Assembly (NCBI RefSeq): GCF_026261605.1 | Contig: NZ_CP102486.1 | Coordinates: 3,534,001-3,598,000, forward strand | Length of the DNA stretch: 64,000 nucleotides | DNA from: Dechloromonas sp. A34 | GTDB lineage: Bacteria; Pseudomonadota; Gammaproteobacteria; Burkholderiales; Rhodocyclaceae | Direction: 5' to 3' | Shown: positions 1-64,000 of the stretch, piece by piece | Numbering within the stretch: the stretch's first letter is position 1 | How the letters are laid out: the number at the start of each line of letters is the position of its first letter | Notes under the pieces: generated by a model | Seen by the model: only the letters and a program-made list of their open reading frames with translations | Database searches by the model: none | What the model was told of the DNA's origin: nothing | Position numbers and translations under genes: made by a program

Positions 1-1
1 C

Positions 2-586
2 GCACCGGGCAAACTGAGCGGCTCGCTGGCACTGACTGCGGCGATCGACGGCGTCGTCCTCGAACAGGGCGTGCAGCTCGGCCAGCGCGTCGAAACCGCA
101 GCCATGATTTACCGCATCGCCAAACTCTCGCCGCTCTGGCTGGAGATCCAGGCACCGCTCAGTGTCGCCGCCGGGCTGAAGGAAGGCAGCGCGGTCAAGA
201 TTGCCGACAGCGAAATCAGCGGCAAGCTGATCGCCATCGGCCGTGCGGTCGATGCCGCCAGCCAGACCGTGCTGCTGCGTGCTGCGGTCGGCAAGGGGGC
301 CGAAACCCTGCGCCCAGGACAGGTCGTCGAAGTCGAAATCGCCGCCGGCGCCGGCCAGGGCCAACGCCTGCCCGCGGCGGCACTGGCCCGCCATGCCGGC
401 AAGACCTACGCCTTCGTCCAGACCGCCAGCAACGACCAGGGCGTCAGCTTCACCGCCCGGCCGGTCCGTATCCTGAGCCAGGGCGGCGATAGCGTGCTGC
501 TTGATGGCGTGCAGGCCGGTGAGCGGGTCGCCGTCAAGGGCGTTTCCGGCCTCAAGGCCCTGCTCACCGGCGTCGGCAGCGAATAA
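2..586 (+). CDS. RND efflux periplasmic adaptor (membrane fusion protein), 3' part
   Basis: C-terminal ~194 residues of a CzcB/CusB-type adaptor; the frame is already open at the first bases, so the N-terminus lies outside the window. What remains reads as the end of the lipoyl/barrel-sandwich region (AAIDGVVLEQGVQLGQRVET), followed by the beta-barrel and membrane-proximal domains typical of HlyD-family adaptors. Such adaptors join an inner-membrane RND pump to a TolC-like channel in the periplasm. The stop codon overlaps the ATG of the pump gene by one base (TAATG), so the two are translationally coupled. The substrate is inferred from the neighbouring HME-type pump (metal ion); no metal-binding motif is visible in this fragment. 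Confidence 0.85.
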   Translation, partial: APGKLSGSLALTAAIDGVVLEQGVQLGQRVETAAMIYRIAKLSPLWLEIQAPLSVAAGLKEGSAVKIADSEISGKLIAIGRAVDAASQTVLLRAAVGKGAETLRPGQVVEVEIAAGAGQGQRLPAAALARHAGKTYAFVQTASNDQGVSFTARPVRILSQGGDSVLLDGVQAGERVAVKGVSGLKALLTGVGSE

Positions 587-3500
587 TGCTCGACGCCCTG
601 ATCCGTTTCTCGCTGACCCAGCGCCTGCTGGTGCTGGTCCTCACCGTCATGCTCACCGGCGCCGGCGTCCAGGCCTTCCTCGGCCTGCCGATCGACGCCT
701 TTCCCGACGTCTCGACGACCCAGGTCAAGATCATCCTGAAAGCCCCGGGCATGACCCCGGAAGAAGTCGAAACCCGCCTCGCCGTGCCGGTCGAGCAGGA
801 ACTACTGGGCATCCCGCACCAGCGCCTGCTGCGCTCGACCTCGAAATACGCGCTGACCGACATCACCATCGACTTCGAGGATGGCACCGACATCTATTGG
901 GCCCGCCAGCAGGTTGGCGAGCGTCTGGCGGCGGCGATGGACAATCTGCCGCCCGGCGCCAGCGGCGGCATGGCGCCGATCACGACGCCGCTCGGCGAAA
1001 TGTTCATGTTTACCATCGAGGGCGATCTGCCGCTGGCCGAAAAGCGCGCCCTGCTCGACTGGGTGATCCGCCCGCAGCTGCGCACCGTGCCCGGCGTCGC
1101 CGACGTCAACAGCCTGGGTGGCGAGGTCCGTACTTTCGAGGTCGTGCCGCAGCCGCAAAGCCTGGCGGCGCGCGGCCTGGCGCTGAAGGATCTGCAGGCG
1201 GTGCTGGAAGCCAACAACCGCAACGACGGAGCCGGCCGCCTCAACGACGGCGAGGAATCGTTGCTCGTCCGCGCCGAAGGGGCAATCCGCAACATCGACG
1301 ACGTCAAGGCGATTGTCCTGCAGGCCAGCAATGGCAATGTAGTGCGTATTGGCGACGTCGCCGAGGTGCGTTTCGGCGCCCTCACCCGCTATGGCGCGGT
1401 AACCAAGAGCGGCCAGGGCGAGGCGGTCCAAGGCCTGGTTCTCGGCCTGCGCGGCGCCAATGCCCAGAAGGTGGTGGCCGGCGTCAAGGCGCGGCTGGCC
1501 GAGATCGCGCCGAGCTTGCCGGCCGGGGTCAGCATCGAGCCCTTCTACGACCGCAGCAACCTGGTCGGCCGCGCCGTCGGCACCGTCTCGAAGGCCCTGC
1601 TCGAAGCCATCGTGCTGGTCGTACTGCTGCTCCTCGCCTTCCTCGGCAACCTGCGCGCGGCACTGGTCGTCGCCCTGATGCTGCCCCTGTCGGCGCTCGC
1701 CACCTTCATCATGATGCGGATGTACGGCCTCTCGGCCAACCTGATGAGCCTGGGCGGCCTGGCCATCGCCATCGGCATGCTGGTCGACGCGGCGGTGGTC
1801 GTTGTCGAAAACGTCGAAAGCCAACTCGCCGAGGCCCAGGAGAACCTGCCGACACTGCACCTGATCTATCGTGCCGCCCGCGAAGTGGCCTCGCCGGTGA
1901 CCTCGGGCATCATCATCATCATCATCGTCTTTCTGCCCCTGCTTACGCTGCAGGGACTGGAAGGCAAGATGTTCGGGCCGGTTGCGCTGACCATCGTCTT
2001 CGCCCTGGCTTCATCGCTGCTGCTGTCACTGACCGTGGTGCCCGTGCTCGCCTCCTACCTGATCAAGCGCGGCGCCCATCATGAGCCGTGGCTGGTCAGG
2101 AAACTGGCCGCCCTCTACGACCGCATCCTGACGGTGGCGCTGGCCCACAGCCGCACCTTCATGATCGGCGCCACCATCGCGCTGGCCGCCGCAGCCGGTG
2201 CCTTTCTGCTGCTCGGCAAGAGCTTCATGCCGACCATGGATGAAGGCGACCTCATCATGCAGCTCGAGAAGCTACCCTCGATCAGCCTCGACCAGACCAT
2301 CGCCATCGACAGCGCCGTGCAACGCGCCGTCCTGGCCCAGGTGCCGGAAATCAAGGCGATCGTCGCCCGCGCCGGTTCGGACGAACTCGGCCTCGACCCG
2401 ATGGGCCTCAACCAGACCGACACCTTCATGGTCCTCCAGCCCCGCGACACCTGGCGCAACCCCGACCCGGCCTGGCTCGCCGACCAGCTGCGCGCAGTGA
2501 TGGCCGACTTCCCCGGCATCGGCTTCTCCTTCACCCAGCCGATCGACATGCGCGTCTCCGAAATGCTGACCGGAGTGCGCGGCGATCTGGCGATCAAGAT
2601 CTACGGCCCCGACCTCGCCACGCTGAACCGTCTGGCCGGCGAGATCGTCACCACCGTCAAGAAGGTAACGGGTGCCGAAGACACTTTCACGCTGAAGAAC
2701 GATGGCGTGCAGTACCTGAAGATATCTGTCGACCGCCTGGCCGCTGGCCGTTTCGGGCTCAACGTCGACGACATCCAGAACGACCTGAAGGCCTTGCTCG
2801 AAGGCCGCAACGTCGGCACCGTCATCGAACAGGGGCGGCGCGTGCCGGTCGTCCTGCGCGGACCAAACACCCTGCTCAACTCGCCGGCCGATTTCGAAGC
2901 CCTGCGCCTGAGCCTGCCCGATGGCGGCAGCGTGCCGCTGGCCAGCGTCGCCAAGGTCGGGCGCATCGATGGTCCGGTCAAGGTAGACCGCGAAAACGCC
3001 CAGCGTTACGTGGTGGTCCAATCCAACGTCCGCGATCGCGACCTGGTCGGTTTCGTCGACGATGCCCGCGCCGCCGTCGGCCGCGAGGTCAAGCTGCCGG
3101 CCGGCTACCAGCTAACCTGGGGCGGCCAGTTCGAAAACCAGCAACGGGCTGCGGCGCGGCTAATGGTCGTGGTACCAGTCGCCCTGGCGCTGATTTTCTT
3201 CCTGCTCTTCTCGACCTTCCGCTCGGTGCGCCAGGCCTTGCTGGTCCTCTCCAACGTGCCTTTCGCGATGATCGGCGGCGTCTTCGGCCTGCTCGTCTCC
3301 GGCGAGTATCTCTCGGTGCCGGCTTCGGTCGGTTTCATCGCCCTGCTCGGCATCGCCGTGCTCAACGGCGTGGTCATGGTCACCTATTTCAACCAATTGC
3401 TGGCCCGCGGCCTGCCGGTCGCCGAAGTCGTCGTCGAAGGCGCCAAACGCCGCCTGCGACCGGTGCTGATGACCGCCAGCATCGCCGCTTTCGGCCTGGT

Positions 3501-3672
3501 TCCGATGCTCTTCGCCAGCGGCCCCGGCTCCGAGGTCCAGCGCCCGCTGGCCATCGTCGTCATCGGCGGCCTGCTGACTTCGACGGCGCTGACCCTGGTC
3601 CTGCTGCCCATTCTTTTCCGCCGTTTTGGCGTGAAAACCACCGTTTCATTTACCGAGGTCCGTCATGGCTGA
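586..3672 (+). CDS. Heavy-metal efflux RND pump (CzcA/CusA family)
   Basis: A 1028-residue inner-membrane proton antiporter, full length for the HME-RND family, with an N-terminal membrane helix, two large periplasmic loops and two blocks of hydrophobic helices. The TM4 signature reads AIGMLVDAAVVVVEN, with Asp401 and Glu408 in the expected proton-relay positions. CzcA-type Zn/Co/Cd pumps carry a DFG-type start to this motif; here it resembles CusA (AIGAMVDAA), so a monovalent-metal (Cu/Ag) or unassigned HME subgroup is at least as likely as Czc. It sits between the adaptor and a DUF3240 gene. Copper export would suit the copper-delivery genes 6 kb downstream, but that link is inference. Confidence 0.9.
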   Translation: MLDALIRFSLTQRLLVLVLTVMLTGAGVQAFLGLPIDAFPDVSTTQVKIILKAPGMTPEEVETRLAVPVEQELLGIPHQRLLRSTSKYALTDITIDFEDGTDIYWARQQVGERLAAAMDNLPPGASGGMAPITTPLGEMFMFTIEGDLPLAEKRALLDWVIRPQLRTVPGVADVNSLGGEVRTFEVVPQPQSLAARGLALKDLQAVLEANNRNDGAGRLNDGEESLLVRAEGAIRNIDDVKAIVLQASNGNVVRIGDVAEVRFGALTRYGAVTKSGQGEAVQGLVLGLRGANAQKVVAGVKARLAEIAPSLPAGVSIEPFYDRSNLVGRAVGTVSKALLEAIVLVVLLLLAFLGNLRAALVVALMLPLSALATFIMMRMYGLSANLMSLGGLAIAIGMLVDAAVVVVENVESQLAEAQENLPTLHLIYRAAREVASPVTSGIIIIIIVFLPLLTLQGLEGKMFGPVALTIVFALASSLLLSLTVVPVLASYLIKRGAHHEPWLVRKLAALYDRILTVALAHSRTFMIGATIALAAAAGAFLLLGKSFMPTMDEGDLIMQLEKLPSISLDQTIAIDSAVQRAVLAQVPEIKAIVARAGSDELGLDPMGLNQTDTFMVLQPRDTWRNPDPAWLADQLRAVMADFPGIGFSFTQPIDMRVSEMLTGVRGDLAIKIYGPDLATLNRLAGEIVTTVKKVTGAEDTFTLKNDGVQYLKISVDRLAAGRFGLNVDDIQNDLKALLEGRNVGTVIEQGRRVPVVLRGPNTLLNSPADFEALRLSLPDGGSVPLASVAKVGRIDGPVKVDRENAQRYVVVQSNVRDRDLVGFVDDARAAVGREVKLPAGYQLTWGGQFENQQRAAARLMVVVPVALALIFFLLFSTFRSVRQALLVLSNVPFAMIGGVFGLLVSGEYLSVPASVGFIALLGIAVLNGVVMVTYFNQLLARGLPVAEVVVEGAKRRLRPVLMTASIAAFGLVPMLFASGPGSEVQRPLAIVVIGGLLTSTALTLVLLPILFRRFGVKTTVSFTEVRHG

Positions 3673-3967
3673 TGTCCTGCTTTCGCTGACCATGCACAAC
3701 GACGTCGCCCAGCACGTCGAGGATTTGCTGCTCTCTCGCCCGGACCTGGTCCGCGGCTTTACGGCCAGCGTTGCCGAAGGCCACGGCGCGGTCGTGCCGC
3801 TGGTCGAACCAGCCGAACTGGTCAGCGGCCACTCGCCACGCACCCAGATCCGGATGGTCGGCCCGGAAGAGTCGATGCGCGCCGTGCTGGCGCTAATCAA
3901 GGGCGAGCTGCCGCGCGCCAATATCTTCTTCTGGCTGATGCCGGTCATCGAGATGGGGCGGCTATGA
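3665..3967 (+). CDS. DUF3240 family protein
   Basis: A 100-residue cytoplasmic protein without signal peptide or membrane helix. It reads as a DUF3240 member, a small ferredoxin-like (P-II-like) fold found almost only inside HME-RND efflux operons; its molecular role is not established. Its start overlaps the pump gene by 8 bp and its end overlaps the outer-membrane factor gene by 4 bp (ATGA), so it is embedded in the efflux operon and probably made in step with the pump. Features seen are an N-terminal beta strand (DVLLSLTMHNDV) and a hydrophobic C-terminal strand (NIFFWLMPVIEMG). A regulatory or metal-sensing role would be a guess from context only. Confidence 0.75.
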   Translation: MADVLLSLTMHNDVAQHVEDLLLSRPDLVRGFTASVAEGHGAVVPLVEPAELVSGHSPRTQIRMVGPEESMRAVLALIKGELPRANIFFWLMPVIEMGRL

Positions 3968-5196
3968 AAAGACGCTTCGCCGTTCTGATCGCCTGCCTTG
4001 CCAATTTCGCCGGTGCAGCCGAACCCAACCTGCCGCCGGACGAGATCGTCGCCCAGGTACTGCGCGCCAACCCGACGGTCCAGGCCGCCGACAGCCAGGT
4101 CGAAGCCGAAGAGGCCAACCGCCGGCGCCTCGAGGCCGGACCCTACGAATGGAGCGTGCGCCTTGGCAGCCAGCAGCGCCGGACCAACCCGACGACTGGC
4201 CCGGACGAGCGCTTCAGCGAATGGAATGCCGCTCTCGAACGGCCGCTACGCCTGCCCGGCAAGGCTGCGCTCGATGCCGAGCTGGGCAGCGCCGGCGTCA
4301 GCCTTGCCGAGACGGCACGCGGCGATGCCCTGCATGAAGCCAGTCGCAACCTGTTGAAGTCCTGGTTCCTCTGGCTCAAGGAAAGTGCGGCGGCGGCCCA
4401 GTGGACGGCACAGGTCGCGCTGCTCGAGAAACAGAGCAAGGCCACGCAACGCCGACAGCAACTGGGCGATGCGGCGCGTCTCGAGGCGGTGCAGGGCGAA
4501 GCCGCCCTCGCCCAGGCCGAAGCCCAACTGGCCCAGTCCCTGATCCGCCAAAAGACGGCTGCCGAGGAACTGCGCCGCCGCTACCCGGGGCTACCGCTCA
4601 GCGAGCCCGCCGGCATTGCCGAACCGCCCCCGTTGGTCGGCGGCATGGACGAATGGGTCGCGGCCATTCTCGACCAGAGCCATGAGCTGGCGATGGCGCG
4701 CGGCGAAGTCCGCCAGGCCCGGGTCGTCGCCGGACGCAGTAGCCGCGACCGCCTGCCCGACCCCACCTTCGGCCTGCATGTCGCGCGCGAACGGGCCGGC
4801 GAAGACCAGATCGTCGGTGCCTACATCAACATTCCGCTACCGGGCGGCGCCCGCCGGGCCAGCGCCGATGCGACCCAGGCCCAGGCGGCGGCGGCCGGCC
4901 GCCGGGAGACAGCCGTCGAACAGAAAATCAGTGCCGAGGCCGCCAGCCTCTACCAATCCGCCAGCGCCGCCCGCGCCACCTGGCTTTCCGGCCGCAGCGC
5001 CGCCGAGCGACTGGGCCAGGCCGCCGAGATGACTGCTCGCGCCTATCAGCTGGGAGAAGGCAGCCAGAACGATCTGCTCGCCGCCCGCCGCCTGGCCAAC
5101 GAGGCGCAACTGTCAGCCCGCCTGCTCCAGCTCGATGCCCTCGAACTCAACTACCGCCTGCGGCTCGATGCCCACCGGCTGTGGGATCTGGATTAG
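3964..5196 (+). CDS. TolC-family outer-membrane factor of the RND efflux system (CzcC-like)
   Basis: A 410-residue protein with a Sec signal peptide (MKRRFAVLIACLANFAGAAEP) followed by long, Ala/Gln/Glu-rich amphipathic helices in two similar halves, as in outer-membrane efflux proteins. It would form the trimeric channel through which the adaptor and pump upstream expel their substrate. It is the last gene of the operon, which runs adaptor, pump, DUF3240, outer-membrane factor; in czcCBA the channel gene comes first. It ends 14 bp before the convergent gene on the other strand, and a hairpin lies between them. Confidence 0.88.
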   Translation: MKRRFAVLIACLANFAGAAEPNLPPDEIVAQVLRANPTVQAADSQVEAEEANRRRLEAGPYEWSVRLGSQQRRTNPTTGPDERFSEWNAALERPLRLPGKAALDAELGSAGVSLAETARGDALHEASRNLLKSWFLWLKESAAAAQWTAQVALLEKQSKATQRRQQLGDAARLEAVQGEAALAQAEAQLAQSLIRQKTAAEELRRRYPGLPLSEPAGIAEPPPLVGGMDEWVAAILDQSHELAMARGEVRQARVVAGRSSRDRLPDPTFGLHVARERAGEDQIVGAYINIPLPGGARRASADATQAQAAAAGRRETAVEQKISAEAASLYQSASAARATWLSGRSAAERLGQAAEMTARAYQLGEGSQNDLLAARRLANEAQLSARLLQLDALELNYRLRLDAHRLWDLD

Positions 5197-5198
5197 GA

Positions 5199-5223
5199 AA
5201 AACCCGCCGCTTACTCGGGCGGG
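5199..5223 (-). terminator. Intrinsic terminator of the cytochrome c / small secreted protein pair
   Basis: Read on the minus strand, a CCCGCC/GGCGGG stem with a 9-nt loop is followed by TTTTT. It overlaps the 3' end of the gene at 5211-5546 and lies between two converging transcription units. Confidence 0.6.
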
Positions 5224-5546
5224 GTCTTGACCCCCATCATTTCGATGCACGTTGCCCGGCCAAAGGCATGTGCCTGGCTCGGGCTGTTGATCTGCGGCTC
5301 TTGGTAGATGCGGCGGGTGATGTGGTTGCTGATCCGCGCGCCGGCGCTGCCGTCCTCGGCGATCAGCCGCATCGGCCGCCCCTGATCGCGGCTGTAGAGG
5401 GCCAGCAGGGCTTGATCGCGAACCCGTTCGCAAAAGCGGATTTTTTCGACCTCGGGCATGTCGTTGGCAAGCGCCGCCGAACGGCCTTGGCCCCAGGCGG
5501 GGGCGATGACCAGGCAAGCCAGTGCCGACATCAACCAACGGTTCAT
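5211..5546 (-). CDS. Small secreted protein of unknown function
   Basis: A 111-residue protein with a clear Sec signal peptide (MNRWLMSALACLVIAPAWGQ). The mature part of about 90 residues has two cysteines and no haem motif; I do not recognise the family. Its ATG overlaps the stop of the upstream diheme cytochrome c gene (ATGA, 4 bp), so the two are coupled and the protein probably acts in the same periplasmic process. It could be a small accessory or inhibitor-like protein, but nothing in the sequence decides this. Confidence 0.65.
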   Translation of the reverse strand: MNRWLMSALACLVIAPAWGQGRSAALANDMPEVEKIRFCERVRDQALLALYSRDQGRPMRLIAEDGSAGARISNHITRRIYQEPQINSPSQAHAFGRATCIEMMGVKTPPE

Positions 5547-6205
5547 TCCTGCGGCTCCTGAATCGAGGTGAGGTAGGCCAGGATGTCCCTGATTTCGTCC
5601 TCTTTCAGCCCGTTCAGCAGACCGACCGTACCCTCCTCGTCATGCGGACGGTCGCCCTTCAGGTAGAGATCGACCTGCCGCTTCAGATAGCTGGTGTACT
5701 GGCCGACAAGCATCGGGAACATGCCGCGCCCCTTGCCGCTCTTGGCGTGGCAGGCGGCGCACTGCTTCTGGTAGAGGCGGCCCCCATTCTCGAGATCGCC
5801 CTCGACCCGCGGAATGATCATCACCTTTTCGGCCATCAGCAGCTTGGTCAGCGCATCTTCCTTGCCGGTATAGGTCGGCATCTTGTTCGGCAATTCGATA
5901 CTGGCGATGTAGGCTGCGATGTCCTTGATGTCTTCATCGGACAGCTCGCGTTCCTGGGTGTAGGGGAACATCGGGATATTGACCCGGGTCCGCGAGCGAA
6001 AATTCCGTAACTGGCTTTCGATGTACTTGACCTGCTGACCGGCGATGCGCGGATATTCGCCCTTCTTGCCGCCCTCGCCGTGCTCGCCATGGCAGGCGGC
6101 ACAGGTGCCGTTGATTTCCTTGCCCTTGTCGAGGTCGGCCGCGACGACCGGCACACTGCCCAGCAGGCCGCCCATAATCAGGAAAACAGACAGACGAAAC
6201 AGCAT
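5543..6205 (-). CDS. Periplasmic diheme cytochrome c (cytochrome c4-like)
   Basis: A 220-residue exported protein with two class I cytochrome c domains, each opening with a CAACH haem-binding motif. Each domain contains the Pro/Gly-rich 'PxIAGQ' or 'PMLVGQ' stretch and methionines that could serve as the sixth haem ligand. The start chosen is the ATG giving MLFRLSVFLIMGG, a normal signal peptide; an in-frame ATG 72 bp upstream would add a non-signal-like extension. It probably shuttles electrons in the periplasm between the bc1 complex and terminal reductases. Reductases of the nos region are obvious candidates, but the partner is not shown by the sequence. It is transcribed divergently from the RegB/RegA pair. 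Confidence 0.85.
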   Translation of the reverse strand: MLFRLSVFLIMGGLLGSVPVVAADLDKGKEINGTCAACHGEHGEGGKKGEYPRIAGQQVKYIESQLRNFRSRTRVNIPMFPYTQERELSDEDIKDIAAYIASIELPNKMPTYTGKEDALTKLLMAEKVMIIPRVEGDLENGGRLYQKQCAACHAKSGKGRGMFPMLVGQYTSYLKRQVDLYLKGDRPHDEEGTVGLLNGLKEDEIRDILAYLTSIQEPQE

Positions 6206-6291
6206 GCAAGACAGCTCCAGGAAGACCTGCGGCGAATTGTCGCACGGGCCGGTCGAGCGAAATTTGACACAAATCACGCATAATTCGGCTC

Positions 6292-7548
6292 ATGTCATTC
6301 ATCCCCTGCACGATCGATGGTACCGAGCATCTGGGCACGCTGCGCCGCCTGCTCACCGGGCGCTGGATGGTACTGGCCGTAACGGCCCTGCTCGTCGGCA
6401 GCGCGCCCGCCGCCCTCGACATTCCGCTGCCGCAACTGCCCCTCCTCGGTATCATCGGCGTCGCTGCCGCTCTCAATGGTATGGCCCAATGGCAACTGCG
6501 GCGCGCCCAGACGGCCACCCCCTACGAACTGTTCAGCCAGTTGCTGTTCGACGTCGTCACGCTGAGCGCCCTGGTCTTCTTCAGCGGCGGCGCGACCAAT
6601 CCGCTGGTCTCCCTGCTCCTGCCCCCGGTCGCCATTGCCGCCCTGGCCCTGCCCACGCGTTGCGTCGTCGCAATCGGCGGCTGCGCCATCTTCGCCTATT
6701 CACTGCTGATGTTCTTCTATGTCCCGCTACCGATGGCCGATGCCAGCCGCGCCACCCGCCTGCACCTGATCGGCATGTGGCTGACCTTCGTCGTCTCGGC
6801 CATCACCATCGCCGGCTTCGTCGTCCATATGACCCGCCTCATCCGCCAGCGCGACGCCGCACTGGCCGCCGCCCGCGAACAGGGCCTGCGCGACGAACGG
6901 GTGATGGCGATGGGCACGCTGGCCGCCGGTGCCGCCCACGAACTCGGCACGCCGCTCGCCACGATGGCCCTGGTCGCCGGCGAACTGGCGAACGACCCGG
7001 CGATCCCGGAGGCCGCCCGCGAGGATGTCGCCCTGCTCCGCCAGCAGATCGGCGTCTGCAAGGAGATCATCACCGGCCTCTCCCGGCGCGCCGGGGCCGA
7101 GCGACTCGAGAATACCCCGCTCGAAGCCGCCGACCGCTGGCTCGACGGCCTGCGCCAGCACTGGCATGCCGTCCGCCCGCAATCGGGCAGCCGCCTGATC
7201 ATCGGCAGCGACGGCACACCGCCGAATATCATCGCCGACCCCCGCCTCGAACAGGCTGTGCTCAACCTGCTGAACAACGCCGCCAATGCCACGGCACTGC
7301 CGCTCGAAATTCGCCTCGGCTGGTGCAGCCGCAACCTGTGCATCGACATTCGCGACCATGGCCCCGGCTTCCCGCAAGCCGTTCTCGAACAGGGCGGCCA
7401 GCGCAGTTTTCCACCCCACGAACACGGCAACGGCGTCGGCCTGCTGCTGACTCGCTCCGCCATCGAGCAGCTGGGCGGCAGCCTGACTCTGCTCAACCCC
7501 GACGACGGTGGCGCCCTCGCCCGCATCGAACTTCCACAGGCAAGCTGA
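6292..7548 (+). CDS. regB: Redox-sensing histidine kinase, RegB/PrrB family
   Basis: A 418-residue membrane kinase with about six N-terminal helices, then an H-box and an ATPase domain. Three RegB hallmarks are visible. The H-box reads AAGAAHELGTPLATM (phospho-acceptor His216). A GGATNPL heptapeptide in the membrane domain matches the GGxxNPF quinone-binding signature. A cysteine in the dimerisation region (Cys256, in VCKEI) lies where RegB has its redox-active Cys. The family senses the redox state of the ubiquinone pool and controls energy-generating pathways, including denitrification in several proteobacteria. Its stop overlaps the ATG of the regulator gene by one base. Control of the nearby nos genes is inference. 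Confidence 0.88.
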   Translation: MSFIPCTIDGTEHLGTLRRLLTGRWMVLAVTALLVGSAPAALDIPLPQLPLLGIIGVAAALNGMAQWQLRRAQTATPYELFSQLLFDVVTLSALVFFSGGATNPLVSLLLPPVAIAALALPTRCVVAIGGCAIFAYSLLMFFYVPLPMADASRATRLHLIGMWLTFVVSAITIAGFVVHMTRLIRQRDAALAAAREQGLRDERVMAMGTLAAGAAHELGTPLATMALVAGELANDPAIPEAAREDVALLRQQIGVCKEIITGLSRRAGAERLENTPLEAADRWLDGLRQHWHAVRPQSGSRLIIGSDGTPPNIIADPRLEQAVLNLLNNAANATALPLEIRLGWCSRNLCIDIRDHGPGFPQAVLEQGGQRSFPPHEHGNGVGLLLTRSAIEQLGGSLTLLNPDDGGALARIELPQAS

Positions 7549-8081
7549 TGAACGAACTGACCCTGGTCATCGACGACGACCCCAGCTTCAACGCCATTCT
7601 CGTCCGCACCCTCGAAAGACGGGGCCACCCTGCCCAGGGCGTACTCAATCCGGGCGATGCGCTGGCCGCGGCCAGCCAGACCCTGGCCGGGCGGGTCGTC
7701 CTCGACCTCAATCTGAACGGCAGTTCGGGGCTGGCTCTGATTCCCCCGCTGCTGGCCATCAACCCGGATTGCCGCATCGTCGTGCTGACCGGCTACGCCA
7801 GCATTGCCACCGCGGTCGATGCGGTCAAGCTTGGCGCCGTCCAGTACCTCGCCAAGCCCGTCGAAATCGAAGCCATCCTGGCCGCCTTCGAGGCCGACGA
7901 CAGCCCTAATATCGACCAACCGGCTTCCGACGAACCGCTCTCGGTCGATCGGCTGGAATGGGAACACATCCAGCGCGTCCTCAACGAGAACGACGGCAAC
8001 ATTTCGGCCACCGCCCGCGCCCTGAAAATGCATCGCCGCACTCTGCAGCGCAAGCTGTCGAAACGACCGGTCCGGACCTGA
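7548..8081 (+). CDS. regA: Response regulator, RegA/PrrA/ActR family
   Basis: A 177-residue regulator with a receiver domain (acidic pocket DDD near residues 9-11, phospho-acceptor Asp53, conserved KP near the domain end). It ends in a short Fis-type helix-turn-helix (ISATARALKMHRRTLQRKLSKR) typical of RegA. It is coupled to the RegB-like kinase by a one-base overlap. RegA proteins bind degenerate GC-rich sites and adjust respiratory, fixation and denitrification genes to oxygen and redox state. At 177 residues it matches the usual RegA length. No obvious terminator follows, and the gene converges on the MlaC-like gene. Confidence 0.88.
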   Translation: MNELTLVIDDDPSFNAILVRTLERRGHPAQGVLNPGDALAAASQTLAGRVVLDLNLNGSSGLALIPPLLAINPDCRIVVLTGYASIATAVDAVKLGAVQYLAKPVEIEAILAAFEADDSPNIDQPASDEPLSVDRLEWEHIQRVLNENDGNISATARALKMHRRTLQRKLSKRPVRT

Positions 8082-8145
8082 ACGTACCCGTCTCACCACA
8101 GCGATCTTTTCGATCGTTTATGTCAACATCTAGCTTCGCGCGAGG

Positions 8146-8904
8146 CTAGCCGCCGCCGATCAAGCCTCTTTGCGTGGCGATGTGCATCAGGATCAAGGCG
8201 ACCGGGAAATGCTGGCGAGAATCCGCCGCAGCGGGGTTGGCATTGCGCCGGTTCCAAGCGGTGAGCGAGGCGAGCAAACCATCCAGGCCGTTGTCGCGGA
8301 CCAGTTCGTCAATGGCATTCCGGTGAATGGCCGCCAGCCGCAAGCCATCCATCTTCATGTCGACCACCCGCCAGCCGGCCGGGGTTCTTTTCATGTCGTA
8401 ATCGATGATCCGCGGCTTGCTGCCCCCCTGCGAGACAAATGAGCGGACGGTAACCGTCCCCTCCTTTACGAGCGGCGGCAACGCCTTGAACTCGATCTCC
8501 GGATTCTGGGCATTGACCAGCGCCGAGACGCAGGTTTGCACCAGCAAATGTCCGAACTCGCCAACCAGGGCCGTCTGCTGCTCGGCGGAGGCAAGCTGCC
8601 AGTTGCGCCCGAGCGCCAGTTTGGTCATCGCATCAATATCGAACAAGGGCCGCACCCGCGCTTCTACCGCGGCCGTAAAGCTGCCGGCCGGGAGGTTTGC
8701 CGGTTCCTGCCCGGACGCGTGCAGGCGGGCGATTTGCAGCAAGTCCCTGATGGCCGTGCCCAGCAGTTCCTCCGGGGCGGTCTCGCTGGCCGTGACGGCA
8801 GCCTGCACCGGCGGGGTATCACGCACCTCATCCAGTGCCGGGGTAAACGAGGGCGGTACGGCGGCGGCCAGTACGACCATGACTTTCAAGGCTAGGCTTT
8901 GCAT
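8146..8904 (-). CDS. MlaC/Ttg2D-type phospholipid-binding periplasmic protein
   Basis: The start is fixed by a strong GGGGGAGG ribosome site 5 nt before an ATG (MQSLALKVMVVLAAAVPPS), giving 252 residues with a signal peptide. The body matches the MlaC-like fold: an N-terminal region ending in RVRPLFDIDAMTKLALGRNW, then LVGEFGHLLVQTC, the VRSFVSQGG...DYDM strands and the WRVVDMKMDGL block. MlaC proteins carry phospholipids between outer and inner membranes. The gene stands alone, with none of mlaFEDB beside it, so it may be an orphan family member. The C-terminal ~35 residues beyond the usual end are unusually long and Asn/Ala rich. Confidence 0.75.
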   Translation of the reverse strand: MQSLALKVMVVLAAAVPPSFTPALDEVRDTPPVQAAVTASETAPEELLGTAIRDLLQIARLHASGQEPANLPAGSFTAAVEARVRPLFDIDAMTKLALGRNWQLASAEQQTALVGEFGHLLVQTCVSALVNAQNPEIEFKALPPLVKEGTVTVRSFVSQGGSKPRIIDYDMKRTPAGWRVVDMKMDGLRLAAIHRNAIDELVRDNGLDGLLASLTAWNRRNANPAAADSRQHFPVALILMHIATQRGLIGGG

Positions 8905-9462
8905 GATTTCCTCCCCCTTCGAACCGTTGAACCTGTCGACCGTGCGAGGCATCGGATACGCAATCGCCATGCCAGGCGGATTAAACCAATAAAAACATGC
9001 GCTTGCGGCGCCGCCTCGGTTTGCATGCGAGGACGACTGTAAAGCGGCCGATACACCAGGCAGCAGAGCCTGGACCCCAAAAACCAGATGACGTGCATCG
9101 GCTTGCCACCTAGTTATAGCGGAAGGTGTTGAAAGCCGCATGATTCCTTTTATCCGGCCAGCGACGCCGGAACGAGAAAGCAAACAACCAAGCTTGTAAC
9201 GCCATTGATACACCTTCCGTCGCCCCGTCTCTGTCTGCTGTCGCACATAGCGCTGCAAATCTCAGGGTCAAAGACATCTAGTTTTATGCGCCGATACCAT
9301 GTCCCATCACCCCACGTTCGGCTCGCTGACCAGTGCCATAACAGCCCACCCCGTCGTTAACGACCAAACGCCGCCGGCAGAAAAATCTGCCGGCGGCGTT
9401 CATACTCAATACCAGACGGTGCCTTTGCCACAGTCGCCCGACAAGGCGAAGCGGCGCTTTCG
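8905..9462. other. 558-bp non-coding interval
   Basis: No frame here has a ribosome site or a recognisable product. The left part is the promoter region of the MlaC-like gene; the right end carries a terminator for the leftward copper genes. The intervening ~450 bp are less GC-rich than the flanks and show no repeat or RNA gene that I can recognise. Confidence 0.6.
9361..9400 (-). terminator. Strong hairpin terminator after the copper-delivery operon
   Basis: A perfect 15-bp inverted repeat (9367-9381 with 9386-9400) around a 4-nt loop; on the minus strand the stem is followed by TTTGGT. It lies 62 bp after the stop of the PCuAC gene, as expected for the end of the leftward three-gene unit. 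Confidence 0.65.
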
Positions 9463-9924
9463 TTACTTCTTGTGTTCCATCGGCATGGCGGCGGGCATCG
9501 GGCGCACGATTTTGGCGTCGACCTGCTTGCTGCTGCCGTCGTCGAAGGTCAGCGTGATCGGCACGACATCGCCTTCCTTCATCGCTGCCTTGAGGTCGAT
9601 CATCATGACGTGCAGGCCGCCCGGCTTGAGTACTGCTTCGCCCTTGGCCTTGATCTCGATCGCCGGCACCGGGCGCATCTTCATGACGCCGCCCTCGTTC
9701 AAGTGGGTGTGCAACTCGGTCACCTTCGACGCCGGGTTGTCGGCCTTGACGACCTTGACGTCCTTGTCGCCGTTGTTCTTGATCACCATGAAGGCACCGG
9801 TGGCCGGCGCATTGGGCGGCGCCAGGCGGACATAAGGTTCCTGCACCGAAATCTGGTCGGCCGCTGCAGCCAGCACCCCAGCGGAGAACATCAGGCCGGC
9901 GGCCAGTAGCGATAGTTGTTTCAT
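9463..9924 (-). CDS. Periplasmic copper chaperone PCu(A)C
   Basis: A 153-residue exported protein (MKQLSLLAAGLMFSAGVLAAA signal). It has the PCuAC copper(I) site signature: His and Met residues in the TELHTHLNEGGVMKM stretch and again in GGLHVMMIDL, plus a Met/His-rich tail (MPAAMPMEHKK). The family delivers Cu(I) to CuA centres. The ATG at 9924 is preferred over the in-frame one at 9942 because a purine-rich site (GAGAGAC) precedes it. It follows the SCO1 gene directly. N2O reductase carries a CuA centre, so this trio, divergent from nosZ, probably supplies copper for NosZ or an oxidase; the choice is inference. Confidence 0.88.
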   Translation of the reverse strand: MKQLSLLAAGLMFSAGVLAAAADQISVQEPYVRLAPPNAPATGAFMVIKNNGDKDVKVVKADNPASKVTELHTHLNEGGVMKMRPVPAIEIKAKGEAVLKPGGLHVMMIDLKAAMKEGDVVPITLTFDDGSSKQVDAKIVRPMPAAMPMEHKK

Positions 9925-9938
9925 GCTGTGTCTCTCTT

Positions 9939-10541
9939 TCATGGTTGGTTCAAATGTTTGCGAATCTCGGCGGCCACCCGGTCCGGCGCGGTGGCATGGG
10001 CAATCTTGCCGATCAGCTTGCCGTCCGGGCTGACGACATAGGTATCCGAACTGTGATCGACGACATAGCCGCCCCCCGCCGTATCGACTTTCTGCCGGGC
10101 GTAGAACACGCCGTAGCGTTTGGCTACTTCGGCCACCTTATCCGGCGTGCCGGTAACTCCGACGATGCCCGGGTGGAAGAATTCGGCATAGTCCTTCAGG
10201 CGGGCCGGCGTATCGCGTTCGGGATCGACCGAAATGAAGATCATCGCCACCTTGCCCAGTTCTTCCGGCGTCAGGAGCGCCAGGCCCTGCGCCGTCGCCG
10301 CCAGCGAGGTCGGGCAGACGTCGGGGCAGTAGGTGTAACCGAAATAGATCAGCACGACCTTGCCCTGGTAATCCTTCAATGAAACCGGGCCAACGGCTGA
10401 CTGCAACGTGAAATCTCCAGCCACCGGCAACACGGTTTTCGGTAACGGCCGCTCGGGCATTGCCGGCTGCCAGAAGATGGCCAGTCCGATCACCAGCGTG
10501 GCGAGCAGACCGGCGATAACCATCAATACGCGTTCAGACAT
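9939..10541 (-). CDS. SCO1/SenC family copper-binding, thioredoxin-fold protein
   Basis: A 200-residue protein anchored by one N-terminal helix, with a periplasmic thioredoxin-like domain. The copper ligands of SCO proteins are visible: Cys72 and Cys76 in CPDVCP and His163 in VDHSSDTY. SCO proteins metallate or reduce CuA sites of cytochrome oxidases and, in some denitrifiers, of N2O reductase. It lies between a FixH-like gene (1-nt gap) and the PCuAC gene, a pairing commonly seen for CuA assembly. Its position immediately divergent from nosZ suggests a role in NosZ maturation. Confidence 0.9.
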   Translation of the reverse strand: MSERVLMVIAGLLATLVIGLAIFWQPAMPERPLPKTVLPVAGDFTLQSAVGPVSLKDYQGKVVLIYFGYTYCPDVCPTSLAATAQGLALLTPEELGKVAMIFISVDPERDTPARLKDYAEFFHPGIVGVTGTPDKVAEVAKRYGVFYARQKVDTAGGGYVVDHSSDTYVVSPDGKLIGKIAHATAPDRVAAEIRKHLNQP

Positions 10542-10542
10542 C

Positions 10543-11016
10543 TTAGTGGGGGCCCCCTGAACTCAATCGGTAGGGAATGGCAATGCGTTCGCTGCCGGTT
10601 TCGATCAGCACCGTGACCTGCCAATCCATCAGCCCGGTAATGCAAACCGGCAGGGTCGCCTCGGCGGCATAGCGGCCGTTGCCTTGGGCGGCGAGCAAGG
10701 GCCGGTTGTAGCCCATGTTCATGTCAACACCGGCGAAATCGACTTCGACCCGGCTCGGCTCAAAGCCGGCGGTCGTCACCTCGATTGCGAAGGGCTTGAC
10801 CATCGGCACCGGCCGGACATTCGAGGAGAGTTCCACCCGGCGGCCGCCCGGCAACTCGACGGCGCAGGCCCGATGCTGCAAATCGCAAGCCGGGTCGGGC
10901 TGGACCGTGACATCGGCCTTGGGCAGCAGCATCGGCGACAGCTTGTAGCCGACGACGACGACCAGCGCGATGAGCAGGATGCCGATCACGTCAAACAGGA
11001 TTCTTTTGTTCACCAC
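10543..11016 (-). CDS. Membrane-anchored protein, FixH-like
   Basis: A 157-residue protein with one N-terminal transmembrane helix (ILFDVIGILLIALVVVVGYKL) and a periplasmic beta-rich domain. The stretch DFAGVDMNMGYNRPLL, followed by LPVCITGLMDWQVTVLI, resembles the FixH/YtkA group of small copper-related membrane proteins. Met and Cys residues in these stretches could bind copper. It is the first gene of a leftward unit with SCO1 and PCuAC and is divergent from nosZ. The family assignment is from pattern only; a role in copper handling is inferred from its partners. Confidence 0.6.
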   Translation of the reverse strand: MVNKRILFDVIGILLIALVVVVGYKLSPMLLPKADVTVQPDPACDLQHRACAVELPGGRRVELSSNVRPVPMVKPFAIEVTTAGFEPSRVEVDFAGVDMNMGYNRPLLAAQGNGRYAAEATLPVCITGLMDWQVTVLIETGSERIAIPYRLSSGGPH

Positions 11017-11121
11017 TGTGTTTCCTGGCCCGTAGCCAATGACGATTGAGCATTTTCCTTCATCGCAAAGCTTCGGAATTAGCAGACATCAATTTTTTCA
11101 CACTTCGCTCGGAATAGAGTG

Positions 11122-11138
11122 TGCGACAAATTGCCGCA
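11122..11138. promoter_or_regulatory. Palindromic element upstream of nosZ copy 1
   Basis: TGCGACAAATTGCCGCA, an imperfect palindrome with seven of eight pairs matching around a central A, centred 77 bp before the nosZ ATG. A one-base variant lies at nearly the same distance before the second nosZ although the surrounding sequence differs, so it is a good operator candidate. The regulator is unknown. Confidence 0.5.
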
Positions 11139-11206
11139 GGTTAGGACATTCGCCGCGACGATGGGGTGGGAAATCCGGGATTTTGTTTCCAAGGGGAGAG
11201 TTTCAA

Positions 11207-13504
11207 ATGAAAAAATTTGTTGTGAAATCCACCGTGCTGCTGGTAGCAGCCGGTATCGGCTGGGGAGCGGCGAGTACGGCGTGGTCGGCCGAATCGCTGC
11301 AGGACGTGATGAAGCGTCGGGGCCTGAGCCAGCAGGATCTGCTGGCCGCGTCCAAGACCTATGTCCCGACCGGCAAGCGCGACGAGTTCCTGGCCTTCAG
11401 TTCGGGCGGTCAGTCCGGTCAGGTCATCGTCTATGGTATTCCGTCGATGCGCATCCTGAAGTACATCGGCGTGTTCACGCCGGAACCGTGGCAGGGCTAT
11501 GGCTTCGACGAGAATTCCAAGGCCGTGCTGCGCCAGGGCAACATCGACGGCAAGGAAATCAACTGGGGCGACACGCACCACCCGGCGATTTCCGAAACCC
11601 AGGGCAAGTACGACGGCCAGTTCCTGTTCATCAACGACAAGGCCAACCCGCGCCTCGCCGTGATCGACCTGCGCGACTTCGAGACCAAGCAGATCGTGGT
11701 CAATCCGATCTTCAAGTCGGAACACGGCGGCGCTTTCGTGACGCCGAATTCCGAGTACGTCATCGAAGCCGCCCAGTACGCCACGCCGCTCGAGAACAAG
11801 AAGTTCCAGCCGCTCGAGGAGTTCAACGAGAAGTATCGCGGTGGCATCACTTACTGGAAGTTCGACAGGAAGGAAGGCCGCATCGATCCGAAGCAGTCGT
11901 TCTCGCTCGAACTGCCGCCCTACTCTCAGGATTTGTCGGATGCCGGTAAAGGTCCCTCCGATGGCTGGTCGTTCACCAACTCTTTCTGTTCCGAGCGTTA
12001 CGTCGGCGGCATCGAGAAGGGTCGTCCGCCGTATGAAGCCGGCTGTTCCGCCAAGGACACCGACTATCTGCACGTGATCAACTGGAAGAAGGCGGCCGAG
12101 CTGGTCGCCGCCGGCAAGGCCAAGACCATCAACGGCCACAAGGTGCTGATGATGGAAACCGCGATCAAGGAAGGCATCCTCTTCCTGGTTCCGGAACCGA
12201 AATCGCCGCACGGCGTCGATGTCACCCCGGACGGCAAGTTCCTGACCGTCGCCGGCAAGCTCGACACCCATGTCTCGGTCTTCTCCTTCGAGAAGATCCA
12301 GGCGGCGATCAAGGCCGGCAAGTTCGAATCCAAGGATCCGTACGGCATTCCGGTGATCGGCATGAAGGATGCGCTGCATGCCCAGGTCCAGCTCGGCCTC
12401 GGCCCGCTGCATACCCAGTACGATTCGAAGCCGTGTATCGCCTACACCTCACTGTATGTCGATTCCCAGGTCGTCAAATGGAATCACTGTGAAGGCAAGG
12501 TGCTCGACAAGATCTCCGTGCATTACAACATCGGTCACCTGATGACCATGGAGGGTGATTCGGCCGATCCGAAGGGGCGTTATCTGGTGGCGCTGAACAA
12601 GTTGTCGATCGATCGTTTCAACCCGGTGGGCCCGCTTCATCCGCAGAACCATCAGTTGATCGATATTTCGAACGACAAGATGCAGCTCCTCTACGACATG
12701 CCCTTGCCGCTCGGTGAGCCGCACTACGTGGTCGCCATCGAAGCCGCCAAGCTGAAGCCGGGCGTCCGTTACAAGGTGGGTACCGATTCCCGTACCGACA
12801 AGCCGCATCCGGGCATGGTTCGCGCCGGCGAGGAGGAAACCACCAAGAAGGGCAACAAGATCGAGGTCAAGGGTACGCTGATCCGTTCGCACATCACGCC
12901 GGAAACGATCGAGGCGGAAGTCGGCGACGAAATCACCATTCACCTGACCAACCTCGAACGGGCCCAGGATGAAACCCACGGTTTCGCGGTGTCGACTTAC
13001 AACGTCCATGCCTCCATCGAGCCGGGCAAGACGGTGACCGTCAAGTTCAAGGCCGACAAGGAAGGCGTCTATCCGTACTACTGCACGGAGTTCTGCTCGG
13101 CGCTGCACCTTGAAATGCAGGGTTACCTGCTGGTCAAGCCGAAGGGCTGGAAGCCGGGTAAGACCCAGGAAGCCGCCAAGGCCAACTACACCGAAGCCGA
13201 CTACAAGGCGACTGTGAAGAAGGTGGTGGATACCCAGGTCGTCATCGATTCCGTGGTCGGCTACATCACCAGCGTCAATTACAAGGACTTCCCGGATGTC
13301 GTGGCGATGGTCGAGGACGCTACCGATCAGCTCAACAAGATGAAGGATGCCAAGGCCAAGCACGAAGCCGCTGCCGCCAAGAAGGATTGGGACCAGGCCA
13401 ACCTCTGGGCCGAGCAGGTCTGGCAGTACCAGGTCAAGGCCGCCGACATCGGCCTGCGTGCAAAAACCTACCTCGAGCAGAACGGCGCTAAGAAGACGAA
13501 ATAA
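11207..13504 (+). CDS. nosZ: Nitrous oxide reductase, clade II (copy 1)
   Basis: A 765-residue periplasmic enzyme reducing N2O to N2. The N-terminal seven-bladed propeller carries the DTHH motif and further histidines for the CuZ centre. The C-terminal cupredoxin domain has the CuA ligand set (YCTEFCSALHLEM). The leader is a plain Sec signal without twin arginines (MKKFVVKSTVLLVAAG...AWSAE), which together with nosB nearby defines clade II. About 100 residues of charged helix follow the CuA domain in place of the C-terminal haem domain of epsilonproteobacterial enzymes. The ATG follows an AGGGGAG site. It is nearly identical to the copy at 18394, but the leader and promoter differ. A terminator follows, so it is probably monocistronic. 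Confidence 0.97.
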   Translation: MKKFVVKSTVLLVAAGIGWGAASTAWSAESLQDVMKRRGLSQQDLLAASKTYVPTGKRDEFLAFSSGGQSGQVIVYGIPSMRILKYIGVFTPEPWQGYGFDENSKAVLRQGNIDGKEINWGDTHHPAISETQGKYDGQFLFINDKANPRLAVIDLRDFETKQIVVNPIFKSEHGGAFVTPNSEYVIEAAQYATPLENKKFQPLEEFNEKYRGGITYWKFDRKEGRIDPKQSFSLELPPYSQDLSDAGKGPSDGWSFTNSFCSERYVGGIEKGRPPYEAGCSAKDTDYLHVINWKKAAELVAAGKAKTINGHKVLMMETAIKEGILFLVPEPKSPHGVDVTPDGKFLTVAGKLDTHVSVFSFEKIQAAIKAGKFESKDPYGIPVIGMKDALHAQVQLGLGPLHTQYDSKPCIAYTSLYVDSQVVKWNHCEGKVLDKISVHYNIGHLMTMEGDSADPKGRYLVALNKLSIDRFNPVGPLHPQNHQLIDISNDKMQLLYDMPLPLGEPHYVVAIEAAKLKPGVRYKVGTDSRTDKPHPGMVRAGEEETTKKGNKIEVKGTLIRSHITPETIEAEVGDEITIHLTNLERAQDETHGFAVSTYNVHASIEPGKTVTVKFKADKEGVYPYYCTEFCSALHLEMQGYLLVKPKGWKPGKTQEAAKANYTEADYKATVKKVVDTQVVIDSVVGYITSVNYKDFPDVVAMVEDATDQLNKMKDAKAKHEAAAAKKDWDQANLWAEQVWQYQVKAADIGLRAKTYLEQNGAKKTK

Positions 13505-13531
13505 GCCATCCTGATGTTTCTGGATCGCAAG

Positions 13532-13557
13532 GGGGCAGAGCAATCTGCCCCTTTTTT
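13532..13557 (+). terminator. Intrinsic terminator after nosZ copy 1
   Basis: GGGGCAGA / TCTGCCCC stem with a GCAA tetraloop and six T residues, 28 bp after the nosZ stop codon. Confidence 0.85.
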
Positions 13558-13691
13558 CGTTCCTCGCGCAAGCTGGGTAAACTGGCGTGGATACCCCGCC
13601 TGAGCTAACCTCTAGACGATTATCACCGTTTCATCTCCGAGCCGCAGCGCGGTCGCGGAGAACCAGTGCCACAGGGGTCCTGAGCCGCAAA

Positions 13692-16304
13692 ATGCCGTCA
13701 AAACATAATTTCTCGAGCCGTTGGCCGGGCGGCAAGATGGTCCTGTTGGCAATCGTCATCTGGACCGTGCTCGTCCTCGTCTCGCTGCTCACCCAGCGCG
13801 AGCAGTTGAACCGGACGGCCAGCGCCCTGGCTCGCATCGATGCCGTCGCCAATCTCAAGAAAGACATGTCGATCCGGAAGTGGGCCTCCAATGCCAAAGG
13901 GGTTTTCATCCTCGAGGAGCACATTCCGCCGATCAATTCGCTGGACGAAGAAGAACGGCTCACAGCGATCCGCAGCAATGGTGAAACCTTGCGTCTGGTC
14001 ACCGTTACCCCGATCCATCTGTTGCTGGCGATTCAGGAGGCGAGCAATCAGAACGCGGCGGGCAGCCGCGAACGGCTGACCTCGAAACAGCTGCGCAACA
14101 TGGACAACGCCCCGGACGACTGGGAACAAAAAGCGCTGACTGCCCTGGAGCAAGGTGGCGAGATGGTCACCGAAGTCCTGCCCAAAAAAGGCAAGCATGG
14201 ACTGATGCGGGCGATGATCCCGATGCGCATGGAAGAGGAATGCCTCGAATGCCACCGCGATACGCTGGTCCCGGTCGGAGGCCTGCGCGGCGGCGCCACC
14301 ATCTCGATCAACCTGAACGCCTATCGGACGGCCCAGCAACCGACCTGGCGGGCCATTCAATACTGGCACTTCGGGATCTGGATCCTCGGGCTGAGCGCAC
14401 TGTTCACCTTTGCTTATTTCGCGCATCGCCGCAGCATGGAAAAGCTGCGCAGCGACGAGGAGCGCCGCGAGAACGAGATGGCTTTTGCGGCGATGGCGGA
14501 AGGCGCCATCATTACCGATCCGACAGGACGAATACTCTGGGTAAACGATGCTTTTTGCCGCATTTCGGGCTATTCGCGGGACGAAGTGATCAACCAGAAC
14601 CCTCGCCTGCTCAAATCCGGCATCCATGACGAAGCGTTTTACCAGAAGCTGTGGGCCCAGCTCACCACTATCGGCCACTGGCGCGGCGAACTCTGGAACC
14701 AACGCAAGACCGGGGAAATCTTCCCCGAGGAAATATCGATTCAGGCGCTCAAGGGACCGGACGGCAATATCAGGCGTTTCATCTCGATCTTTTCGGAAAT
14801 CTCGGAGCGCAAGCGCAACGAGAAGGCCTTGCAGGAGTACCAGGAACACCTCGAGGACTTGGTGCGCCAGCGCACCGAGGAACTGACCGAGGCGCGCGAC
14901 GAGGCGGAGGCCGCCAACCGCTCGAAATCGACTTTCCTCGCCAACATGAGTCATGAGCTGCGCACGCCGCTCAATGCCGTGATCGGCTTTTCGCAATTGA
15001 TGGAAAAGGACCCGCAGCTCAACCCGACCCAGCGCCGCAATGTCGAAATCATCAACAGTTCCGGCAACCACCTGCTGACGCTGATCAACGACATCCTGGA
15101 ACTGTCCAAGATCGAATCGGGAAAGATGGAAGTGTGCGTCGAAGAGGTCGATCTGCCCGAACTGCTCGAAGGCATAGTCAACATGATGAGCCTGCGCGCC
15201 GAGCAGAGCGGCCTTGCCCTGAAGCTGGATTTACGCTCCCCGCCTCGCTCGGTGATGCTCGATCCGGTCATGTTGCGGCAGGTGCTGCTCAACCTGCTGT
15301 CCAATGCCATCAAGTTCACGCCGGAAGGCTCGGTGACGCTCGCTGTCGAGGCCAGCGAGGCGGGCGATGACCGCCTGCAGCTGGCTTTTCGCGTAACCGA
15401 TACCGGGATCGGCATCCGTGCGGAAGATCATTCGCGCATCTTCAATTCCTTCGAGCAGGTCGGCGGCACGCGCCAGGGGGGAACCGGTCTCGGGCTAACG
15501 ATCAGCCAGCAGTACGTGCGGATGATGGGCGGCGATCTGCTGCTTGAGTCGGCACCCAACCAGGGCTCCACCTTCAGCTTCGTGATTGCCGTAGCAAGCG
15601 GCAAGACGGCGGGAAGCAAAGCCGCCAAGGGACGCGTCACCGGCATCGAACCGCCGGATCACGGCCAACGCATCCTGATCGTCGACAACATTCCGGAAGC
15701 CCGGCTACTCGTCAGGTCGCTGCTTGAGCCGCTCGCTTTCAGGGTCAGCGAAGCCTCCACTGCGGCCGAAGCCGAGGCAGAAATCGCGAGCGGGCAGCCG
15801 GATCTGATTTTCATGGACTGGTTCCTGCCCGGCGACAACGGTCTCGAACTGATCAAGCGACTACGCACTCGAAGCGGCATCAGGCAGCCACGCCTCGTCA
15901 TGCTGACCGCCAATGCGACGCAAGACAGCCGGCAGCAAGCCCTGCAGGCCGGCGCCAACGATTTTCTCAGCAAGCCTTATGAAGAAGACGAGCTGTTAAA
16001 AATCCTGGAAAAACATCTTCCCCTACACCTGAGCCGCGAGCCGGTGCCGATATCACAGGCCGAGCGCGTCTCGCCAAATGCCGTCCCCAGGATCAACGCC
16101 GAAGATCTGGCCCGCTTGAGCAGCGAAGCACGGACCCGACTTTCGCAGGCGGCGCTCTCGCTGAACCCGGAAAAAATTTCCGAGGCCTTGCACCTCATTG
16201 CCCGGGAAAACCCGGAACTCGCCGCGCGCCTTGGCGAATTCGCCAACACTCGCCAATATCAGGCCTTGTGGCAGGTACTGGGCATTCTCGAAGCAGAGGA
16301 ATAG
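13692..16304 (+). CDS. Hybrid sensor kinase with c-type haem-binding (DUF3365/Tll0287-like) sensor domain
   Basis: About 870 residues. A first membrane helix (~17-37) leads into a periplasmic domain (~40-220) of DUF3365/Tll0287 type holding a c-type haem motif, CLECH (Cys184, Cys187, His188), then GGLRGGATISI. A second helix (~223-245), a PAS domain, HisKA (NMSHELRTPL, His421), HATPase and a receiver domain (Asp709) follow. A covalently bound periplasmic haem would suit sensing of a gas (NO, N2O, O2) or redox state. It lies between two nosZ genes and is followed within 2 bp by a REC-kinase gene and then a NarL-type regulator. The ATG at 13692 was chosen because it precedes the membrane helix closely; its ribosome site is weak and an upstream start is possible. 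Confidence 0.8.
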   Translation: MPSKHNFSSRWPGGKMVLLAIVIWTVLVLVSLLTQREQLNRTASALARIDAVANLKKDMSIRKWASNAKGVFILEEHIPPINSLDEEERLTAIRSNGETLRLVTVTPIHLLLAIQEASNQNAAGSRERLTSKQLRNMDNAPDDWEQKALTALEQGGEMVTEVLPKKGKHGLMRAMIPMRMEEECLECHRDTLVPVGGLRGGATISINLNAYRTAQQPTWRAIQYWHFGIWILGLSALFTFAYFAHRRSMEKLRSDEERRENEMAFAAMAEGAIITDPTGRILWVNDAFCRISGYSRDEVINQNPRLLKSGIHDEAFYQKLWAQLTTIGHWRGELWNQRKTGEIFPEEISIQALKGPDGNIRRFISIFSEISERKRNEKALQEYQEHLEDLVRQRTEELTEARDEAEAANRSKSTFLANMSHELRTPLNAVIGFSQLMEKDPQLNPTQRRNVEIINSSGNHLLTLINDILELSKIESGKMEVCVEEVDLPELLEGIVNMMSLRAEQSGLALKLDLRSPPRSVMLDPVMLRQVLLNLLSNAIKFTPEGSVTLAVEASEAGDDRLQLAFRVTDTGIGIRAEDHSRIFNSFEQVGGTRQGGTGLGLTISQQYVRMMGGDLLLESAPNQGSTFSFVIAVASGKTAGSKAAKGRVTGIEPPDHGQRILIVDNIPEARLLVRSLLEPLAFRVSEASTAAEAEAEIASGQPDLIFMDWFLPGDNGLELIKRLRTRSGIRQPRLVMLTANATQDSRQQALQAGANDFLSKPYEEDELLKILEKHLPLHLSREPVPISQAERVSPNAVPRINAEDLARLSSEARTRLSQAALSLNPEKISEALHLIARENPELAARLGEFANTRQYQALWQVLGILEAEE

Positions 16305-16306
16305 AA

Positions 16307-17416
16307 ATGAACGCCGAAATTCTGGTCGTCGAGGATACGCCAGCCTCTCTCGAACTACTCTCCCAACTCCTGTCCCAGGCCGGCTACACGGTGCGTCCGG
16401 CGCTTGAGGGACGGATGGCTTTGCGCTCGGCCCAAGCCAGCCCGCCCGACCTGATCCTGCTCGATGTGCGGATGCCGGGGATTGACGGCTATGAGGTCTG
16501 CCAGCGATTGAAGGCCGACCCGAGGACCCGCGACATTCCCGTCATTTTCCTGTCGGCCCTGCGCGAAGCGGGTGACAAGTTGAAGGGTTTCGAACTGGGG
16601 GCCGTCGACTACATTGCCAAACCGTACCAGCCGGAAGAGGTGCTGGCCCGCGTGCGTACCCATGTCGAGCTGCGCCAGTTGCAGTCGCGGCTCGAAGAGC
16701 GGGTCGGCGAGCGTACCGCCCAACTGCTCGAAGCGCAGACCAGCCTTCACGAATCGCAGACCCGCCTGCAGGAACTGGCCGGCTTCCTGCAAACCGTGCG
16801 CGAAGAGGAACGTTCGGGCATCGCCCGCGAACTGCATGATGAACTCGGTCAGGCCCTGACTGCCTTGCGCATCGACCTCGGCTGGCTCAAGGACAAATGC
16901 GGCCAACTCGGGCCGCCGGTGGTACAGCGTGCCGAAGCGGCATACGGCCTGGTCGAACGGACGATCGCCTCCTTGCGCCGGATTTCCGAAGGCCTGCGTC
17001 CCGGCATGCTCGATGTACTCGGGCTGGCCGCGGCGATCGAGCATCATGTCAGCCAGTTTCAGGAACGGACCGGCATCGCCTGTACGCTGACCATGAACAG
17101 GGAGGAATTCGCCATCGACGGAGCATTGGCCACGGCCATTTTCCGGCTCATCCAGGAATCGCTGACCAATGTCGCGCGGCACGCCGCGGCGCAACACATC
17201 GCCGTCGGGATCGACGAAAGTGACGGCGAGATCAGGGTGCGCGTCGAAGACGACGGCTGCGGCTTCGTAACCACCAGCGCAAAGAAGACTTTTGGCCTGC
17301 TCGGCATGCAGGAAAGAGTCAAAATACTGGGCGGACGTATCGAAATCGTCAGCCAGCCGGGACAAGGAACGTGCATCGATGCGCGCCTCCCGAAACAGCG
17401 AGGGGAAAGCAAATGA
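16307..17416 (+). CDS. Receiver-domain histidine kinase (REC + HisKA_3, NarX-like kinase core)
   Basis: A 369-residue soluble protein: receiver domain (phospho-acceptor Asp53, KP at the end), a coiled-coil linker (~120-165), then a NarX/DegS-type kinase core with ARELHDELGQ (His177) and an ATPase domain with DDGCGF and GLLGMQER. It has no sensor domain of its own, so its input is probably phosphorylation of Asp53 by the upstream haem kinase or another kinase. Its HisKA_3 core is the type that phosphorylates NarL-family regulators such as the next gene. The start follows AGAGG by 8 nt; the end overlaps the next gene by 4 bp. This gives a plausible relay of haem kinase, REC-kinase and LuxR-type regulator. 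Confidence 0.85.
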   Translation: MNAEILVVEDTPASLELLSQLLSQAGYTVRPALEGRMALRSAQASPPDLILLDVRMPGIDGYEVCQRLKADPRTRDIPVIFLSALREAGDKLKGFELGAVDYIAKPYQPEEVLARVRTHVELRQLQSRLEERVGERTAQLLEAQTSLHESQTRLQELAGFLQTVREEERSGIARELHDELGQALTALRIDLGWLKDKCGQLGPPVVQRAEAAYGLVERTIASLRRISEGLRPGMLDVLGLAAAIEHHVSQFQERTGIACTLTMNREEFAIDGALATAIFRLIQESLTNVARHAAAQHIAVGIDESDGEIRVRVEDDGCGFVTTSAKKTFGLLGMQERVKILGGRIEIVSQPGQGTCIDARLPKQRGESK

Positions 17417-18069
17417 TCCGGATACTGATTGCCGATGACCACGACATCCTGCGCGCCGGCCTCAAACACATCCTGCAGGACAGCGGCGACATCGTCGTCG
17501 GCGGCGAAGCCAGCGACGGCTACCAGGTCCTGACCCAGGTCCGCGCCGAAAAATGGGACGCCATCGTGCTCGACCTGTCGATGCCGGGCAAGAGCGGCAT
17601 CGAACTGATCAAGCAGATCAAGGGGGAATTTCCCCGCCTGCCCATCCTGATCCTCAGCATGCACAAGGAAGACCTCTACGCCGTGCGCGCTCTGAAAGCC
17701 GGCGCTTCCGGTTACCTGTGCAAGGACAGCGCGGAAACCCTGCTCGTTCAGGCCATCCGCAAGGTCGCCGGGGGTGGCCTGTTCATCGATCAGGCGGTGG
17801 CCGAAAAACTGGCCGTCGACATGCTGACCGGGAGCAGTGGCGGCGCTCCCCACAGCCGCCTGACCGACCGCGAATACCAGATCTTCCTGCTGGTGGCGCG
17901 CGGCCACGGGGTTACCGACATCAGCCGCCAGCTGAATCTGAGCGTCAAGACCGTGAGCACGCACAAGACGCGGATTCTGGAAAAAATGGAGCTGGCCAAC
18001 ACCGCCGACCTGATCCACTACGCCATCCGGCACAACCTGGTCGATGGCGTAGACAGCCTGGCCGAGTAA
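17413..18069 (+). CDS. NarL/FixJ-type response regulator
   Basis: A 218-residue transcription factor: receiver domain with phospho-acceptor Asp54 (VLDLSMPG) and a LuxR-type helix-turn-helix (LTDREYQIFLLVARGHGVTD...LSVKTVSTHKTRI). It overlaps the REC-kinase gene by 4 bp and follows an AGGGGAAAG ribosome site, so the three signalling genes form one operon. Since it lies between two nosZ genes, it is the most likely direct regulator of one or both, perhaps through the palindrome shared by their upstream regions. That target is inference. Confidence 0.88.
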   Translation: MIRILIADDHDILRAGLKHILQDSGDIVVGGEASDGYQVLTQVRAEKWDAIVLDLSMPGKSGIELIKQIKGEFPRLPILILSMHKEDLYAVRALKAGASGYLCKDSAETLLVQAIRKVAGGGLFIDQAVAEKLAVDMLTGSSGGAPHSRLTDREYQIFLLVARGHGVTDISRQLNLSVKTVSTHKTRILEKMELANTADLIHYAIRHNLVDGVDSLAE

Positions 18070-18393
18070 ATACGCCATCCGCCGGCCGGCACTCCAAGCC
18101 GGCTGGTCAGCCGACGACAGCGTCGGCCGCCACTGCTCTCCCTATGTGCGATAACGCACAGAAAAATTTCGGACGGTAGACCAGGATCATAACGCCAGTG
18201 TCATCGCTAGGAATATTCCTACAATACCCCTGGCGTCTTCCCACCGCGGGAATCAGTTGTCCTTACCTGTCTTCCGCTATCCGTCGAGCCTACACTGCCC
18301 CACATGCGACAGATTGCCGCAGTGGCATTTCACCGCAAGGCAATGCAGTCGGAACAAGAAGTAGAACTTCAATCGATACATGGGAGTGTCAAT
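18070..18393 (+). other. Intergenic region carrying the promoter of nosZ copy 2
   Basis: 324 bp with no gene. Near the left end is a GCCGACG/CGTCGGC hairpin (18110-18127) without a T tract, perhaps ending the regulator mRNA. Further right lies the palindrome shared with nosZ copy 1. No canonical FNR-type TTGAT-N4-ATCAA site and no convincing -35/-10 pair were found. Confidence 0.6.
18305..18321. promoter_or_regulatory. Palindromic element upstream of nosZ copy 2
   Basis: TGCGACAGATTGCCGCA differs from the copy-1 element by one central base and is centred 81 bp before the ATG (77 bp in copy 1). The sequence around it is otherwise unrelated to the copy-1 upstream region. Confidence 0.5.
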
Positions 18394-20691
18394 ATGAAAA
18401 CCCGTATAAAACAAACCGTCACCGTGCTGGTAGCAGCCGGAATTGGCTGGGGAGCGGCGAGTACGGCGTGGTCGGCCGAATCGCTGCAGGACGTGATGAA
18501 ACGTCGTGGTCTGAGCCAGCAGGATCTGCTGGCTGCATCCAAGACTTATGTCCCGACCGGCAAGCGTGATGAGTTCCTGGCCTTCAGTTCGGGCGGTCAG
18601 TCCGGTCAGGTCATCGTCTATGGCATCCCGTCGATGCGCATCCTGAAGTACATCGGCGTGTTTACACCGGAACCCTGGCAGGGCTACGGCTTCGACGAGA
18701 ACTCCAAGTCCGTGCTGCGCCAGGGCAATATCGACGGCAAGGAAATCAACTGGGGCGATACGCACCACCCGGCGATTTCCGAAACCCAGGGCAAGTACGA
18801 CGGCCAGTTCCTGTTCATCAACGACAAGGCCAACCCGCGCCTCGCCGTGATCGACCTGCGCGACTTCGAGACCAAGCAGATCGTGGTCAATCCGATCTTC
18901 AAGTCGGAACACGGCGGCGCCTTCGTGACGCCGAATTCCGAGTACGTCATCGAAGCCGCCCAGTACGCCACGCCGCTCGAGAACAAGAAGTTCCAGCCGC
19001 TCGAGGAGTTCAACGAGAAGTATCGCGGTGGCATCACTTACTGGAAGTTCGACAGGAAGGAAGGCCGCATCGATCCGAAGCAGTCGTTCTCGCTCGAACT
19101 GCCGCCCTACTCTCAGGATTTGTCGGATGCCGGTAAAGGCCCATCCGATGGCTGGTCGTTCACCAACTCTTTCTGTTCCGAGCGTTACGTCGGCGGCATC
19201 GAGAAGGGTCGTCCGCCGTATGAAGCCGGCTGTTCCGCCAAGGACACCGACTATCTGCACGTGATCAACTGGAAGAAGGCGGCCGAGCTGGTCGCCGCCG
19301 GCAAGGCCAAGACCATCAACGGCCACAAGGTGCTGATGATGGAAACCGCGATCAAGGAAGGCATCCTCTTCCTGGTTCCGGAACCGAAATCGCCGCACGG
19401 CGTCGATGTCACCCCGGACGGCAAGTTCCTGACCGTCGCCGGCAAGCTCGACACCCATGTCTCGGTCTTCTCCTTCGAGAAGATCCAGGCGGCGATCAAG
19501 GCCGGCAAGTTCGAATCCAAGGATCCGTACGGCATTCCGGTGATCGGCATGAAGGATGCGCTGCATGCCCAGGTCCAGCTCGGCCTCGGCCCGCTGCATA
19601 CCCAGTACGATTCGAAGCCGTGTATCGCCTACACCTCACTGTATGTCGATTCCCAGGTCGTCAAATGGAATCACTGTGAAGGCAAGGTGCTCGACAAGAT
19701 CTCCGTGCATTACAACATCGGTCACCTGATGACCATGGAGGGTGATTCGGCCGATCCGAAGGGGCGTTATCTGGTGGCGCTGAACAAGTTGTCGATCGAT
19801 CGTTTCAACCCGGTGGGCCCGCTTCATCCGCAGAACCATCAGTTGATCGATATTTCGAACGACAAGATGCAGCTCCTCTACGACATGCCCTTGCCGCTCG
19901 GTGAGCCGCACTACGTGGTCGCCATCGAAGCCGCCAAGCTGAAGCCGGGCGTCCGTTACAAGGTGGGTACCGATTCCCGTACCGACAAGCCGCATCCGGG
20001 CATGGTTCGCGCCGGCGAGGAGGAAACCACCAAGAAGGGCAACAAGATCGAGGTCAAGGGTACGCTGATCCGTTCGCACATCACGCCGGAAACGATCGAG
20101 GCGGAAGTCGGCGACGAAATCACCATTCACCTGACCAACCTCGAACGGGCCCAGGATGAAACCCACGGTTTCGCGGTGTCGACTTACAACGTCCATGCCT
20201 CCATCGAGCCGGGCAAGACGGTGACCGTCAAGTTCAAGGCCGACAAGGAAGGCGTCTATCCGTACTACTGCACGGAGTTCTGCTCGGCGCTGCACCTTGA
20301 AATGCAGGGTTACCTGCTGGTCAAGCCGAAGGGCTGGAAGCCGGGTAAGACCCAGGAAGCCGCCAAGGCCAACTACACCGAAGCCGACTACAAGGCGACT
20401 GTGAAGAAGGTGGTGGATACCCAGGTCGTCATCGATTCCGTGGTCGGCTACATCACCAGCGTCAATTACAAGGACTTCCCGGATGTCGTGGCGATGGTCG
20501 AGGACGCTACCGATCAGCTCAACAAGATGAAGGATGCCAAGGCCAAGCACGAAGCCGCTGCCGCCAAGAAGGATTGGGATCAGGCCAATCTCTGGGCCGA
20601 GCAGGTCTGGCAGTACCAGGTCAAGGCCGCCGACATCGGCCTGCGTGCCAAGACCTATCTCGAGCAGAACGGCGCTAAGAAGACGAAGTAG
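18394..20691 (+). CDS. nosZ: Nitrous oxide reductase, clade II (copy 2)
   Basis: 765 residues, the same length as copy 1, with the CuZ propeller and CuA cupredoxin domains. After the leader (MKTRIKQTVTVLVAAG... against MKKFVVKSTVLLVAAG...), the only amino-acid difference I find is Ser for Ala at residue 106. At DNA level the first ~750 bp carry scattered synonymous changes, the next ~1.4 kb look identical, and a few changes reappear in the last ~120 bp; this is the pattern left by gene conversion. This copy heads the long nos cluster (cytochromes, nosBDGH, nosFLY) and has its own 5' region. A GGGAG ribosome site lies before the ATG. Confidence 0.97.
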   Translation: MKTRIKQTVTVLVAAGIGWGAASTAWSAESLQDVMKRRGLSQQDLLAASKTYVPTGKRDEFLAFSSGGQSGQVIVYGIPSMRILKYIGVFTPEPWQGYGFDENSKSVLRQGNIDGKEINWGDTHHPAISETQGKYDGQFLFINDKANPRLAVIDLRDFETKQIVVNPIFKSEHGGAFVTPNSEYVIEAAQYATPLENKKFQPLEEFNEKYRGGITYWKFDRKEGRIDPKQSFSLELPPYSQDLSDAGKGPSDGWSFTNSFCSERYVGGIEKGRPPYEAGCSAKDTDYLHVINWKKAAELVAAGKAKTINGHKVLMMETAIKEGILFLVPEPKSPHGVDVTPDGKFLTVAGKLDTHVSVFSFEKIQAAIKAGKFESKDPYGIPVIGMKDALHAQVQLGLGPLHTQYDSKPCIAYTSLYVDSQVVKWNHCEGKVLDKISVHYNIGHLMTMEGDSADPKGRYLVALNKLSIDRFNPVGPLHPQNHQLIDISNDKMQLLYDMPLPLGEPHYVVAIEAAKLKPGVRYKVGTDSRTDKPHPGMVRAGEEETTKKGNKIEVKGTLIRSHITPETIEAEVGDEITIHLTNLERAQDETHGFAVSTYNVHASIEPGKTVTVKFKADKEGVYPYYCTEFCSALHLEMQGYLLVKPKGWKPGKTQEAAKANYTEADYKATVKKVVDTQVVIDSVVGYITSVNYKDFPDVVAMVEDATDQLNKMKDAKAKHEAAAAKKDWDQANLWAEQVWQYQVKAADIGLRAKTYLEQNGAKKTK

Positions 20692-20719
20692 AAAACTTGA
20701 TATGACTTAAGGCAGGAAT

Positions 20720-20752
20720 CGGGGGTGACCGTCAATCTACCCCCGGTTTCTT
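20720..20752 (+). terminator. Weak terminator or attenuator after nosZ copy 2
   Basis: CGGGGGT / ACCCCCG stem with a 12-nt loop followed by GTTTCTT, 28 bp after the stop. The T tract is interrupted, so partial read-through into the downstream nos genes is likely, which would make NosZ more abundant than its accessory proteins. Confidence 0.55.
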
Positions 20753-20768
20753 AAAATAGGGAAAAGCC

Positions 20769-21077
20769 ATGAAATTCGTAATCACTCTGATCACCGCCGC
20801 GCTCGTCGCCGCACCCGCCATCGCCGCTCCGGACGGCGCCAAGCTGTTTGCCGAAAAGACCTGCAATGCCTGCCACGGCGCCAAGGCCGACAAGCCGCTG
20901 ATGCCCAACTATCCGAAGCTGGCCGGCCAGAACGCTGCCTATGCCGAACAGCAAATGAAGGACATCAAGAGCGGTGCCCGCAACAACGGTCAGACCGCCG
21001 CGATGAAGGGCGTCATGCACCTGGTCAACGACGAGGAAATCAAGGCGATCGCCGAGTACCTGTCGAAACTGAAATAA
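20769..21077 (+). CDS. Periplasmic monohaem cytochrome c
   Basis: A 102-residue exported class I cytochrome c: signal peptide (MKFVITLITAALVAAPAIAA), haem motif CNACH, and a Met in the C-terminal half (AAMKGVMHLV) as likely axial ligand. It lies 77 bp after nosZ copy 2. In clade II nos clusters small cytochromes c (often called NosC1/NosC2) are thought to carry electrons from the menaquinol/quinol side to NosZ, so an electron-donor role is likely. I have not given the nosC name because its use varies between organisms. Confidence 0.88.
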   Translation: MKFVITLITAALVAAPAIAAPDGAKLFAEKTCNACHGAKADKPLMPNYPKLAGQNAAYAEQQMKDIKSGARNNGQTAAMKGVMHLVNDEEIKAIAEYLSKLK

Positions 21078-21188
21078 GCCAGAAAAGCCCGGATTGCAGG
21101 GCATATGACAAACATCAATGAATGCTGATATTCATCAATCGATAATCAACCCAGCGTTCCGAATCACCCGCCACAAAGGATACCGAAC

Positions 21189-21914
21189 ATGAAAGCATCT
21201 CTTCTGCTGATCGGCCTGCTCAGCGCAGGCATCGCGATTGCCGCCCCGCCAGCCCCCAAACAGCAGGGCATCGAAGGCAAGGACTACAAATGGAACGCCC
21301 AGGAAGGCGAAAAGGTCGAGGCTTTGCACAAGAAAGGCGACGTCAAGAACGGCCAGGAAGTCTATGAAATCTGCGGCGCCTGCCACCTGCCCTCGGGTGC
21401 CGGTCGCCCGGACGGCACCTTCCCGCAGCTCGCCGGCCAGCACTCCACGGTGCTGATCAAGCAGATGGCCGACATCCGCGCCGGCCTGCGCGACAACCCG
21501 ACCATGTACCCCTTCGCCGCCACTCTGGTCGACCCGCAGGAACTTGCCGATGCCGCCGCCTACATCAACAGCCTGTGCATCCCGCTTGAGCATGGCAAAT
21601 ACGAGGGTCCGGATGCCGCGATGCAGGTCGCCAAGGGCAAGGATCTGTATGAAAAGCAGTGTCTGGAATGCCACGGCAAGAATGGCGAAGGCAACAAGGA
21701 AAAGTTCTACCCGGTCATCGCCGGCCAGCACTACAAGTACCTGTTGCGCCAGATGACTGAAATCCGCGACGGTCACCGCCGCAATGCAAATCCGGACATG
21801 GTCAAGGTCATCAAGCCCTACAGCAATGACCAGTTGGTGGCGATTTCCGCCTACCAGTCCAGCCTGGTGATGCCGGGCAACATGTGCAAGCCGAAGGCCG
21901 CCAAGAAGAAGTAA
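21189..21914 (+). CDS. Periplasmic diheme cytochrome c
   Basis: A 241-residue exported protein with two cytochrome c domains (haem motifs CGACH and CLECH), each with a PQLAGQ/PVIAGQ stretch and candidate Met ligands. It is similar in design to the diheme protein at 5543-6205 but has an extra N-terminal segment of ~40 residues and a Lys-rich tail. It is placed between the monohaem cytochrome c and nosB and probably passes electrons to N2O reductase. A 9-bp hairpin follows its stop before nosB. Confidence 0.88.
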   Translation: MKASLLLIGLLSAGIAIAAPPAPKQQGIEGKDYKWNAQEGEKVEALHKKGDVKNGQEVYEICGACHLPSGAGRPDGTFPQLAGQHSTVLIKQMADIRAGLRDNPTMYPFAATLVDPQELADAAAYINSLCIPLEHGKYEGPDAAMQVAKGKDLYEKQCLECHGKNGEGNKEKFYPVIAGQHYKYLLRQMTEIRDGHRRNANPDMVKVIKPYSNDQLVAISAYQSSLVMPGNMCKPKAAKKK

Positions 21915-21921
21915 GCGTTTT

Positions 21922-21942
21922 GCCCACCCGAGACGGGTGGGC
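21922..21942 (+). repeat. Perfect 9-bp hairpin between the diheme cytochrome and nosB genes
   Basis: GCCCACCCG, AGA loop, CGGGTGGGC. No T run follows, so it is more likely an mRNA-stabilising or processing structure than a terminator. Confidence 0.55.
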
Positions 21943-22012
21943 CGGGGGATGCGTATCCCGATCGGTGAATCAACACATCCCCCACCTCCTCATTCAAGCG
22001 GGAGGAATAGAG

Positions 22013-23017
22013 ATGCACGAGAACACAGAGAGAACAGCGAAAATGGAAAAGCAAAACAAAATCGTCGGCGGCCTGAGTCTGATCGCGCTGGTTGCGCTGA
22101 TCGCCGCCTATTTCGCACCGATCTGGTGGGTTTCCCTGACCGCTCCGAATTACCCGCCGGATGCCTTCCCGGACGGCATCCGCATCCACTTCCATTTCGA
22201 CGGGGTCTATAACGGCTGCACGGCAGCCGGCAAGGGCACGCGGATGGCCGGCGAGATCATCCAGAAGGATCTCTCCCATGAGGACGAACGCTACAACCCG
22301 ATCACCGACAGCAAGAAAGACCTGAACAAGGGTGCCGAAGGTCTCGATTGCGTCCATGAAATGAATACCATCAATCACTACGTCGGGATGTACCCGATCG
22401 CCACCGGCGCCCCGGTCGAAAAGCCTCTGGCCAAGTTCTTCTTCGGCTTCTTCGCGGTGATGATGCTGGCCTTTGCGACGACCACCAAAAAAGCCCGCCT
22501 GACCACCCTGGGCGCGGGATTCGCCGGGGTCGCCGCCTGGATGCTGATCGACCAGTTTGCCCTGGGCCATCTGGAAAGCCATGTCCAGGCCTACATGCAG
22601 GAATCCGGCACTTTCTTCAAGGACATGGAACGGATCAAGGTCTGGGGCGACAACGTCCGCAACATCTCGACCGTCGTCATCTTCGGGCTGATCGCGGTGA
22701 TGGGCGTGGTCATCGCCGGCGTCGCCAAGATTCGCCCCTTCCAGTTGCTACTGGCCCTGGTCCCCGCCCTGCTGCCGGTATTCTTCGTCATCACCTACGC
22801 CGGCTGGCTGTGGTTCTTCGGCCACAACATGCACCCGTGGGGCGCCTTCACCGTCAAGCCGTTCATGCCCACCGTGTTCGGCGAAGGCAAGGTCGCGCAG
22901 TTCTCGACTTTCTCCTACCCGTACTGGGGCTACGGCCTGCTGGTCATCATTTTCGTCTGCATGATGCTGGCGCTGCTGATTCGCCGCAAGCAACTGCGTG
23001 AAGGCCAGGTCGAGTAA
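22013..23017 (+). CDS. nosB: NosB-type membrane protein of clade II nos clusters
   Basis: A 334-residue inner-membrane protein with an N-terminal helix, a hydrophilic periplasmic loop (~40-130, with FHFDGVYNGCT and EGLDCVHEMNTINHYVGMYPI) and four to five further helices. This arrangement matches NosB, a marker gene of clade II clusters with unknown exact function, probably in electron supply to or maturation of NosZ. An ideal GGAGG site precedes the ATG at 22013; the in-frame sequence upstream overlaps the cytochrome gene and is not signal-like. nosD follows after 6 bp. Confidence 0.85.
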   Translation: MHENTERTAKMEKQNKIVGGLSLIALVALIAAYFAPIWWVSLTAPNYPPDAFPDGIRIHFHFDGVYNGCTAAGKGTRMAGEIIQKDLSHEDERYNPITDSKKDLNKGAEGLDCVHEMNTINHYVGMYPIATGAPVEKPLAKFFFGFFAVMMLAFATTTKKARLTTLGAGFAGVAAWMLIDQFALGHLESHVQAYMQESGTFFKDMERIKVWGDNVRNISTVVIFGLIAVMGVVIAGVAKIRPFQLLLALVPALLPVFFVITYAGWLWFFGHNMHPWGAFTVKPFMPTVFGEGKVAQFSTFSYPYWGYGLLVIIFVCMMLALLIRRKQLREGQVE

Positions 23018-23023
23018 GCGGTC

Positions 23024-24388
23024 ATGCGCACCCTGAGCAAACTCGGCAAGGCGACACTGGCGACTGCGCTGATGCTGGCCTTCAGCGTCGGCAACACGCA
23101 GCAGGAACGCGGCTCGAACGCCGATCTGAGTACCGCGCCACGGGTCGGCATCGACCGCCCGAAGCAGACCTTCATGCTCCACGAGCGCGACAAGCGGGTG
23201 CATGGCCTGAAACCCTTCCAGGAACTGGTCGACAATGCCCCCGCCGGTTCGGTACTCAAGCCGCCGCCCGGCATCTACGCCGGACCAGTGGTCATCGACA
23301 AGCCGCTGACCATCGATGGTGGCGACCAGGTCACCATCGACTCCGGCGACAAGGGTACGGTGATGATCCTGAACGCCAGCAATTCCGTGCTGCGCGGCCT
23401 CCACCTGACCGGTTCCGGCGATTCCCACGACACCGACGACTCCTGCCTCGACGTCCGCGGCAACCACAACGTGATCGAGAACATCAAGGCCGACAACTGC
23501 CTGTTCGGTCTGGATTTCAAGCAGTCCAACCACAACCTGATCCGCGGCAACGAAATCCGCTCCAAGGCCTTCGAACTCGGCGTCCGCGGCGACGGCCTGC
23601 GCCTCTGGTACAGCAACGACAATATCGTCGAGAAGAACCGCATCATCGACTCGCGCGACATGGTCGCCTGGTATTCGCACCGCAACATCTTCCGCGACAA
23701 TCTCGGCCGGCGCAGCCGCTATTCCATCCACTTCATGTTCGCCAACGACAACAGCGTCGAGCGCAACCAGTTCTACGACAACGCCGTCGGCGTGTACTTC
23801 ATGTACACCGAGGGCGGCACCGTCCGCAACAACGTGATTTCGCACGCCACCGGCGCCACCGGCATGGGCATCGGTTTCAAGGAAGCTTCCGGCACTCTGA
23901 TCGAGAACAACGAGATCATCTACTGCGGCATCGGCATCGGTTCCGATCTCTCGCCGTTCCAGCCCGACAGCAGTATCGAGATTCGCGGCAACCGCTTCGC
24001 CTACAATGGCATCGGCATCCTGTTCAACAGCGAGACCGGCGGCAACAACCTGCTCGGCAACACTTTCGAGGGCAACCTGACCCAGGTCGGCTACGGCGGC
24101 CACGGCGACAACAACAACAGCCCGAAAAACGTCTGGATCGGCAATTTCTGGGACGACTACCAAGGCTTCGACCGCGACGGCGACGGCGTCGGCGACCGCA
24201 CTCACGAACTCCACGCCTACGCCGACCAGATCTGGATGGAGATGCCGGTCGCCCGCTTCTTCCGCAGCTCACCGGTCATGGAACTGCTCGATTTCCTCGA
24301 GCGCCTGGCCCCCTTCTCGACACCCGACCTGATCCTGCGCGACGAGAAGCCACTCTTCAACAAACCGCAGCGGCTTGCCCAGTCATGA
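23024..24388 (+). CDS. nosD: NosD, periplasmic copper-site maturation protein
   Basis: A 454-residue exported protein with a Sec-type leader (MRTLSKLGKATLATALMLAFS) and a parallel beta-helix built of CASH/NosD repeats rich in Asn and Gly (for example NVIENIKADNCLFGLDFKQSNHNLIRGN). NosD works with the NosF/NosY ABC transporter in assembly of the CuZ centre of N2O reductase. It overlaps nosG by 4 bp (ATGA). Length and repeat pattern are normal for the family. Confidence 0.95.
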   Translation: MRTLSKLGKATLATALMLAFSVGNTQQERGSNADLSTAPRVGIDRPKQTFMLHERDKRVHGLKPFQELVDNAPAGSVLKPPPGIYAGPVVIDKPLTIDGGDQVTIDSGDKGTVMILNASNSVLRGLHLTGSGDSHDTDDSCLDVRGNHNVIENIKADNCLFGLDFKQSNHNLIRGNEIRSKAFELGVRGDGLRLWYSNDNIVEKNRIIDSRDMVAWYSHRNIFRDNLGRRSRYSIHFMFANDNSVERNQFYDNAVGVYFMYTEGGTVRNNVISHATGATGMGIGFKEASGTLIENNEIIYCGIGIGSDLSPFQPDSSIEIRGNRFAYNGIGILFNSETGGNNLLGNTFEGNLTQVGYGGHGDNNNSPKNVWIGNFWDDYQGFDRDGDGVGDRTHELHAYADQIWMEMPVARFFRSSPVMELLDFLERLAPFSTPDLILRDEKPLFNKPQRLAQS

Positions 24389-25239
24389 ACACCCCAGCCG
24401 AAATACCACGCAAGCCTGCCATTTCGATCGAGAAGGCACAGAAGGCCCGACGCAAGTTCCTGCGCTCGGTCGGCCTCGCCGGCGGGGTGATTGGTCTTTC
24501 GCTGCTCGGCTACATTCCCCTCGTCAATGCGCGGAATACCAAGCTGCGCCCGCCCGGCGCGCTCAACGAGGCCGACTTCCTTTCGTCGTGCATCAAGTGC
24601 GGCCAGTGCGTCCAGGTCTGCCCGGTACAGGCCATCAAGCTCGGCGACCTGGACGATGGTTTCGGCATCGGCGTCCCGTACATCGAATCGCGCGACCAGG
24701 CCTGCGATTTTTCCTGCGACGCCGTGCAATGCATCCTGGCCTGCCCGACCGGTGCCCTGACTTACAAGAAGCCGGCCTTCATGAATGTCCGCGAAGGCGC
24801 CCTGCTCGCTGCCGCGCCGATTCTGAAAGCCAAGGAAAAGGACGCCGAGAACACGCTGAATCTCAAGGAGCGCACCGGCATCGCCCGCCTGGCCCGCCCG
24901 GAATCCTGCCTCGCCGTGCAGGGCAAAGGCTTCAAGGGGCAAGCGCGGGGTGCCGCTTTCAAGGGCACCATGCGTTACATGGACGTCGACCGCTGGAAGC
25001 CGATTCCCGTGCGCGACCATCCCTACGACCTGCCGCTGTGCGATCTCTGCGTCCGTGAATGCCCGGTCAAGAACGCCATCGAACTGCGCCCGCTCACCGG
25101 CAGCGACGGGGTCGCGCGCATGACCCCGGTCGTCCTCGAGCCCTGCGTCGGCTGCGGCGTCTGCGAAATGATCTGCCCGGTCGAACCGGCCGCCATCGTC
25201 ATCGACGCCCAGGCGACCTGGAAGGGAGAGCAGGCATGA
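24385..25239 (+). CDS. nosG: NosG, polyferredoxin with four [4Fe-4S] clusters (NapG-like)
   Basis: A 284-residue protein with a twin-arginine-like leader (RRKFLRSVGLAGG) and four Cys-rich cluster motifs: CIKCGQCVQVCP, CDFSCDAVQCILACP, CDLCVRECP and CVGCGVCEMICP. With NosH it is thought to form a quinol-oxidising complex feeding electrons to periplasmic cytochromes and NosZ, replacing NosR, which is absent here. It overlaps nosD and nosH by 4 bp each. Confidence 0.93.
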   Translation: MNTPAEIPRKPAISIEKAQKARRKFLRSVGLAGGVIGLSLLGYIPLVNARNTKLRPPGALNEADFLSSCIKCGQCVQVCPVQAIKLGDLDDGFGIGVPYIESRDQACDFSCDAVQCILACPTGALTYKKPAFMNVREGALLAAAPILKAKEKDAENTLNLKERTGIARLARPESCLAVQGKGFKGQARGAAFKGTMRYMDVDRWKPIPVRDHPYDLPLCDLCVRECPVKNAIELRPLTGSDGVARMTPVVLEPCVGCGVCEMICPVEPAAIVIDAQATWKGEQA

Positions 25240-26201
25240 GCCGCTTTGCCGATCTGTTCATGGGCATGCTCGGGGCCGCCCCGAAAAAGCCGGAGAAAGT
25301 CACTGACCAGGTCCAGAAGATCATGTTCCTCAAGTACGAGGACAAGGACCGTTACATCAAGGAAAAGCTCCACGCCCGCGAGCACCACGCGATCAGCCAC
25401 AAGTGGCGCAACCGCCGGTGGGCGGTGCTGATCGCAACCAACCTACTGTTCGTCTTCTCCTTCTGGCTCGATATCCAGATCCTCGAGGGTGCGCTGACCG
25501 CCTCGCGCTTCGTGGGTTTCCACCTGATCGACCTCAATTCGGCGCTGCAGGTAATGCTGGCCCACAAGCACATCATCGTTAACCTGGTGATCGGCACCTT
25601 CACCGTCTTCCTGCTCTGGGTGCTGCTGGGCGGCCGGACCTTCTGCTCCTGGGTCTGCCCCTACCACCTGCTGGCGGAATGGACGGAAGCCCTGCACCTG
25701 AAGCTGGTCGAGAAGAAGATAGTCACCGACCACGAATTCCACCGCGGTACACGCACCGTCTTCTGGCTGCTCTTCGCGCTGCTCGCCATCGTCACCGGCT
25801 ACACCGTGTTCGAAACGCTGTCGCCGACCGGTATCCTGTCACGCGCCCTGATCTACGGCCCGGGCCTGGCGCTGGGTTGGGTCGGCCTGCTGCTGCTCTT
25901 CGAGACTTTCTACTCGCGCCGTGCCTGGTGCCGCTACGTCTGCCCGATCGGCCTGACCTACGGCGCGGTGGGAGCGATCTCGCCGCTGCAGATCACCTAC
26001 CACGTCGAACACTGTTTCCATGAGGGCGACTGCCGCAAGGTCTGCCTGGTGCCGCACGTCCTCGATGTCACCGTCAAAGGCCGGGCCAGCGAGGAACAGA
26101 TGGGCCTCGGCCCGGACTGCACGCGCTGCGGCCTGTGCGTCGACATCTGCCCGAGCGGCGCCCTGCGCTATGAGGTCAAGGGATTGTCGAAGCTGCTCTG
26201 A
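25236..26201 (+). CDS. nosH: NosH, membrane quinol dehydrogenase (NapH-like)
   Basis: A 321-residue inner-membrane protein with four or five helices. Two CxxxCP motifs follow helices (CSWVCP and CRYVCP), and a C-terminal ferredoxin region has two cluster motifs (CFHEGDCRKVCLVP and CTRCGLCVDICP), the NapH plan. With NosG it probably takes electrons from the quinol pool for N2O reduction. It starts with an ATG overlapping the nosG stop (ATGA). The downstream gene nosF begins 51 bp later, where the duplicated block starts. Confidence 0.93.
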   Translation: MSRFADLFMGMLGAAPKKPEKVTDQVQKIMFLKYEDKDRYIKEKLHAREHHAISHKWRNRRWAVLIATNLLFVFSFWLDIQILEGALTASRFVGFHLIDLNSALQVMLAHKHIIVNLVIGTFTVFLLWVLLGGRTFCSWVCPYHLLAEWTEALHLKLVEKKIVTDHEFHRGTRTVFWLLFALLAIVTGYTVFETLSPTGILSRALIYGPGLALGWVGLLLLFETFYSRRAWCRYVCPIGLTYGAVGAISPLQITYHVEHCFHEGDCRKVCLVPHVLDVTVKGRASEEQMGLGPDCTRCGLCVDICPSGALRYEVKGLSKLL

Positions 26202-26252
26202 TGCCCTACTCAAGCGCACCATTTACCGCAGCGCCCTTCCTATAATCGCCCC

Positions 26253-27104
26253 ATGATCCAGTTTACCGACGTAGCCAAGACCTTCCGCAAAGCCCGGGTG
26301 CTCGACGGCATCAGCCTCGACATCGGTCTCGGCGAGCGCATCGCCCTGATCGGCTCGAACGGGGCCGGCAAGACCACCCTGATCCGCTGCCTGCTCGGCG
26401 AATACACCCACGACGGCACGGTCGCCATCGCCGGCCTCGACCCGCGCACGAACCGCACCGCCGTGCTCGGCAATATCGGCTTCGTGCCCCAACTGCCGCC
26501 ACCCTTGAAGATGCCGGTCGGCCAGCTGATCGACTTCTCGGCCGCCCTCTGCGGCACCGACCCCAAGCGTATTCACGACCTCGCCGGCCGCCTCGGGCTG
26601 GACGTCGACGCCATCCTCTCCCGCCAGTTCGTGCGCCTGTCCGGCGGCATGAAGCAGAAGCTGCTGATCGCCATCGCGCTGGGCCGCGAGGCCAAGGTGC
26701 TGGTCATGGACGAGCCGGCGGCCAATCTCGACCCGGAAGCGCGCAAGATCTTCTTCGACCTGCTGGCCGAACGTCTCGACGATGCGACGATGATCATTTC
26801 CAGCCACCGCCTGGACGAGGTCTCGGCCCTGGTCAACCGGGTGATCGAGATGGACATGGGCAAGATCGTGCTCGACGACAAGGTCGCCGATGCCGTCTCG
26901 CTGACCGCGACCCTGGCCTGCCGCATCGTCCTCGGCCGTTTCGAGCCGGCTTTCGCCAAGGCCCTGGCCGGCTGGAATTTCACCAGTCAGGACGACAACC
27001 GGATCTGGCACGGCGAGATTGCCGGACCGGACCGCCTGCGCTTTCTCGGCATCGTGTCGCGCTATACGGCGCTGGTCAGCGACCTGTCGCTGGCCGAGGC
27101 CTGA
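26253..27104 (+). CDS. nosF: NosF, ABC transporter ATP-binding protein (copy 1)
   Basis: A 283-residue cytoplasmic ATPase with Walker A (GSNGAGKTT), ABC signature (LSGGMKQK) and Walker B (VLVMDEPAANLDP). With NosY and NosD it forms the transporter needed for CuZ assembly, thought to export a sulphur species. The ATG has no Shine-Dalgarno site; instead a perfect TATAAT box ends 6 nt before it, so a transcript from that box would be leaderless. The protein is identical to the second copy at 31689. The duplicated block begins just upstream, so this copy could also be reached by read-through from nosH. Confidence 0.94.
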   Translation: MIQFTDVAKTFRKARVLDGISLDIGLGERIALIGSNGAGKTTLIRCLLGEYTHDGTVAIAGLDPRTNRTAVLGNIGFVPQLPPPLKMPVGQLIDFSAALCGTDPKRIHDLAGRLGLDVDAILSRQFVRLSGGMKQKLLIAIALGREAKVLVMDEPAANLDPEARKIFFDLLAERLDDATMIISSHRLDEVSALVNRVIEMDMGKIVLDDKVADAVSLTATLACRIVLGRFEPAFAKALAGWNFTSQDDNRIWHGEIAGPDRLRFLGIVSRYTALVSDLSLAEA

Positions 27105-27106
27105 TC

Positions 27107-27592
27107 ATGTGTGACATCCGGCGCCGCCAGTTGCTTCGTCTCGGCCTCGGCGGCCTGCTGCTGAGCCCGCTCGCCGCCGCCCTCTCGGGCTGCAAGAAGG
27201 GCGACTGGCCGGAGGGCATGGCCGAGATCATCTGGGACCGCGACACCTGCGCCCGTTGCAACATGGTCATTTCCGACCGCCGCTTCGCGGTGCAGCTGCG
27301 CGGCGGCCCGGATAACGCCGTCTTCAAGTTCGACGATATCGGCTGCCTGGTCTTCTGGCTGCGCGACAAGGCCGACAAGTTCCCGTGGCTGGCCGATGCC
27401 GCGACCCGCTACTGGGTGGCTGACTTTGGCAGCAAGAGCCGCGACGAGATGCTCTGGCTGGACCCGCGGAAAGCCCAGTTCATCACCAAGAGCTCGCCGA
27501 TGGGCTACAACTTCGCGGCCGTGCCGCTCCCGCTGCCCGGCAGCCTCGATTTCACCGACATGCGCCAGCACACACTGGCCAAGAGTAAATAA
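27107..27592 (+). CDS. nosL: NosL, copper-binding lipoprotein (copy 1)
   Basis: A 161-residue lipoprotein: leader LLLSPLAAALSGC with a lipobox cysteine, then CARCNMVISD, the Cu(I)-binding CxxCxM motif of NosL. NosL delivers copper to apo-NosZ. It starts 2 bp after nosF and abuts nosY. It is identical to the copy at 32543. Confidence 0.95.
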   Translation: MCDIRRRQLLRLGLGGLLLSPLAAALSGCKKGDWPEGMAEIIWDRDTCARCNMVISDRRFAVQLRGGPDNAVFKFDDIGCLVFWLRDKADKFPWLADAATRYWVADFGSKSRDEMLWLDPRKAQFITKSSPMGYNFAAVPLPLPGSLDFTDMRQHTLAKSK

Positions 27593-28420
27593 ATGAAGCA
27601 ACTGTGGCTGACTGCCCAACTCGATATCGTCGAATCGCTGCGTGCCCGCTGGTTCCAGATCTATACCCTGGTCTTCGGCGGCATCGTCGCCCTGCTCTTC
27701 GTCTTCGGCCTGACCGAGTCGCGGGTGCTGGGCTTCATCGGCCTCTCCCGCCTGTTGGTCACCTATATCCAGCTGACCATGGCGATCCTGCCGATCTTCG
27801 TCCTGATCACCACCGTGCGCTCGGTGGCCGGCGACCGCGAGGCGGGGGTCTTCGAGTATCTGCTGTCGCTGCCGGTGTCGCTCGCGGCCTGGTTCTGGGG
27901 CAAGATCCTCGGCCGCTACATCGTCGTCTTCGCACCGGTCTTCCTGGCCATGGCCGGTGCCGTCGGCTGGGCGACGATCCAGGGCATCGAGGTGCCGTGG
28001 GGGATGTTCGGCTACTACACCGCCCTGCTTGCCACGATGGCGATCTGCTTCCTGGGCATCGGCATGCTGATTTCCTCGGTCGCCCGCAGCACCGATCTGG
28101 CGCAGGGTGCCGCCTTCATGGTCTGGCTGTTCCTGCTGCTTTTCCTCGACCTGATCCTGCTCGGCGTCATGATCCAGGGCAAGGTTTCGCCGGAGGTCGC
28201 CGTCGGGCTGGCCCTGGTCAATCCGCTGCAGGTCTTTCGCACCGCCGCACTGGCCCTGTTCGATCCGCAGCTGATCGTGCTCGGGCCGTCCGCCTACGTC
28301 ATCCTCGATACTTTCGGCGTCGCCGGCTACCAGATCTTCGCCCTCGCCTACCCGGCAACCCTCGGTCTGCTCAGTGCTACCATCGGCTACTTCCTCTTCC
28401 GCCGTGGCGACCTGCCTTGA
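27593..28420 (+). CDS. nosY: NosY, ABC transporter permease (copy 1)
   Basis: A 275-residue inner-membrane permease with six predicted helices and an N-terminal amphipathic stretch (MKQLWLTAQLDIVESLRARW), typical of NosY. It pairs with NosF in the CuZ-assembly transporter. The ATG lies directly after the nosL stop (TAAATG). It is identical to the copy at 33029. The stop overlaps the TTG start of a truncated tlpA-like gene. Confidence 0.94.
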   Translation: MKQLWLTAQLDIVESLRARWFQIYTLVFGGIVALLFVFGLTESRVLGFIGLSRLLVTYIQLTMAILPIFVLITTVRSVAGDREAGVFEYLLSLPVSLAAWFWGKILGRYIVVFAPVFLAMAGAVGWATIQGIEVPWGMFGYYTALLATMAICFLGIGMLISSVARSTDLAQGAAFMVWLFLLLFLDLILLGVMIQGKVSPEVAVGLALVNPLQVFRTAALALFDPQLIVLGPSAYVILDTFGVAGYQIFALAYPATLGLLSATIGYFLFRRGDLP

Positions 28421-28467
28421 AAAAAATATTCTCTGCTCTGGCAATAAAGATCAACGACTGGCACTGA
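28417..28467 (+). pseudogene. Truncated tlpA-like gene (16 codons) at the end of repeat copy 1
   Basis: The first eight codons match the intact tlpA-like gene at 33853 (KKIFSAL), including the TTG start overlapping the nosY stop. At 28441 the sequence switches to unrelated DNA and stops after eight more codons. It marks the right breakpoint of the duplication. Confidence 0.85.
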
Positions 28468-28525
28468 TACCACCAATTCAACGGCTGGTACTAGAATCTG
28501 TGGTCATTCACGCAGCGGGCAGGCC

Positions 28526-29299
28526 ATGATCACCACACATATCGACGGTGCCGTCGGCACCATCACCCTGAACCACGAAGCCAAGCGCAATGCGCTTTCC
28601 GAGCGTCTAGTCGACGCCGTGATCGCCGCGCTGGCCGAATTCACCCGCCAGGAAGTACGTTGCGCAGTGCTGCGTGCCGCATCGGGCGTCAAGGTTTGGT
28701 CGGCCGGCCACGATGTCTCGGAACTGCCGGAAGGTGGCCTTGATCCGCTCGGCTGGCGCGACCCCTTGCGTCACCTGATCCGCGAACTGGAAAACTTCCC
28801 GGCCCCGATCATCGCCCTGATTGAGGGCAGCGTCTGGGGCGGCGCCTGCGAAACCGTGCTCGCCTGCGACCTGATCGTCGCCACGCCGGAGGCCAGTTTC
28901 GCCGCCACACCGGCCAAGCACAGCGTGCCCTACAACGTTTCGGGCCTGCTCACCTTCCTGAACGCCGCGCACATCCACATCGCCAAGGAAATGCTGTTCA
29001 CCGCCCAGCCGATCCCGGCCAGCCGACTGGAGCGCATGGGCATCATCAACCACGTCGCGGCAGCCGGGGAGATCGATGCCTTTACCTACGACATGGCGCG
29101 CACCATCGCCGGCAACGCCCCGCTATCGATCTCGGTGATGAAGGAGCAGCTGCGCATCCTGGCCGGTGCCCACACCATGTCGCCGCAGGATTTCGAACGC
29201 ATCCAGGGACTGCGCCGGGTCGTCTACAACAGCCAGGACTATTCGGAAGGCATCCGCGCCTTCAAGGAAAAGAGGAAGCCGCGCTTCGAAGGTCGCTGA
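28526..29299 (+). CDS. scpB: Methylmalonyl-CoA decarboxylase (crotonase family)
   Basis: A 257-residue cytoplasmic enzyme of the enoyl-CoA hydratase fold. It follows E. coli ScpB (YgfG) along most of its length: SAGHDVSELPEGGLDPL, the oxyanion-hole region GSVWGGACE, VPYNVSGLL, and the C-terminal HTMSPQDFERIQGLRRVVY...EKRKP. ScpB converts methylmalonyl-CoA to propionyl-CoA. It is the first gene of the 3.2-kb segment between the two nosFLY repeats and has no functional tie to N2O reduction. A plain enoyl-CoA hydratase is the alternative, but the match to ScpB signatures is strong. Confidence 0.85.
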   Translation: MITTHIDGAVGTITLNHEAKRNALSERLVDAVIAALAEFTRQEVRCAVLRAASGVKVWSAGHDVSELPEGGLDPLGWRDPLRHLIRELENFPAPIIALIEGSVWGGACETVLACDLIVATPEASFAATPAKHSVPYNVSGLLTFLNAAHIHIAKEMLFTAQPIPASRLERMGIINHVAAAGEIDAFTYDMARTIAGNAPLSISVMKEQLRILAGAHTMSPQDFERIQGLRRVVYNSQDYSEGIRAFKEKRKPRFEGR

Positions 29300-29432
29300 G
29301 GGCCGGATGCTCCAATTGACGCGGCCTCCCGGCGCTTGAGCCGGCTTGCTAAAAAAACGGTTTTTCGTGACAACCAAACCGACGTTCGCGCGTTATAGAT
29401 TAGCTAGAGTTCGTTTTTAGAGGCAAATCGAA

Positions 29433-29942
29433 GTGCGTTGGTTAGTAATTGCAGCAGTCGCTGCCATATATTCGTGTGGTGTCAATGCCTCCCAGAACGA
29501 AGGTTCTGAGGGATCGGCAGCCAGTGTCGCATCGGTAGTCCTCTCCTCCGAGGCGATCGTGACCGTAACCCCGATTCCGCCGCCGGCCTCGGTTACCGAG
29601 TTTCGGGCCGACCTGCCGCGGGCCAAGAAATTGAAGGTAGCCAAGAAGAAAAGCATCCCGAAGACGATGCTTTCGCGCACCGAGCGCCATCAGATGGCCT
29701 TGCTGGCGCCTAAGACCAAGGCCGGCGAAGGGCTTCTCGATGTGGCCAATGACGAGGATGCCGGATCAGGCATTGCCGATCTCGATCTGCACCGCTCCTT
29801 CAGTCGACCCAAGCTGACCGAGATCGAGGGTCAGGACAATGATGACGTCGACGACGACGATGACCTCCCCGACACGATAAAACTCAGGTTGTACCTGGCG
29901 CGGATGAAGGCCGTCCAGGCCCATCAGAGAAAATTCTCGTAA
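29433..29942 (+). CDS. Secreted acidic protein of unknown function
   Basis: A 169-residue protein starting at GTG after an AGAGG site. It has a short signal peptide (MRWLVIAAVAAIYSCGVNA), a Ser/Val/Pro-rich stretch, a basic patch (RAKKLKVAKKKSIPK) and a run of acidic residues (DNDDVDDDDD). I do not recognise the family. The low-complexity sequence suggests an extended periplasmic protein. It lies in the 3.2-kb segment between the nosFLY repeats. Confidence 0.5.
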   Translation: MRWLVIAAVAAIYSCGVNASQNEGSEGSAASVASVVLSSEAIVTVTPIPPPASVTEFRADLPRAKKLKVAKKKSIPKTMLSRTERHQMALLAPKTKAGEGLLDVANDEDAGSGIADLDLHRSFSRPKLTEIEGQDNDDVDDDDDLPDTIKLRLYLARMKAVQAHQRKFS

Positions 29943-29972
29943 GCGGGAGCGGCCGGGCGCCAGGCTGATCTC

Positions 29973-30647
29973 ATGATCACTTCGCCCAATACCGCCGTCG
30001 ATCTCTACTGCGAACGGACCTCCGCCGAGTTCTGGGCGGAGCCGGTCAATGCCTTCAGCAACCTGTCGTTCATCGTCGCGGCGCTGGCCATCGTCTGGCT
30101 GATGCGACGCACGGAAGTACGGTCCAGCGGACCGGCACTCTTCCTGACCATCAACCTGGTCGCCATCGGGCTGGGTAGCTTCCTTTTTCATACCCTGGCC
30201 AACCGCCTGATGATGCTGGCCGACTTGCTGCCGATTTTCATCTACCAGATCGCGTTTCTGCTGTTCTACGCGCGCTGCGTGGCCGGTAGCAAAGCACTGA
30301 CAGTGGCCGGCCTGCTGATCCTCTTTCTGCTGGTCAATCTGGGGTTCATGCAACTCCCCAAGGAATGGCTCAACGGTTCGCTGGTCTATGGCGGGGCCCT
30401 GCTCTTCATCTTGGCCATCGCCGCCTACCACCGAGCGAGCGGCAAGCGCGAGCCGGCCATCCTCTATCTCGCAGTCATCGTCTTTGCACTTGCCCTCGCC
30501 TGCCGTTCGCTCGACCAATGGATTTGCCAGTGGTCGCCGCTCGGCACCCATTTTCTGTGGCACCTGCTGGTCGGCGGCGTCCTCTATCTGACGACACGGG
30601 CCTACGTCCTGAACCAGCCGCCTCCGCACCCGAGCGGCGCCGAGTAA
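29973..30647 (+). CDS. Ceramidase-family (alkaline ceramidase-like) membrane protein
   Basis: A 224-residue protein with about seven membrane helices. The N-terminal DLYCERTSAEFWAEPVNAFSNLSF and the later HTLANRLMMLADLLPI carry the conserved Glu/Asn/Ser and His/Asp pattern of the ceramidase/PAQR-like (CREST) hydrolase family. Eukaryotic members hydrolyse ceramides; in bacteria the substrate is mostly unknown and may be another lipid amide. It begins 30 bp after the secreted acidic protein and may be in the same unit. Not linked to N2O metabolism. Confidence 0.75.
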   Translation: MITSPNTAVDLYCERTSAEFWAEPVNAFSNLSFIVAALAIVWLMRRTEVRSSGPALFLTINLVAIGLGSFLFHTLANRLMMLADLLPIFIYQIAFLLFYARCVAGSKALTVAGLLILFLLVNLGFMQLPKEWLNGSLVYGGALLFILAIAAYHRASGKREPAILYLAVIVFALALACRSLDQWICQWSPLGTHFLWHLLVGGVLYLTTRAYVLNQPPPHPSGAE

Positions 30648-30756
30648 TCCCCGGGAAGCCTGCCTAGGTAAGGAAAACGGCGGGGCAGCCGAGAAAGCGC
30701 TGCGACATTCGAGTATGCTAGCCACTGTTCGCAAGCATCTTTTCCGTGAGTCGAAT

Positions 30757-31614
30757 ATGCAGCCATATCAGTGGCAATGGGGCATCAACCAGTGGGTGGA
30801 ATATCTCAAGGACAAGGATATCCCCGTACTGCCGGCAACCCGCGCCGTCCTCGCCGCCCTGCAAGAAGGGGGAGAAGAAAAGCGCGATAGCCTGTCGGCG
30901 CGCGACCTGACCGATATCGTCTATGGCGACCCCTATCTGGCGCTCAAGCTGCTGCGCCGGGCCGAGGAAAGGCGCTCCCGGCAACTCGGCCACGACACCA
31001 CGACCCCACTGGCCGCCGTGCTGCAAACCGGCTACGACGAATTGCAGGAGATCGTCGCCGCCAGCCCGGCCCGGGATGATCTGCTGCCTGGTTGCCACAC
31101 CTGCGAATCCCGTTCCGTGCTCGCCTCGGCAATCGCTCGCGCCTGGGCCAACCGCCGGGTCGATGTCTCGCCCGATGAAGTCTCGATGGCGGCGCTGCTG
31201 GTCGAGGTCGGCGAGTTGCTGCTCTGGCATTTCGCCCCCGAGCTGACCGACAAGGAAACCCAGACCCGCGACTGGAACGAGCGCTTCTGGGCACTGATGC
31301 AGCGCCCGTCGGACATCGAATTCACCTTCCGCCAGCTGACCACGGCCCTGGCCCAGGCCTGGGGCCTGCCCAATCTGGTCGTCATGCTGATCAAGGGCAC
31401 CGACACGCCGCGCGCCAACATCGCCCGCCTCGCCGCAGATAGCGCCAAGCTGGTCACCCTCGATCTCGAGGTGCCGACCCTGCTGGCACTGCTCCGGGAA
31501 GTCGCCAAGGTCGTCCCCGGCAGTCTGCCCGAACTGGCCGAGCCGCTGCCCTTGCCCGATGAATTCCGGGCCGCCCTGCTGGCCAGCATTGAGGCTGCGC
31601 CACAGGCCGAATAG
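30757..31614 (+). CDS. HDOD-domain signalling protein
   Basis: About 285 residues. The N-terminal half has the HDOD pattern: LPATRAVLAALQE, ARDLTDIVYGDPYLALKLLRRAEERRS, AVLQTGYDEL and a later SMAALLVEVGELLLWHFAPE helix. HDOD proteins are non-catalytic relatives of HD phosphohydrolases found in two-component and second-messenger circuits. The ATG at 30757 (MQPYQWQW) is preferred; an in-frame ATG lies 42 bp upstream. It is the last gene before repeat copy 2. Confidence 0.75.
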   Translation: MQPYQWQWGINQWVEYLKDKDIPVLPATRAVLAALQEGGEEKRDSLSARDLTDIVYGDPYLALKLLRRAEERRSRQLGHDTTTPLAAVLQTGYDELQEIVAASPARDDLLPGCHTCESRSVLASAIARAWANRRVDVSPDEVSMAALLVEVGELLLWHFAPELTDKETQTRDWNERFWALMQRPSDIEFTFRQLTTALAQAWGLPNLVVMLIKGTDTPRANIARLAADSAKLVTLDLEVPTLLALLREVAKVVPGSLPELAEPLPLPDEFRAALLASIEAAPQAE

Positions 31615-31688
31615 GCGCTGCCGAGCGGCATCCCCGAATTTTGATCCAGGTTCAAGGTCGATCACCTGCGCCTTCCTATAATCGCCCC

Positions 31689-32540
31689 ATGATCCAGTTT
31701 ACCGACGTAGCCAAGACCTTCCGCAAAGCCCGGGTGCTCGACGGCATCAGCCTCGACATCGGTCTCGGCGAGCGCATCGCCCTGATCGGCTCGAACGGGG
31801 CCGGCAAGACCACCCTGATCCGCTGCCTGCTCGGCGAATACACCCACGACGGCACGGTCGCCATCGCCGGCCTCGACCCGCGCACGAACCGCACCGCCGT
31901 GCTCGGCAATATCGGCTTCGTGCCCCAACTGCCGCCACCCTTGAAGATGCCGGTCGGCCAGCTGATCGACTTCTCGGCCGCCCTCTGCGGCACCGACCCC
32001 AAGCGTATTCACGACCTCGCCGGCCGCCTCGGGCTGGACGTCGACGCCATCCTCTCCCGCCAGTTCGTGCGCCTGTCCGGCGGCATGAAGCAGAAGCTGC
32101 TGATCGCCATCGCGCTGGGCCGCGAGGCCAAGGTGCTGGTCATGGACGAGCCGGCGGCCAATCTCGACCCGGAAGCGCGCAAGATCTTCTTCGACCTGCT
32201 GGCCGAACGTCTCGACGATGCGACGATGATCATTTCCAGCCACCGCCTGGACGAGGTCTCGGCCCTGGTCAACCGGGTGATCGAGATGGACATGGGCAAG
32301 ATCGTGCTCGACGACAAGGTCGCCGATGCCGTCTCGCTGACCGCGACCCTGGCCTGCCGCATCGTCCTCGGCCGTTTCGAGCCGGCTTTCGCCAAGGCCC
32401 TGGCCGGCTGGAATTTCACCAGTCAGGACGACAACCGGATCTGGCACGGCGAGATTGCCGGACCGGACCGCCTGCGCTTTCTCGGCATCGTGTCGCGCTA
32501 TACGGCGCTGGTCAGCGACCTGTCGCTGGCCGAGGCCTGA
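31689..32540 (+). CDS. nosF: NosF, ABC transporter ATP-binding protein (copy 2)
   Basis: 283 residues, identical to the protein at 26253, with the same Walker A, signature and Walker B motifs. It lies 74 bp after the HDOD gene rather than after nosH. The TATAAT box 6 nt before the ATG lies inside the repeated block, but the upstream -35 region differs between the copies, so the two may be transcribed differently. It is followed by nosL, nosY and an intact tlpA-like gene. Confidence 0.94.
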   Translation: MIQFTDVAKTFRKARVLDGISLDIGLGERIALIGSNGAGKTTLIRCLLGEYTHDGTVAIAGLDPRTNRTAVLGNIGFVPQLPPPLKMPVGQLIDFSAALCGTDPKRIHDLAGRLGLDVDAILSRQFVRLSGGMKQKLLIAIALGREAKVLVMDEPAANLDPEARKIFFDLLAERLDDATMIISSHRLDEVSALVNRVIEMDMGKIVLDDKVADAVSLTATLACRIVLGRFEPAFAKALAGWNFTSQDDNRIWHGEIAGPDRLRFLGIVSRYTALVSDLSLAEA

Positions 32541-32542
32541 TC

Positions 32543-33028
32543 ATGTGTGACATCCGGCGCCGCCAGTTGCTTCGTCTCGGCCTCGGCGGCCTGCTGCTGA
32601 GCCCGCTCGCCGCCGCCCTCTCGGGCTGCAAGAAGGGCGACTGGCCGGAGGGCATGGCCGAGATCATCTGGGACCGCGACACCTGCGCCCGTTGCAACAT
32701 GGTCATTTCCGACCGCCGCTTCGCGGTGCAGCTGCGCGGCGGCCCGGATAACGCCGTCTTCAAGTTCGACGATATCGGCTGCCTGGTCTTCTGGCTGCGC
32801 GACAAGGCCGACAAGTTCCCGTGGCTGGCCGATGCCGCGACCCGCTACTGGGTGGCTGACTTTGGCAGCAAGAGCCGCGACGAGATGCTCTGGCTGGACC
32901 CGCGGAAAGCCCAGTTCATCACCAAGAGCTCGCCGATGGGCTACAACTTCGCGGCCGTGCCGCTCCCGCTGCCCGGCAGCCTCGATTTCACCGACATGCG
33001 CCAGCACACACTGGCCAAGAGTAAATAA
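32543..33028 (+). CDS. nosL: NosL, copper-binding lipoprotein (copy 2)
   Basis: 161 residues, identical to the lipoprotein at 27107, with lipobox cysteine and the CARCNM copper motif. It has the same 2-bp and 0-bp spacing to nosF and nosY as in copy 1. Confidence 0.95.
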   Translation: MCDIRRRQLLRLGLGGLLLSPLAAALSGCKKGDWPEGMAEIIWDRDTCARCNMVISDRRFAVQLRGGPDNAVFKFDDIGCLVFWLRDKADKFPWLADAATRYWVADFGSKSRDEMLWLDPRKAQFITKSSPMGYNFAAVPLPLPGSLDFTDMRQHTLAKSK

Positions 33029-33856
33029 ATGAAGCAACTGTGGCTGACTGCCCAACTCGATATCGTCGAATCGCTGCGTGCCCGCTGGTTCCAGATCTAT
33101 ACCCTGGTCTTCGGCGGCATCGTCGCCCTGCTCTTCGTCTTCGGCCTGACCGAGTCGCGGGTGCTGGGCTTCATCGGCCTCTCCCGCCTGTTGGTCACCT
33201 ATATCCAGCTGACCATGGCGATCCTGCCGATCTTCGTCCTGATCACCACCGTGCGCTCGGTGGCCGGCGACCGCGAGGCGGGGGTCTTCGAGTATCTGCT
33301 GTCGCTGCCGGTGTCGCTCGCGGCCTGGTTCTGGGGCAAGATCCTCGGCCGCTACATCGTCGTCTTCGCACCGGTCTTCCTGGCCATGGCCGGTGCCGTC
33401 GGCTGGGCGACGATCCAGGGCATCGAGGTGCCGTGGGGGATGTTCGGCTACTACACCGCCCTGCTTGCCACGATGGCGATCTGCTTCCTGGGCATCGGCA
33501 TGCTGATTTCCTCGGTCGCCCGCAGCACCGATCTGGCGCAGGGTGCCGCCTTCATGGTCTGGCTGTTCCTGCTGCTTTTCCTCGACCTGATCCTGCTCGG
33601 CGTCATGATCCAGGGCAAGGTTTCGCCGGAGGTCGCCGTCGGGCTGGCCCTGGTCAATCCGCTGCAGGTCTTTCGCACCGCCGCACTGGCCCTGTTCGAT
33701 CCGCAGCTGATCGTGCTCGGGCCGTCCGCCTACGTCATCCTCGATACTTTCGGCGTCGCCGGCTACCAGATCTTCGCCCTCGCCTACCCGGCAACCCTCG
33801 GTCTGCTCAGTGCTACCATCGGCTACTTCCTCTTCCGCCGTGGCGACCTGCCTTGA
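33029..33856 (+). CDS. nosY: NosY, ABC transporter permease (copy 2)
   Basis: 275 residues, identical to the permease at 27593. Its stop overlaps the TTG start of the intact tlpA-like gene (TTGA), a coupling lost in copy 1 because that gene is cut off there. Confidence 0.94.
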   Translation: MKQLWLTAQLDIVESLRARWFQIYTLVFGGIVALLFVFGLTESRVLGFIGLSRLLVTYIQLTMAILPIFVLITTVRSVAGDREAGVFEYLLSLPVSLAAWFWGKILGRYIVVFAPVFLAMAGAVGWATIQGIEVPWGMFGYYTALLATMAICFLGIGMLISSVARSTDLAQGAAFMVWLFLLLFLDLILLGVMIQGKVSPEVAVGLALVNPLQVFRTAALALFDPQLIVLGPSAYVILDTFGVAGYQIFALAYPATLGLLSATIGYFLFRRGDLP

Positions 33857-34347
33857 AAAAAATATTCTCTGCTCTGATTCTGGCGCTTTGTTCAACGGTG
33901 AGCAGCGCTGACGAGCTGCCTTCCAGCGCCCCGCTGTTCGCCGCCACGCTGAACGATCTCGACGACAAGCCTGTCGCCCTCGAGCGTTACAAGGGCAAGC
34001 CGCTGGTGGTCAATTTCTGGGCCCGCTGGTGCGGCCCCTGCCGCGCCGAAATCCCCGAGTTGATCAAGTTCCGCGCCGCCCACAAGGGCAAGATCGAAAT
34101 CCTCGGCATCGGCATCGAGGACAAGGCCGAACCGGCCAAGGAATTCGCCAAGGCCTACGAGATGGACTACCCGGTCTTCGTCGCCAAGGACAAGGGCATC
34201 CCGCTGATGCAGGCCCTGGCCAATACCAAGGGCGGGCTGCCCTACACCCTGTTCATCGACCGTCGCGGTCAGGTCGTCAAGGTCAAGCTCGGCCAGATCC
34301 GGCAGGCCGATCTGAATGGCATGGCCGAGGCCCTGCTCAAGCCCTGA
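33853..34347 (+). CDS. TlpA/ResA-like periplasmic thiol-disulfide protein
   Basis: A 164-residue exported thioredoxin-fold protein: signal peptide (MKKIFSALILALCSTVSSA), WARWCGPCR active site (Cys60, Cys63), cis-Pro region GGLPYTLF. It starts at TTG overlapping the nosY stop by two bases, so it belongs to the nosFLY transcription unit. Thioredoxin-like proteins in nos or oxidase clusters keep CuA or CuZ ligand cysteines, or apo-NosL/SCO, reduced for metallation; that role fits here. Unlike nosFLY it exists intact only once. Confidence 0.85.
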   Translation: MKKIFSALILALCSTVSSADELPSSAPLFAATLNDLDDKPVALERYKGKPLVVNFWARWCGPCRAEIPELIKFRAAHKGKIEILGIGIEDKAEPAKEFAKAYEMDYPVFVAKDKGIPLMQALANTKGGLPYTLFIDRRGQVVKVKLGQIRQADLNGMAEALLKP

Positions 34348-34361
34348 AGCCGACCAGGACA

Positions 34362-37124
34362 TCAGGTAGCAGATAGCGCCATCGCTTCAAGCTGCGCCAG
34401 GTGTTCGCGAACCTTTTTGGCATAAGTGGCACCTTCGGTATTTCGCCATACCCGGTCGAGCGCCTCCGGGAACAGTTGCCGGACCAGGGCCGGCCCATCG
34501 ACCCCGGCCAGCAAGGCGCCTTCGTCGGCCGGCGCAGCCAGTGGAACGCCGGCATCGATCCAGCGCCGACGCAATCCCGAGGCGATCGCCTCGGGCACGC
34601 CAGGCCGGCCGTCAGCGCCCGCCAGCAATCCCTCCGCCACCCGGGCCGCCAGATCTGCATAGAACTGCAGGGTGTAATCGTCTGGATCGCGAGGTTCGAC
34701 CTGGAAGCGATAGGCATGCTCGATGGCCAGCGCGTAGTGCTCTATTGCCCCCGCAGCATCGCCCCGGGCAAAGGCCACATCGCCGAGCAGCTGATGGTCC
34801 AGCGCCACGACCTCGTGATCGCCGCCGTCGAGCCCCAGGGCAAGCGACTCCGCGCATAGCGGTGGTATCGCTTCATAGTCGCCAGCATCGCCGAGGGTGT
34901 CGGCGAGATGGAACAGAATCCAGGCGATGTTCCATTGCTCGTCGTCCTGGCGAAACAGGCTGAGCGCTTCCCGGTATAACGCTTCGGCGGCCTTGACATC
35001 ACGCTCGCCGAAGCGCGCTGCTTCGGCCAGGAAAATGTCTGTCAAGGCACGGACATGCCGGGCGCTGGCATTCTGCAACTGGGCAGCATCGCCATCGAGG
35101 GCGCTCAAGCCGCGCAAGGCATGGATCGTCTCGGCGACTTCCGGCCAGGAGCCACTGTTGCGATCGACCGTCTCCTTCGGGTAAGCCCGCTTGAAACGAT
35201 GCAACAGATCCAGCCCCTGGACCCGCCGCTCCAGCCGGGGGTCGGCTGCGGACCGCGACGGGTCGCTGGCGGTAAGACTCAGGCGATTCTCCCATTCGAG
35301 TAGCAACTCGTCGCAGAAGTCGAAGCCTTCGTCGGTAAAGCAGCTCCACCACCAGAACCCGTCGAACCAGACATGCAGGAAGGACAAACTGGCCTCGCTG
35401 TCATAACCGGTCTGGGAGAAGTAATAGAGCCAGTTGTCCTGGCAATCCTGCCACTCCGGATTCTCGTAGCGATACATCGCCCCGTAGCTGCTGTCGTCGC
35501 CCTCCTGGAACGACTGCTCGAGGCTCTGCAAGCGCGCCAGGTAATGGGCGGCAGCCAGGCGGTTCAGGGCTTGTGCTCGTTCGGTGGGCAATTTCGTCCG
35601 AATGTACTCGGCAATCACCCGGTGCATCGAGTAACGCCGGTCATTGCCACTCTTCGAATGCTCGTCGTCGTATCTCACCTCGTCGATCAGTCCGGCATTG
35701 GCAAGTTCGACCAGTGCACGGGTCGACGTCCCGGTGATCTGTTCGGCCAGGCTACTGCTGAACCAGGAGGGATCGGGACGCAGTACGGACAACGCCTCCA
35801 GGGCGCCGCGCAGGACATCCCCCGGCAAGAGCTCCGCTTCGTTCAGCGAAGTCTCCTTGCCCAGAGCTATGTAGCTGGCTTCGATGACCTCACCCAAGGT
35901 GAAGTTGTGGTCCTCGACAAATTCCAGCGGTTTTTTCCGGCGGAACATCGCGGCGATATTGACCAGGTATTGCTCGACGCTGCGCACCGCGTGCTCGTTG
36001 TCACCCTCCGCCTTCAGCATGTTGCCGATCAGGACCAAGGCGATGGGCAAGCCGCCGACGCGGCCGACCAGTTGCCTGAGCAAATCCGGGGCGAGGCCGA
36101 CTGAATTCGGGGCAAACTCGGCGAGCAGCGCCAAGCCGTCAGTATCGTCCAGGGTCGGCACGGTGATCACCTGGCCAACCGTCGGCATCAGTTCGCGAGC
36201 CACCTTGGGAAAGCGGGTCGTCACCACGTAGGCACAGCCTTCGCCGCCAAGCTTGAAATATTCGCCCGCCTCGGTACTCCAGACATCGTCCACCACCAGC
36301 AATAGCCGGCGCTGATCGATAGCCTGCACGATCAGGTCGCTCAATTCCTCGAGACTCGCCGCCTTCTCCAGTTGCTCGTCGGTGAAGCCGAGGGCGGTTG
36401 CCCACTTGCGCAGTTGCCGCCGGACGTCCGGGTCAGCCCCGAGGTGGGCCCACAACACCCCGTCGGGAAAGCGTTGGTTGATCTCGCCATTCTGGATCAG
36501 CTCCGCCGCAACCGCCGTCTTGCCCACCCCGGCCAGGTAGACAAAGGCGAACTCACGACGGCCGTGCTGCAGCCCGTCGAGCACCGCCTTGACCTGGACA
36601 GTGCGTCCGACCAACTTATGTTGCGGAATGCGCAGGCGTGGCGCCGGTATCCTCTGAACTGGCTGCTTGGCCAATACATGCTGAATTCCTGCACTCAACT
36701 CGGCGATCAACGAGGTAATGTCATTGAATTCCGCCGGCCGCACCGGGTCGGTAACCTCGCTGCGAAAATCCTTGAGGCGCTGGTAGCGTTCGGGATTCTC
36801 GAAATCGGTCAGGCTCATATCGGTTGCGCCCTTGCTCATCAGCACCACCCGCGGAATGCCCAAACGACCGGCCTGGCGGAACTCGAGCTGGGTGATCGAC
36901 AGACCCTCGGGGTTATCCGTCGGCGGCACGAAGCCAAGGCGAAAACCGATGATCAGGACATAGACATCGCTAGCCTTGATGTCGTCCAGGCAACTCTTGA
37001 CGACGCTCTCGTCATCCGCGACATAGCTATGTTTTACCTGATGATTTTTCTCCAGCCAATTGGCGACCGCCGCCCGTTCGGCCTTCAGGTCAAGCAGGGT
37101 GGACGAGAGATAGACGACCGCCAT
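34362..37124 (-). CDS. NLR-like STAND NTPase: DUF4062 + NB-ARC + TPR-like C-terminus
   Basis: A 920-residue cytoplasmic protein. The N-terminus (~1-110: VYLSSTLLDLKAERAAV, ASDVYVLIIGFRLGF, SITQLEFRQA) matches DUF4062, a TIR-like fold. An NB-ARC domain follows: P-loop YLAGVGKT (Lys202), Walker B LLLVVDDVW (Asp279-280), GLPIALVLIG and an MHD-like MHRV (500-503). The C-terminal ~380 residues are helical with TPR-like stretches. Proteins of this plan are candidate innate-immunity or signalling switches, where ligand binding by the C-terminus drives oligomerisation of the effector. Oddity: the first Gly of the P-loop (GxxxxGKT) is replaced by Tyr196. Translated 3 bp after the monooxygenase-fold gene. 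No phage or defence neighbour is obvious. Confidence 0.8.
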   Translation of the reverse strand: MAVVYLSSTLLDLKAERAAVANWLEKNHQVKHSYVADDESVVKSCLDDIKASDVYVLIIGFRLGFVPPTDNPEGLSITQLEFRQAGRLGIPRVVLMSKGATDMSLTDFENPERYQRLKDFRSEVTDPVRPAEFNDITSLIAELSAGIQHVLAKQPVQRIPAPRLRIPQHKLVGRTVQVKAVLDGLQHGRREFAFVYLAGVGKTAVAAELIQNGEINQRFPDGVLWAHLGADPDVRRQLRKWATALGFTDEQLEKAASLEELSDLIVQAIDQRRLLLVVDDVWSTEAGEYFKLGGEGCAYVVTTRFPKVARELMPTVGQVITVPTLDDTDGLALLAEFAPNSVGLAPDLLRQLVGRVGGLPIALVLIGNMLKAEGDNEHAVRSVEQYLVNIAAMFRRKKPLEFVEDHNFTLGEVIEASYIALGKETSLNEAELLPGDVLRGALEALSVLRPDPSWFSSSLAEQITGTSTRALVELANAGLIDEVRYDDEHSKSGNDRRYSMHRVIAEYIRTKLPTERAQALNRLAAAHYLARLQSLEQSFQEGDDSSYGAMYRYENPEWQDCQDNWLYYFSQTGYDSEASLSFLHVWFDGFWWWSCFTDEGFDFCDELLLEWENRLSLTASDPSRSAADPRLERRVQGLDLLHRFKRAYPKETVDRNSGSWPEVAETIHALRGLSALDGDAAQLQNASARHVRALTDIFLAEAARFGERDVKAAEALYREALSLFRQDDEQWNIAWILFHLADTLGDAGDYEAIPPLCAESLALGLDGGDHEVVALDHQLLGDVAFARGDAAGAIEHYALAIEHAYRFQVEPRDPDDYTLQFYADLAARVAEGLLAGADGRPGVPEAIASGLRRRWIDAGVPLAAPADEGALLAGVDGPALVRQLFPEALDRVWRNTEGATYAKKVREHLAQLEAMALSAT

Positions 37125-37127
37125 GAC

Positions 37128-37457
37128 TCAGCTTTTGCCGGCAAAGGAATAGGCGCGGAGCGGTTCGCAAACCTGTATCTCGTAGCTGGCGAAAAACTCG
37201 TCGCGGCCCCGCTGCTGCATGGCCACATGCTCCGGCTGGTTGCGCCAGGCCAGCAGGGAGTCCATGTCGCTGAACTCGATGATCGACAGGCACTCACCGT
37301 CGCCGGCGGCGAAATCCTTGTAGGAGAGGAAGCCCGGCATCGCGCTGGCCAGTTCATACATCCGGGTGCCCGCAGCCTCCAGGGCCTCGAGGTCGGCGTC
37401 TGGGCGCAGACGGGAGCGAAAGACGATGACCAGCTTGTTCTCGGCAACTGATTTCAT
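37128..37457 (-). CDS. Antibiotic biosynthesis monooxygenase (ABM)-fold protein
   Basis: A 109-residue protein with the dimeric alpha/beta-barrel ABM pattern: VIVFRSRLRPDADLEALEAAG, MPGFLSYKDFAAGDGECLSIIEFSDMDSLLAWRNQPEH. Family members include quinol monooxygenases and many of unknown role. The ATG at 37457 is preferred because GGAGG lies 6 nt before it; an ATG two codons upstream abuts the same site. Only 3 bp separate it from the NLR-like gene, so both are made from one mRNA. Whether it is an effector, partner or unrelated passenger of the NLR-like protein is not known. Confidence 0.75.
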   Translation of the reverse strand: MKSVAENKLVIVFRSRLRPDADLEALEAAGTRMYELASAMPGFLSYKDFAAGDGECLSIIEFSDMDSLLAWRNQPEHVAMQQRGRDEFFASYEIQVCEPLRAYSFAGKS

Positions 37458-37584
37458 GCTCATCCTCCTTTGGCAAATGGAACCGCGGGTACTTGGAATT
37501 CTGGATGGCGGGTTGCGACAATGCATCTGTTGTTCCTCAGACGCCGACAATGACAAAAGGTGCCCCGTGGAGGATAGCCCCCGT

Positions 37585-37602
37585 TGTGCGGAAATCCGCA
37601 CA
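37585..37602. promoter_or_regulatory. Perfect 18-bp palindrome, candidate enhancer site
   Basis: TGTGCGGAAATCCGCACA, a perfect inverted repeat with 8-bp arms and an AA centre, about 95 bp upstream of a sigma54-type promoter. The spacing suits a binding site for a sigma54 activator such as the DctD-like regulator encoded at the end of the same gene run. The rest of the 306-bp interval 37458-37763 shows nothing beyond this and the promoter. Confidence 0.55.
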
Positions 37603-37695
37603 CGGCAAGCAGAAGATTCTGAAAACCCGCATCGCCAGCTTGCGCAACACCATAGAACAACCAGCAAATTCAACAAGTTGGCTATCTGTTCAGTC

Positions 37696-37711
37696 TGGCA
37701 CATCTCCTGCA
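37696..37711 (+). promoter_or_regulatory. Sigma54 (-24/-12) promoter
   Basis: TGGCACATCTCCTGCA has the GG and GC doublets exactly ten bases apart, as in the TGGCAC-N5-TTGCA consensus. It lies 52 bp before the ATG of the ABC substrate-binding protein. A sigma54-dependent activator gene five genes downstream supports its use. Confidence 0.65.
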
Positions 37712-37763
37712 AACAGTATTGGCAACCGCGTCGCGGTCCACGAAAACTCTGGAGGAGATATCC

Positions 37764-38744
37764 ATGCAAAAGTCCATCCGTCTTGCCCTGCTCGCCGCCT
37801 TTGGCCTCAGCGCCCCGCTCGCCGTTCTGGCGCAAACGCCGGACGTCGTCCGGCTCGGCAACCTGAAATTCGCCCACTACGGCGCCGTCTCCTATATGAA
37901 GGAGGCCTGCGGCAAGTACAACCTGAAGGTCGAGGAGCGGATGTTCCCCAAGGGGCCGGACATCATGCCGGCCATCGTCGCCGGCGAGGTCGATATCGCC
38001 GCACTGGCCTCCGACGGCGCCATCTCCGGCCGCGCCAACGGCGTCCAGATCTATACCGTGGCCGGTTTCGCCAAGGGTGGCGCGCGCATCGTCGCCGGCG
38101 TCGACAGCGGCATCAAGTCGCTGGCCGACATGAAGGGCAAGAAGGTCGGCGTCACCCGTGGCGGCGCTCACGAACTGCTGCTCTACGCGGAACTCGAAAA
38201 GGCCGGATTGACCTGGTCCGACAAGCCGGGCAAGGACGTGCAGATCGTTTTTCTGGCCTTCGCCGACTTGAACCAGGCGCTGGCCGCCAAGCAGATCGAC
38301 GCCATGAACCAGTCCGAACCGCAGTCCTCGCAGGCGCTCAACAAGAAGTTCGGGGTCGAGGTCATGAAGCCCTACACCACGGCGATGGGCGAGCCGGTGC
38401 GCCTGCTGGTGATGACCGAGAAGATGTACAACGAGAAGAAGGATGTCGCCCAGCGCCTGATGAAGTGCTTCGTCGAGACCACCGCGCTGTTCAACAAGGA
38501 CACGGCACTAGCTGACAAATACGTACGCGAGTCGATGTTCAAGGGCCAGATCAGCTCCCAGGATTTCAAGGATGCGATGGACAACGCCGACTACACCTAC
38601 GACGTGACCCTGGAGCACATCGACATCACCACCGACTTCATGCAGAAGTACGGCGTCGGCCGCATGGCCAAGCCGCCCAAGGCCGCCGAATGGGTCAAGC
38701 TCGATCTGTTGCAGAAGGCCAAGACTGACCTCAAGGTCAAGTGA
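37764..38744 (+). CDS. ABC transporter periplasmic substrate-binding protein (NitT/TauT type)
   Basis: A 326-residue exported protein, signal peptide MQKSIRLALLAAFGLSAPLAVLAQ, with the SsuA/THI5-like two-lobe pattern (ADMKGKKVGVTRGGAHELLL, NQALAAKQIDAMNQSEPQSSQ). The start at 37764 follows GGAGGAG by 7 nt. It is the first gene of a run of permease, ATPase, sensor kinase, isomerase and sigma54 activator. NitT/TauT-family proteins bind nitrate, sulphonates, thiamine precursors, aromatic acids and others; the ligand cannot be read from this sequence. An aromatic or dicarboxylic acid is suggested only by the neighbours. Confidence 0.85.
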   Translation: MQKSIRLALLAAFGLSAPLAVLAQTPDVVRLGNLKFAHYGAVSYMKEACGKYNLKVEERMFPKGPDIMPAIVAGEVDIAALASDGAISGRANGVQIYTVAGFAKGGARIVAGVDSGIKSLADMKGKKVGVTRGGAHELLLYAELEKAGLTWSDKPGKDVQIVFLAFADLNQALAAKQIDAMNQSEPQSSQALNKKFGVEVMKPYTTAMGEPVRLLVMTEKMYNEKKDVAQRLMKCFVETTALFNKDTALADKYVRESMFKGQISSQDFKDAMDNADYTYDVTLEHIDITTDFMQKYGVGRMAKPPKAAEWVKLDLLQKAKTDLKVK

Positions 38745-38751
38745 GGACGCC

Positions 38752-39564
38752 ATGCAAAAACTCAAAGACTTTGCCCACGGTGCCCTGGTCCCGGTGCTGC
38801 TACTGATCCTCTGGGAAGCAGGCTCCCGCCTCGGCCTCTTCTCGGAAGTTCTGCTGCCGTCGCCGACCGCCGTCGCCATCAAGTGGTGGGCCTACCTGCT
38901 GCCCGGCCAGGCACAGGAGGCCGGCCAGAGCACGCTGGCCTGGCTGCTCTCCGGTGAATTGCCGCATGACGCCTACTCAAGCCTGTTCCGCGTCATCGCC
39001 GGCTTCCTGATCGGCGCCGGGCTGGCCCTGCCACTCGGCCTGCTGATGGGCGCCAGCCCCCGCATCTACGAGCTGTTCAACCCGCTGATGCAGATCCTGC
39101 GACCGATTCCGCCGATCGCCTACATTCCGCTGGCGATCCTCTGGTTCGGCCTGGGCAACCCGCCGTCCTTCTTCCTGATCGCCATCGGCGCCTTTTTCCC
39201 GGTGCTGATGAACACCATCGCCGGCGTCCGCCAGGTCGACGGCATCTTCCTGCGCGCCGCGAGGAATCTCGGGGTCAATCAATGGACGATGTTCACCCGC
39301 GTCATTCTCCCTGCCGCGACACCCTACATCCTGGCCGGCGTGCGCATCGGCATCGGTACGGCATTCATCGTGGTGATCGTCTCCGAAATGATCGCAGTCA
39401 ATGACGGCCTCGGCTTCCGCATCCTCGAAGCGCGGGAGTTCATGTGGTCGGACAAGATCATCGCCGGCATGATCACCATCGGCCTGCTCGGCCTCTTCAT
39501 CGACACCGCGGTCAGCCGCCTGAACAACCATCTGCTGCGCTGGCACCGCGGCCTGGAGCACTAA
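38752..39564 (+). CDS. ABC transporter permease (NitT/TauT/SsuC type)
   Basis: A 270-residue inner-membrane protein with about six helices and the binding-protein-dependent transport signature near residues 165-190 (RAARNLGVNQWTMFTRVILPAATPYI), containing the EAA-like coupling loop. It lies 7 bp after the substrate-binding protein gene and 1 bp before the ATPase gene. It forms the channel of the uptake system. Confidence 0.9.
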   Translation: MQKLKDFAHGALVPVLLLILWEAGSRLGLFSEVLLPSPTAVAIKWWAYLLPGQAQEAGQSTLAWLLSGELPHDAYSSLFRVIAGFLIGAGLALPLGLLMGASPRIYELFNPLMQILRPIPPIAYIPLAILWFGLGNPPSFFLIAIGAFFPVLMNTIAGVRQVDGIFLRAARNLGVNQWTMFTRVILPAATPYILAGVRIGIGTAFIVVIVSEMIAVNDGLGFRILEAREFMWSDKIIAGMITIGLLGLFIDTAVSRLNNHLLRWHRGLEH

Positions 39565-39565
39565 C

Positions 39566-40357
39566 ATGGCCCAAATCATCGTCAACAATGTCCAGAAAAT
39601 CTTCAAGACGCCGGGCAAGGATGTCGTCGCGCTGAAGGACATCAATCTCGAAATCAAGGCCGGCGAATTCGTCTGCTTGCTCGGCCCCTCCGGCTGCGGC
39701 AAATCGACCCTGCTCAACGCGGTGGCCGGCTTCGCGCTGCCCTCGACCGGCGAGATCACCGTCGAAGGCAAGAAGATCACCGGTCCCGGTCCGGATCGCG
39801 GCATGGTTTTCCAGGAGTACGCGCTCTTCCCGTGGATGACCGTCGGCCAGAACATCGCCTTCGGCCTCGAAATCCAGAAGAAGGACAAAGCCGAGATCGA
39901 CCTCACGGTCAATCAGCTGCTCGACCTGCTGCACCTCAGAGACTTCCGCGACCGCTTCCCGAAGGACCTCTCCGGCGGCATGCGCCAGCGCGTCGCCATC
40001 GCCCGCGTGCTCGCCCTCGATTCGCCGATCATGCTGATGGACGAGCCGTTCGGCGCCCTCGACGCGCTGACCCGGCGCAACCTGCAGGACGAACTGCTAC
40101 GCATCTGGAACAAACTGGGCAAGACCATCCTTTTCGTGACGCACTCGATCGAGGAGTCGATCTACCTGGCCGACCGCATCGTAGTGATGACTTATCGCCC
40201 CGGCACGGTCAAGCGCGACCAGTACGTCGACATGCCCCGGCCGCGCGATCCGTCGTCGGCTGCCTTCAACGACCTCAAGCGCGAACTCGGCCGGCTGGTC
40301 ATGGAAGAACAGCAACGCCATGCCAACGACGAGCTGAAGCTGGCGGCGGTCGACTGA
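39566..40357 (+). CDS. ABC transporter ATP-binding protein (NitT/TauT/SsuB type)
   Basis: A 263-residue cytoplasmic ATPase: Walker A GPSGCGKST, Q-loop FQEYALFPWMTV, signature LSGGMRQR, Walker B IMLMDEPFGALD, H-loop VTHSIEES. Full length for the SsuB/TauB group. It energises the uptake system encoded just upstream and is followed 31 bp later by the sensor kinase gene. Confidence 0.92.
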   Translation: MAQIIVNNVQKIFKTPGKDVVALKDINLEIKAGEFVCLLGPSGCGKSTLLNAVAGFALPSTGEITVEGKKITGPGPDRGMVFQEYALFPWMTVGQNIAFGLEIQKKDKAEIDLTVNQLLDLLHLRDFRDRFPKDLSGGMRQRVAIARVLALDSPIMLMDEPFGALDALTRRNLQDELLRIWNKLGKTILFVTHSIEESIYLADRIVVMTYRPGTVKRDQYVDMPRPRDPSSAAFNDLKRELGRLVMEEQQRHANDELKLAAVD

Positions 40358-40388
40358 GAAACCCGGCGAGAATCGGTAGGATGTCGGG

Positions 40389-42218
40389 GTGACTCCCAGC
40401 GAACCCGCCCCGCCCTTCGATTTCAGACGCCACCCCCTGCTCCTGCTCGGGGTGGCGGTGGCTTTCTGCCTGCTGCTCGGCTGGCTGGCCTACCGGGTTT
40501 TCTTCGACATCTACCTGGCCAATGAACGGCACGTCTCGGCCCAGCGCCTCGACGCTTTCGCGCTCTCGCTCGAAGCCACGCTCGCCCGCCACGAGTCGCT
40601 GCCCGGCCTGCTCGCCCTCGATCCCTCGCTCGCCGCCGTGCTCCGCGAGCCGGCCAACGCGCAGCGTATCGCCGCCGCCAATGCCTATCTCGAAGCCGCC
40701 CAACAAGGTGCGGCAGTCGCCGTCACCTTCCTGATCGACATCCGGGGCAACACGCTGGCCGCCAGCAACTGGCGTTTGCCGCGCAGCTTCGTCGGCCACA
40801 ACTATGCCTTCCGCCCCTATTTCCGGGACGCGCTGAAGGACGGCCTAGGCCGCTTCTACGGCGTCGGCGTCACCACCGGCGAGCCCGGCTATTTTCTCGC
40901 CGCCCCGGTCCGCGACCAGGGCAAGGTGCTCGGCGTCATCGTCCTCAAGGTTGGCCTCGAAGCCATGGAACAGGCCCTGGCCGGGGCCGGCGACACGCTG
41001 TTGCTGACCGACGCCGACGGCATCGTCTTTCTGTCCTCCGATCGCAAGCTGCGCTACCGCACGCTGGCCCCTCTTTCCGCAGCCGTCACCGCCCGTCTGG
41101 CCGAAACCAGGCAGTACGGCGTGCAGACCATCACACCGCTCGCTGCCAAGGCAATGCCGACGACGCCGAGCGAGCTGCTGCCGATTGCGTTGCCCGGTGA
41201 AGCGCCCCGCCAGCGACTGATCCACACCCGGCCGGTCGGCAGCCTGGGCTGGCAGGTCGTCCAGTTGGGCGACCCGAGCGAGGCCCGGGTCGCGGCAATC
41301 GGGGCCGGCAGCGCCGTCGCCTTCGCTGCCGCCTTCATGCTCGGCCTGGCCGCCCACTTTCGCCACCGCAGCCGGCGCCGAGAAGAACTGCGCCGCGTTT
41401 ACGCCGAGCTCGAAAGCCGCATCGCCGAACGCACGGCCGACCTCACCGAACAGGTGGCCGCCCTCGAAAGCACCAAGGCCATCCTGCGCGAAACGCGCGA
41501 TGCCGCGGTCCAGGCCGGCAAACTGGCGACGCTCGGCCAGATGTCGGCCGGCATCAGCCACGAACTGAACCAGCCGCTGGCCGCGCTGCAAACCTTCGCC
41601 GACAACGCGTCCGCCCTGCTCGCCCGCGGCCGTCACGAGGAAGTTGCCGAGAACCTGCAAATGATCAGCGAACTGGTCGACCGCACCGGGCGCATCGTCC
41701 GTCAGTTGAAGACCTTCGCCCGCAAGGAGGCGCCGACGCCGCAGCCGGTCACCGTCGCCAGCGCCATCGAGCACGCGCTGATGATCGTCGAGCCGCGGCG
41801 CAGGGAAACCGCCGCCCGCATTGCCGTTGCCAGCGTTGTCCCGCATCTGCAGGTACTCGCCGAAGCCGGCCGCCTGGAGCAGGTGCTGGTCAACCTGCTG
41901 CGCAACGGGCTGGATGCGATGGCCGGGCAGGCTGAACCTTTGCTCGAAATTGATGCCCATGGTATAGGCAACCGGGTCGCCATCGACATCCGCGATCATG
42001 GCCCCGGCCTGCCCGATGAAGTCCGCCACCATCTTTTCGAACCTTTTTACACCACCAAGCCGGCCGGTGAAGGCCTCGGCCTCGGTCTGGCCATTTCGCT
42101 GACCATCGTCGAGAGTTACGGCGGCACGCTGAGTGCGCACAATGTGCCCGACGGCGGTGCCGTTTTCGTGCTGACGCTGCCCGCCGCAGGAGACGCCCAT
42201 GCCGCATCTGACGCTTGA
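40389..42218 (+). CDS. DctB-type sensor histidine kinase
   Basis: A 609-residue membrane kinase starting at GTG. It has an N-terminal helix (LLLLGVAVAFCLLLGWLAYRVFF), a large periplasmic double-Cache domain (~45-300, with VGHNYAFRPYFRDAL and GEPGYFLAAPV as in DctB), a second helix, a coiled coil, HisKA (GISHELNQPL, His391) and HATPase. DctB proteins sense C4-dicarboxylates and phosphorylate DctD. Here the kinase gene is split from its DctD-like partner by a small isomerase gene that overlaps both. It follows the ABC transporter genes, so the ligand may be the transported compound. Confidence 0.85.
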   Translation: MTPSEPAPPFDFRRHPLLLLGVAVAFCLLLGWLAYRVFFDIYLANERHVSAQRLDAFALSLEATLARHESLPGLLALDPSLAAVLREPANAQRIAAANAYLEAAQQGAAVAVTFLIDIRGNTLAASNWRLPRSFVGHNYAFRPYFRDALKDGLGRFYGVGVTTGEPGYFLAAPVRDQGKVLGVIVLKVGLEAMEQALAGAGDTLLLTDADGIVFLSSDRKLRYRTLAPLSAAVTARLAETRQYGVQTITPLAAKAMPTTPSELLPIALPGEAPRQRLIHTRPVGSLGWQVVQLGDPSEARVAAIGAGSAVAFAAAFMLGLAAHFRHRSRRREELRRVYAELESRIAERTADLTEQVAALESTKAILRETRDAAVQAGKLATLGQMSAGISHELNQPLAALQTFADNASALLARGRHEEVAENLQMISELVDRTGRIVRQLKTFARKEAPTPQPVTVASAIEHALMIVEPRRRETAARIAVASVVPHLQVLAEAGRLEQVLVNLLRNGLDAMAGQAEPLLEIDAHGIGNRVAIDIRDHGPGLPDEVRHHLFEPFYTTKPAGEGLGLGLAISLTIVESYGGTLSAHNVPDGGAVFVLTLPAAGDAHAASDA

Positions 42219-42553
42219 ATACACCAACAATCTCGACAACTTCGACCCGGCCGGCGCCCTGGCGGCGCTCAACGAAGCCCTGTTCGACTCCGGGCTGTTC
42301 GGTGAGTCCGACATCAAGAGCCGTGCCATCGCGCTCAGTACTTTCCGGACCGGCGTCAACGGCACCCGGCGCGCCTTCATCCATGTCCGTATCGCCCTGC
42401 TCTCGGGCCGGACCAGCGAGGCCCGCAAGACCCTGGCTGACGCCGCGCTGGCCGCGCTCCAGGGCGAAATCGACGATCAACCGGGAACCGAACTCCAGCT
42501 CAGCGTCGAAACCGTCGACCTCGACCGCCCGAGCTACGCAAAGGCCGTCCTCA

Positions 42554-42561
<8 letters not shown>
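42199..42561 (+). CDS. 5-carboxymethyl-2-hydroxymuconate isomerase-like protein (tautomerase superfamily)
   Basis: A 120-residue protein beginning MPHLTLEYTNNL, the conserved start of CHMI (HpaF), in which the N-terminal Pro after Met removal is the catalytic base. Length matches the family. CHMI acts in the homoprotocatechuate pathway. It overlaps the kinase gene by 20 bp and the activator gene by 8 bp, so it is translated with the two-component system rather than with catabolic genes; no other hpa gene is in the window. It may serve an aromatic substrate imported by the ABC transporter, or have been recruited to a signalling role; both are inference. Confidence 0.8.
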
Positions 42562-43876
<1,315 letters not shown>

Positions 43877-43929
43877 GCCGCCTCGGCGAGCCGGGATTCC
43901 ACTCCGGTGCTTGGGATAGAATCGCCAGA

Positions 43930-45033
43930 ATGTCGAATATGTCCGAGACTGCAACAACTCACGCCACGCCCGCTGCCGGGGTCCGCTGGACCTGGGATTT
44001 CGGCCCGGACTTGTCCGCCGCCGATTCCGCCGCTCTGCTGCCCCTGCTCGCCGCACTCGCCGAGCACGGCACGCTGGGCCGGGCCGCCGCCACCGTCGGT
44101 ACCTCCTACCGGGCGGCCTGGGGCCTGTTGCGGCGCTGCGAGGCAGGCTTCGGCAAAAGCCTGGTACTCAAGGCGCGCGGACGAGGAACCCTGCTTTCCG
44201 CATTCGGCGAACAGCTGGTCGAGCTCGACAACGCGGCGCGGGCGTCGCTCGCCGAAACGCATGCCCCGTGGACGACGCGACTGCAGGAGACGCTGTTCCC
44301 CGCCATCACGCCACCGCCCGAACGCCTGCGCATCGCGGCCAGCCACGATCTGGCCCTCGCCGACTGGATCGAAAACGGCCGCCACGTCAGCGTCGACCTG
44401 TTCTGGCGCGGCAGCGAGGAAGCGCTCGCCGCCCTCACCCGCGGCGAATGCGATGTCGCCGGCTTTCATTTGCCGGAAACCTGGACGCCCGAACAGACGA
44501 CCGCCTGGCTGGGACGCTGGCTGAAAGCACGGCAGTACGTGGCCTTTCCGGCCATGCGTCGGCAGCATGGGCTGCTGGTGGCCACCGGCAACCCGTTCGG
44601 CGTGCAGTCGGTGGCCGATGTTGCCCGCCTCGGCCTGCGCATGGTCAACCGCCAGCGCGGCTCGGGAACGCGCAGCATGATCGACCAGTTGCTGGCCGCC
44701 AATCAACTCAGCGCCAAGGAAATCCCCGGTTACGCCCACGAGGAGTTCACGCATGACGCGGTCGCCGCCACCGTGGCCAGCGGCCAGGCCGATGTCGGTT
44801 TCGGCATCGCCGCCGCCGCAGCCCGCTACGACCTGTGCTTCGTGGCGCTGACCTGGGATCGCTACTATTTGGCGCTGCGCACCGGCATTGCCCACAGCCC
44901 GGCCGTTCGCCATCTGCTCCGCCGCCTCCAGGGCAACACCTTCCACCAGCGCCTGGCGGCGATGGCCGGCTACGAGGCTTTGGCCGGCATCGAACCGCTG
45001 CCCTGGGAGCAGCTGCTCGCCGCGCCGGCCTGA
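43930..45033 (+). CDS. ModE-like HTH regulator with PBP-type ligand domain
   Basis: A 367-residue regulator. The N-terminal winged-helix region (LLAALAEHGTLGRAAATVGTSYRAAWGLLRRCEAGFGKSLVL) is of ModE/LysR type. From ~135 a periplasmic-binding-protein-like domain follows (ADVARLGLRMVNRQRGSGTRSMIDQLLAAN, HDAVAATVASGQADVGFGI), the PBP-like domain otherwise seen in molybdate-related and MerR-fused regulators. Such proteins bind small anions or organic ligands. It lies 53 bp after the activator gene and converges on the dicarboxylate carrier gene with a 1-bp gap. A role in controlling the adjacent transporters is possible; the ligand (molybdate, tungstate or other) is not shown. Confidence 0.7.
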   Translation: MSNMSETATTHATPAAGVRWTWDFGPDLSAADSAALLPLLAALAEHGTLGRAAATVGTSYRAAWGLLRRCEAGFGKSLVLKARGRGTLLSAFGEQLVELDNAARASLAETHAPWTTRLQETLFPAITPPPERLRIAASHDLALADWIENGRHVSVDLFWRGSEEALAALTRGECDVAGFHLPETWTPEQTTAWLGRWLKARQYVAFPAMRRQHGLLVATGNPFGVQSVADVARLGLRMVNRQRGSGTRSMIDQLLAANQLSAKEIPGYAHEEFTHDAVAATVASGQADVGFGIAAAAARYDLCFVALTWDRYYLALRTGIAHSPAVRHLLRRLQGNTFHQRLAAMAGYEALAGIEPLPWEQLLAAPA

Positions 45034-45034
45034 A

Positions 45035-46360
45035 TCAGAAGTAAACCTGGGCCAGGGCGTAAGCCACCACGGTCGACACGCCCACCCCGATCAATCCCGG
45101 CACCATGAAGCTGTGGTTGAGCAGGTATTTGCCGATCCGCGTCGTGCCGCTGCGGTCCATGTTGATCGCCGCCAGATCGCTCGGATAGAAGGCGAAGAAA
45201 AAGTAGGCGTAGCAGGACGGCAAAATGCCGAGTAGCAGTTGCGGCGAAAGACCCAGGGCCAAGCCGAAAGGCAGCATGATGGTCAGCGTTGCCGCCTGGC
45301 TCTTGACGAAGGCGGAGACGGCGAACATGGCCAGGGCGAAGGTCCACGGCGCGTACTCGACCATCGCCTTGATGTTGTCGACCAGGAAGGCCTCGTTGGC
45401 CTTGACAAAGGTATCGCTCATCCAGGCGATCCCGAAGATCGAGACCACCGCGATCATGCCGGCGGTGAACACCTCGGAGCGGGCGATGGCGGCTGCCTTG
45501 GTGTTGGCGGTAAAGAGGATGAAGGCGCCGAAGGCCAGCATCACCACCTGGACCACGGTCGTCATCGGAATCGGCTTGCCCTTGGCCAACGGCAACAATT
45601 GCGGAAACAGCGCCAGCACGACAATACTCAGGATGCCGGCGAAGAAGAGCACGACCGACAGCTTGGCCGTGGCCGGGAGCGCCTTGTCCAGGGTCGTCAC
45701 CGACTTCTCGACCGAAGCGCGAAACTCCGGGTCCTGCATGCGTTCGAGAAACTCCGGGTCCTGGTCGAGATCGAGGCCACGCTTGAAACTCCACAGGGCA
45801 GCGGCAATCACGCCAATCACACCGGCCGGAACGGTGATCATCAGAATCTGGCCGAGCGACACCGGCTCGCTGCTCTTCGCCGTCATCGCCAGGAAAGTCG
45901 TTACCGCCGCCGCCACCGGGCTAGCGGTGATGCCCATTTGCGAGGCGACACTGGAAATCGCCATCGGCCGCTCCGGGCGAATGCGGGTTTTAAGCGCCAC
46001 GTCGGCGATTACCGGCAGCAGCGAATACACCGCGTGACCGGTCCCGACACAGGCCGTCAGCAGGAAGGTGGACAGTGGCGCAAGCAGGGTGATCTGCTGC
46101 GGATGCTTGCGCATCACGCGTTCGGCCTGCTGAACCAGATAATCCAGCCCCCCGGCCACCTGTAGCGTCGCCGAGGCCGTGACCACAGCGAGAATGATCA
46201 GCATCACCGTCACCGGCGGCTCCGATGGCGCCACCCGGAAACCGAAACTCAGCACCGCCACACCCAGGCCGCCGATCAGCCCGAGGGCGACCCCGCCGCG
46301 GCGGATGCCGATCAGAATCGCCGTCAAAACCAGCGCGAACTGGATCCAGAATTCGAACAT
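45035..46360 (-). CDS. Dcu-type anaerobic C4-dicarboxylate transporter
   Basis: A 441-residue inner-membrane protein with ten to twelve helices and Dcu signatures (ACVGTGHAVYSLLPVIADVALKTRIRPERPMAISSVASQMGITASPVAAAV). DcuA/DcuB proteins exchange fumarate, malate and aspartate for succinate, mostly without oxygen. The ATG at 46360 follows AAGGGGAA; an in-frame ATG 54 bp upstream lacks a ribosome site. It converges on the ModE-like gene and shares its upstream region with an outer-membrane protein gene and a CRP-type site. A small hairpin (46389-46403) lies in its leader. Confidence 0.85.
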   Translation of the reverse strand: MFEFWIQFALVLTAILIGIRRGGVALGLIGGLGVAVLSFGFRVAPSEPPVTVMLIILAVVTASATLQVAGGLDYLVQQAERVMRKHPQQITLLAPLSTFLLTACVGTGHAVYSLLPVIADVALKTRIRPERPMAISSVASQMGITASPVAAAVTTFLAMTAKSSEPVSLGQILMITVPAGVIGVIAAALWSFKRGLDLDQDPEFLERMQDPEFRASVEKSVTTLDKALPATAKLSVVLFFAGILSIVVLALFPQLLPLAKGKPIPMTTVVQVVMLAFGAFILFTANTKAAAIARSEVFTAGMIAVVSIFGIAWMSDTFVKANEAFLVDNIKAMVEYAPWTFALAMFAVSAFVKSQAATLTIMLPFGLALGLSPQLLLGILPSCYAYFFFAFYPSDLAAINMDRSGTTRIGKYLLNHSFMVPGLIGVGVSTVVAYALAQVYF

Positions 46361-46474
46361 GTCATTCCCCTTGTTGCATTGAATTATTTGCTGCGTTGCA
46401 GCATTTTTAACCACTATGCCACAAGGGGATAAGGCCGGGTAGTTCGGCTTTCCACATTCATTGACCGCTCGCTA

Positions 46475-46490
46475 TGTGACCTGGGTCACA
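46475..46490. promoter_or_regulatory. CRP/FNR-family binding site (perfect CRP consensus)
   Basis: TGTGACCTGGGTCACA fits TGTGA-N6-TCACA exactly, with 7-bp arms. It lies 83 bp before the outer-membrane protein ATG and 115 bp before the divergent dicarboxylate carrier ATG, so it could serve either. Confidence 0.6.
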
Positions 46491-46572
46491 GACGCCCACT
46501 GGGCGACCAACTATAGTCGCGGGCAATCTGCCGACCTGTCCGGCAGTCGCCAACCTTTCCGGAGAGCCTCCC

Positions 46573-47127
46573 ATGAAACTGCACCGCCTGACTTCCGCCC
46601 TGCTCGTCGCTGGCCTCGCACTGGCCGCTTCCGCCAGCCATGCCGAAGGCTTCAAGTTCCTTCCCGGCCTGAACGCCGGCTTCAAGTTCGAACCGACCCT
46701 GGCCGTTTCGCTCGGCGCGATGAATGCCGCGGGCGGCAACGACGACGCGATGACGGTTTACGGCCTCGACTTCAACATGAACTGCGGCCTGATCCAGACG
46801 CCGGACAACCGCATCCGCACCCATATCCAGATCAACCATGTCGACGAGTCCGGCGTGAAATCCACCTCCTTCGAACTCTCGCCACGCTACACCCTGCCGA
46901 TTGGCGGCGGCTTCTCGGTCGGCGCCGGCCCGGCGCTGGCTATGGTCAAGGTGGATAACGGCAACACCGACAAGAACCTCTTCGGTTACGGCGCCGTCGC
47001 CGGCCTCAACTACCGTGCCGGCATGCTCTACGCCGGTGCCGACGTGCGCTATCTGAACACCAACGAACGCGACAATGTCCAGTTCGAAAACTGGGCCGTG
47101 CTGGCCAAGGTCGGCATCAACTTCTAA
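46573..47127 (+). CDS. Small outer-membrane beta-barrel protein (YfaZ/OmpW-like)
   Basis: A 184-residue exported protein with signal peptide MKLHRLTSALLVAGLALAASASHA and about eight amphipathic beta strands (alternating aromatic/hydrophobic residues, Gly-rich turns), ending in FENWAVLAKVGINF with the C-terminal Phe recognised by the barrel-assembly machinery. An exact family is not certain. A CRP-type site lies upstream and a strong terminator follows. Confidence 0.7.
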   Translation: MKLHRLTSALLVAGLALAASASHAEGFKFLPGLNAGFKFEPTLAVSLGAMNAAGGNDDAMTVYGLDFNMNCGLIQTPDNRIRTHIQINHVDESGVKSTSFELSPRYTLPIGGGFSVGAGPALAMVKVDNGNTDKNLFGYGAVAGLNYRAGMLYAGADVRYLNTNERDNVQFENWAVLAKVGINF

Positions 47128-47148
47128 CCGGGATCGGGCACAAGGTAA

Positions 47149-47177
47149 CGGGGAGGGTTTCGACCCTCCCCGTTTTT
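47149..47177 (+). terminator. Intrinsic terminator after the outer-membrane protein gene
   Basis: CGGGGAGGG / CCCTCCCCG stem with a 6-nt loop followed by TTTTT, 22 bp after the stop. Confidence 0.85.
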
Positions 47178-47478
47178 ATTTCAGCGCCCGCAGAAATTTC
47201 AGCCGGGCTGATTCCAGCTGCGGCCGGGCCGTTACGTCGACCAATCGGCTACAAGCCAGATGAAAATCGGCGAAAGCGGCCATAACCCGTGCCTCGTCGA
47301 GTTCCCGGCCCGTGCCTTTGGACTCGCTCGTCGGGCCATCCAGCGGCCTGAGCACGGCAGAGCGTGGAATGACCTGCTGCCCGCCCTCCTCCGAGGCTGC
47401 CGTCAGTGGCCCGGTTTTGACGAAAATCTGCCCCTTGTATTCAAAACGGGCGCCAATCGGCAAATGTTGAAGTTTCAT
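47176..47478 (-). CDS. Small cytoplasmic protein of unknown function
   Basis: A 100-residue protein starting at 47478 after a GGAGG site. It opens MKLQHLPIGARFEYKGQIFVKTGPLTA and contains VIPRSAVLRPLDG, which looks like a small SH3- or DUF-type beta barrel, followed by a helical tail. I do not recognise a named family. It lies between the outer-membrane protein terminator and the integron cassette region, and is probably chromosomal rather than a cassette because no attC flanks it. Confidence 0.6.
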   Translation of the reverse strand: MKLQHLPIGARFEYKGQIFVKTGPLTAASEEGGQQVIPRSAVLRPLDGPTSESKGTGRELDEARVMAAFADFHLACSRLVDVTARPQLESARLKFLRALK

Positions 47479-47599
47479 GCTTGGCCTCCGGTGCCAGTGT
47501 TGGGTTAAATGGGGAGTCTTCTGCACCCCTATTGTGCACGAGGCACGAGCGAACTCGCGTTGACAGCGTATTGCCGGGCGCATGCACCGCCCCGAAAGT

Positions 47600-47962
47600 C
47601 TATGCCGATGGATGCCGCACACGGTACGCAGCCACCGCCAGTGCCACAAGCAACGGCACAATGATCAGCAGAAGGCTTGCGACCATACCCAAAGAGAGCC
47701 ACGCGCGTTGTTCGCCTCCGCCGAAAGTAAAGGCATAGAGGTTCATTCCAAGGTACGAGCCAAGAACGAGGACCAGACAAGCCCGCGCGCCGCGCTTGAG
47801 CGCAAGGAGGCCGGCTGGAACAGACAAGACAAGTTGATTGGCCAACAACCCGAGGCCCGAGTCGTATGGCTCGAAATGTCCGGACGCAATCGCAGCAAGT
47901 GACCAACTGAGAGCGCCCAGGACGATACCCGCGGCAATGCTGCCGAGCAACCGAAAACTCAT
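47600..47962 (-). CDS. Small integral membrane protein (putative leftmost cassette gene)
   Basis: About 120 residues with four hydrophobic helices (LLGSIAAGIVLGALSWSLAAIA, LLANQLVLSVPAGLLAL, LVLVLGSYLGMNLYAF, LGMVASLLLIIVPLLVALAVAAY). I do not recognise the family. The ATG at 47962 was chosen; an in-frame GTG lies 30 bp upstream. It has the same leftward orientation as the cassette genes and lies beyond a possible degenerate attC, so it is probably the last cassette of the array. Confidence 0.5.
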   Translation of the reverse strand: MSFRLLGSIAAGIVLGALSWSLAAIASGHFEPYDSGLGLLANQLVLSVPAGLLALKRGARACLVLVLGSYLGMNLYAFTFGGGEQRAWLSLGMVASLLLIIVPLLVALAVAAYRVRHPSA

Positions 47963-47993
47963 GGCTTGGTGCCTCGGGTCACGTTTCTGCACT

Positions 47994-48041
47994 TCCTAAC
48001 AACGAATAAATTCCCTGGTCCAGTTGACTGGATTGTTACGT
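47994..48041. other. Possible degenerate attC site
   Basis: TAACAA and TTGTTA face each other across ~30 bp that contain a second small inverted repeat (CCAGT/CTGG). The outer 7-mers deviate from RYYYAAC and GTTRRRY. It lies just after the end of the acetyltransferase reading frame, as an attC would. Confidence 0.3.
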
Positions 48042-48466
48042 TCATTTCAGTAACTTCAACAAGTATTTCGGAGACTCGGAGTAGCCCTGCCGGAAGTAGA
48101 ACCGGTGAGCACTCTCTCGTCTCGCATGGCAGTGAGCCTGATTCGATCGCAGCTCCTTTCCCTTGCCAGGGCAACGGCGGCCTCTTCCAGACGGGCCCCG
48201 ACCCCGCGGCTTCGAGACGCCTCGCCAACGCAGAAATAGCTGATGCGACAGAAATCTCCTGGCAGAGCCAACTGCGGAATAAAGTGCAATGAAACGAAGC
48301 CAAGGATTTCGCCCCCTTCAATGGCGACAAGCAAGCGCGCGTCGTGGTGCTTCAATTGCTGCTCGATCTTGCTTTCGATGAACCCCTCGGTAGTCGGGTA
48401 ATCCAGCGCCGCGAGCAACGTTGCAATTGCTTTGCCATCACCGATCCTGGCTTCCCTGATCTGCAC
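48042..48466 (-). pseudogene. GNAT-family N-acetyltransferase, frameshifted cassette gene
   Basis: The frame from 48466 gives a typical GNAT N-terminus (MQIREARIGDGKAIATLLAAL), the acetyl-CoA loop (RSRGVGARLEEAAVALARE) and CDRIRLTAM, then runs into unrelated sequence and stops at 48056. In the next frame the expected GNAT end appears: HARRESAHRFYFRQGYSESP, then KYLLKLLK and a stop at 48042. One base is therefore missing near 48130. Restored length would be ~141 residues, normal for the family. It may be inactive, or the missing base may be a sequencing error. Confidence 0.75.
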
Positions 48467-48596
48467 AATCGTCCCCGAGCAAATCCAGCGTTTGGATAAC
48501 CTGCAAACACGTCAGGCAGACCGTTCGAAAAGCGATCCGCTTGCGGTAGTCAGTTGACCTCAAGCTGCGGCATGAGTTTTGGTAATGAGGGCACCG

Positions 48597-49139
48597 TCAT
48601 TGGAGAGTGGCCGAACAAGACCTGGTATTCACCTTTACCGCCAAATCGAAGTATCGGCGAGGAACGCCGCCAACGTGAGGAAGAGGCACCCACCACAGCC
48701 ACCACTCGGAATTGGAGCTATAGACCGTCACCGGCAGTTTTTCGAGAATGCATGTTCCGATACTGACAGTAGCCGTGCGGACTTGGGGTGCCCAGTGCGC
48801 AGCCCAGGTGGAATGCGATGTGAAGCAACGCGCGTACTTCTCCCGAGAGTTCTCGTACTGCGAACAATCTCCGATGCTTGGATCCGGGTGAATGGCAAGA
48901 ACATACCCTGCAGGTTCTATCGAGTGTGCTGCCGCCAGAAGCTCACCGGCAGCATCGTAGTAAGTGAGCGTCACACCATGCGGCGTACCGTAAAGCTGGC
49001 GGTCGGTCTGCAGGCCGTAGTCCTCAACGCGCATGCTCAGGGAGGCGTGGGTTGCGGAGTGCCAGTACCCCCATGCAAGAAGAGAAGCCATGACTGCAAA
49101 TGCGGCGAGAAATACCTTGGCGGTAGTGCGCATTCTCAT
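48597..49139 (-). CDS. Exported or membrane-anchored protein of unknown function (cassette gene)
   Basis: A 180-residue protein with an N-terminal helix or signal anchor (MRMRTTAKVFLAAFAVMASLLAWGYWHSA) and a periplasmic beta-rich part with four cysteines. I do not recognise the family. Its ATG overlaps the restored stop of the cupin gene (ATGA), so the two appear to form a two-gene cassette or an operon within one cassette. The overlap also supports the frameshift reading of the cupin gene. Confidence 0.55.
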   Translation of the reverse strand: MRMRTTAKVFLAAFAVMASLLAWGYWHSATHASLSMRVEDYGLQTDRQLYGTPHGVTLTYYDAAGELLAAAHSIEPAGYVLAIHPDPSIGDCSQYENSREKYARCFTSHSTWAAHWAPQVRTATVSIGTCILEKLPVTVYSSNSEWWLWWVPLPHVGGVPRRYFDLAVKVNTRSCSATLQ

Positions 49140-49560
49140 GACTTTGACTGAGTTTCCTTGGTCTTTGACCCTGGAACATACGGTTCGACCAGGTCTTGCT
49201 CGGCCGGATGGTTCCTCGCAACTACAGCGCGAGCTGGTTCGGTTGTGCTGAGGTTGATCGCCTGATGCGGAACGCCGGGGGTACAAACAAAAAGTCTCCC
49301 GCCTCACTGATGATTTCGTTTTCAAGGTCGTACCCCCAGCGTGTACAAACCTTTCCTTCGAGCACATAGATTCCCGTCTCGTAACCGATGTGGATATGCG
49401 GCTCGGCACGGGCGCCAGGTGGGATAACGACCAAATGCATGGACAGCCCAGAGGCATCGACTGTTTGACCGGAGATGCCAACGAAGTAGGGAAGGCGCTG
49501 CCGGGTCATGACCTCGCGGTCTGGCCGCAGGCCCTGGACTTTTGGATGCTTGTCTTTCAT
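49136..49560 (-). pseudogene. Cupin-domain protein, frameshifted cassette gene
   Basis: From 49560 the frame gives a small cupin: LSMHLVVIPPGARAEPHIHIGYETGIYVLEGK with the metal-binding HxH and Glu, then GDFLFVPP. After a run of five C (minus strand, near 49268-49272) the frame leaves the family and stops at 49222. Inserting one C restores PPGVPHQAINLSTTEPARA, VVARNHPAEQDLVEPYV and a stop at 49136, which is the usual cupin C-terminus. Restored length ~141 residues. The missing C in a homopolymer may be a real mutation or a sequencing error. Confidence 0.8.
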
Positions 49561-49581
49561 GGCAGTGACCTCGACTGGATG

Positions 49582-49632
49582 GCACTAGCTAGGCGGACGG
49601 CGGCTGACAGCTGGCCAACGGTCCGCTAGTGC
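49582..49632. repeat. Inverted repeat in the leader of the cupin cassette
   Basis: GCACTAG...CGGAC pairs with GTCCGCTAGTGC over 51 bp with a 5-nt bulge. It lies between the attC at 49686 and the cupin start and could be a transcript hairpin or a relic recombination site of another type; it lacks attC end motifs. Confidence 0.4.
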
Positions 49633-49678
49633 GATGGGTTGGTGGGCATGCAGGAAACAAGACAAATGTCTGCGCTGT

Positions 49679-49774
49679 TCATGACGCCCAACGCTCCGGT
49701 TCAGAAGCGGGCCGCGCAGCGGATCGTCCGCTGCAACCGGTTGTTAGACTGGGCGAGGGTGTCACTTTGGTCAT
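49679..49774 (-). CDS. 31-codon reading frame of a gene-poor mini-cassette
   Basis: An ATG at 49774 follows a perfect AAGGAGG site. The frame encodes 31 residues (MTKVTPSPSLTTGCSGRSAA...) and runs through the whole attC site at 49686-49749 before stopping at 49679. The DNA between this attC and the next one (49803) is only 53 bp, too short for a normal gene. It may be a translated leader feeding ribosomes into the next cassette or a chance frame; only the ribosome site supports it. Confidence 0.3.
   Translation of the reverse strand: MTKVTPSPSLTTGCSGRSAARPASEPERWAS
49686..49749 (-). other. attC recombination site (64 bp)
   Basis: Bounded by GCCCAAC and GTTAGAC (RYYYAAC / GTTRRRY), with internal pairing of CCGGTT/AACCGG and GCAGCGGA/TCCGCTGC arms. 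Typical short attC; it ends the 53-bp mini-cassette. Confidence 0.75.
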
Positions 49775-49802
49775 GTGTGTGCCTCCTTGGATTGCGGTCT
49801 TC

Positions 49803-49889
49803 ACCTAACGTAGAGCTAACCGGCGCTGCGCTGCTATATCGCGCAGCGTCCAGCGACTGAAAGGAGCGGGGTTGAGCGCCGGGTTAGAT
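49803..49889 (-). other. attC recombination site (87 bp)
   Basis: Bounded by ACCTAAC and GTTAGAT. The inner GGCGCTGCGC / GCGCAGCGTC arms are shared with the sites at 50735 and 51336. It directly abuts the stop of the gene at 49891. Confidence 0.85.
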
Positions 49890-49890
49890 C

Positions 49891-50724
49891 TCATTTTTCT
49901 CCGTGCTGCTGTTTTCTAAGCAAGACGTGAATTGTGGCAAGGTAAAAGTAGAACATCCAACTCAACCACAGGCTCGCGTCATAGCTCGTTTTCTGTTGGT
50001 CGTTGTGATGCCGAATACCGAAATTATTGGCAAGGTTGAATAAATCCTTCTCGTCGGCAACTGTGAGAAGCGACTTTACTTGCGGCCGTAGGTATTCAAG
50101 AATGTCTGCTAGGTCACGAACAGCTTGCCGACGATCATCAATAGTTGAACCGTGCCTGCGGTAGCGAAGCACTGCGGCATCGATTCGACCGGAGATATTC
50201 TTGTCGGTTGAAGGAATGTCCGCGTCGAAAATTTTCTCGAATCCGGCCTCTGGCTTGAGTAAGACCTCCCCGATTGCCGCTAACTCAAATGGCTTCGAAT
50301 AGTGACTGAGGACAGAATTAACCTTTTCCCGATATACAGCTTGGCCTTGGGCTTTATTGAAAGTCTCCCAATGCATGCCGCAGTTATCCCAATTGTGGTA
50401 CGTACCATCAATTGGTTTTGACACATGCTGGTAGAGGAATTCGACAACATCGAAGAAGTCATCTTCGGCGTAATGTGGTCCCATCACATGGAGCGGCCAG
50501 AGTCCCTTTTTTCGGATGGAAAGGAGCATTTCAAGTTCGACATCACGAACAACTCCGTCGATATGACCTGCATCCACGCACTCGTATCCAAATGCCTCAT
50601 GGAAATACCCGTCTTCACGCATCTGGTCGAAGACCCGAATGAAAAGGTCAACAACATCGGCTAGGGCCAATCCACTTAGATTTGGATTTGTACCTTGCCG
50701 TTGGGAGTAGTACGTATGCGTCAT
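49891..50724 (-). CDS. Cassette-encoded protein of unknown function, HEPN-like C-terminus
   Basis: A 277-residue cytoplasmic protein with lower GC than its surroundings. The N-terminal two thirds are alpha/beta without a motif I recognise. The C-terminal ~60 residues form two helices around NLANNFGIRHHNDQQ and YDASLWLSWMFYFYLATIH, which resembles the end of abortive-infection (AbiJ-like) and HEPN proteins, where an R-x-H-type motif precedes a hydrophobic helix. The HEPN reading is tentative. It is the second cassette from intI, bounded by attC sites at 50735 and 49803, and its start (MTHTYYSQRQG) lies 11 bp inside the cassette. Confidence 0.55.
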   Translation of the reverse strand: MTHTYYSQRQGTNPNLSGLALADVVDLFIRVFDQMREDGYFHEAFGYECVDAGHIDGVVRDVELEMLLSIRKKGLWPLHVMGPHYAEDDFFDVVEFLYQHVSKPIDGTYHNWDNCGMHWETFNKAQGQAVYREKVNSVLSHYSKPFELAAIGEVLLKPEAGFEKIFDADIPSTDKNISGRIDAAVLRYRRHGSTIDDRRQAVRDLADILEYLRPQVKSLLTVADEKDLFNLANNFGIRHHNDQQKTSYDASLWLSWMFYFYLATIHVLLRKQQHGEK

Positions 50725-50734
50725 GGGTTGTGAA

Positions 50735-50830
50735 ATCTAACGTAGAGGTGACCGGCGCTGCGCGGCGCTTTATCGCGCAGCGTCCAGCGTCCAGCGACCG
50801 TAGGGAGCGAGGTTGAGCGCAGTGTTGGGC
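50735..50830 (-). other. attC recombination site (96 bp)
   Basis: Bounded by ATCTAAC and GTTGGGC. Same inner arms as the site at 49803, with a 7-bp tandem repeat (CGTCCAG twice) near the middle. It abuts the stop of the gene at 50832. Confidence 0.85.
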
Positions 50831-50831
50831 A

Positions 50832-51299
50832 TCATGTGCTCCGCATTCCTTTGATGCGGGATTTCAATGCAACAAGAGACTCTTTGGCCGCGAGGAAAGC
50901 GGCATTGAACTCAGACAACGCATCCTCCCGACGCTTGCGCATTAACTTCCCTGAGTTGGTCAGAACTTGAAGTTCGTAGTGGACTGTGCTGTCGTCTTCG
51001 GTTTTTCCAACCGAGATCACAGGATGAGAACCGGTATCGTGATGGGCGAAGGCGTTTCTCAATGCCATAACTTTGTGAAGTGCGTCTTGCTCCAATCTGA
51101 AGTCAAGCTCGTGGGCAATTGCTGCGGCGACCTTTACCTTTGCACCCATTGGCATTATTGAGCTATCCAGGATTACGTTCCAAAAGAACATGAATGGTTC
51201 CTTTCGGGGTTCGCAAAAGTCCTCAATGACTTGGTTCAGGATATTTTCAATGAGTGCTGCGCGGTCAACTACACGAACGAGGTCACTGTGCTCAGACAT
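50832..51299 (-). CDS. Cassette-encoded HEPN-like protein (first cassette)
   Basis: A 155-residue, mostly helical cytoplasmic protein. LHKVMALRNAFAHHD matches the Rx4-6H motif (R-NAFA-H) that marks HEPN RNase-like domains, and helices before and after it fit the four-helix HEPN bundle (LIENILNQVIEDFC; SEFNAAFLAAKESLVALKSRI). HEPN proteins are common in toxin-antitoxin and antiphage systems, but some are non-catalytic (MltR-like). No antitoxin gene is in the same cassette. It is the cassette nearest intI, where a resident promoter would express it best. Confidence 0.6.
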   Translation of the reverse strand: MSEHSDLVRVVDRAALIENILNQVIEDFCEPRKEPFMFFWNVILDSSIMPMGAKVKVAAAIAHELDFRLEQDALHKVMALRNAFAHHDTGSHPVISVGKTEDDSTVHYELQVLTNSGKLMRKRREDALSEFNAAFLAAKESLVALKSRIKGMRST

Positions 51300-51335
51300 T
51301 TCTAGTAATCCTCAGCAGGATAAGTAGTTGATGTT

Positions 51336-51406
51336 GCCCAACGTAGAGCTAACCGGCGCTGCGCAGCTTTATCGCGCAGCGTCCAGAGAGCGAAGCAATT
51401 GAGGTT
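51336..51406 (-). other. Incomplete attC abutting the integrase gene
   Basis: Starts with GCCCAAC and shares the first ~50 bp (inner arms included) with the sites at 49803 and 50735. The far end lacks a GTTRRRY box and runs into the intI start 7 bp later. An attI site would be expected here. Confidence 0.65.
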
Positions 51407-51412
51407 TACGTC

Positions 51413-52417
51413 ATGGAGACCGCGCGCCCCGTAACCCTGATCGATCGAGTTCGCGAGACGATTCGCTACAAGCATTACAGTCTAAGAACCGAGCAGGATT
51501 ATGTCGAGTGGATTCGCCGCTTTGTCCGTTATCACCAGCGGCGGCATCCGAAAGAGATGGGGGCGGATGAGGTTCGTGCCTTTCTCGGGCACCTGGCGGC
51601 TGACCTCAAGGTTGCCGCTGCAACGCACCAGCAGGCACTGTCTGCCCTGCTGTTTCTTTACCGAGAAGTTCTCGGCGTCACGCTACCCTGGCTGGATGAT
51701 CTGGTCCGGCCAAAAAAACCGAAACGCCTGCCGGTCGTCTTGTCCCAGGCTGAAGTAAGGCGATTGCTGGAGAATCTCGTCGGCACCCACGCCTTGATGG
51801 CCCATTTACTTTATGGAGCGGGAATGCGACTGATGGAGTGCGTGCGCCTGCGCATCAAGGATGTTGATTTCGATCGGGGAGAAATACTGATTCGCGATGG
51901 CAAGGGGGCCAAGGATCGGGTCACGGTATTGCCCCAGTCCATGATTCCGGCATTGCGCAAGCATTTGCAGCGCGTGCCTCAGCTTTGGGAAGCTGACCGG
52001 TCAGCGGGACGGCAAGGCGTCTATTTGCCCGAAGCACTAGCCAGAAAATTTCCGAATGCACCCCGTGAGTAGGGATGGTTCTGGTGTTTCCCGGCCAGGG
52101 AGCTGTCAACCGATCCACGCACCGCCATTGAGCGGCGGCACCATACGCACGAACAGGCCCTGCAACGGGCCATCAAGCGCGCCCTGGTCGAGGCAGGAAT
52201 TGCCAAGCCGGCCTCGACGCACACCTTGCGCCATTCCTTCGCGACCCACCTGCTGCAAAGCGGCTACGACATCCGCACGGTGCAGGAATTGCTGGGTCAC
52301 TCGGATGTCTCGACTACCATGATCTACACGCATGTAATGAATCGTGGCGGTCGTGGCGTTGTCAGTCCGGCTGACGCCCTGGCGGCAGAGCATTACGTCG
52401 TCCCCGCCGGGGCGTAA
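51413..52417 (+). pseudogene. intI: Integron integrase with internal TAG (W to stop)
   Basis: A tyrosine recombinase of IntI type. Codon 220 is TAG at 52070-52072; the same frame then continues [17 protein letters not shown] and [12 protein letters not shown] to a stop at 52415, giving 334 codons, the normal IntI length. IntI proteins have Trp at the interrupted position, so TGG to TAG is the likely change. Upstream of the stop lie the N-terminal SAM-like domain and catalytic Arg139 (GAGMRLMEC). Lost downstream are His270, Arg273, His296 and the nucleophile Tyr305, so the 219-residue product cannot recombine. A start at the downstream fragment has no ribosome site. Amber suppression or a sequencing error would restore it. 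Confidence 0.88.
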
Positions 52418-52427
52418 GCCGGGGGAT

Positions 52428-54221
52428 TTAGAAAACTTCGTCGCCCATCCCGGCCAGCGCGGCATCGCCGGCTTTGACCGTCTCGGCAAAAGCCGCGGCC
52501 TGCGGCAACAACTGGTCGGCATAGAAGCGGGCGGTGGCGATCTTGGCGCGGTAGAAGGCCTGGTCGCCCTCGCCCGTCTCTAGATAGCCGGCTGCCGCCA
52601 GTGCCGCTTTGCCCATGAACCAGCCACCACAGACGGTAACCGCCAGATGCAGGTAGGGAACGGCGGCGGTCAGCGCGCCGGAAAGGCCGCTCTTGGCGTT
52701 GGCGGCGAGCCATTCGGTGGCGCCCGTCCAGGCTTGCAGGCTGGCCCCGAGGCGCAGGCCGATGGCTTGCAGTTCCGGGCGTGAAGAAGCGAGCAGCGCC
52801 TTGGCCGTGGCATGGACTTCGCCGAAGACGATGCGGGCGGTGGCGCCCTGGTCGCGCATCAGTTTGCGGAACAGCAGGTCGTTGGCCTGGATGCCGGTCG
52901 TGCCTTCGTAGATGGTGGTGATCCGCGAGTCGCGCCAGTGCTGGGCGGCACCGGTTTCCTCGATGAAGCCCATGCCGCCGTAGATCTGGATGCCGAGCGA
53001 GGTGACGTCGATGCCCATTTCGGTGCCGCCGCCCTTGACGATGGGGATCATGAATTCGGCGAGATAGAGAGCGTTCTTGCGGGCCTCGGCGTCGGGCAGG
53101 CCGTGGGCGCGGTCGAGCAGGCCGGAGGTGTAGTAGGTAACGGCGCGGCAGGCTTCGACGCGGCACTTCATGAGCATGAGCATGCGGCGGATATCGGGGT
53201 GCTTGTCGAGGGTGACCAGCGCTTCACCGGTGATCGCATCACGCCCCTGCTTGCATTCGCGGGCGTAGCCCAGGGCCTGCTGGTAGGCCCGTTCGCCGAG
53301 CGCGATGCCCTGCAGGCCGACGCCGAGGCGGGCTTCGTTCATCATGATGAACATGTATTCGAGGCCGCGGTTCGGCTCGCCGAGCAGGTAGCCGACGGCG
53401 CCGCCGTTGTCGCCATAGGACATGACACAAGTAGGACTGGCGTGGATGCCGAGCTTGTGTTCGATTGAGACGCAGTGCGCGTCGTTGCGCGCACCGAGCG
53501 AGCCGTCGGCATTGACCAGGAATTTGGGCACCAGGAACATCGAGATGCCCTTCACCCCGGCCGGCGCATCGGGCAGGCGGGCGAGCACGAGGTGGACGAT
53601 GTTGTCCGTCATGTCGTGGTCGCCGTAGGTGATGAAGATCTTCTGGCCGAAGACGCGGTAGCTGCCGTCGGCCTGTGGCTCAGCACGGGAGCGGATCAGG
53701 GCCAGATCGGAGCCGGCCTGCGGCTCGGTCAGGTTCATGGTGCCGGTCCATTTGCCGGTGACCATCTTTTCCAGATAGATCGCCTTCAGTTCGTCGCTAG
53801 CGCAGGTCAGCAGCGCCTCGACGGCGCCGGTGGTGAGCAAGGGGCCGAGCGAGAAGGACAGATTGGCCGAGCAGACCATCTCCTTGACGGCGATGGCCAG
53901 CGTGTCGGGCAGGCCCTGGCCGCCGAACTCGGTCGGCGAGGCGATGCCGTTCCAACCGGCATTGCGGAAGGCCTTGTAGGCTTCCTTCCAGCCGGTCGGG
54001 GTGGTGACGCCACCGGCGGTAAGCTTGCAGCCTTCCTGGTCGCCGATCCGGTTGAGCGGGGCCAGCACCTCGCCGGAGAATTTGGCCGCTTCGTCGAGAA
54101 TGGCGTCGGCGAGGTCCGGGGTTGCTTCTTCATAACCGACGATCTGGCTGAGCTCCTTGAAGCCGGCCAGTTCGTCCATCACAAAACGCATGTCTTTTAC
54201 GGGCGCACGGTAGTCGCTCAT
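52428..54221 (-). CDS. Acyl-CoA dehydrogenase (with C-terminal DUF-type extension)
   Basis: A 597-residue flavoprotein of the long acyl-CoA dehydrogenase type (family plus C-terminal Acyl-CoA_dh_C-like domain). Signatures: MNLTEPQAGSDLALIRSRAE, VFGQKIFITYGDHDMTDNIVHLVLAR, GIQIYGGMGFIEETGAAQHWRDSRITTIYEGTTGIQANDL. It carries out the first step of beta-oxidation, passing electrons to ETF. The start at 54221 follows AAAGGAG. It is the last gene of a leftward beta-oxidation run and ends 10 bp from the integrase pseudogene. Confidence 0.9.
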   Translation of the reverse strand: MSDYRAPVKDMRFVMDELAGFKELSQIVGYEEATPDLADAILDEAAKFSGEVLAPLNRIGDQEGCKLTAGGVTTPTGWKEAYKAFRNAGWNGIASPTEFGGQGLPDTLAIAVKEMVCSANLSFSLGPLLTTGAVEALLTCASDELKAIYLEKMVTGKWTGTMNLTEPQAGSDLALIRSRAEPQADGSYRVFGQKIFITYGDHDMTDNIVHLVLARLPDAPAGVKGISMFLVPKFLVNADGSLGARNDAHCVSIEHKLGIHASPTCVMSYGDNGGAVGYLLGEPNRGLEYMFIMMNEARLGVGLQGIALGERAYQQALGYARECKQGRDAITGEALVTLDKHPDIRRMLMLMKCRVEACRAVTYYTSGLLDRAHGLPDAEARKNALYLAEFMIPIVKGGGTEMGIDVTSLGIQIYGGMGFIEETGAAQHWRDSRITTIYEGTTGIQANDLLFRKLMRDQGATARIVFGEVHATAKALLASSRPELQAIGLRLGASLQAWTGATEWLAANAKSGLSGALTAAVPYLHLAVTVCGGWFMGKAALAAAGYLETGEGDQAFYRAKIATARFYADQLLPQAAAFAETVKAGDAALAGMGDEVF

Positions 54222-54247
54222 GTTTGCTGTCTCCTTTGGTCTTTTTG

Positions 54248-55195
54248 TCAGAATGGGTTGCTGCACAACGCCGCCTTGGCGGTGCAGTATTCGTCCTTCA
54301 GGCGGGCGACCAGGGCAGCTGCCGGCAGGACCTCGTCGATGTTGCCGACGCCCTGCCCGGCCCCCCAGATATCCTTCCAGGCCTTGGCGGCCGTGGCGCC
54401 GCCAAAGTTCATCGCGGTCTTGTCCTTGTCCGGCAGGTTGTCGGGGTCGAGTCCGGCGGCGAGGATGCTCTTCTTCAGGTAGTTGCCGTGCACGCCGGTG
54501 AAATACGGGGTGTAGACGACATCGGCTGCGGCCGAGTCGAGAATGGCCTGCTTGTAGGTTTCGGCGGCATGCGCTTCGTGGGTGGCGATGAAGCGCGTGC
54601 CGATGTAGGCGAAATCGGCGCCCATCGCCTGCGCGGCGAGGATGGCGCTGCCGTTGGCGATGGCGCCGGAGAGCGCGATCGGGCCGTCGTAGAACTTGCG
54701 GATTTCGCCGACCAGCGCGAAGGGGCTGAGCATGCCGGCATGGCCACCGGCCCCGGCGCAGACCAGGATCAGGCCATCGACGCCGGCCTCCAGCGCCTTT
54801 TCAGCATGGCGCACGCTGATCACGTCGTGGAAGACTTGGCCGCCGTAGGCATGGACGTGCGGCACGATCTCGTTCGGGGCGCGCAGGCTGGTGATGATCA
54901 GCGGCACCTGGTGCTGCACGCAGAGCGCCATGTCGTGCTCGAGGCGCTCGTTCGACTGGTGGATGATCTGGTTGACCGCGAACGGCGCCGCCTTCGGGTC
55001 GGCGGCCAGTTCGGTCTTGATCCGGGTCAGCCATTCGTCGAGCATTTCCTTGGGGCGGGCGTTGAGCGCCGGGAAGGAGCCGATGACGCCGCTCTTGCAC
55101 TGGGCGATGACGAGGTCGGGATTGGAGACGATGAACATCGGCGCACAGATCACCGGCAGCGTCAGGTTCTTGTTCAGTGATGCAGGAATCGGCAT
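54248..55195 (-). CDS. NAD(P)H-dependent flavin oxidoreductase / nitronate monooxygenase family
   Basis: A 315-residue TIM-barrel FMN enzyme of the 2-nitropropane dioxygenase family: LPVICAPMFIVSNPDLVIAQCKSGVIGSFP at the N-terminus, GVDGLILVCAGAGGHAG and ANGSAILAAQAMGADFAYIGTRF for FMN binding. In fatty-acid clusters members often act as NADH:quinone or enoyl reductases; nitronate oxidation is the other option. The ATG overlaps the acyl-CoA ligase stop by one base (TAATG). Confidence 0.85.
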   Translation of the reverse strand: MPIPASLNKNLTLPVICAPMFIVSNPDLVIAQCKSGVIGSFPALNARPKEMLDEWLTRIKTELAADPKAAPFAVNQIIHQSNERLEHDMALCVQHQVPLIITSLRAPNEIVPHVHAYGGQVFHDVISVRHAEKALEAGVDGLILVCAGAGGHAGMLSPFALVGEIRKFYDGPIALSGAIANGSAILAAQAMGADFAYIGTRFIATHEAHAAETYKQAILDSAAADVVYTPYFTGVHGNYLKKSILAAGLDPDNLPDKDKTAMNFGGATAAKAWKDIWGAGQGVGNIDEVLPAAALVARLKDEYCTAKAALCSNPF

Positions 55196-56855
55196 TACGC
55201 CCCCTCTTTCAGTGCGCGACGCAGGATCTTGCCGACATTGGTGCGCGGCAGGTCGTCGCGGAATTCGACATGCTTGGGAATCTTGTAGCCGGTCAGCAGG
55301 CCGCGGCAGTGCTCAATCAGCATGCGCTCGGTGACGCTCGGGTCCTTGCGCACCACGAAGATCTTCACCGCCTCGCCGGAATGCTCGTCGGCAACGCCGA
55401 TCGCTGCCACGTCGCGCACTCCGGGATGCATGGCGACTGCCTCTTCGACTTCGTTGGGATAGACGTTGAAGCCCGAGACCAGAATCATGTCCTTCTTGCG
55501 GTCGACCAGGAAAACATAACCCTGCGGATCGACGTAGCCCATGTCGCCGGTGCGCAGGAAGCCGTCCGGGTGGAAAGCGTTCTCGGTTTCGCCCGGACGC
55601 TGCCAGTAGCCCTTCATGACCTGCGGCCCGCGAATACAGATTTCGCCGACCTGGGTCAGCGGCACTTCGGCCCCGACATCGTCGCGGATCGAAATTTCGG
55701 TCGAGGAAATCGGCAGGCCGATGGCGCCGTTGAAGGCCTTCATGTCGAGCGGATTGATGGTCGCCGCCGGCGAGGTCTCGGTCAGGCCGTAAGCCTGCAA
55801 GAGCGCGTTACCGGTCACCTTCTGCCAGCGATCGGCAACCGGTCCCTGCACCGCCATGCCGCCGCCCAGTGTGACGTTCATGGTCGAGAAATCGAGCTTC
55901 TCGAATTCCGGATTGTTGAGCAGCGCATTGAACAGCGTGTTGACCCCGGTCACCACGGTCACCGGATACTTGGCCCATTCCTTGATGAAACCCGGAATGT
56001 CGCGCGGATTGGCGATCAGCAGGTTGCGGGCGCCGATCATCAGGAAGGTCAGGCAGTTCGCGGTCAGCGCGAAGATGTGATACAGCGGCAGCGCGGTGAT
56101 GATGAATTCCTGGCCATCGCGCACCACCGGCTTGATCCAGGCATGGGCCTGCATCACGTTGGCGGCGATGTTGGCATGGGTCAGCATCGCGCCCTTGGAT
56201 ATGCCGGTCGTGCCCCGGTGTATTGCAGGAAGGCGACATCGTCATGGTCCAGCGCCACCGGCTGCCAACCATGCCGCCGCCCGGTCGCCAGCGCCGACTT
56301 GAAGCCGATGGCCCCGGGAATCTTCCAGGCCGGGACCAGCTTCTTGACGTGGCGGACGACCAGATTGACCAGCATGCCCTTCAAGGCGCCGAGCATCTCG
56401 CCCATCGGCGTGACCACGACATGCTTGATTGCCGTGTGGGCGATCACCTGGTCCAGCGTATGCGCGAAGTTCTCGACGATGACGATGGCCACCGCCCCCG
56501 AGTCCTTCAACTGGTGTTCCAGTTCGCGCGGGGTATAGAGCGGGTTGCAATTGACCACGACGCAGCCGGCGCGCAGGGTGCCGAACAGCGCCACCGGATA
56601 TTGCAGCAGGTTGGGCATCATCAAGGCCACCCGATCGCCCTTTTTCAGGCCCAGCGACTGCAGCCAGCCGGCGAAAGCCTTGCTCTCCGCATCGAGCTGA
56701 CCGTAGGTCATTTCGTGGTCCATGCTGAGGTAGGCCACCTTGTCGGCGAACCGGGTGCAGGCGGTCTCGAACAATGCGACCAGCGAGGGCACATTATCGA
56801 TGCTGATTTCGGCTGGTACGCCTTGCGGGTAACTCTTGAGCCAGATCTTTTCCAT
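55195..56855 (-). pseudogene. Long-chain acyl-CoA ligase, split by one missing base
   Basis: Two frames together give a complete FadD-type ligase (~553 residues). The first (56855-56181) covers the N-terminal part and runs off at [13 protein letters not shown]. The second (from 56187) begins [17 protein letters not shown] and includes YGLTETSP, the acyl-adenylate motif ([22 protein letters not shown]) and the C-terminal lysine region. Adding one G to the GGGG run at 56213-56216 restores the AMP-binding motif [16 protein letters not shown], so the break sits in the P-loop itself. The surrounding genes are intact, which favours a sequencing error over true decay, but a real mutation is possible. 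Confidence 0.85.
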
Positions 56856-56877
56856 TATTGTCTCCTCCTGTTATGCC

Positions 56878-57453
56878 CTAGCTGCCGAGCAGCGCCTTCT
56901 TCAACGAAGCGTCAGCCGGCTTGTCGCCCAGCCAGACCCTGAGCAACGCCTTGGCAAAATTCGCTCCCGCCACCTTGCCGCGGCTCTCGCCATTGAGGCT
57001 GACCCCGACGCCTTCGCTCGTGAAGTCGATGGCTATGCTATCGCCTTCGCGGACCTTGCCGATGCCTTTCATGATCGTCGCCAGTTGGTCGGCCTGCGGC
57101 TTTAGCTCGGCCAGCTCGGCCGGCGTGAGGTTGTTTTTCAGGCCGTCGTCGAGCGCGCCATGTAGCGACTCCGCATCCATGTCGCGCAACATGCGCATCA
57201 CCATCCGGCGCGGCGCCGTGCTGTCATAGACGCCGGCCGGCATCGTCGATTTCTGGCCGACGTAGAGCGCGCCGACATAAACCTTGATGAACAGCTTGCT
57301 GCGCAGCCCGGCGCCATTGAGCACCAGCTCGCTGCCCCCGACCTTCAGTTTCTCCTCGACCTTGACTCCGGCCACCTCGGCCGCCTGCAGGCCGGGCACC
57401 GCGATCAGGGCGGCAATCAAGACCACCCGGCGCACACTATGCGATGTAATCAT
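56878..57453 (-). CDS. Exported chalcone isomerase-like protein
   Basis: A 191-residue protein with a signal peptide (VRRVVLIAALIAVPGLQA) and the chalcone-isomerase-like pattern of bacterial members: AGVKVEEKLKVGGSELVLNGAGLRSKLFIKVYVGALYV, then RMVMRMLRDMDAESL. Plant relatives bind fatty acids; bacterial ones are periplasmic and of unknown function, so a lipid-binding role fits the surrounding beta-oxidation genes. Its ATG overlaps the upstream DUF4442 gene by 4 bp. Confidence 0.8.
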   Translation of the reverse strand: MITSHSVRRVVLIAALIAVPGLQAAEVAGVKVEEKLKVGGSELVLNGAGLRSKLFIKVYVGALYVGQKSTMPAGVYDSTAPRRMVMRMLRDMDAESLHGALDDGLKNNLTPAELAELKPQADQLATIMKGIGKVREGDSIAIDFTSEGVGVSLNGESRGKVAGANFAKALLRVWLGDKPADASLKKALLGS

Positions 57454-57962
57454 TTGTCTCCTCCACCGGCTTTTTGTCGGTAATAGTTTTTTTCGGCTAT
57501 ATAGACCGTGCGTTCGACCACAGCATGCACGATGCCTTGCCTGTCCTTCAATTCGACCAGATAAGTCCGCTCAAGCTCCGGATTTTCATCCAGCGCCTGC
57601 CTGATTGCCGTCACCTCCTCCGCACTGAGCACGAAATCGGCATACAGCGTCGACATGCCGGGCTTGCGGTAACGGATGCTCGCCGCCTTGTCCCAGACGA
57701 TGAAGCCATCGCCGAGCGCCGCCATCAGCATCATCGGGTGCGCCCCGTCGGTAATCGCGAACAGCGAACCGCCGTAAAGCGAACCGACGATGTTCTTGGT
57801 CTTCCAATTCAGCGGCAGGCGGATGCGGATATGACGCAAGTCCTTGGCGACATGGACCACCCGGCCGCCCGTGCCGCGAAAGGCGGGATGGAGGTTGAAC
57901 CCCATCCGCACCATGCGCGCCCGCCAGGATGGCGAAAGCTTGGCCAGCCAGGCGGGTTTCAT
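57450..57962 (-). CDS. DUF4442 hotdog-fold thioesterase-like protein
   Basis: A 170-residue cytoplasmic protein. RLPLNWKTKNIVGSLYGGSLFAITDGAHPMMLMAAL, followed by VWDKAASIRYRKPG, matches DUF4442, a hotdog-fold group related to acyl-CoA thioesterases. It lies 3 bp after the thiolase gene and overlaps the chalcone-isomerase-like gene, so it may hydrolyse acyl-CoAs in the same pathway. Activity is not shown. Confidence 0.8.
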   Translation of the reverse strand: MKPAWLAKLSPSWRARMVRMGFNLHPAFRGTGGRVVHVAKDLRHIRIRLPLNWKTKNIVGSLYGGSLFAITDGAHPMMLMAALGDGFIVWDKAASIRYRKPGMSTLYADFVLSAEEVTAIRQALDENPELERTYLVELKDRQGIVHAVVERTVYIAEKNYYRQKAGGGDK

Positions 57963-57965
57963 GGC

Positions 57966-59165
57966 TTACAGGACTTCAATGATGCCGGCCGCCCCCATGC
58001 CGGTGCCGATGCACATGGTCACCATGCCGTACTTGCCGCCGGTCCGTTTCAGACCATGGACGACGGTGGCGATCCGGATGGCGCCGGTGGCACCGAGCGG
58101 ATGGCCGAGGGCGATGGCGCCGCCAAGCGGATTGACCTTGGCCGGATTGATATCGAGCTCCTGCATCACGGCAATCGACTGCGCGGCGAAGGCTTCGTTG
58201 AGTTCGATCCAGTCGAGGTCAGCCTGCTTGATGCCGACCTGGGCCAGCACCTTGGGAATCGCGGCGATCGGGCCGATGCCCATGATCTCCGGCGCCACAC
58301 CGCCGACCGCGTAGCCAGCGAAGCGGGCAAGCGGAGTCAGGTTGTGTTCGCGCAGCACCTTCTCCGAAACCAGCATCACGGCACCGGCCCCGTCGGACAT
58401 CTGCGAGGAATTGCCGGCAGTGACCGAGCCACGGGCATGGAACACCGGCTTTAGCTTGGCCAGCTTGTCGAGCGCGGAATCGGGGCGCGGGCCTTCGTCG
58501 GTATCGGCGATCCGCTCGCGGATGCGAATCTCGCCGGAAGCCAGGTCAGGCAGGCTTTCGCGGATGGTGTAAGGGGAAATCTCGGCCTTGAAATGACCGG
58601 CCGCAATGGCTGCACAAGCCCGGCGGTGCGACTCGACGGCGAAGGCATCCTGCGCCTCGCGGCTGACCTGCCACTGGCTGGCGACTTTCTCGGCGGTCAG
58701 GCCCATGCCGTAGGCGATGCCGATGTTTTCCTCCTTGGCGAAGATGGCCGGGTTCATCGACATCTTGTTGCCCATGATCTGCGGCATGACGCTCATCGAC
58801 TCGGTGCCGGCGGCGATCATCACATCGGCCAGGCCGAGGCGAATCTGGTTGGCGGCATCGGCCACCGCCTGCACCCCGGAGGAGCAGAAGCGGTTGATCG
58901 TGATGCCCGGTACGGTAATCGGCAGCCCGGCCAGCAAGAGTCCGATGCGGGCGACGTTCATGCCCTGCTCGGCTTCCGGCATGGCGCAGCCGACGATGAC
59001 GTCGCCGATGCGCGCCGGATCGATGCCCGGCACCTGGGCGACGACGGCCTTGATGACGTGGGCCAGCATGTCGTCCGGCCGCACGTTCTTGAACATGCCA
59101 TTCTTCTTGGCCACCGGCAGACGGGTGGCGGCGACGATGTAAGCGTCTTGTATCTGTTTGCTCAT
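57966..59165 (-). CDS. fadA: Acetyl-CoA acyltransferase (3-ketoacyl-CoA thiolase)
   Basis: A 399-residue thiolase with the nucleophilic Cys in NRFCSSGVQAV, the His in GGAIALGHPLGATGA and the second active Cys in MVTMCIGTGMGAAGI. It cleaves 3-ketoacyl-CoA in the last step of beta-oxidation. It lies 22 bp after the hydroxyacyl-CoA dehydrogenase gene and probably forms a trifunctional complex with it. Other thiolases share these motifs, so the fadA name rests on context. Confidence 0.9.
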   Translation of the reverse strand: MSKQIQDAYIVAATRLPVAKKNGMFKNVRPDDMLAHVIKAVVAQVPGIDPARIGDVIVGCAMPEAEQGMNVARIGLLLAGLPITVPGITINRFCSSGVQAVADAANQIRLGLADVMIAAGTESMSVMPQIMGNKMSMNPAIFAKEENIGIAYGMGLTAEKVASQWQVSREAQDAFAVESHRRACAAIAAGHFKAEISPYTIRESLPDLASGEIRIRERIADTDEGPRPDSALDKLAKLKPVFHARGSVTAGNSSQMSDGAGAVMLVSEKVLREHNLTPLARFAGYAVGGVAPEIMGIGPIAAIPKVLAQVGIKQADLDWIELNEAFAAQSIAVMQELDINPAKVNPLGGAIALGHPLGATGAIRIATVVHGLKRTGGKYGMVTMCIGTGMGAAGIIEVL

Positions 59166-59187
59166 TTGTTTTGTCTCCTCGACCCGA

Positions 59188-61587
59188 TTAGTTACGCAAA
59201 GGCTTGCCGGTATCCAGCGTGTGCTTGATCCGGGCCTGGGTTTCGGGGATTTTCAGCAGTTCGACGAACAGCCGGCGCTCGACGGTAATCAGCCATTCCT
59301 CATCGACTAGGCTGCCGGTTTCGACCTCACCACCGCACAGGGCGATGGCGGCCGACTTGGCGACCTTGTAGTCGTGGGCGGAAATCATGCCGCCTTCCTT
59401 CATGTTCACCAGCATCATCTCGAAGGTCGCGATACCGTTTTTGCCGGCCACCGGAATGGCGCGCGGCATCAAGGGCGGCGCGTAGCCGGCATCGGCCAGG
59501 GCGCGGGCTTCCTTGATGGCGACAAACAGCAGCTCGTTGGCGTTGAACAGGATGGTGTCGGTCGGCTTGGCGAAGCCGTAATCGACCGCCTCGACGGCGC
59601 TCTTGGCGACCTTGGCCATGGCGATGGTCATGAACACCGGCTGCAGGAAGTTGAACACTTCGCCCGGTGTTGCCGACTGGGCGGCCCAGTCGGCGGCGCG
59701 CACGGCGAATTCCTTGCAGCCGCCACCGGCCGGGATCAGGCCGACCCCGGCTTCGACGAGGCCGATATAGCTTTCCAGGGCCATCACCCGTTTGGCGGCA
59801 TGCATCACGAACTCGCAACCGCCGCCCAGGGCCATGCCCTGCACCGCAGCGACGGTCGGCACCTGAGCATATTTCAGGGTCTGCGAGGCGCGCTGGAACT
59901 TCTCGACGGTAGCCTCCAGTTCCTCGAACTGGCCGGCGGCGATGGCCTCGGTCACCTGGGCCAGGTTGGCCCCGACGGCGAACGGCGCCTCGTGCCAGAT
60001 CACCACGCCATCGAGCGTCTGCTCGGCCTGACGGACGGCAGCGATCATGCCGTCGAGCACCTCGTTGCCGATGGTGTGCATCTTGGACTTCACGGAAATG
60101 ATGCCGATCCCGGCATCGACTGCCGGCAGTGTCCATAGGCGAACACCGTCGTTCTCATAGAGCGTCTCGCCGGATTTTTCCGGCGTCGAGGCGCCCTCAC
60201 CGAGCACGGTCTCCGGGAAAATCTGCCGTTGGTAGACCGGCAGGTTCGAGCGGTCGATATAGCGCTGCTCGCGCGCCGACCACGAACCGAACGGCGTATG
60301 CACGCCGGTGCGGCCGGCTTCCAGCGCCCACTCCGGCAAGGGCGTGGCGCTCATCGCCTTGCCGGCGGCGATGTCGGCGGCGACCGCCTGCGCGATCTCG
60401 CCCCAGCCGGCGGCCTGCCAGGTTTCGAACGGGCCCTGCGCCCAGCCGAAGCCCCAGCGCATGGCGAAGTCGAGATCGCGGGCATTGTCGGCGACGTTTT
60501 CGAGCTGAACGGCGGCGTAATGGAAGATGTCGCGGAAGATGGCCCACAGGAACTGGGCTTGCGGGTGGGCGAAAGCGCGCAGCGCGGCGAACTTCTCGGC
60601 CGGATTGCGGTTTTTCAGGATGGCGGCGACTTCGTCGGCAATCTCGCCGGCCGAGGTACGGTAATCCTGCTGGCCCAGGTCGAGTACCTGGATTTCCTTG
60701 CCCTGCTTGCGGAAGATGCCGCAGCGCGTCTTCTGGCCGAGCGCACCTTTGCCGATCAGCGCCTGCAGCCAGACCGGGCTGGTGAAGTACGGGTGCCACG
60801 GGTCGTTGGGCAACGTGTCCTGCATGGTCTTCACGACATGGGCCAGCGTATCGAGACCGACGACGTCGGCAGTCCGGTAGGTGGCGCTCTTTGGACGGCC
60901 GATCTTCGGCCCGGTCAGCGCATCGACTTCATCGAAGCCGAGGCCGAAGGCGGCCGTGTGATGCATGACCGCCAGGATCGAAAAGACGCCGATGCGGTTG
61001 GCCACGAAATTCGGGGTATCGAGCGCCCGGATGACGCCCTTGCCGAGGCGCGAGGTCAGCCAGGTTTCGAGCGCATCGAGCGTGCCGGCGTCGGTGCTTT
61101 GCGTACCGATGATCTCGACCAGATGCATGTAGCGCGGCGGGTTGAAAAAATGGATGCCGCAGAAGCGCGGCCGGACAGCGGCCGGCAGGCCTTCGGCCAG
61201 CGTATTGATCGACAGGCCCGAGGTATTGGAAGCGACCACGGTGTTGGCGCCGAGATGCGGCGCGATCTTGGCATAGAGGTCGTTCTTCCAGTCCATACGT
61301 TCGGCGATGGCTTCGATCACCAGATCGCAGTCGGCGAGCAGCGGCAGGTGCTCGTCGTAGTTGGCGGCATCGATGAACTTCAGCTTGTCCTTGTTGGCCA
61401 GCGGTGCCGGGTCCAGCTTCTTGAGGCCGTCGAGGGCCTTCCTGACGACACCGTTCTTGTCTCCTTCTTTCGCCGGCAGGTCGAACAACACGACCGGCAC
61501 GTTGGCGTTGGCGAGGTGCGCAGCAATTTGCGCCCCCATCACGCCGGCGCCGAGCACGGCGGCTTTCTTCACGATCAGCTTGTTCAA
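59188..61587 (-). CDS. 3-hydroxyacyl-CoA dehydrogenase / enoyl-CoA hydratase fusion (FadN-like)
   Basis: A 799-residue enzyme. The dehydrogenase half comes first (NAD loop GAGVMGAQIAAHLAN; catalytic His region GIHFFNPPRYMHLVEII) and the crotonase-like half follows (VQGMALGGGCEFVMHAAKRV, LVEAGVGLIPAGGGCKE). This order is reversed from E. coli FadB and resembles FadN. The start is TTG at 61587, 7 nt after AAAGGAG, because MNKLIVKKAAVLGAG begins exactly there and no ATG is available. It is the first gene of the leftward operon, with a FadR/PsrA-like palindrome just upstream. Confidence 0.9.
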   Translation of the reverse strand: MNKLIVKKAAVLGAGVMGAQIAAHLANANVPVVLFDLPAKEGDKNGVVRKALDGLKKLDPAPLANKDKLKFIDAANYDEHLPLLADCDLVIEAIAERMDWKNDLYAKIAPHLGANTVVASNTSGLSINTLAEGLPAAVRPRFCGIHFFNPPRYMHLVEIIGTQSTDAGTLDALETWLTSRLGKGVIRALDTPNFVANRIGVFSILAVMHHTAAFGLGFDEVDALTGPKIGRPKSATYRTADVVGLDTLAHVVKTMQDTLPNDPWHPYFTSPVWLQALIGKGALGQKTRCGIFRKQGKEIQVLDLGQQDYRTSAGEIADEVAAILKNRNPAEKFAALRAFAHPQAQFLWAIFRDIFHYAAVQLENVADNARDLDFAMRWGFGWAQGPFETWQAAGWGEIAQAVAADIAAGKAMSATPLPEWALEAGRTGVHTPFGSWSAREQRYIDRSNLPVYQRQIFPETVLGEGASTPEKSGETLYENDGVRLWTLPAVDAGIGIISVKSKMHTIGNEVLDGMIAAVRQAEQTLDGVVIWHEAPFAVGANLAQVTEAIAAGQFEELEATVEKFQRASQTLKYAQVPTVAAVQGMALGGGCEFVMHAAKRVMALESYIGLVEAGVGLIPAGGGCKEFAVRAADWAAQSATPGEVFNFLQPVFMTIAMAKVAKSAVEAVDYGFAKPTDTILFNANELLFVAIKEARALADAGYAPPLMPRAIPVAGKNGIATFEMMLVNMKEGGMISAHDYKVAKSAAIALCGGEVETGSLVDEEWLITVERRLFVELLKIPETQARIKHTLDTGKPLRN

Positions 61588-61620
61588 GCGAGTCTCCTTT
61601 ATGTGTCTTTGTGCACTTCG

Positions 61621-61643
61621 TTCAAATAAAACGAACGTTTGAA
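61621..61643. promoter_or_regulatory. Operator-like palindrome upstream of the beta-oxidation operon
   Basis: TTCAAA...TTTGAA arms 11 bp apart, overlapping the half-site AACGTTTGAA. It lies 34 bp before the operon start and is related to the two boxes at 63093 and 63132, suggesting one fatty-acid-responsive TetR-type repressor. Confidence 0.5.
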
Positions 61644-61690
61644 TTATAGGTCAGCCATGCCAATGGTCAACTATTTTTTAGATCAATTTC

Positions 61691-61716
61691 AAAAAAAATC
61701 CCCGGGCTAGCCGGGG
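61691..61716 (-). terminator. Intrinsic terminator after fadL
   Basis: On the minus strand CCCCGG / CCGGGG with a 5-nt loop is followed by ATTTTTTTT, 27 bp after the fadL stop. Confidence 0.85.
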
Positions 61717-61742
61717 ACAAAATGACGCAAGGAATTCGGTAC

Positions 61743-63029
61743 TTAGAAGGACATCGAGACTTGCGTACCCAACAGCCAGGCGCTGTCGCTGTAAGTCCCC
61801 TTAACCAGGCCACGGGCCGGGCGCTGGTCATTGTTGATATCTGCATCCTTAACATAGAGATAGGCGCCACCCAGGTCCACTGTGATGTTTTTCGCCGACT
61901 TCCACTGCAGGCCGAGGCTGAACCAGGTGCGATCGTTGTCCGGGAGGGAAACCAGGCGATGCTCGGCATCCTTGACCGGCGTCTGGTCATAGGCGATCCC
62001 CGCCTTGAGCTTGATCGAATCGTTCAGCTTGTAATTCGCACCGACTGCGAATCGCCAGGTATCGCGGAAATCGGTATCGAGGGTTTGCAGCAGCGTGCCG
62101 GAACTACGATAGATATCGACCTTCGGAATGCTGCTCCACCCCGTCCAGGAGATGTCGCCAAGCACTTCCACACGGTCGCCGATGCCTTGCGAAACGCTCA
62201 GAATGAACGTATCCGGCAAGGTAATCTTGGCGTTAGCCCCGCCGGAAGACGTGGGCGTCGCAGCCGGTCCGGAAACCGACACGTCGCCACTGGTTTCGTA
62301 TTTCACCTTGGAACGGTATGAAAAGCCGACTTTGGTTTGCGGTGCAAGCGTCAGCAGGCCGCCGACATTCCATCCCCAGGCCGAATCATCGAGCTTCAGG
62401 GTCGCCGTGGTTAAACAGCCGGCGCCAAAAGGCAGCGTACAGGTGGTCGCACCCGGATTGGCCGACACTGCGGCGGTCCGCACATATTTGGCGTCGATCC
62501 TTTGCCAGTTCAAACCTGCCCCCACGGACAACCACTCATTGGCGCGCCACGCCACCGAAGGATTCAGGTTAACCGTCTTGATTTCGAAACTGCGCGACTG
62601 CGCGGCACCGATCCAGGAGTCGTCATAGTCGGTTTTCAGGCCGAATGGCGCACCAATTCCGAGACCGACATAGACATCCTTCGCCACGCCCCACGAAAGG
62701 TAGGCATTGGGAATAAAACCCAGCGCGCCACCATTACCGCCGTCACCGGTCAATCCGGGACTCACCGAGCCGCTGTTCGAGAATTCGAAGTTGGTCTTGA
62801 CCGCGACGATGCCGCCGGAAACCTGAAGCCCTTGCAACTGGGTCATCCCGGCCGGGTTATAGAAGATCGTGCTGGCATTTTCTGCGACAGCGGCGGAGCC
62901 GGCGCCGGCGTTGCCGAGGCCACTGGCATTCTGCTCTCCCAGCAACTGGAAGCCGGCAGCCGCCGCACTCCCGGAAAAAGCAACCGCAATCAGCGCCGGA
63001 ATCAGGCGCGGGGTGATGATTTTTTGCAT
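61743..63029 (-). CDS. fadL: FadL-type outer-membrane long-chain fatty acid transporter
   Basis: A 428-residue outer-membrane protein: signal peptide (LIPALIAVAFSGSAAAAG), then the hatch signature FQLLGEQNASGLGNAGAGSAA and ASTIFYNPAGMT, a 14-strand beta-barrel pattern, and a C-terminal LGTQVSMSF. It carries long-chain fatty acids (or hydrophobic aromatics, as in TodX) across the outer membrane. The beta-oxidation genes on both sides favour fatty acids. Two CAAAC-GTTTG boxes lie upstream. Confidence 0.92.
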   Translation of the reverse strand: MQKIITPRLIPALIAVAFSGSAAAAGFQLLGEQNASGLGNAGAGSAAVAENASTIFYNPAGMTQLQGLQVSGGIVAVKTNFEFSNSGSVSPGLTGDGGNGGALGFIPNAYLSWGVAKDVYVGLGIGAPFGLKTDYDDSWIGAAQSRSFEIKTVNLNPSVAWRANEWLSVGAGLNWQRIDAKYVRTAAVSANPGATTCTLPFGAGCLTTATLKLDDSAWGWNVGGLLTLAPQTKVGFSYRSKVKYETSGDVSVSGPAATPTSSGGANAKITLPDTFILSVSQGIGDRVEVLGDISWTGWSSIPKVDIYRSSGTLLQTLDTDFRDTWRFAVGANYKLNDSIKLKAGIAYDQTPVKDAEHRLVSLPDNDRTWFSLGLQWKSAKNITVDLGGAYLYVKDADINNDQRPARGLVKGTYSDSAWLLGTQVSMSF

Positions 63030-63092
63030 AGGTTTGTCTCCAGTTATGTTTTATTTGGGATATTTCCCGTTACTGCTGCTCGAATTAAATCT

Positions 63093-63106
63093 CAAACACG
63101 CGTTTG
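63093..63106. promoter_or_regulatory. PsrA/FadR-like operator upstream of fadL
   Basis: CAAACACGCGTTTG, a perfect CAAAC-N4-GTTTG palindrome, the form bound by PsrA-type TetR regulators that respond to long-chain acyl groups. It lies 64 bp before the fadL ATG. Confidence 0.6.
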
Positions 63107-63131
63107 AAATGCTGTTTCATTTGCACTAATT

Positions 63132-63141
63132 CAAACGTTTG
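63132..63141. promoter_or_regulatory. Second CAAAC/GTTTG box between fadL and the next beta-oxidation gene
   Basis: CAAACGTTTG without spacer, 22 bp after the stop of the gene at 63163 (which reads leftwards) and 26 bp upstream of the first box. Two boxes in tandem suggest cooperative control of fadL. Confidence 0.45.
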
Positions 63142-63162
63142 TTGGAAATAAACAACAACTCT

Positions 63163-64000
63163 TTATTGCCTGCTACGAAAGTTGAGCGGCCCTCCGGTAA
63201 ATGGGGCAAAGCCGGTGCCAAATATTACACCGGCATCTGCCAGATCGGCATCGGCCACCATGCCATCGGCAACCAGTTGCTCAACCCGATCGACCAGCGG
63301 CTTGACCAGGCGCTCAGCCAGCCCCGGGGGAATTGATCCCGGCGCGCCCTTACCGGCCTTGCCTTCCGACCAGCCATAAAAGCCCTGCCCCGATTTCTTG
63401 CCCAACTGGCCTTTTTCGACGCGGGACAGCAGGCAGCACGGCGCTTCGGAGCCGCCGGCCAGTTCCTTGCCGGCCGCCATGGCGATATCGAGGCCAACTG
63501 TATCGATCAGTTCGATCGGCCCCATCGGCATGCCGAAGGCGAGCATTGCCTCGTCGACGGTTTCGGGGGCAACACCCTCGTCGACCGCCCGCATGGCTTC
63601 CAGCATGTAAGGCGCCAGCACGGCATTGACCAGAAAGCCCGGGGCGCTCCTCACCGGCAGCGGCAGCTTGTCGATCTGGCGGACGAAGGCGCAGGCCACC
63701 TGCACGCAGGCCCGGTCGGCCCCATCGGCCTCGACCACCTCGACCAGCGGCATCATGGCCACCGGGTTGAAGAAATGAATGCCGACCAAGCGCTCGGGCT
63801 GGTTCAGTACCGTACGCAAGTCCTCGAGGCGCAGGCTGGAGGTATTGGTCGCCAGTAGCGCCCCCGGCTTCAGCTTCGGCTCAAGGCCGCGCAACAGCGC
63901 GTGCTTGGCTTCGAGGTTTTCAAAAATGGCCTCGATGACGACATCGGCATGCGCCACGCCATCGCCGTTCACATCCGGAATCAGCCGATCGAAGGCCGCC
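63163..64000 (-). CDS. 3-hydroxyacyl-CoA dehydrogenase (FadB/FadJ-type), partial
   Basis: At least 279 residues; the frame is open to the window end, so the N-terminus (and probably a crotonase half) lies outside. Seen: ADVVIEAIFENLEAKHALL, TNTSSLRLEDL, the catalytic His region GIHFFNPVAMMPLVEVV, and the C-terminal domain (APGFLVNAVLAPYMLEA, GFYGWSEG, GTGFAPFTGGPL). The C-terminal GFAPFTGGPL is typical of FadJ/FadB multifunctional enzymes. It is a second dehydrogenase besides the FadN-like protein, upstream of fadL in the same direction. Confidence 0.88.
   Translation of the reverse strand, partial: AAFDRLIPDVNGDGVAHADVVIEAIFENLEAKHALLRGLEPKLKPGALLATNTSSLRLEDLRTVLNQPERLVGIHFFNPVAMMPLVEVVEADGADRACVQVACAFVRQIDKLPLPVRSAPGFLVNAVLAPYMLEAMRAVDEGVAPETVDEAMLAFGMPMGPIELIDTVGLDIAMAAGKELAGGSEAPCCLLSRVEKGQLGKKSGQGFYGWSEGKAGKGAPGSIPPGLAERLVKPLVDRVEQLVADGMVADADLADAGVIFGTGFAPFTGGPLNFRSRQ

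Follow-up and report, generated by a model that had tools for sequence, protein, structure and literature searches.

Between two near-identical nosZ genes of Dechloromonas sp. A34, in the 64,000-nucleotide stretch of DNA that we analysed (the window), lies a three-gene set that, judging from sequence comparisons, appears to be a genuine relay with a haem sensor, conserved and linked to clade II nosZ. A sensor kinase (HK1), a second kinase (HK2) and a regulator (RR) are probably wired to the downstream copy, nosZ2, through a palindrome in its promoter (the T site). For the whole model, a dedicated phosphorelay for N2O respiration that runs from an NO-sensing haem through RR to nosZ2, we put the chances at slightly better than even. 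A haem c bound covalently in the periplasmic Cache domain would read a gas or redox signal, most likely NO, HK1 would pass it on to the REC domain of HK2, and the HisKA_3 core of HK2 would phosphorylate the LuxR-type RR. RR~P would then bind TAGGAA-NN-TTCCTA and presumably activate, rather than repress, nosZ2 and the cytochrome-nos operon behind it. As nosZ1 would remain under an FNR/DNR-type activator, the two near-identical enzymes would respond to different inputs. The computed basis consists of the domains, the haem motif, the fold, the catalytic residues, the conserved operator, the mutual exclusion of T sites and FNR/DNR-like F boxes, and the sensor-HisKA_3 fusions.

NosZ underlies the biological sink for N2O. 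Bacteria of clade II are regarded as strong N2O consumers; the cues for clade II nosZ expression are poorly known. With the module, a candidate can be named for each of sensor, relay, operator and target, which makes the question of what N2O reducers sense a testable one. Two near-identical enzymes in one cell behind two different promoters are a natural experiment.

Relay genes and their distribution

The initial annotation had described a haem sensor kinase, a sensorless REC kinase with a NarX-type core and a LuxR-type regulator between two nosZ genes, and this three-gene set is borne out by Pfam domains and by the flanking TIGR04246 matches (Table 1). HK1 matched PF11845, PAS_9, HisKA, HATPase_c and REC; HK2 matched REC, HisKA_3 and HATPase_c and nothing else at E ≤ 0.001, in agreement with its description as sensorless; and RR, which completes the set as the expected LuxR-type regulator, matched REC and GerE (for HK2 and RR, the scanned frames were slightly longer than the ATG-start proteins). 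HK2 is a soluble kinase and HK1 a membrane hybrid kinase, in which we read two membrane helices from the sequence (about residues 15–35 and 226–246). The 2-base gap between HK1 and HK2, followed by an ATGA overlap of HK2 and RR, suggests one operon, and since nosZ1 ends in a terminator-like repeat, this operon may have its own promoter.

Table 1. Features of the nosZ1–nosZ2 region (positions in the window).
Feature	Position	Strand	Remarks
F-like site TTAGCAGACATCAA	11079..11092	.	7/10 to TTGAT-N4-ATCAA; 43 bases before nosZ1 R box
R box TGCGACAAATTGCCGCA before nosZ1	11122..11138	.	found at loci with and without module
nosZ1	11207..13504	+	near-identical to nosZ2; promoter without T site
Terminator-like inverted repeat and T run 3' of nosZ1	13530..13559	+	read from sequence
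HK1 hybrid kinase	13692..16304	+	870 aa; PF11845, PAS, HisKA (His421), HATPase, REC (Asp709)
CLECH haem c motif, HK1 residues 184-188	14241..14255	+	CXXCH in module sensors
HK2 kinase without sensor domain	16307..17416	+	369 aa from ATG; REC (Asp53)-HisKA_3 (His177)-HATPase
RR regulator	17413..18069	+	218 aa from ATG; REC (Asp54), LuxR/GerE DNA-binding domain
T site TAGGAATATTCCTA, proposed RR operator	18208..18221	.	186 bases upstream of nosZ2 ATG
R box TGCGACAGATTGCCGCA before nosZ2	18305..18321	.	found at loci with and without module
nosZ2, clade II, Sec-type, proposed target	18394..20691	+	cytochrome and nos genes downstream
Genes behind nosZ2	20769..26201	+	two cytochromes c, nosB-like, nosD-like, nosG-like, nosH-like; named by resemblance

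From ESLQDVM on, nosZ1 and nosZ2 have 737 of the 738 residues that align, and 2186 of the 2214 bases, in common, and each scores about 932 bits with TIGR04246 (clade II nosZ; cut-off 625). A third nosZ-like gene in the genome, a single contig of 4.76 Mb, scores 484.5 bits, which is below that cut-off. We propose that the genes behind nosZ2 are co-transcribed with it. The kinases and regulator of the annotated chain are intact, with catalytic residues conserved across module relatives: the HK1 His in 18/18, the HK1 REC Asp in 17/18, the HK2 REC Asp in 18/18, the HK2 His in 17/18 (one gap, L005 being cut by a contig end) and the RR Asp in 34/34. Separate from the relay, at 6292–8081 near the nos locus, is a RegB/RegA-like pair, for both members of which RegB/RegA is the best curated family (233.9 of 350 and 163.6 of 250 bits, below the cut-offs).

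Among 199 genomes of the family, 80 had some sensor match at 1e-10, and 25 of these, spanning 15 genera, stand apart as a close group (all at E of 1.7e-81 or below, the next match being at 1e-35), which we refer to as module genomes. nosZ-II was over its cut-off in 52/199 genomes and was found within about 5 kb of the module, on the same contig, in 19/25 module genomes. In G001, G003, G008 and G066, the sensor gene is on a short contig (3 to 5 kb) and is directly preceded by the 3' end of a nosZ, giving a module at nosZ in 23/25 genomes; G062 has an assembly gap before the sensor and its sole nosZ-II match on another contig, and in G107 nosZ is 70 kb from the module. A class-wide search found the close sensor in 1 of 369 genomes, namely this one. 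As it also occurs in named loci of Sulfuricella and Hydrogenophilales MAGs (L011, L012), and one close-sensor protein is labelled Thiohalomonadaceae, it is not restricted to one family. In these comparisons, L009, L010 and L018 (same contigs as L058, L062 and L065) were left out as duplicates, L014 (= L064) was left out of the tree and residue counts, and L105 was left out of the promoter counts because it starts at a contig end.

On every contig that is long enough, an HK2-type core and RR come after the sensor gene, with about 4.7 kb intervening in L011. Of the 36 sensors that were classed, 17 have neither a hybrid kinase nor a separate REC-HK2: the sensor, either alone or with PAS, runs straight into a HisKA_3-HATPase core, and the whole protein measures 482 to 620 aa. 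Pfam confirmed the fusion on three examples. By parsimony, a tree of 37 sensors has 5 switches between fused and split forms, at least 4 of them on well-supported branches. That the same type of sensor and RR occurs both where a kinase is inserted and where it is not argues for a signal path from the sensor through a HisKA_3 core to RR. Of the order proposed in the initial annotation (signal, hybrid kinase, REC-kinase, regulator), the fusions thus back the sensor, the HisKA_3 core and the regulator, and we infer the HK1-to-HK2 step, which is consistent with them.

Sensor domain and candidate signals

The periplasmic domain of HK1 spans about residues 29–219 and belongs to the Tll0287-like, or "sCache_heme", family (PF11845, DUF3365), which matched residues 92–190 with 46.2 bits against a cut-off of 24.1, the lowest score of the four PF11845 matches in the genome. 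The previously noted DUF3365-type domain and CLECH motif (C184, C187, H188) proved correct down to the numbering, and C184 and C187 are the sole Cys of residues 29–219. CXXCH is kept in 37/37 distinct module sensors, and a wider alignment has it in each of its 63 rows. The predicted structure of the sensor matches the Tll0287 Cache fold using Foldseek (a first AF2 model, from 16 close sequences, had a pLDDT of 47.8 and was discarded); GSU0935 and GSU0582 are in the Foldseek list for the model and are missing from the 50 rows of a second listing. Searching the PDB by sequence brought up no convincing chain for the sensor, for its profile or for a relative, Tll0287 (1e-8) being reached only with a paralogue from the same genome as query. 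With a profile match over cut-off, CXXCH and a Cache fold like that of Tll0287, the HK1 sensor resembles sCache_heme sensors and is predicted to be a c-haem-type domain carrying covalent haem c.

Among named proteins, those most similar to HK1 come from Dechloromonas, with 90 and 88% identity across the sensor. By alignment, the module sensors are a subfamily of their own with a putatively changed haem pocket: compared with other members they have Val or Ala for His68, His109 for Tyr, Met59, His169, Met178 and Met180. Module sensors keep Met59 and His109, whereas of 52 other members of the family nearly all lack them at those positions.

By family precedent NO would be the likeliest signal, although we hold this at somewhat under even confidence, with redox state, O2 and N2O remaining. 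In a 2026 preprint, the one signalling-fused relative tested was an NO sensor and not an O2 sensor, and NO sensing was assigned to signalling fusions, redox roles to stand-alone, Cys-ligated members (PMC12889525). HK1 has two features of Cluster 2 (NO sensor) of that study, a fused signalling output and no axial Cys; further marks of this cluster are slow release of NO and the lack of a stable O2 complex. The rebuilt pocket of HK1 weakens the family-based inference to NO.

A less likely reading, which we nevertheless take seriously, keeps the relay as proposed and has the haem read the periplasmic redox state, an axial-ligand change switching the kinase, so that nosZ2 would be expressed when electrons back up or acceptors are scarce. 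It needs no NO source in the cell, and both the retention of Met59 and His109 in module sensors and the haem c sensors GSU0582 and GSU0935, which have the same fold and are described as redox-linked spin-state switches with a Met60 ligand (PMC8396549), speak for it. The assignment of redox roles to stand-alone Cys-ligated members rather than signalling fusions (PMC12889525) weighs against it, as does the RegB/RegA-like redox pair already present near the nos locus.

Possible NO sources were compared between module genomes and 30 of the 31 nosZ-II genomes without a close sensor (G077, with a fragmentary match, was left out). Cytochrome d1 (PF02239) was unmatched in 8/25 module genomes vs 2/30 others (p 0.03), or in 9/25 when a weak match in G066 is counted as absent (p 0.015). 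Among genomes at least 90% complete, it was missing in 6/22 and 2/27, respectively, and with p 0.12 the trend is only suggestive. PF02239 covers NirS relatives too, so that a match is not proof of NirS; a module genome without a match would make no NO from nitrite by that route. Should the trend hold, the source of the signal would be external, namely NO or N2O from neighbours, or redox state. NirK was over cut-off in 0/55 genomes; sub-cut-off matches were long in G088, G003 and G110, the rest being mostly short and lying on nosZ. PF22085, used as a NorB probe, had no match over cut-off in 14 genomes including this one, which says nothing on NO reductase.

It is improbable that the ligand of the proposed relay is N2O itself, or O2. 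The initial annotation had raised N2O and NO as possible ligands from the place of the genes between nosZ copies; our results do not favour N2O over NO or redox state. The module is at nosZ in nearly all of its genomes, some of these have no cytochrome d1 match and the pocket is unlike that of other family members; however, N2O is a weak haem ligand and we know of no haem N2O sensor. For O2, no stable complex was formed by the members tested (PMC12889525). It would be a long shot that the haem sensor is a dedicated detector of N2O, or of outside NO linked to N2O, that replaced FNR/DNR control at clade II nosZ. Were this true, bacteria making no NO themselves could switch on N2O respiration when the gas arrives, and the two nosZ copies of one cell would be divided between inner and outer signals.

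The T site and the promoters of nosZ

With promoters compared side by side, the palindrome TAGGAA-NN-TTCCTA was found to precede nosZ genes that follow RR. Where nosZ comes directly after RR, 14 of 15 rows (12 of 13 distinct) match at least 11 of 12 positions, the exception being L069 with 9; one of 1280 mononucleotide shuffles reached 11. Because the motif was derived from these promoters, tests on other material count most. At up to one mismatch, there are 26 T sites in 30 module loci (403 kb) vs 1 in 36 other loci (530 kb), whereas the mean for 24 permuted half-sites is 0.9 and 1.0, and the commonest of these (14 and 17) is roughly as frequent in one set as in the other. Such a T site is present in 24/30 module loci. 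As for the rest, L012 and L082 stop short of RR, sites with two mismatches are in place in L060 and L076, L069 has a weak site, and L079 is the module of G107, whose distant nosZ (L080) has a perfect one. L080 is also the single T site of the non-module loci, so this exception argues for control in trans. Genome-wide, perfect T sites occur in 12/25 module genomes, from 8 genera, vs 0/30 nosZ-II genomes without the module (Fisher 1.2e-5, a p-value that is too small as related species are not independent), and the reversed pattern in 1/55 genomes. Most of the other 13 module genomes have one-mismatch versions. L117 (G173) has a 10/12 match and no module found, on a 5.6 kb contig from a genus with three module genomes.

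T sites often lie directly behind the RR gene, so linkage contributes to the association. Nevertheless, it is very unlikely that the site belongs to another regulator or is a transcript-end element travelling with the module: it comes first behind RR in most module loci, which linkage alone could explain, but other copies lie away from the RR end. In G107 the site precedes a nosZ that is not linked to the module. In L063 and L067 it separates a fixH-like gene from nosZ or sensor genes, and in L071 (and, with 2 mismatches, L076) it stands between nosZ and sensor genes that diverge. In L075 the distance is 1.8 kb from RR and 190 bases from the nosZ that it precedes. We rejected a mere RR-end element for these positions before unlinked or divergent nosZ. 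The 30 genomes without the module have zero perfect sites, and paralogous RRs in 3 genomes also have the site.

One further T site (up to one mismatch) in the A34 genome lies between a paralogous RR (56% identical), paired with a dCache-PAS-HisKA_3 kinase, and a gene set for a cytochrome c, a multihaem cytochrome and an MtrB/PioB porin. G174 and G198 have a like arrangement with RRs 54–55% identical (gene names by reading), in G088 a T site with no adjoining RR precedes a small cytochrome c of similar kind where the contig ends, and G179 has one near a cytochrome c gene on contig 36. The sites beside paralogous RRs suggest that the RR clade, beyond this RR alone, uses the motif. In four loci (L006, L007, L011, L058), the gene next to RR and downstream of the T site is of Crp/Fnr type instead of nosZ, which weighs against the model; Pfam covered two of the four genes, and NCBIfam, for three, gave none over cut-off. 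There the relay may act on nos genes via this regulator.

The initial annotation had tied the relay to N2O respiration through its place between nosZ genes. The conserved putative operator strengthens this link and narrows the target from both nosZ copies to nosZ2: RR looks likely to act at the T site before nosZ2 and the operon behind it.

We classed promoters by a T site of at least 10/12 and an FNR/DNR-like F box, TTGAT-N4-ATCAA, of at least 8/10 between -260 and -55. Of 61 nosZ promoters, 15 have T only, 36 F only, 2 both and 8 neither; both of the double promoters have 8/10 F matches, one overlapping the T site. In five two-nosZ loci (L061, L073, L074, L077, L078), the first copy has F and the second T, a pattern weakly present in L069. 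In the window, nosZ2 has a perfect T site and nosZ1 the 7/10 F-like site, the remains of an FNR/DNR-like box. The T site takes the place that this box has in other nosZ promoters. The F box is 43 bases before the R box in 25/36 promoters, and if F acts near -41, the R box would be at the start point. In nine promoters the T-to-R box distance is 72, 74, 74, 75, 92, 94, 96, 97 or 147 bases; the two main distances are about two helical turns apart, as would be expected of an activator contacting RNA polymerase. The R box (TGCGRCAWATTGYCGCA) was dropped as an RR site as it precedes nosZ with and without the module; we take it to fit a RegA/PrrA-type site.

Relation to known systems

The nosZ1/nosZ2 gene arrangement of D. 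aromatica RCB was already published (Salinero et al, 2009; PMC2907700); the part of that paper examined names neither haem sensor nor operator, and the system is called a nitric oxide reductase region there. What is new is the wiring of the module to nosZ2 through the T site. In other papers, transcription of nosZ Daro_1575 was followed in D. aromatica RCB (PMC6593283) and RegA-dependent nos genes of Rhodobacter were tabulated (PMC5359404). A search of open-licence papers found no report of a T-site operator or a nosZ-dedicated haem sensor kinase, and a search with the motif letters found nothing relevant.

The HK1 sensor shares with sCache_heme sensors (PF11845; PMC12889525; structures 5b82, 3b42, 3b47) the Pfam family, CXXCH, Cache fold, periplasmic location and kinase fusion, and differs in being its own subfamily with a changed pocket, a weak PF11845 score (46 bits) and linkage to nosZ. 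NahK/NosP NO signalling resembles it in the hybrid kinase core and the proposed NO role, with scores below cut-off (near_NosP_CTERM 199 of 400, NahK 138 of 1500 bits); unlike in NahK/NosP, the haem domain of HK1 is built into the kinase and extracytoplasmic. NarX/NarQ-NarL has the same combination of HisKA_3 kinase core and LuxR/GerE regulator, but HK2 scores far below the curated cut-offs (NarX 84 of 578, NarQ 113 of 553), RR is below that of NarL (126 of 250), and the sensor and operator differ, NarL operators being heptamers. With FNR/DNR control, for which DNR boxes before nosZ are described (PMC1274295), the module shares a conserved palindrome before nosZ, the TTGAT-N4-ATCAA box being replaced at the module target by TAGGAA-NN-TTCCTA.

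R box and a candidate user

In a pattern search of the 4.76 Mb Dechloromonas sp. A34 genome, the R box palindrome TGCGNCANNTTGNCGCA was found at just three positions, and the reversed pattern, used as a control, gave none in the same genome. The family comparison showed that most nosZ-II genes are preceded by this box. At the site distant from nosZ, a second TonB receptor adjoins, which is weakly copper-receptor-like (130/472 bits). The R box is probably used by the RegB/RegA-like redox two-component pair, near which SCO-like and copper-chaperone-like genes lie on the opposite strand. A RegA-like gene was present in 12/69 nos loci examined.

Coordinates of the features discussed (C1, the single contig of the A34 genome; L, individual loci).
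Feature	Location	Remark
R box TGCGNCANNTTGNCGCA	window 11122-11138	before nosZ1
R box TGCGNCANNTTGNCGCA	window 18305-18321	before nosZ2
R box TGCGNCANNTTGNCGCA	C1:4658763-4658779 (= L118:5764-5780)	between Crp/Fnr gene and TonB receptor
RegB/RegA-like pair	window 6292-7548 and 7548-8081	~3 kb before nosZ1
Direct repeat, 2210 bases	window 26231-28440 and 31668-33876	copies 99.96% identical
Third nosZ-like gene	C1:2097345-2099090	484.5 bits vs clade II profile, below cut-off
Crp/Fnr-type gene behind T site	L006:12515-13339	
Crp/Fnr-type gene behind T site	L007:5160-5996	
Crp/Fnr-type gene behind T site	L011:12555-13364	
Crp/Fnr-type gene behind T site	L058:8366-9148	
L119	C1:523500-527800	dCache-PAS-HisKA_3 kinase, LuxR-type regulator, cytochrome set

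Further nos genes

The direct repeat, which carries the nos-cluster genes for an ABC-type ATPase, a small protein and a membrane protein, is a recent duplication. The third nosZ-like gene is probably clade I.

T sites in other contexts

At four loci, the T site (TAGGAA-NN-TTCCTA) stands immediately 5' of a Crp/Fnr-type gene, where nosZ would otherwise be. In L119, a second T-site context in the A34 genome, the kinase/regulator pair adjoins a set of cytochrome c, multihaem cytochrome and MtrB/PioB porin genes, and is a candidate for control of outer-membrane electron transfer. Here too the T site sits between the regulatory genes and this set.
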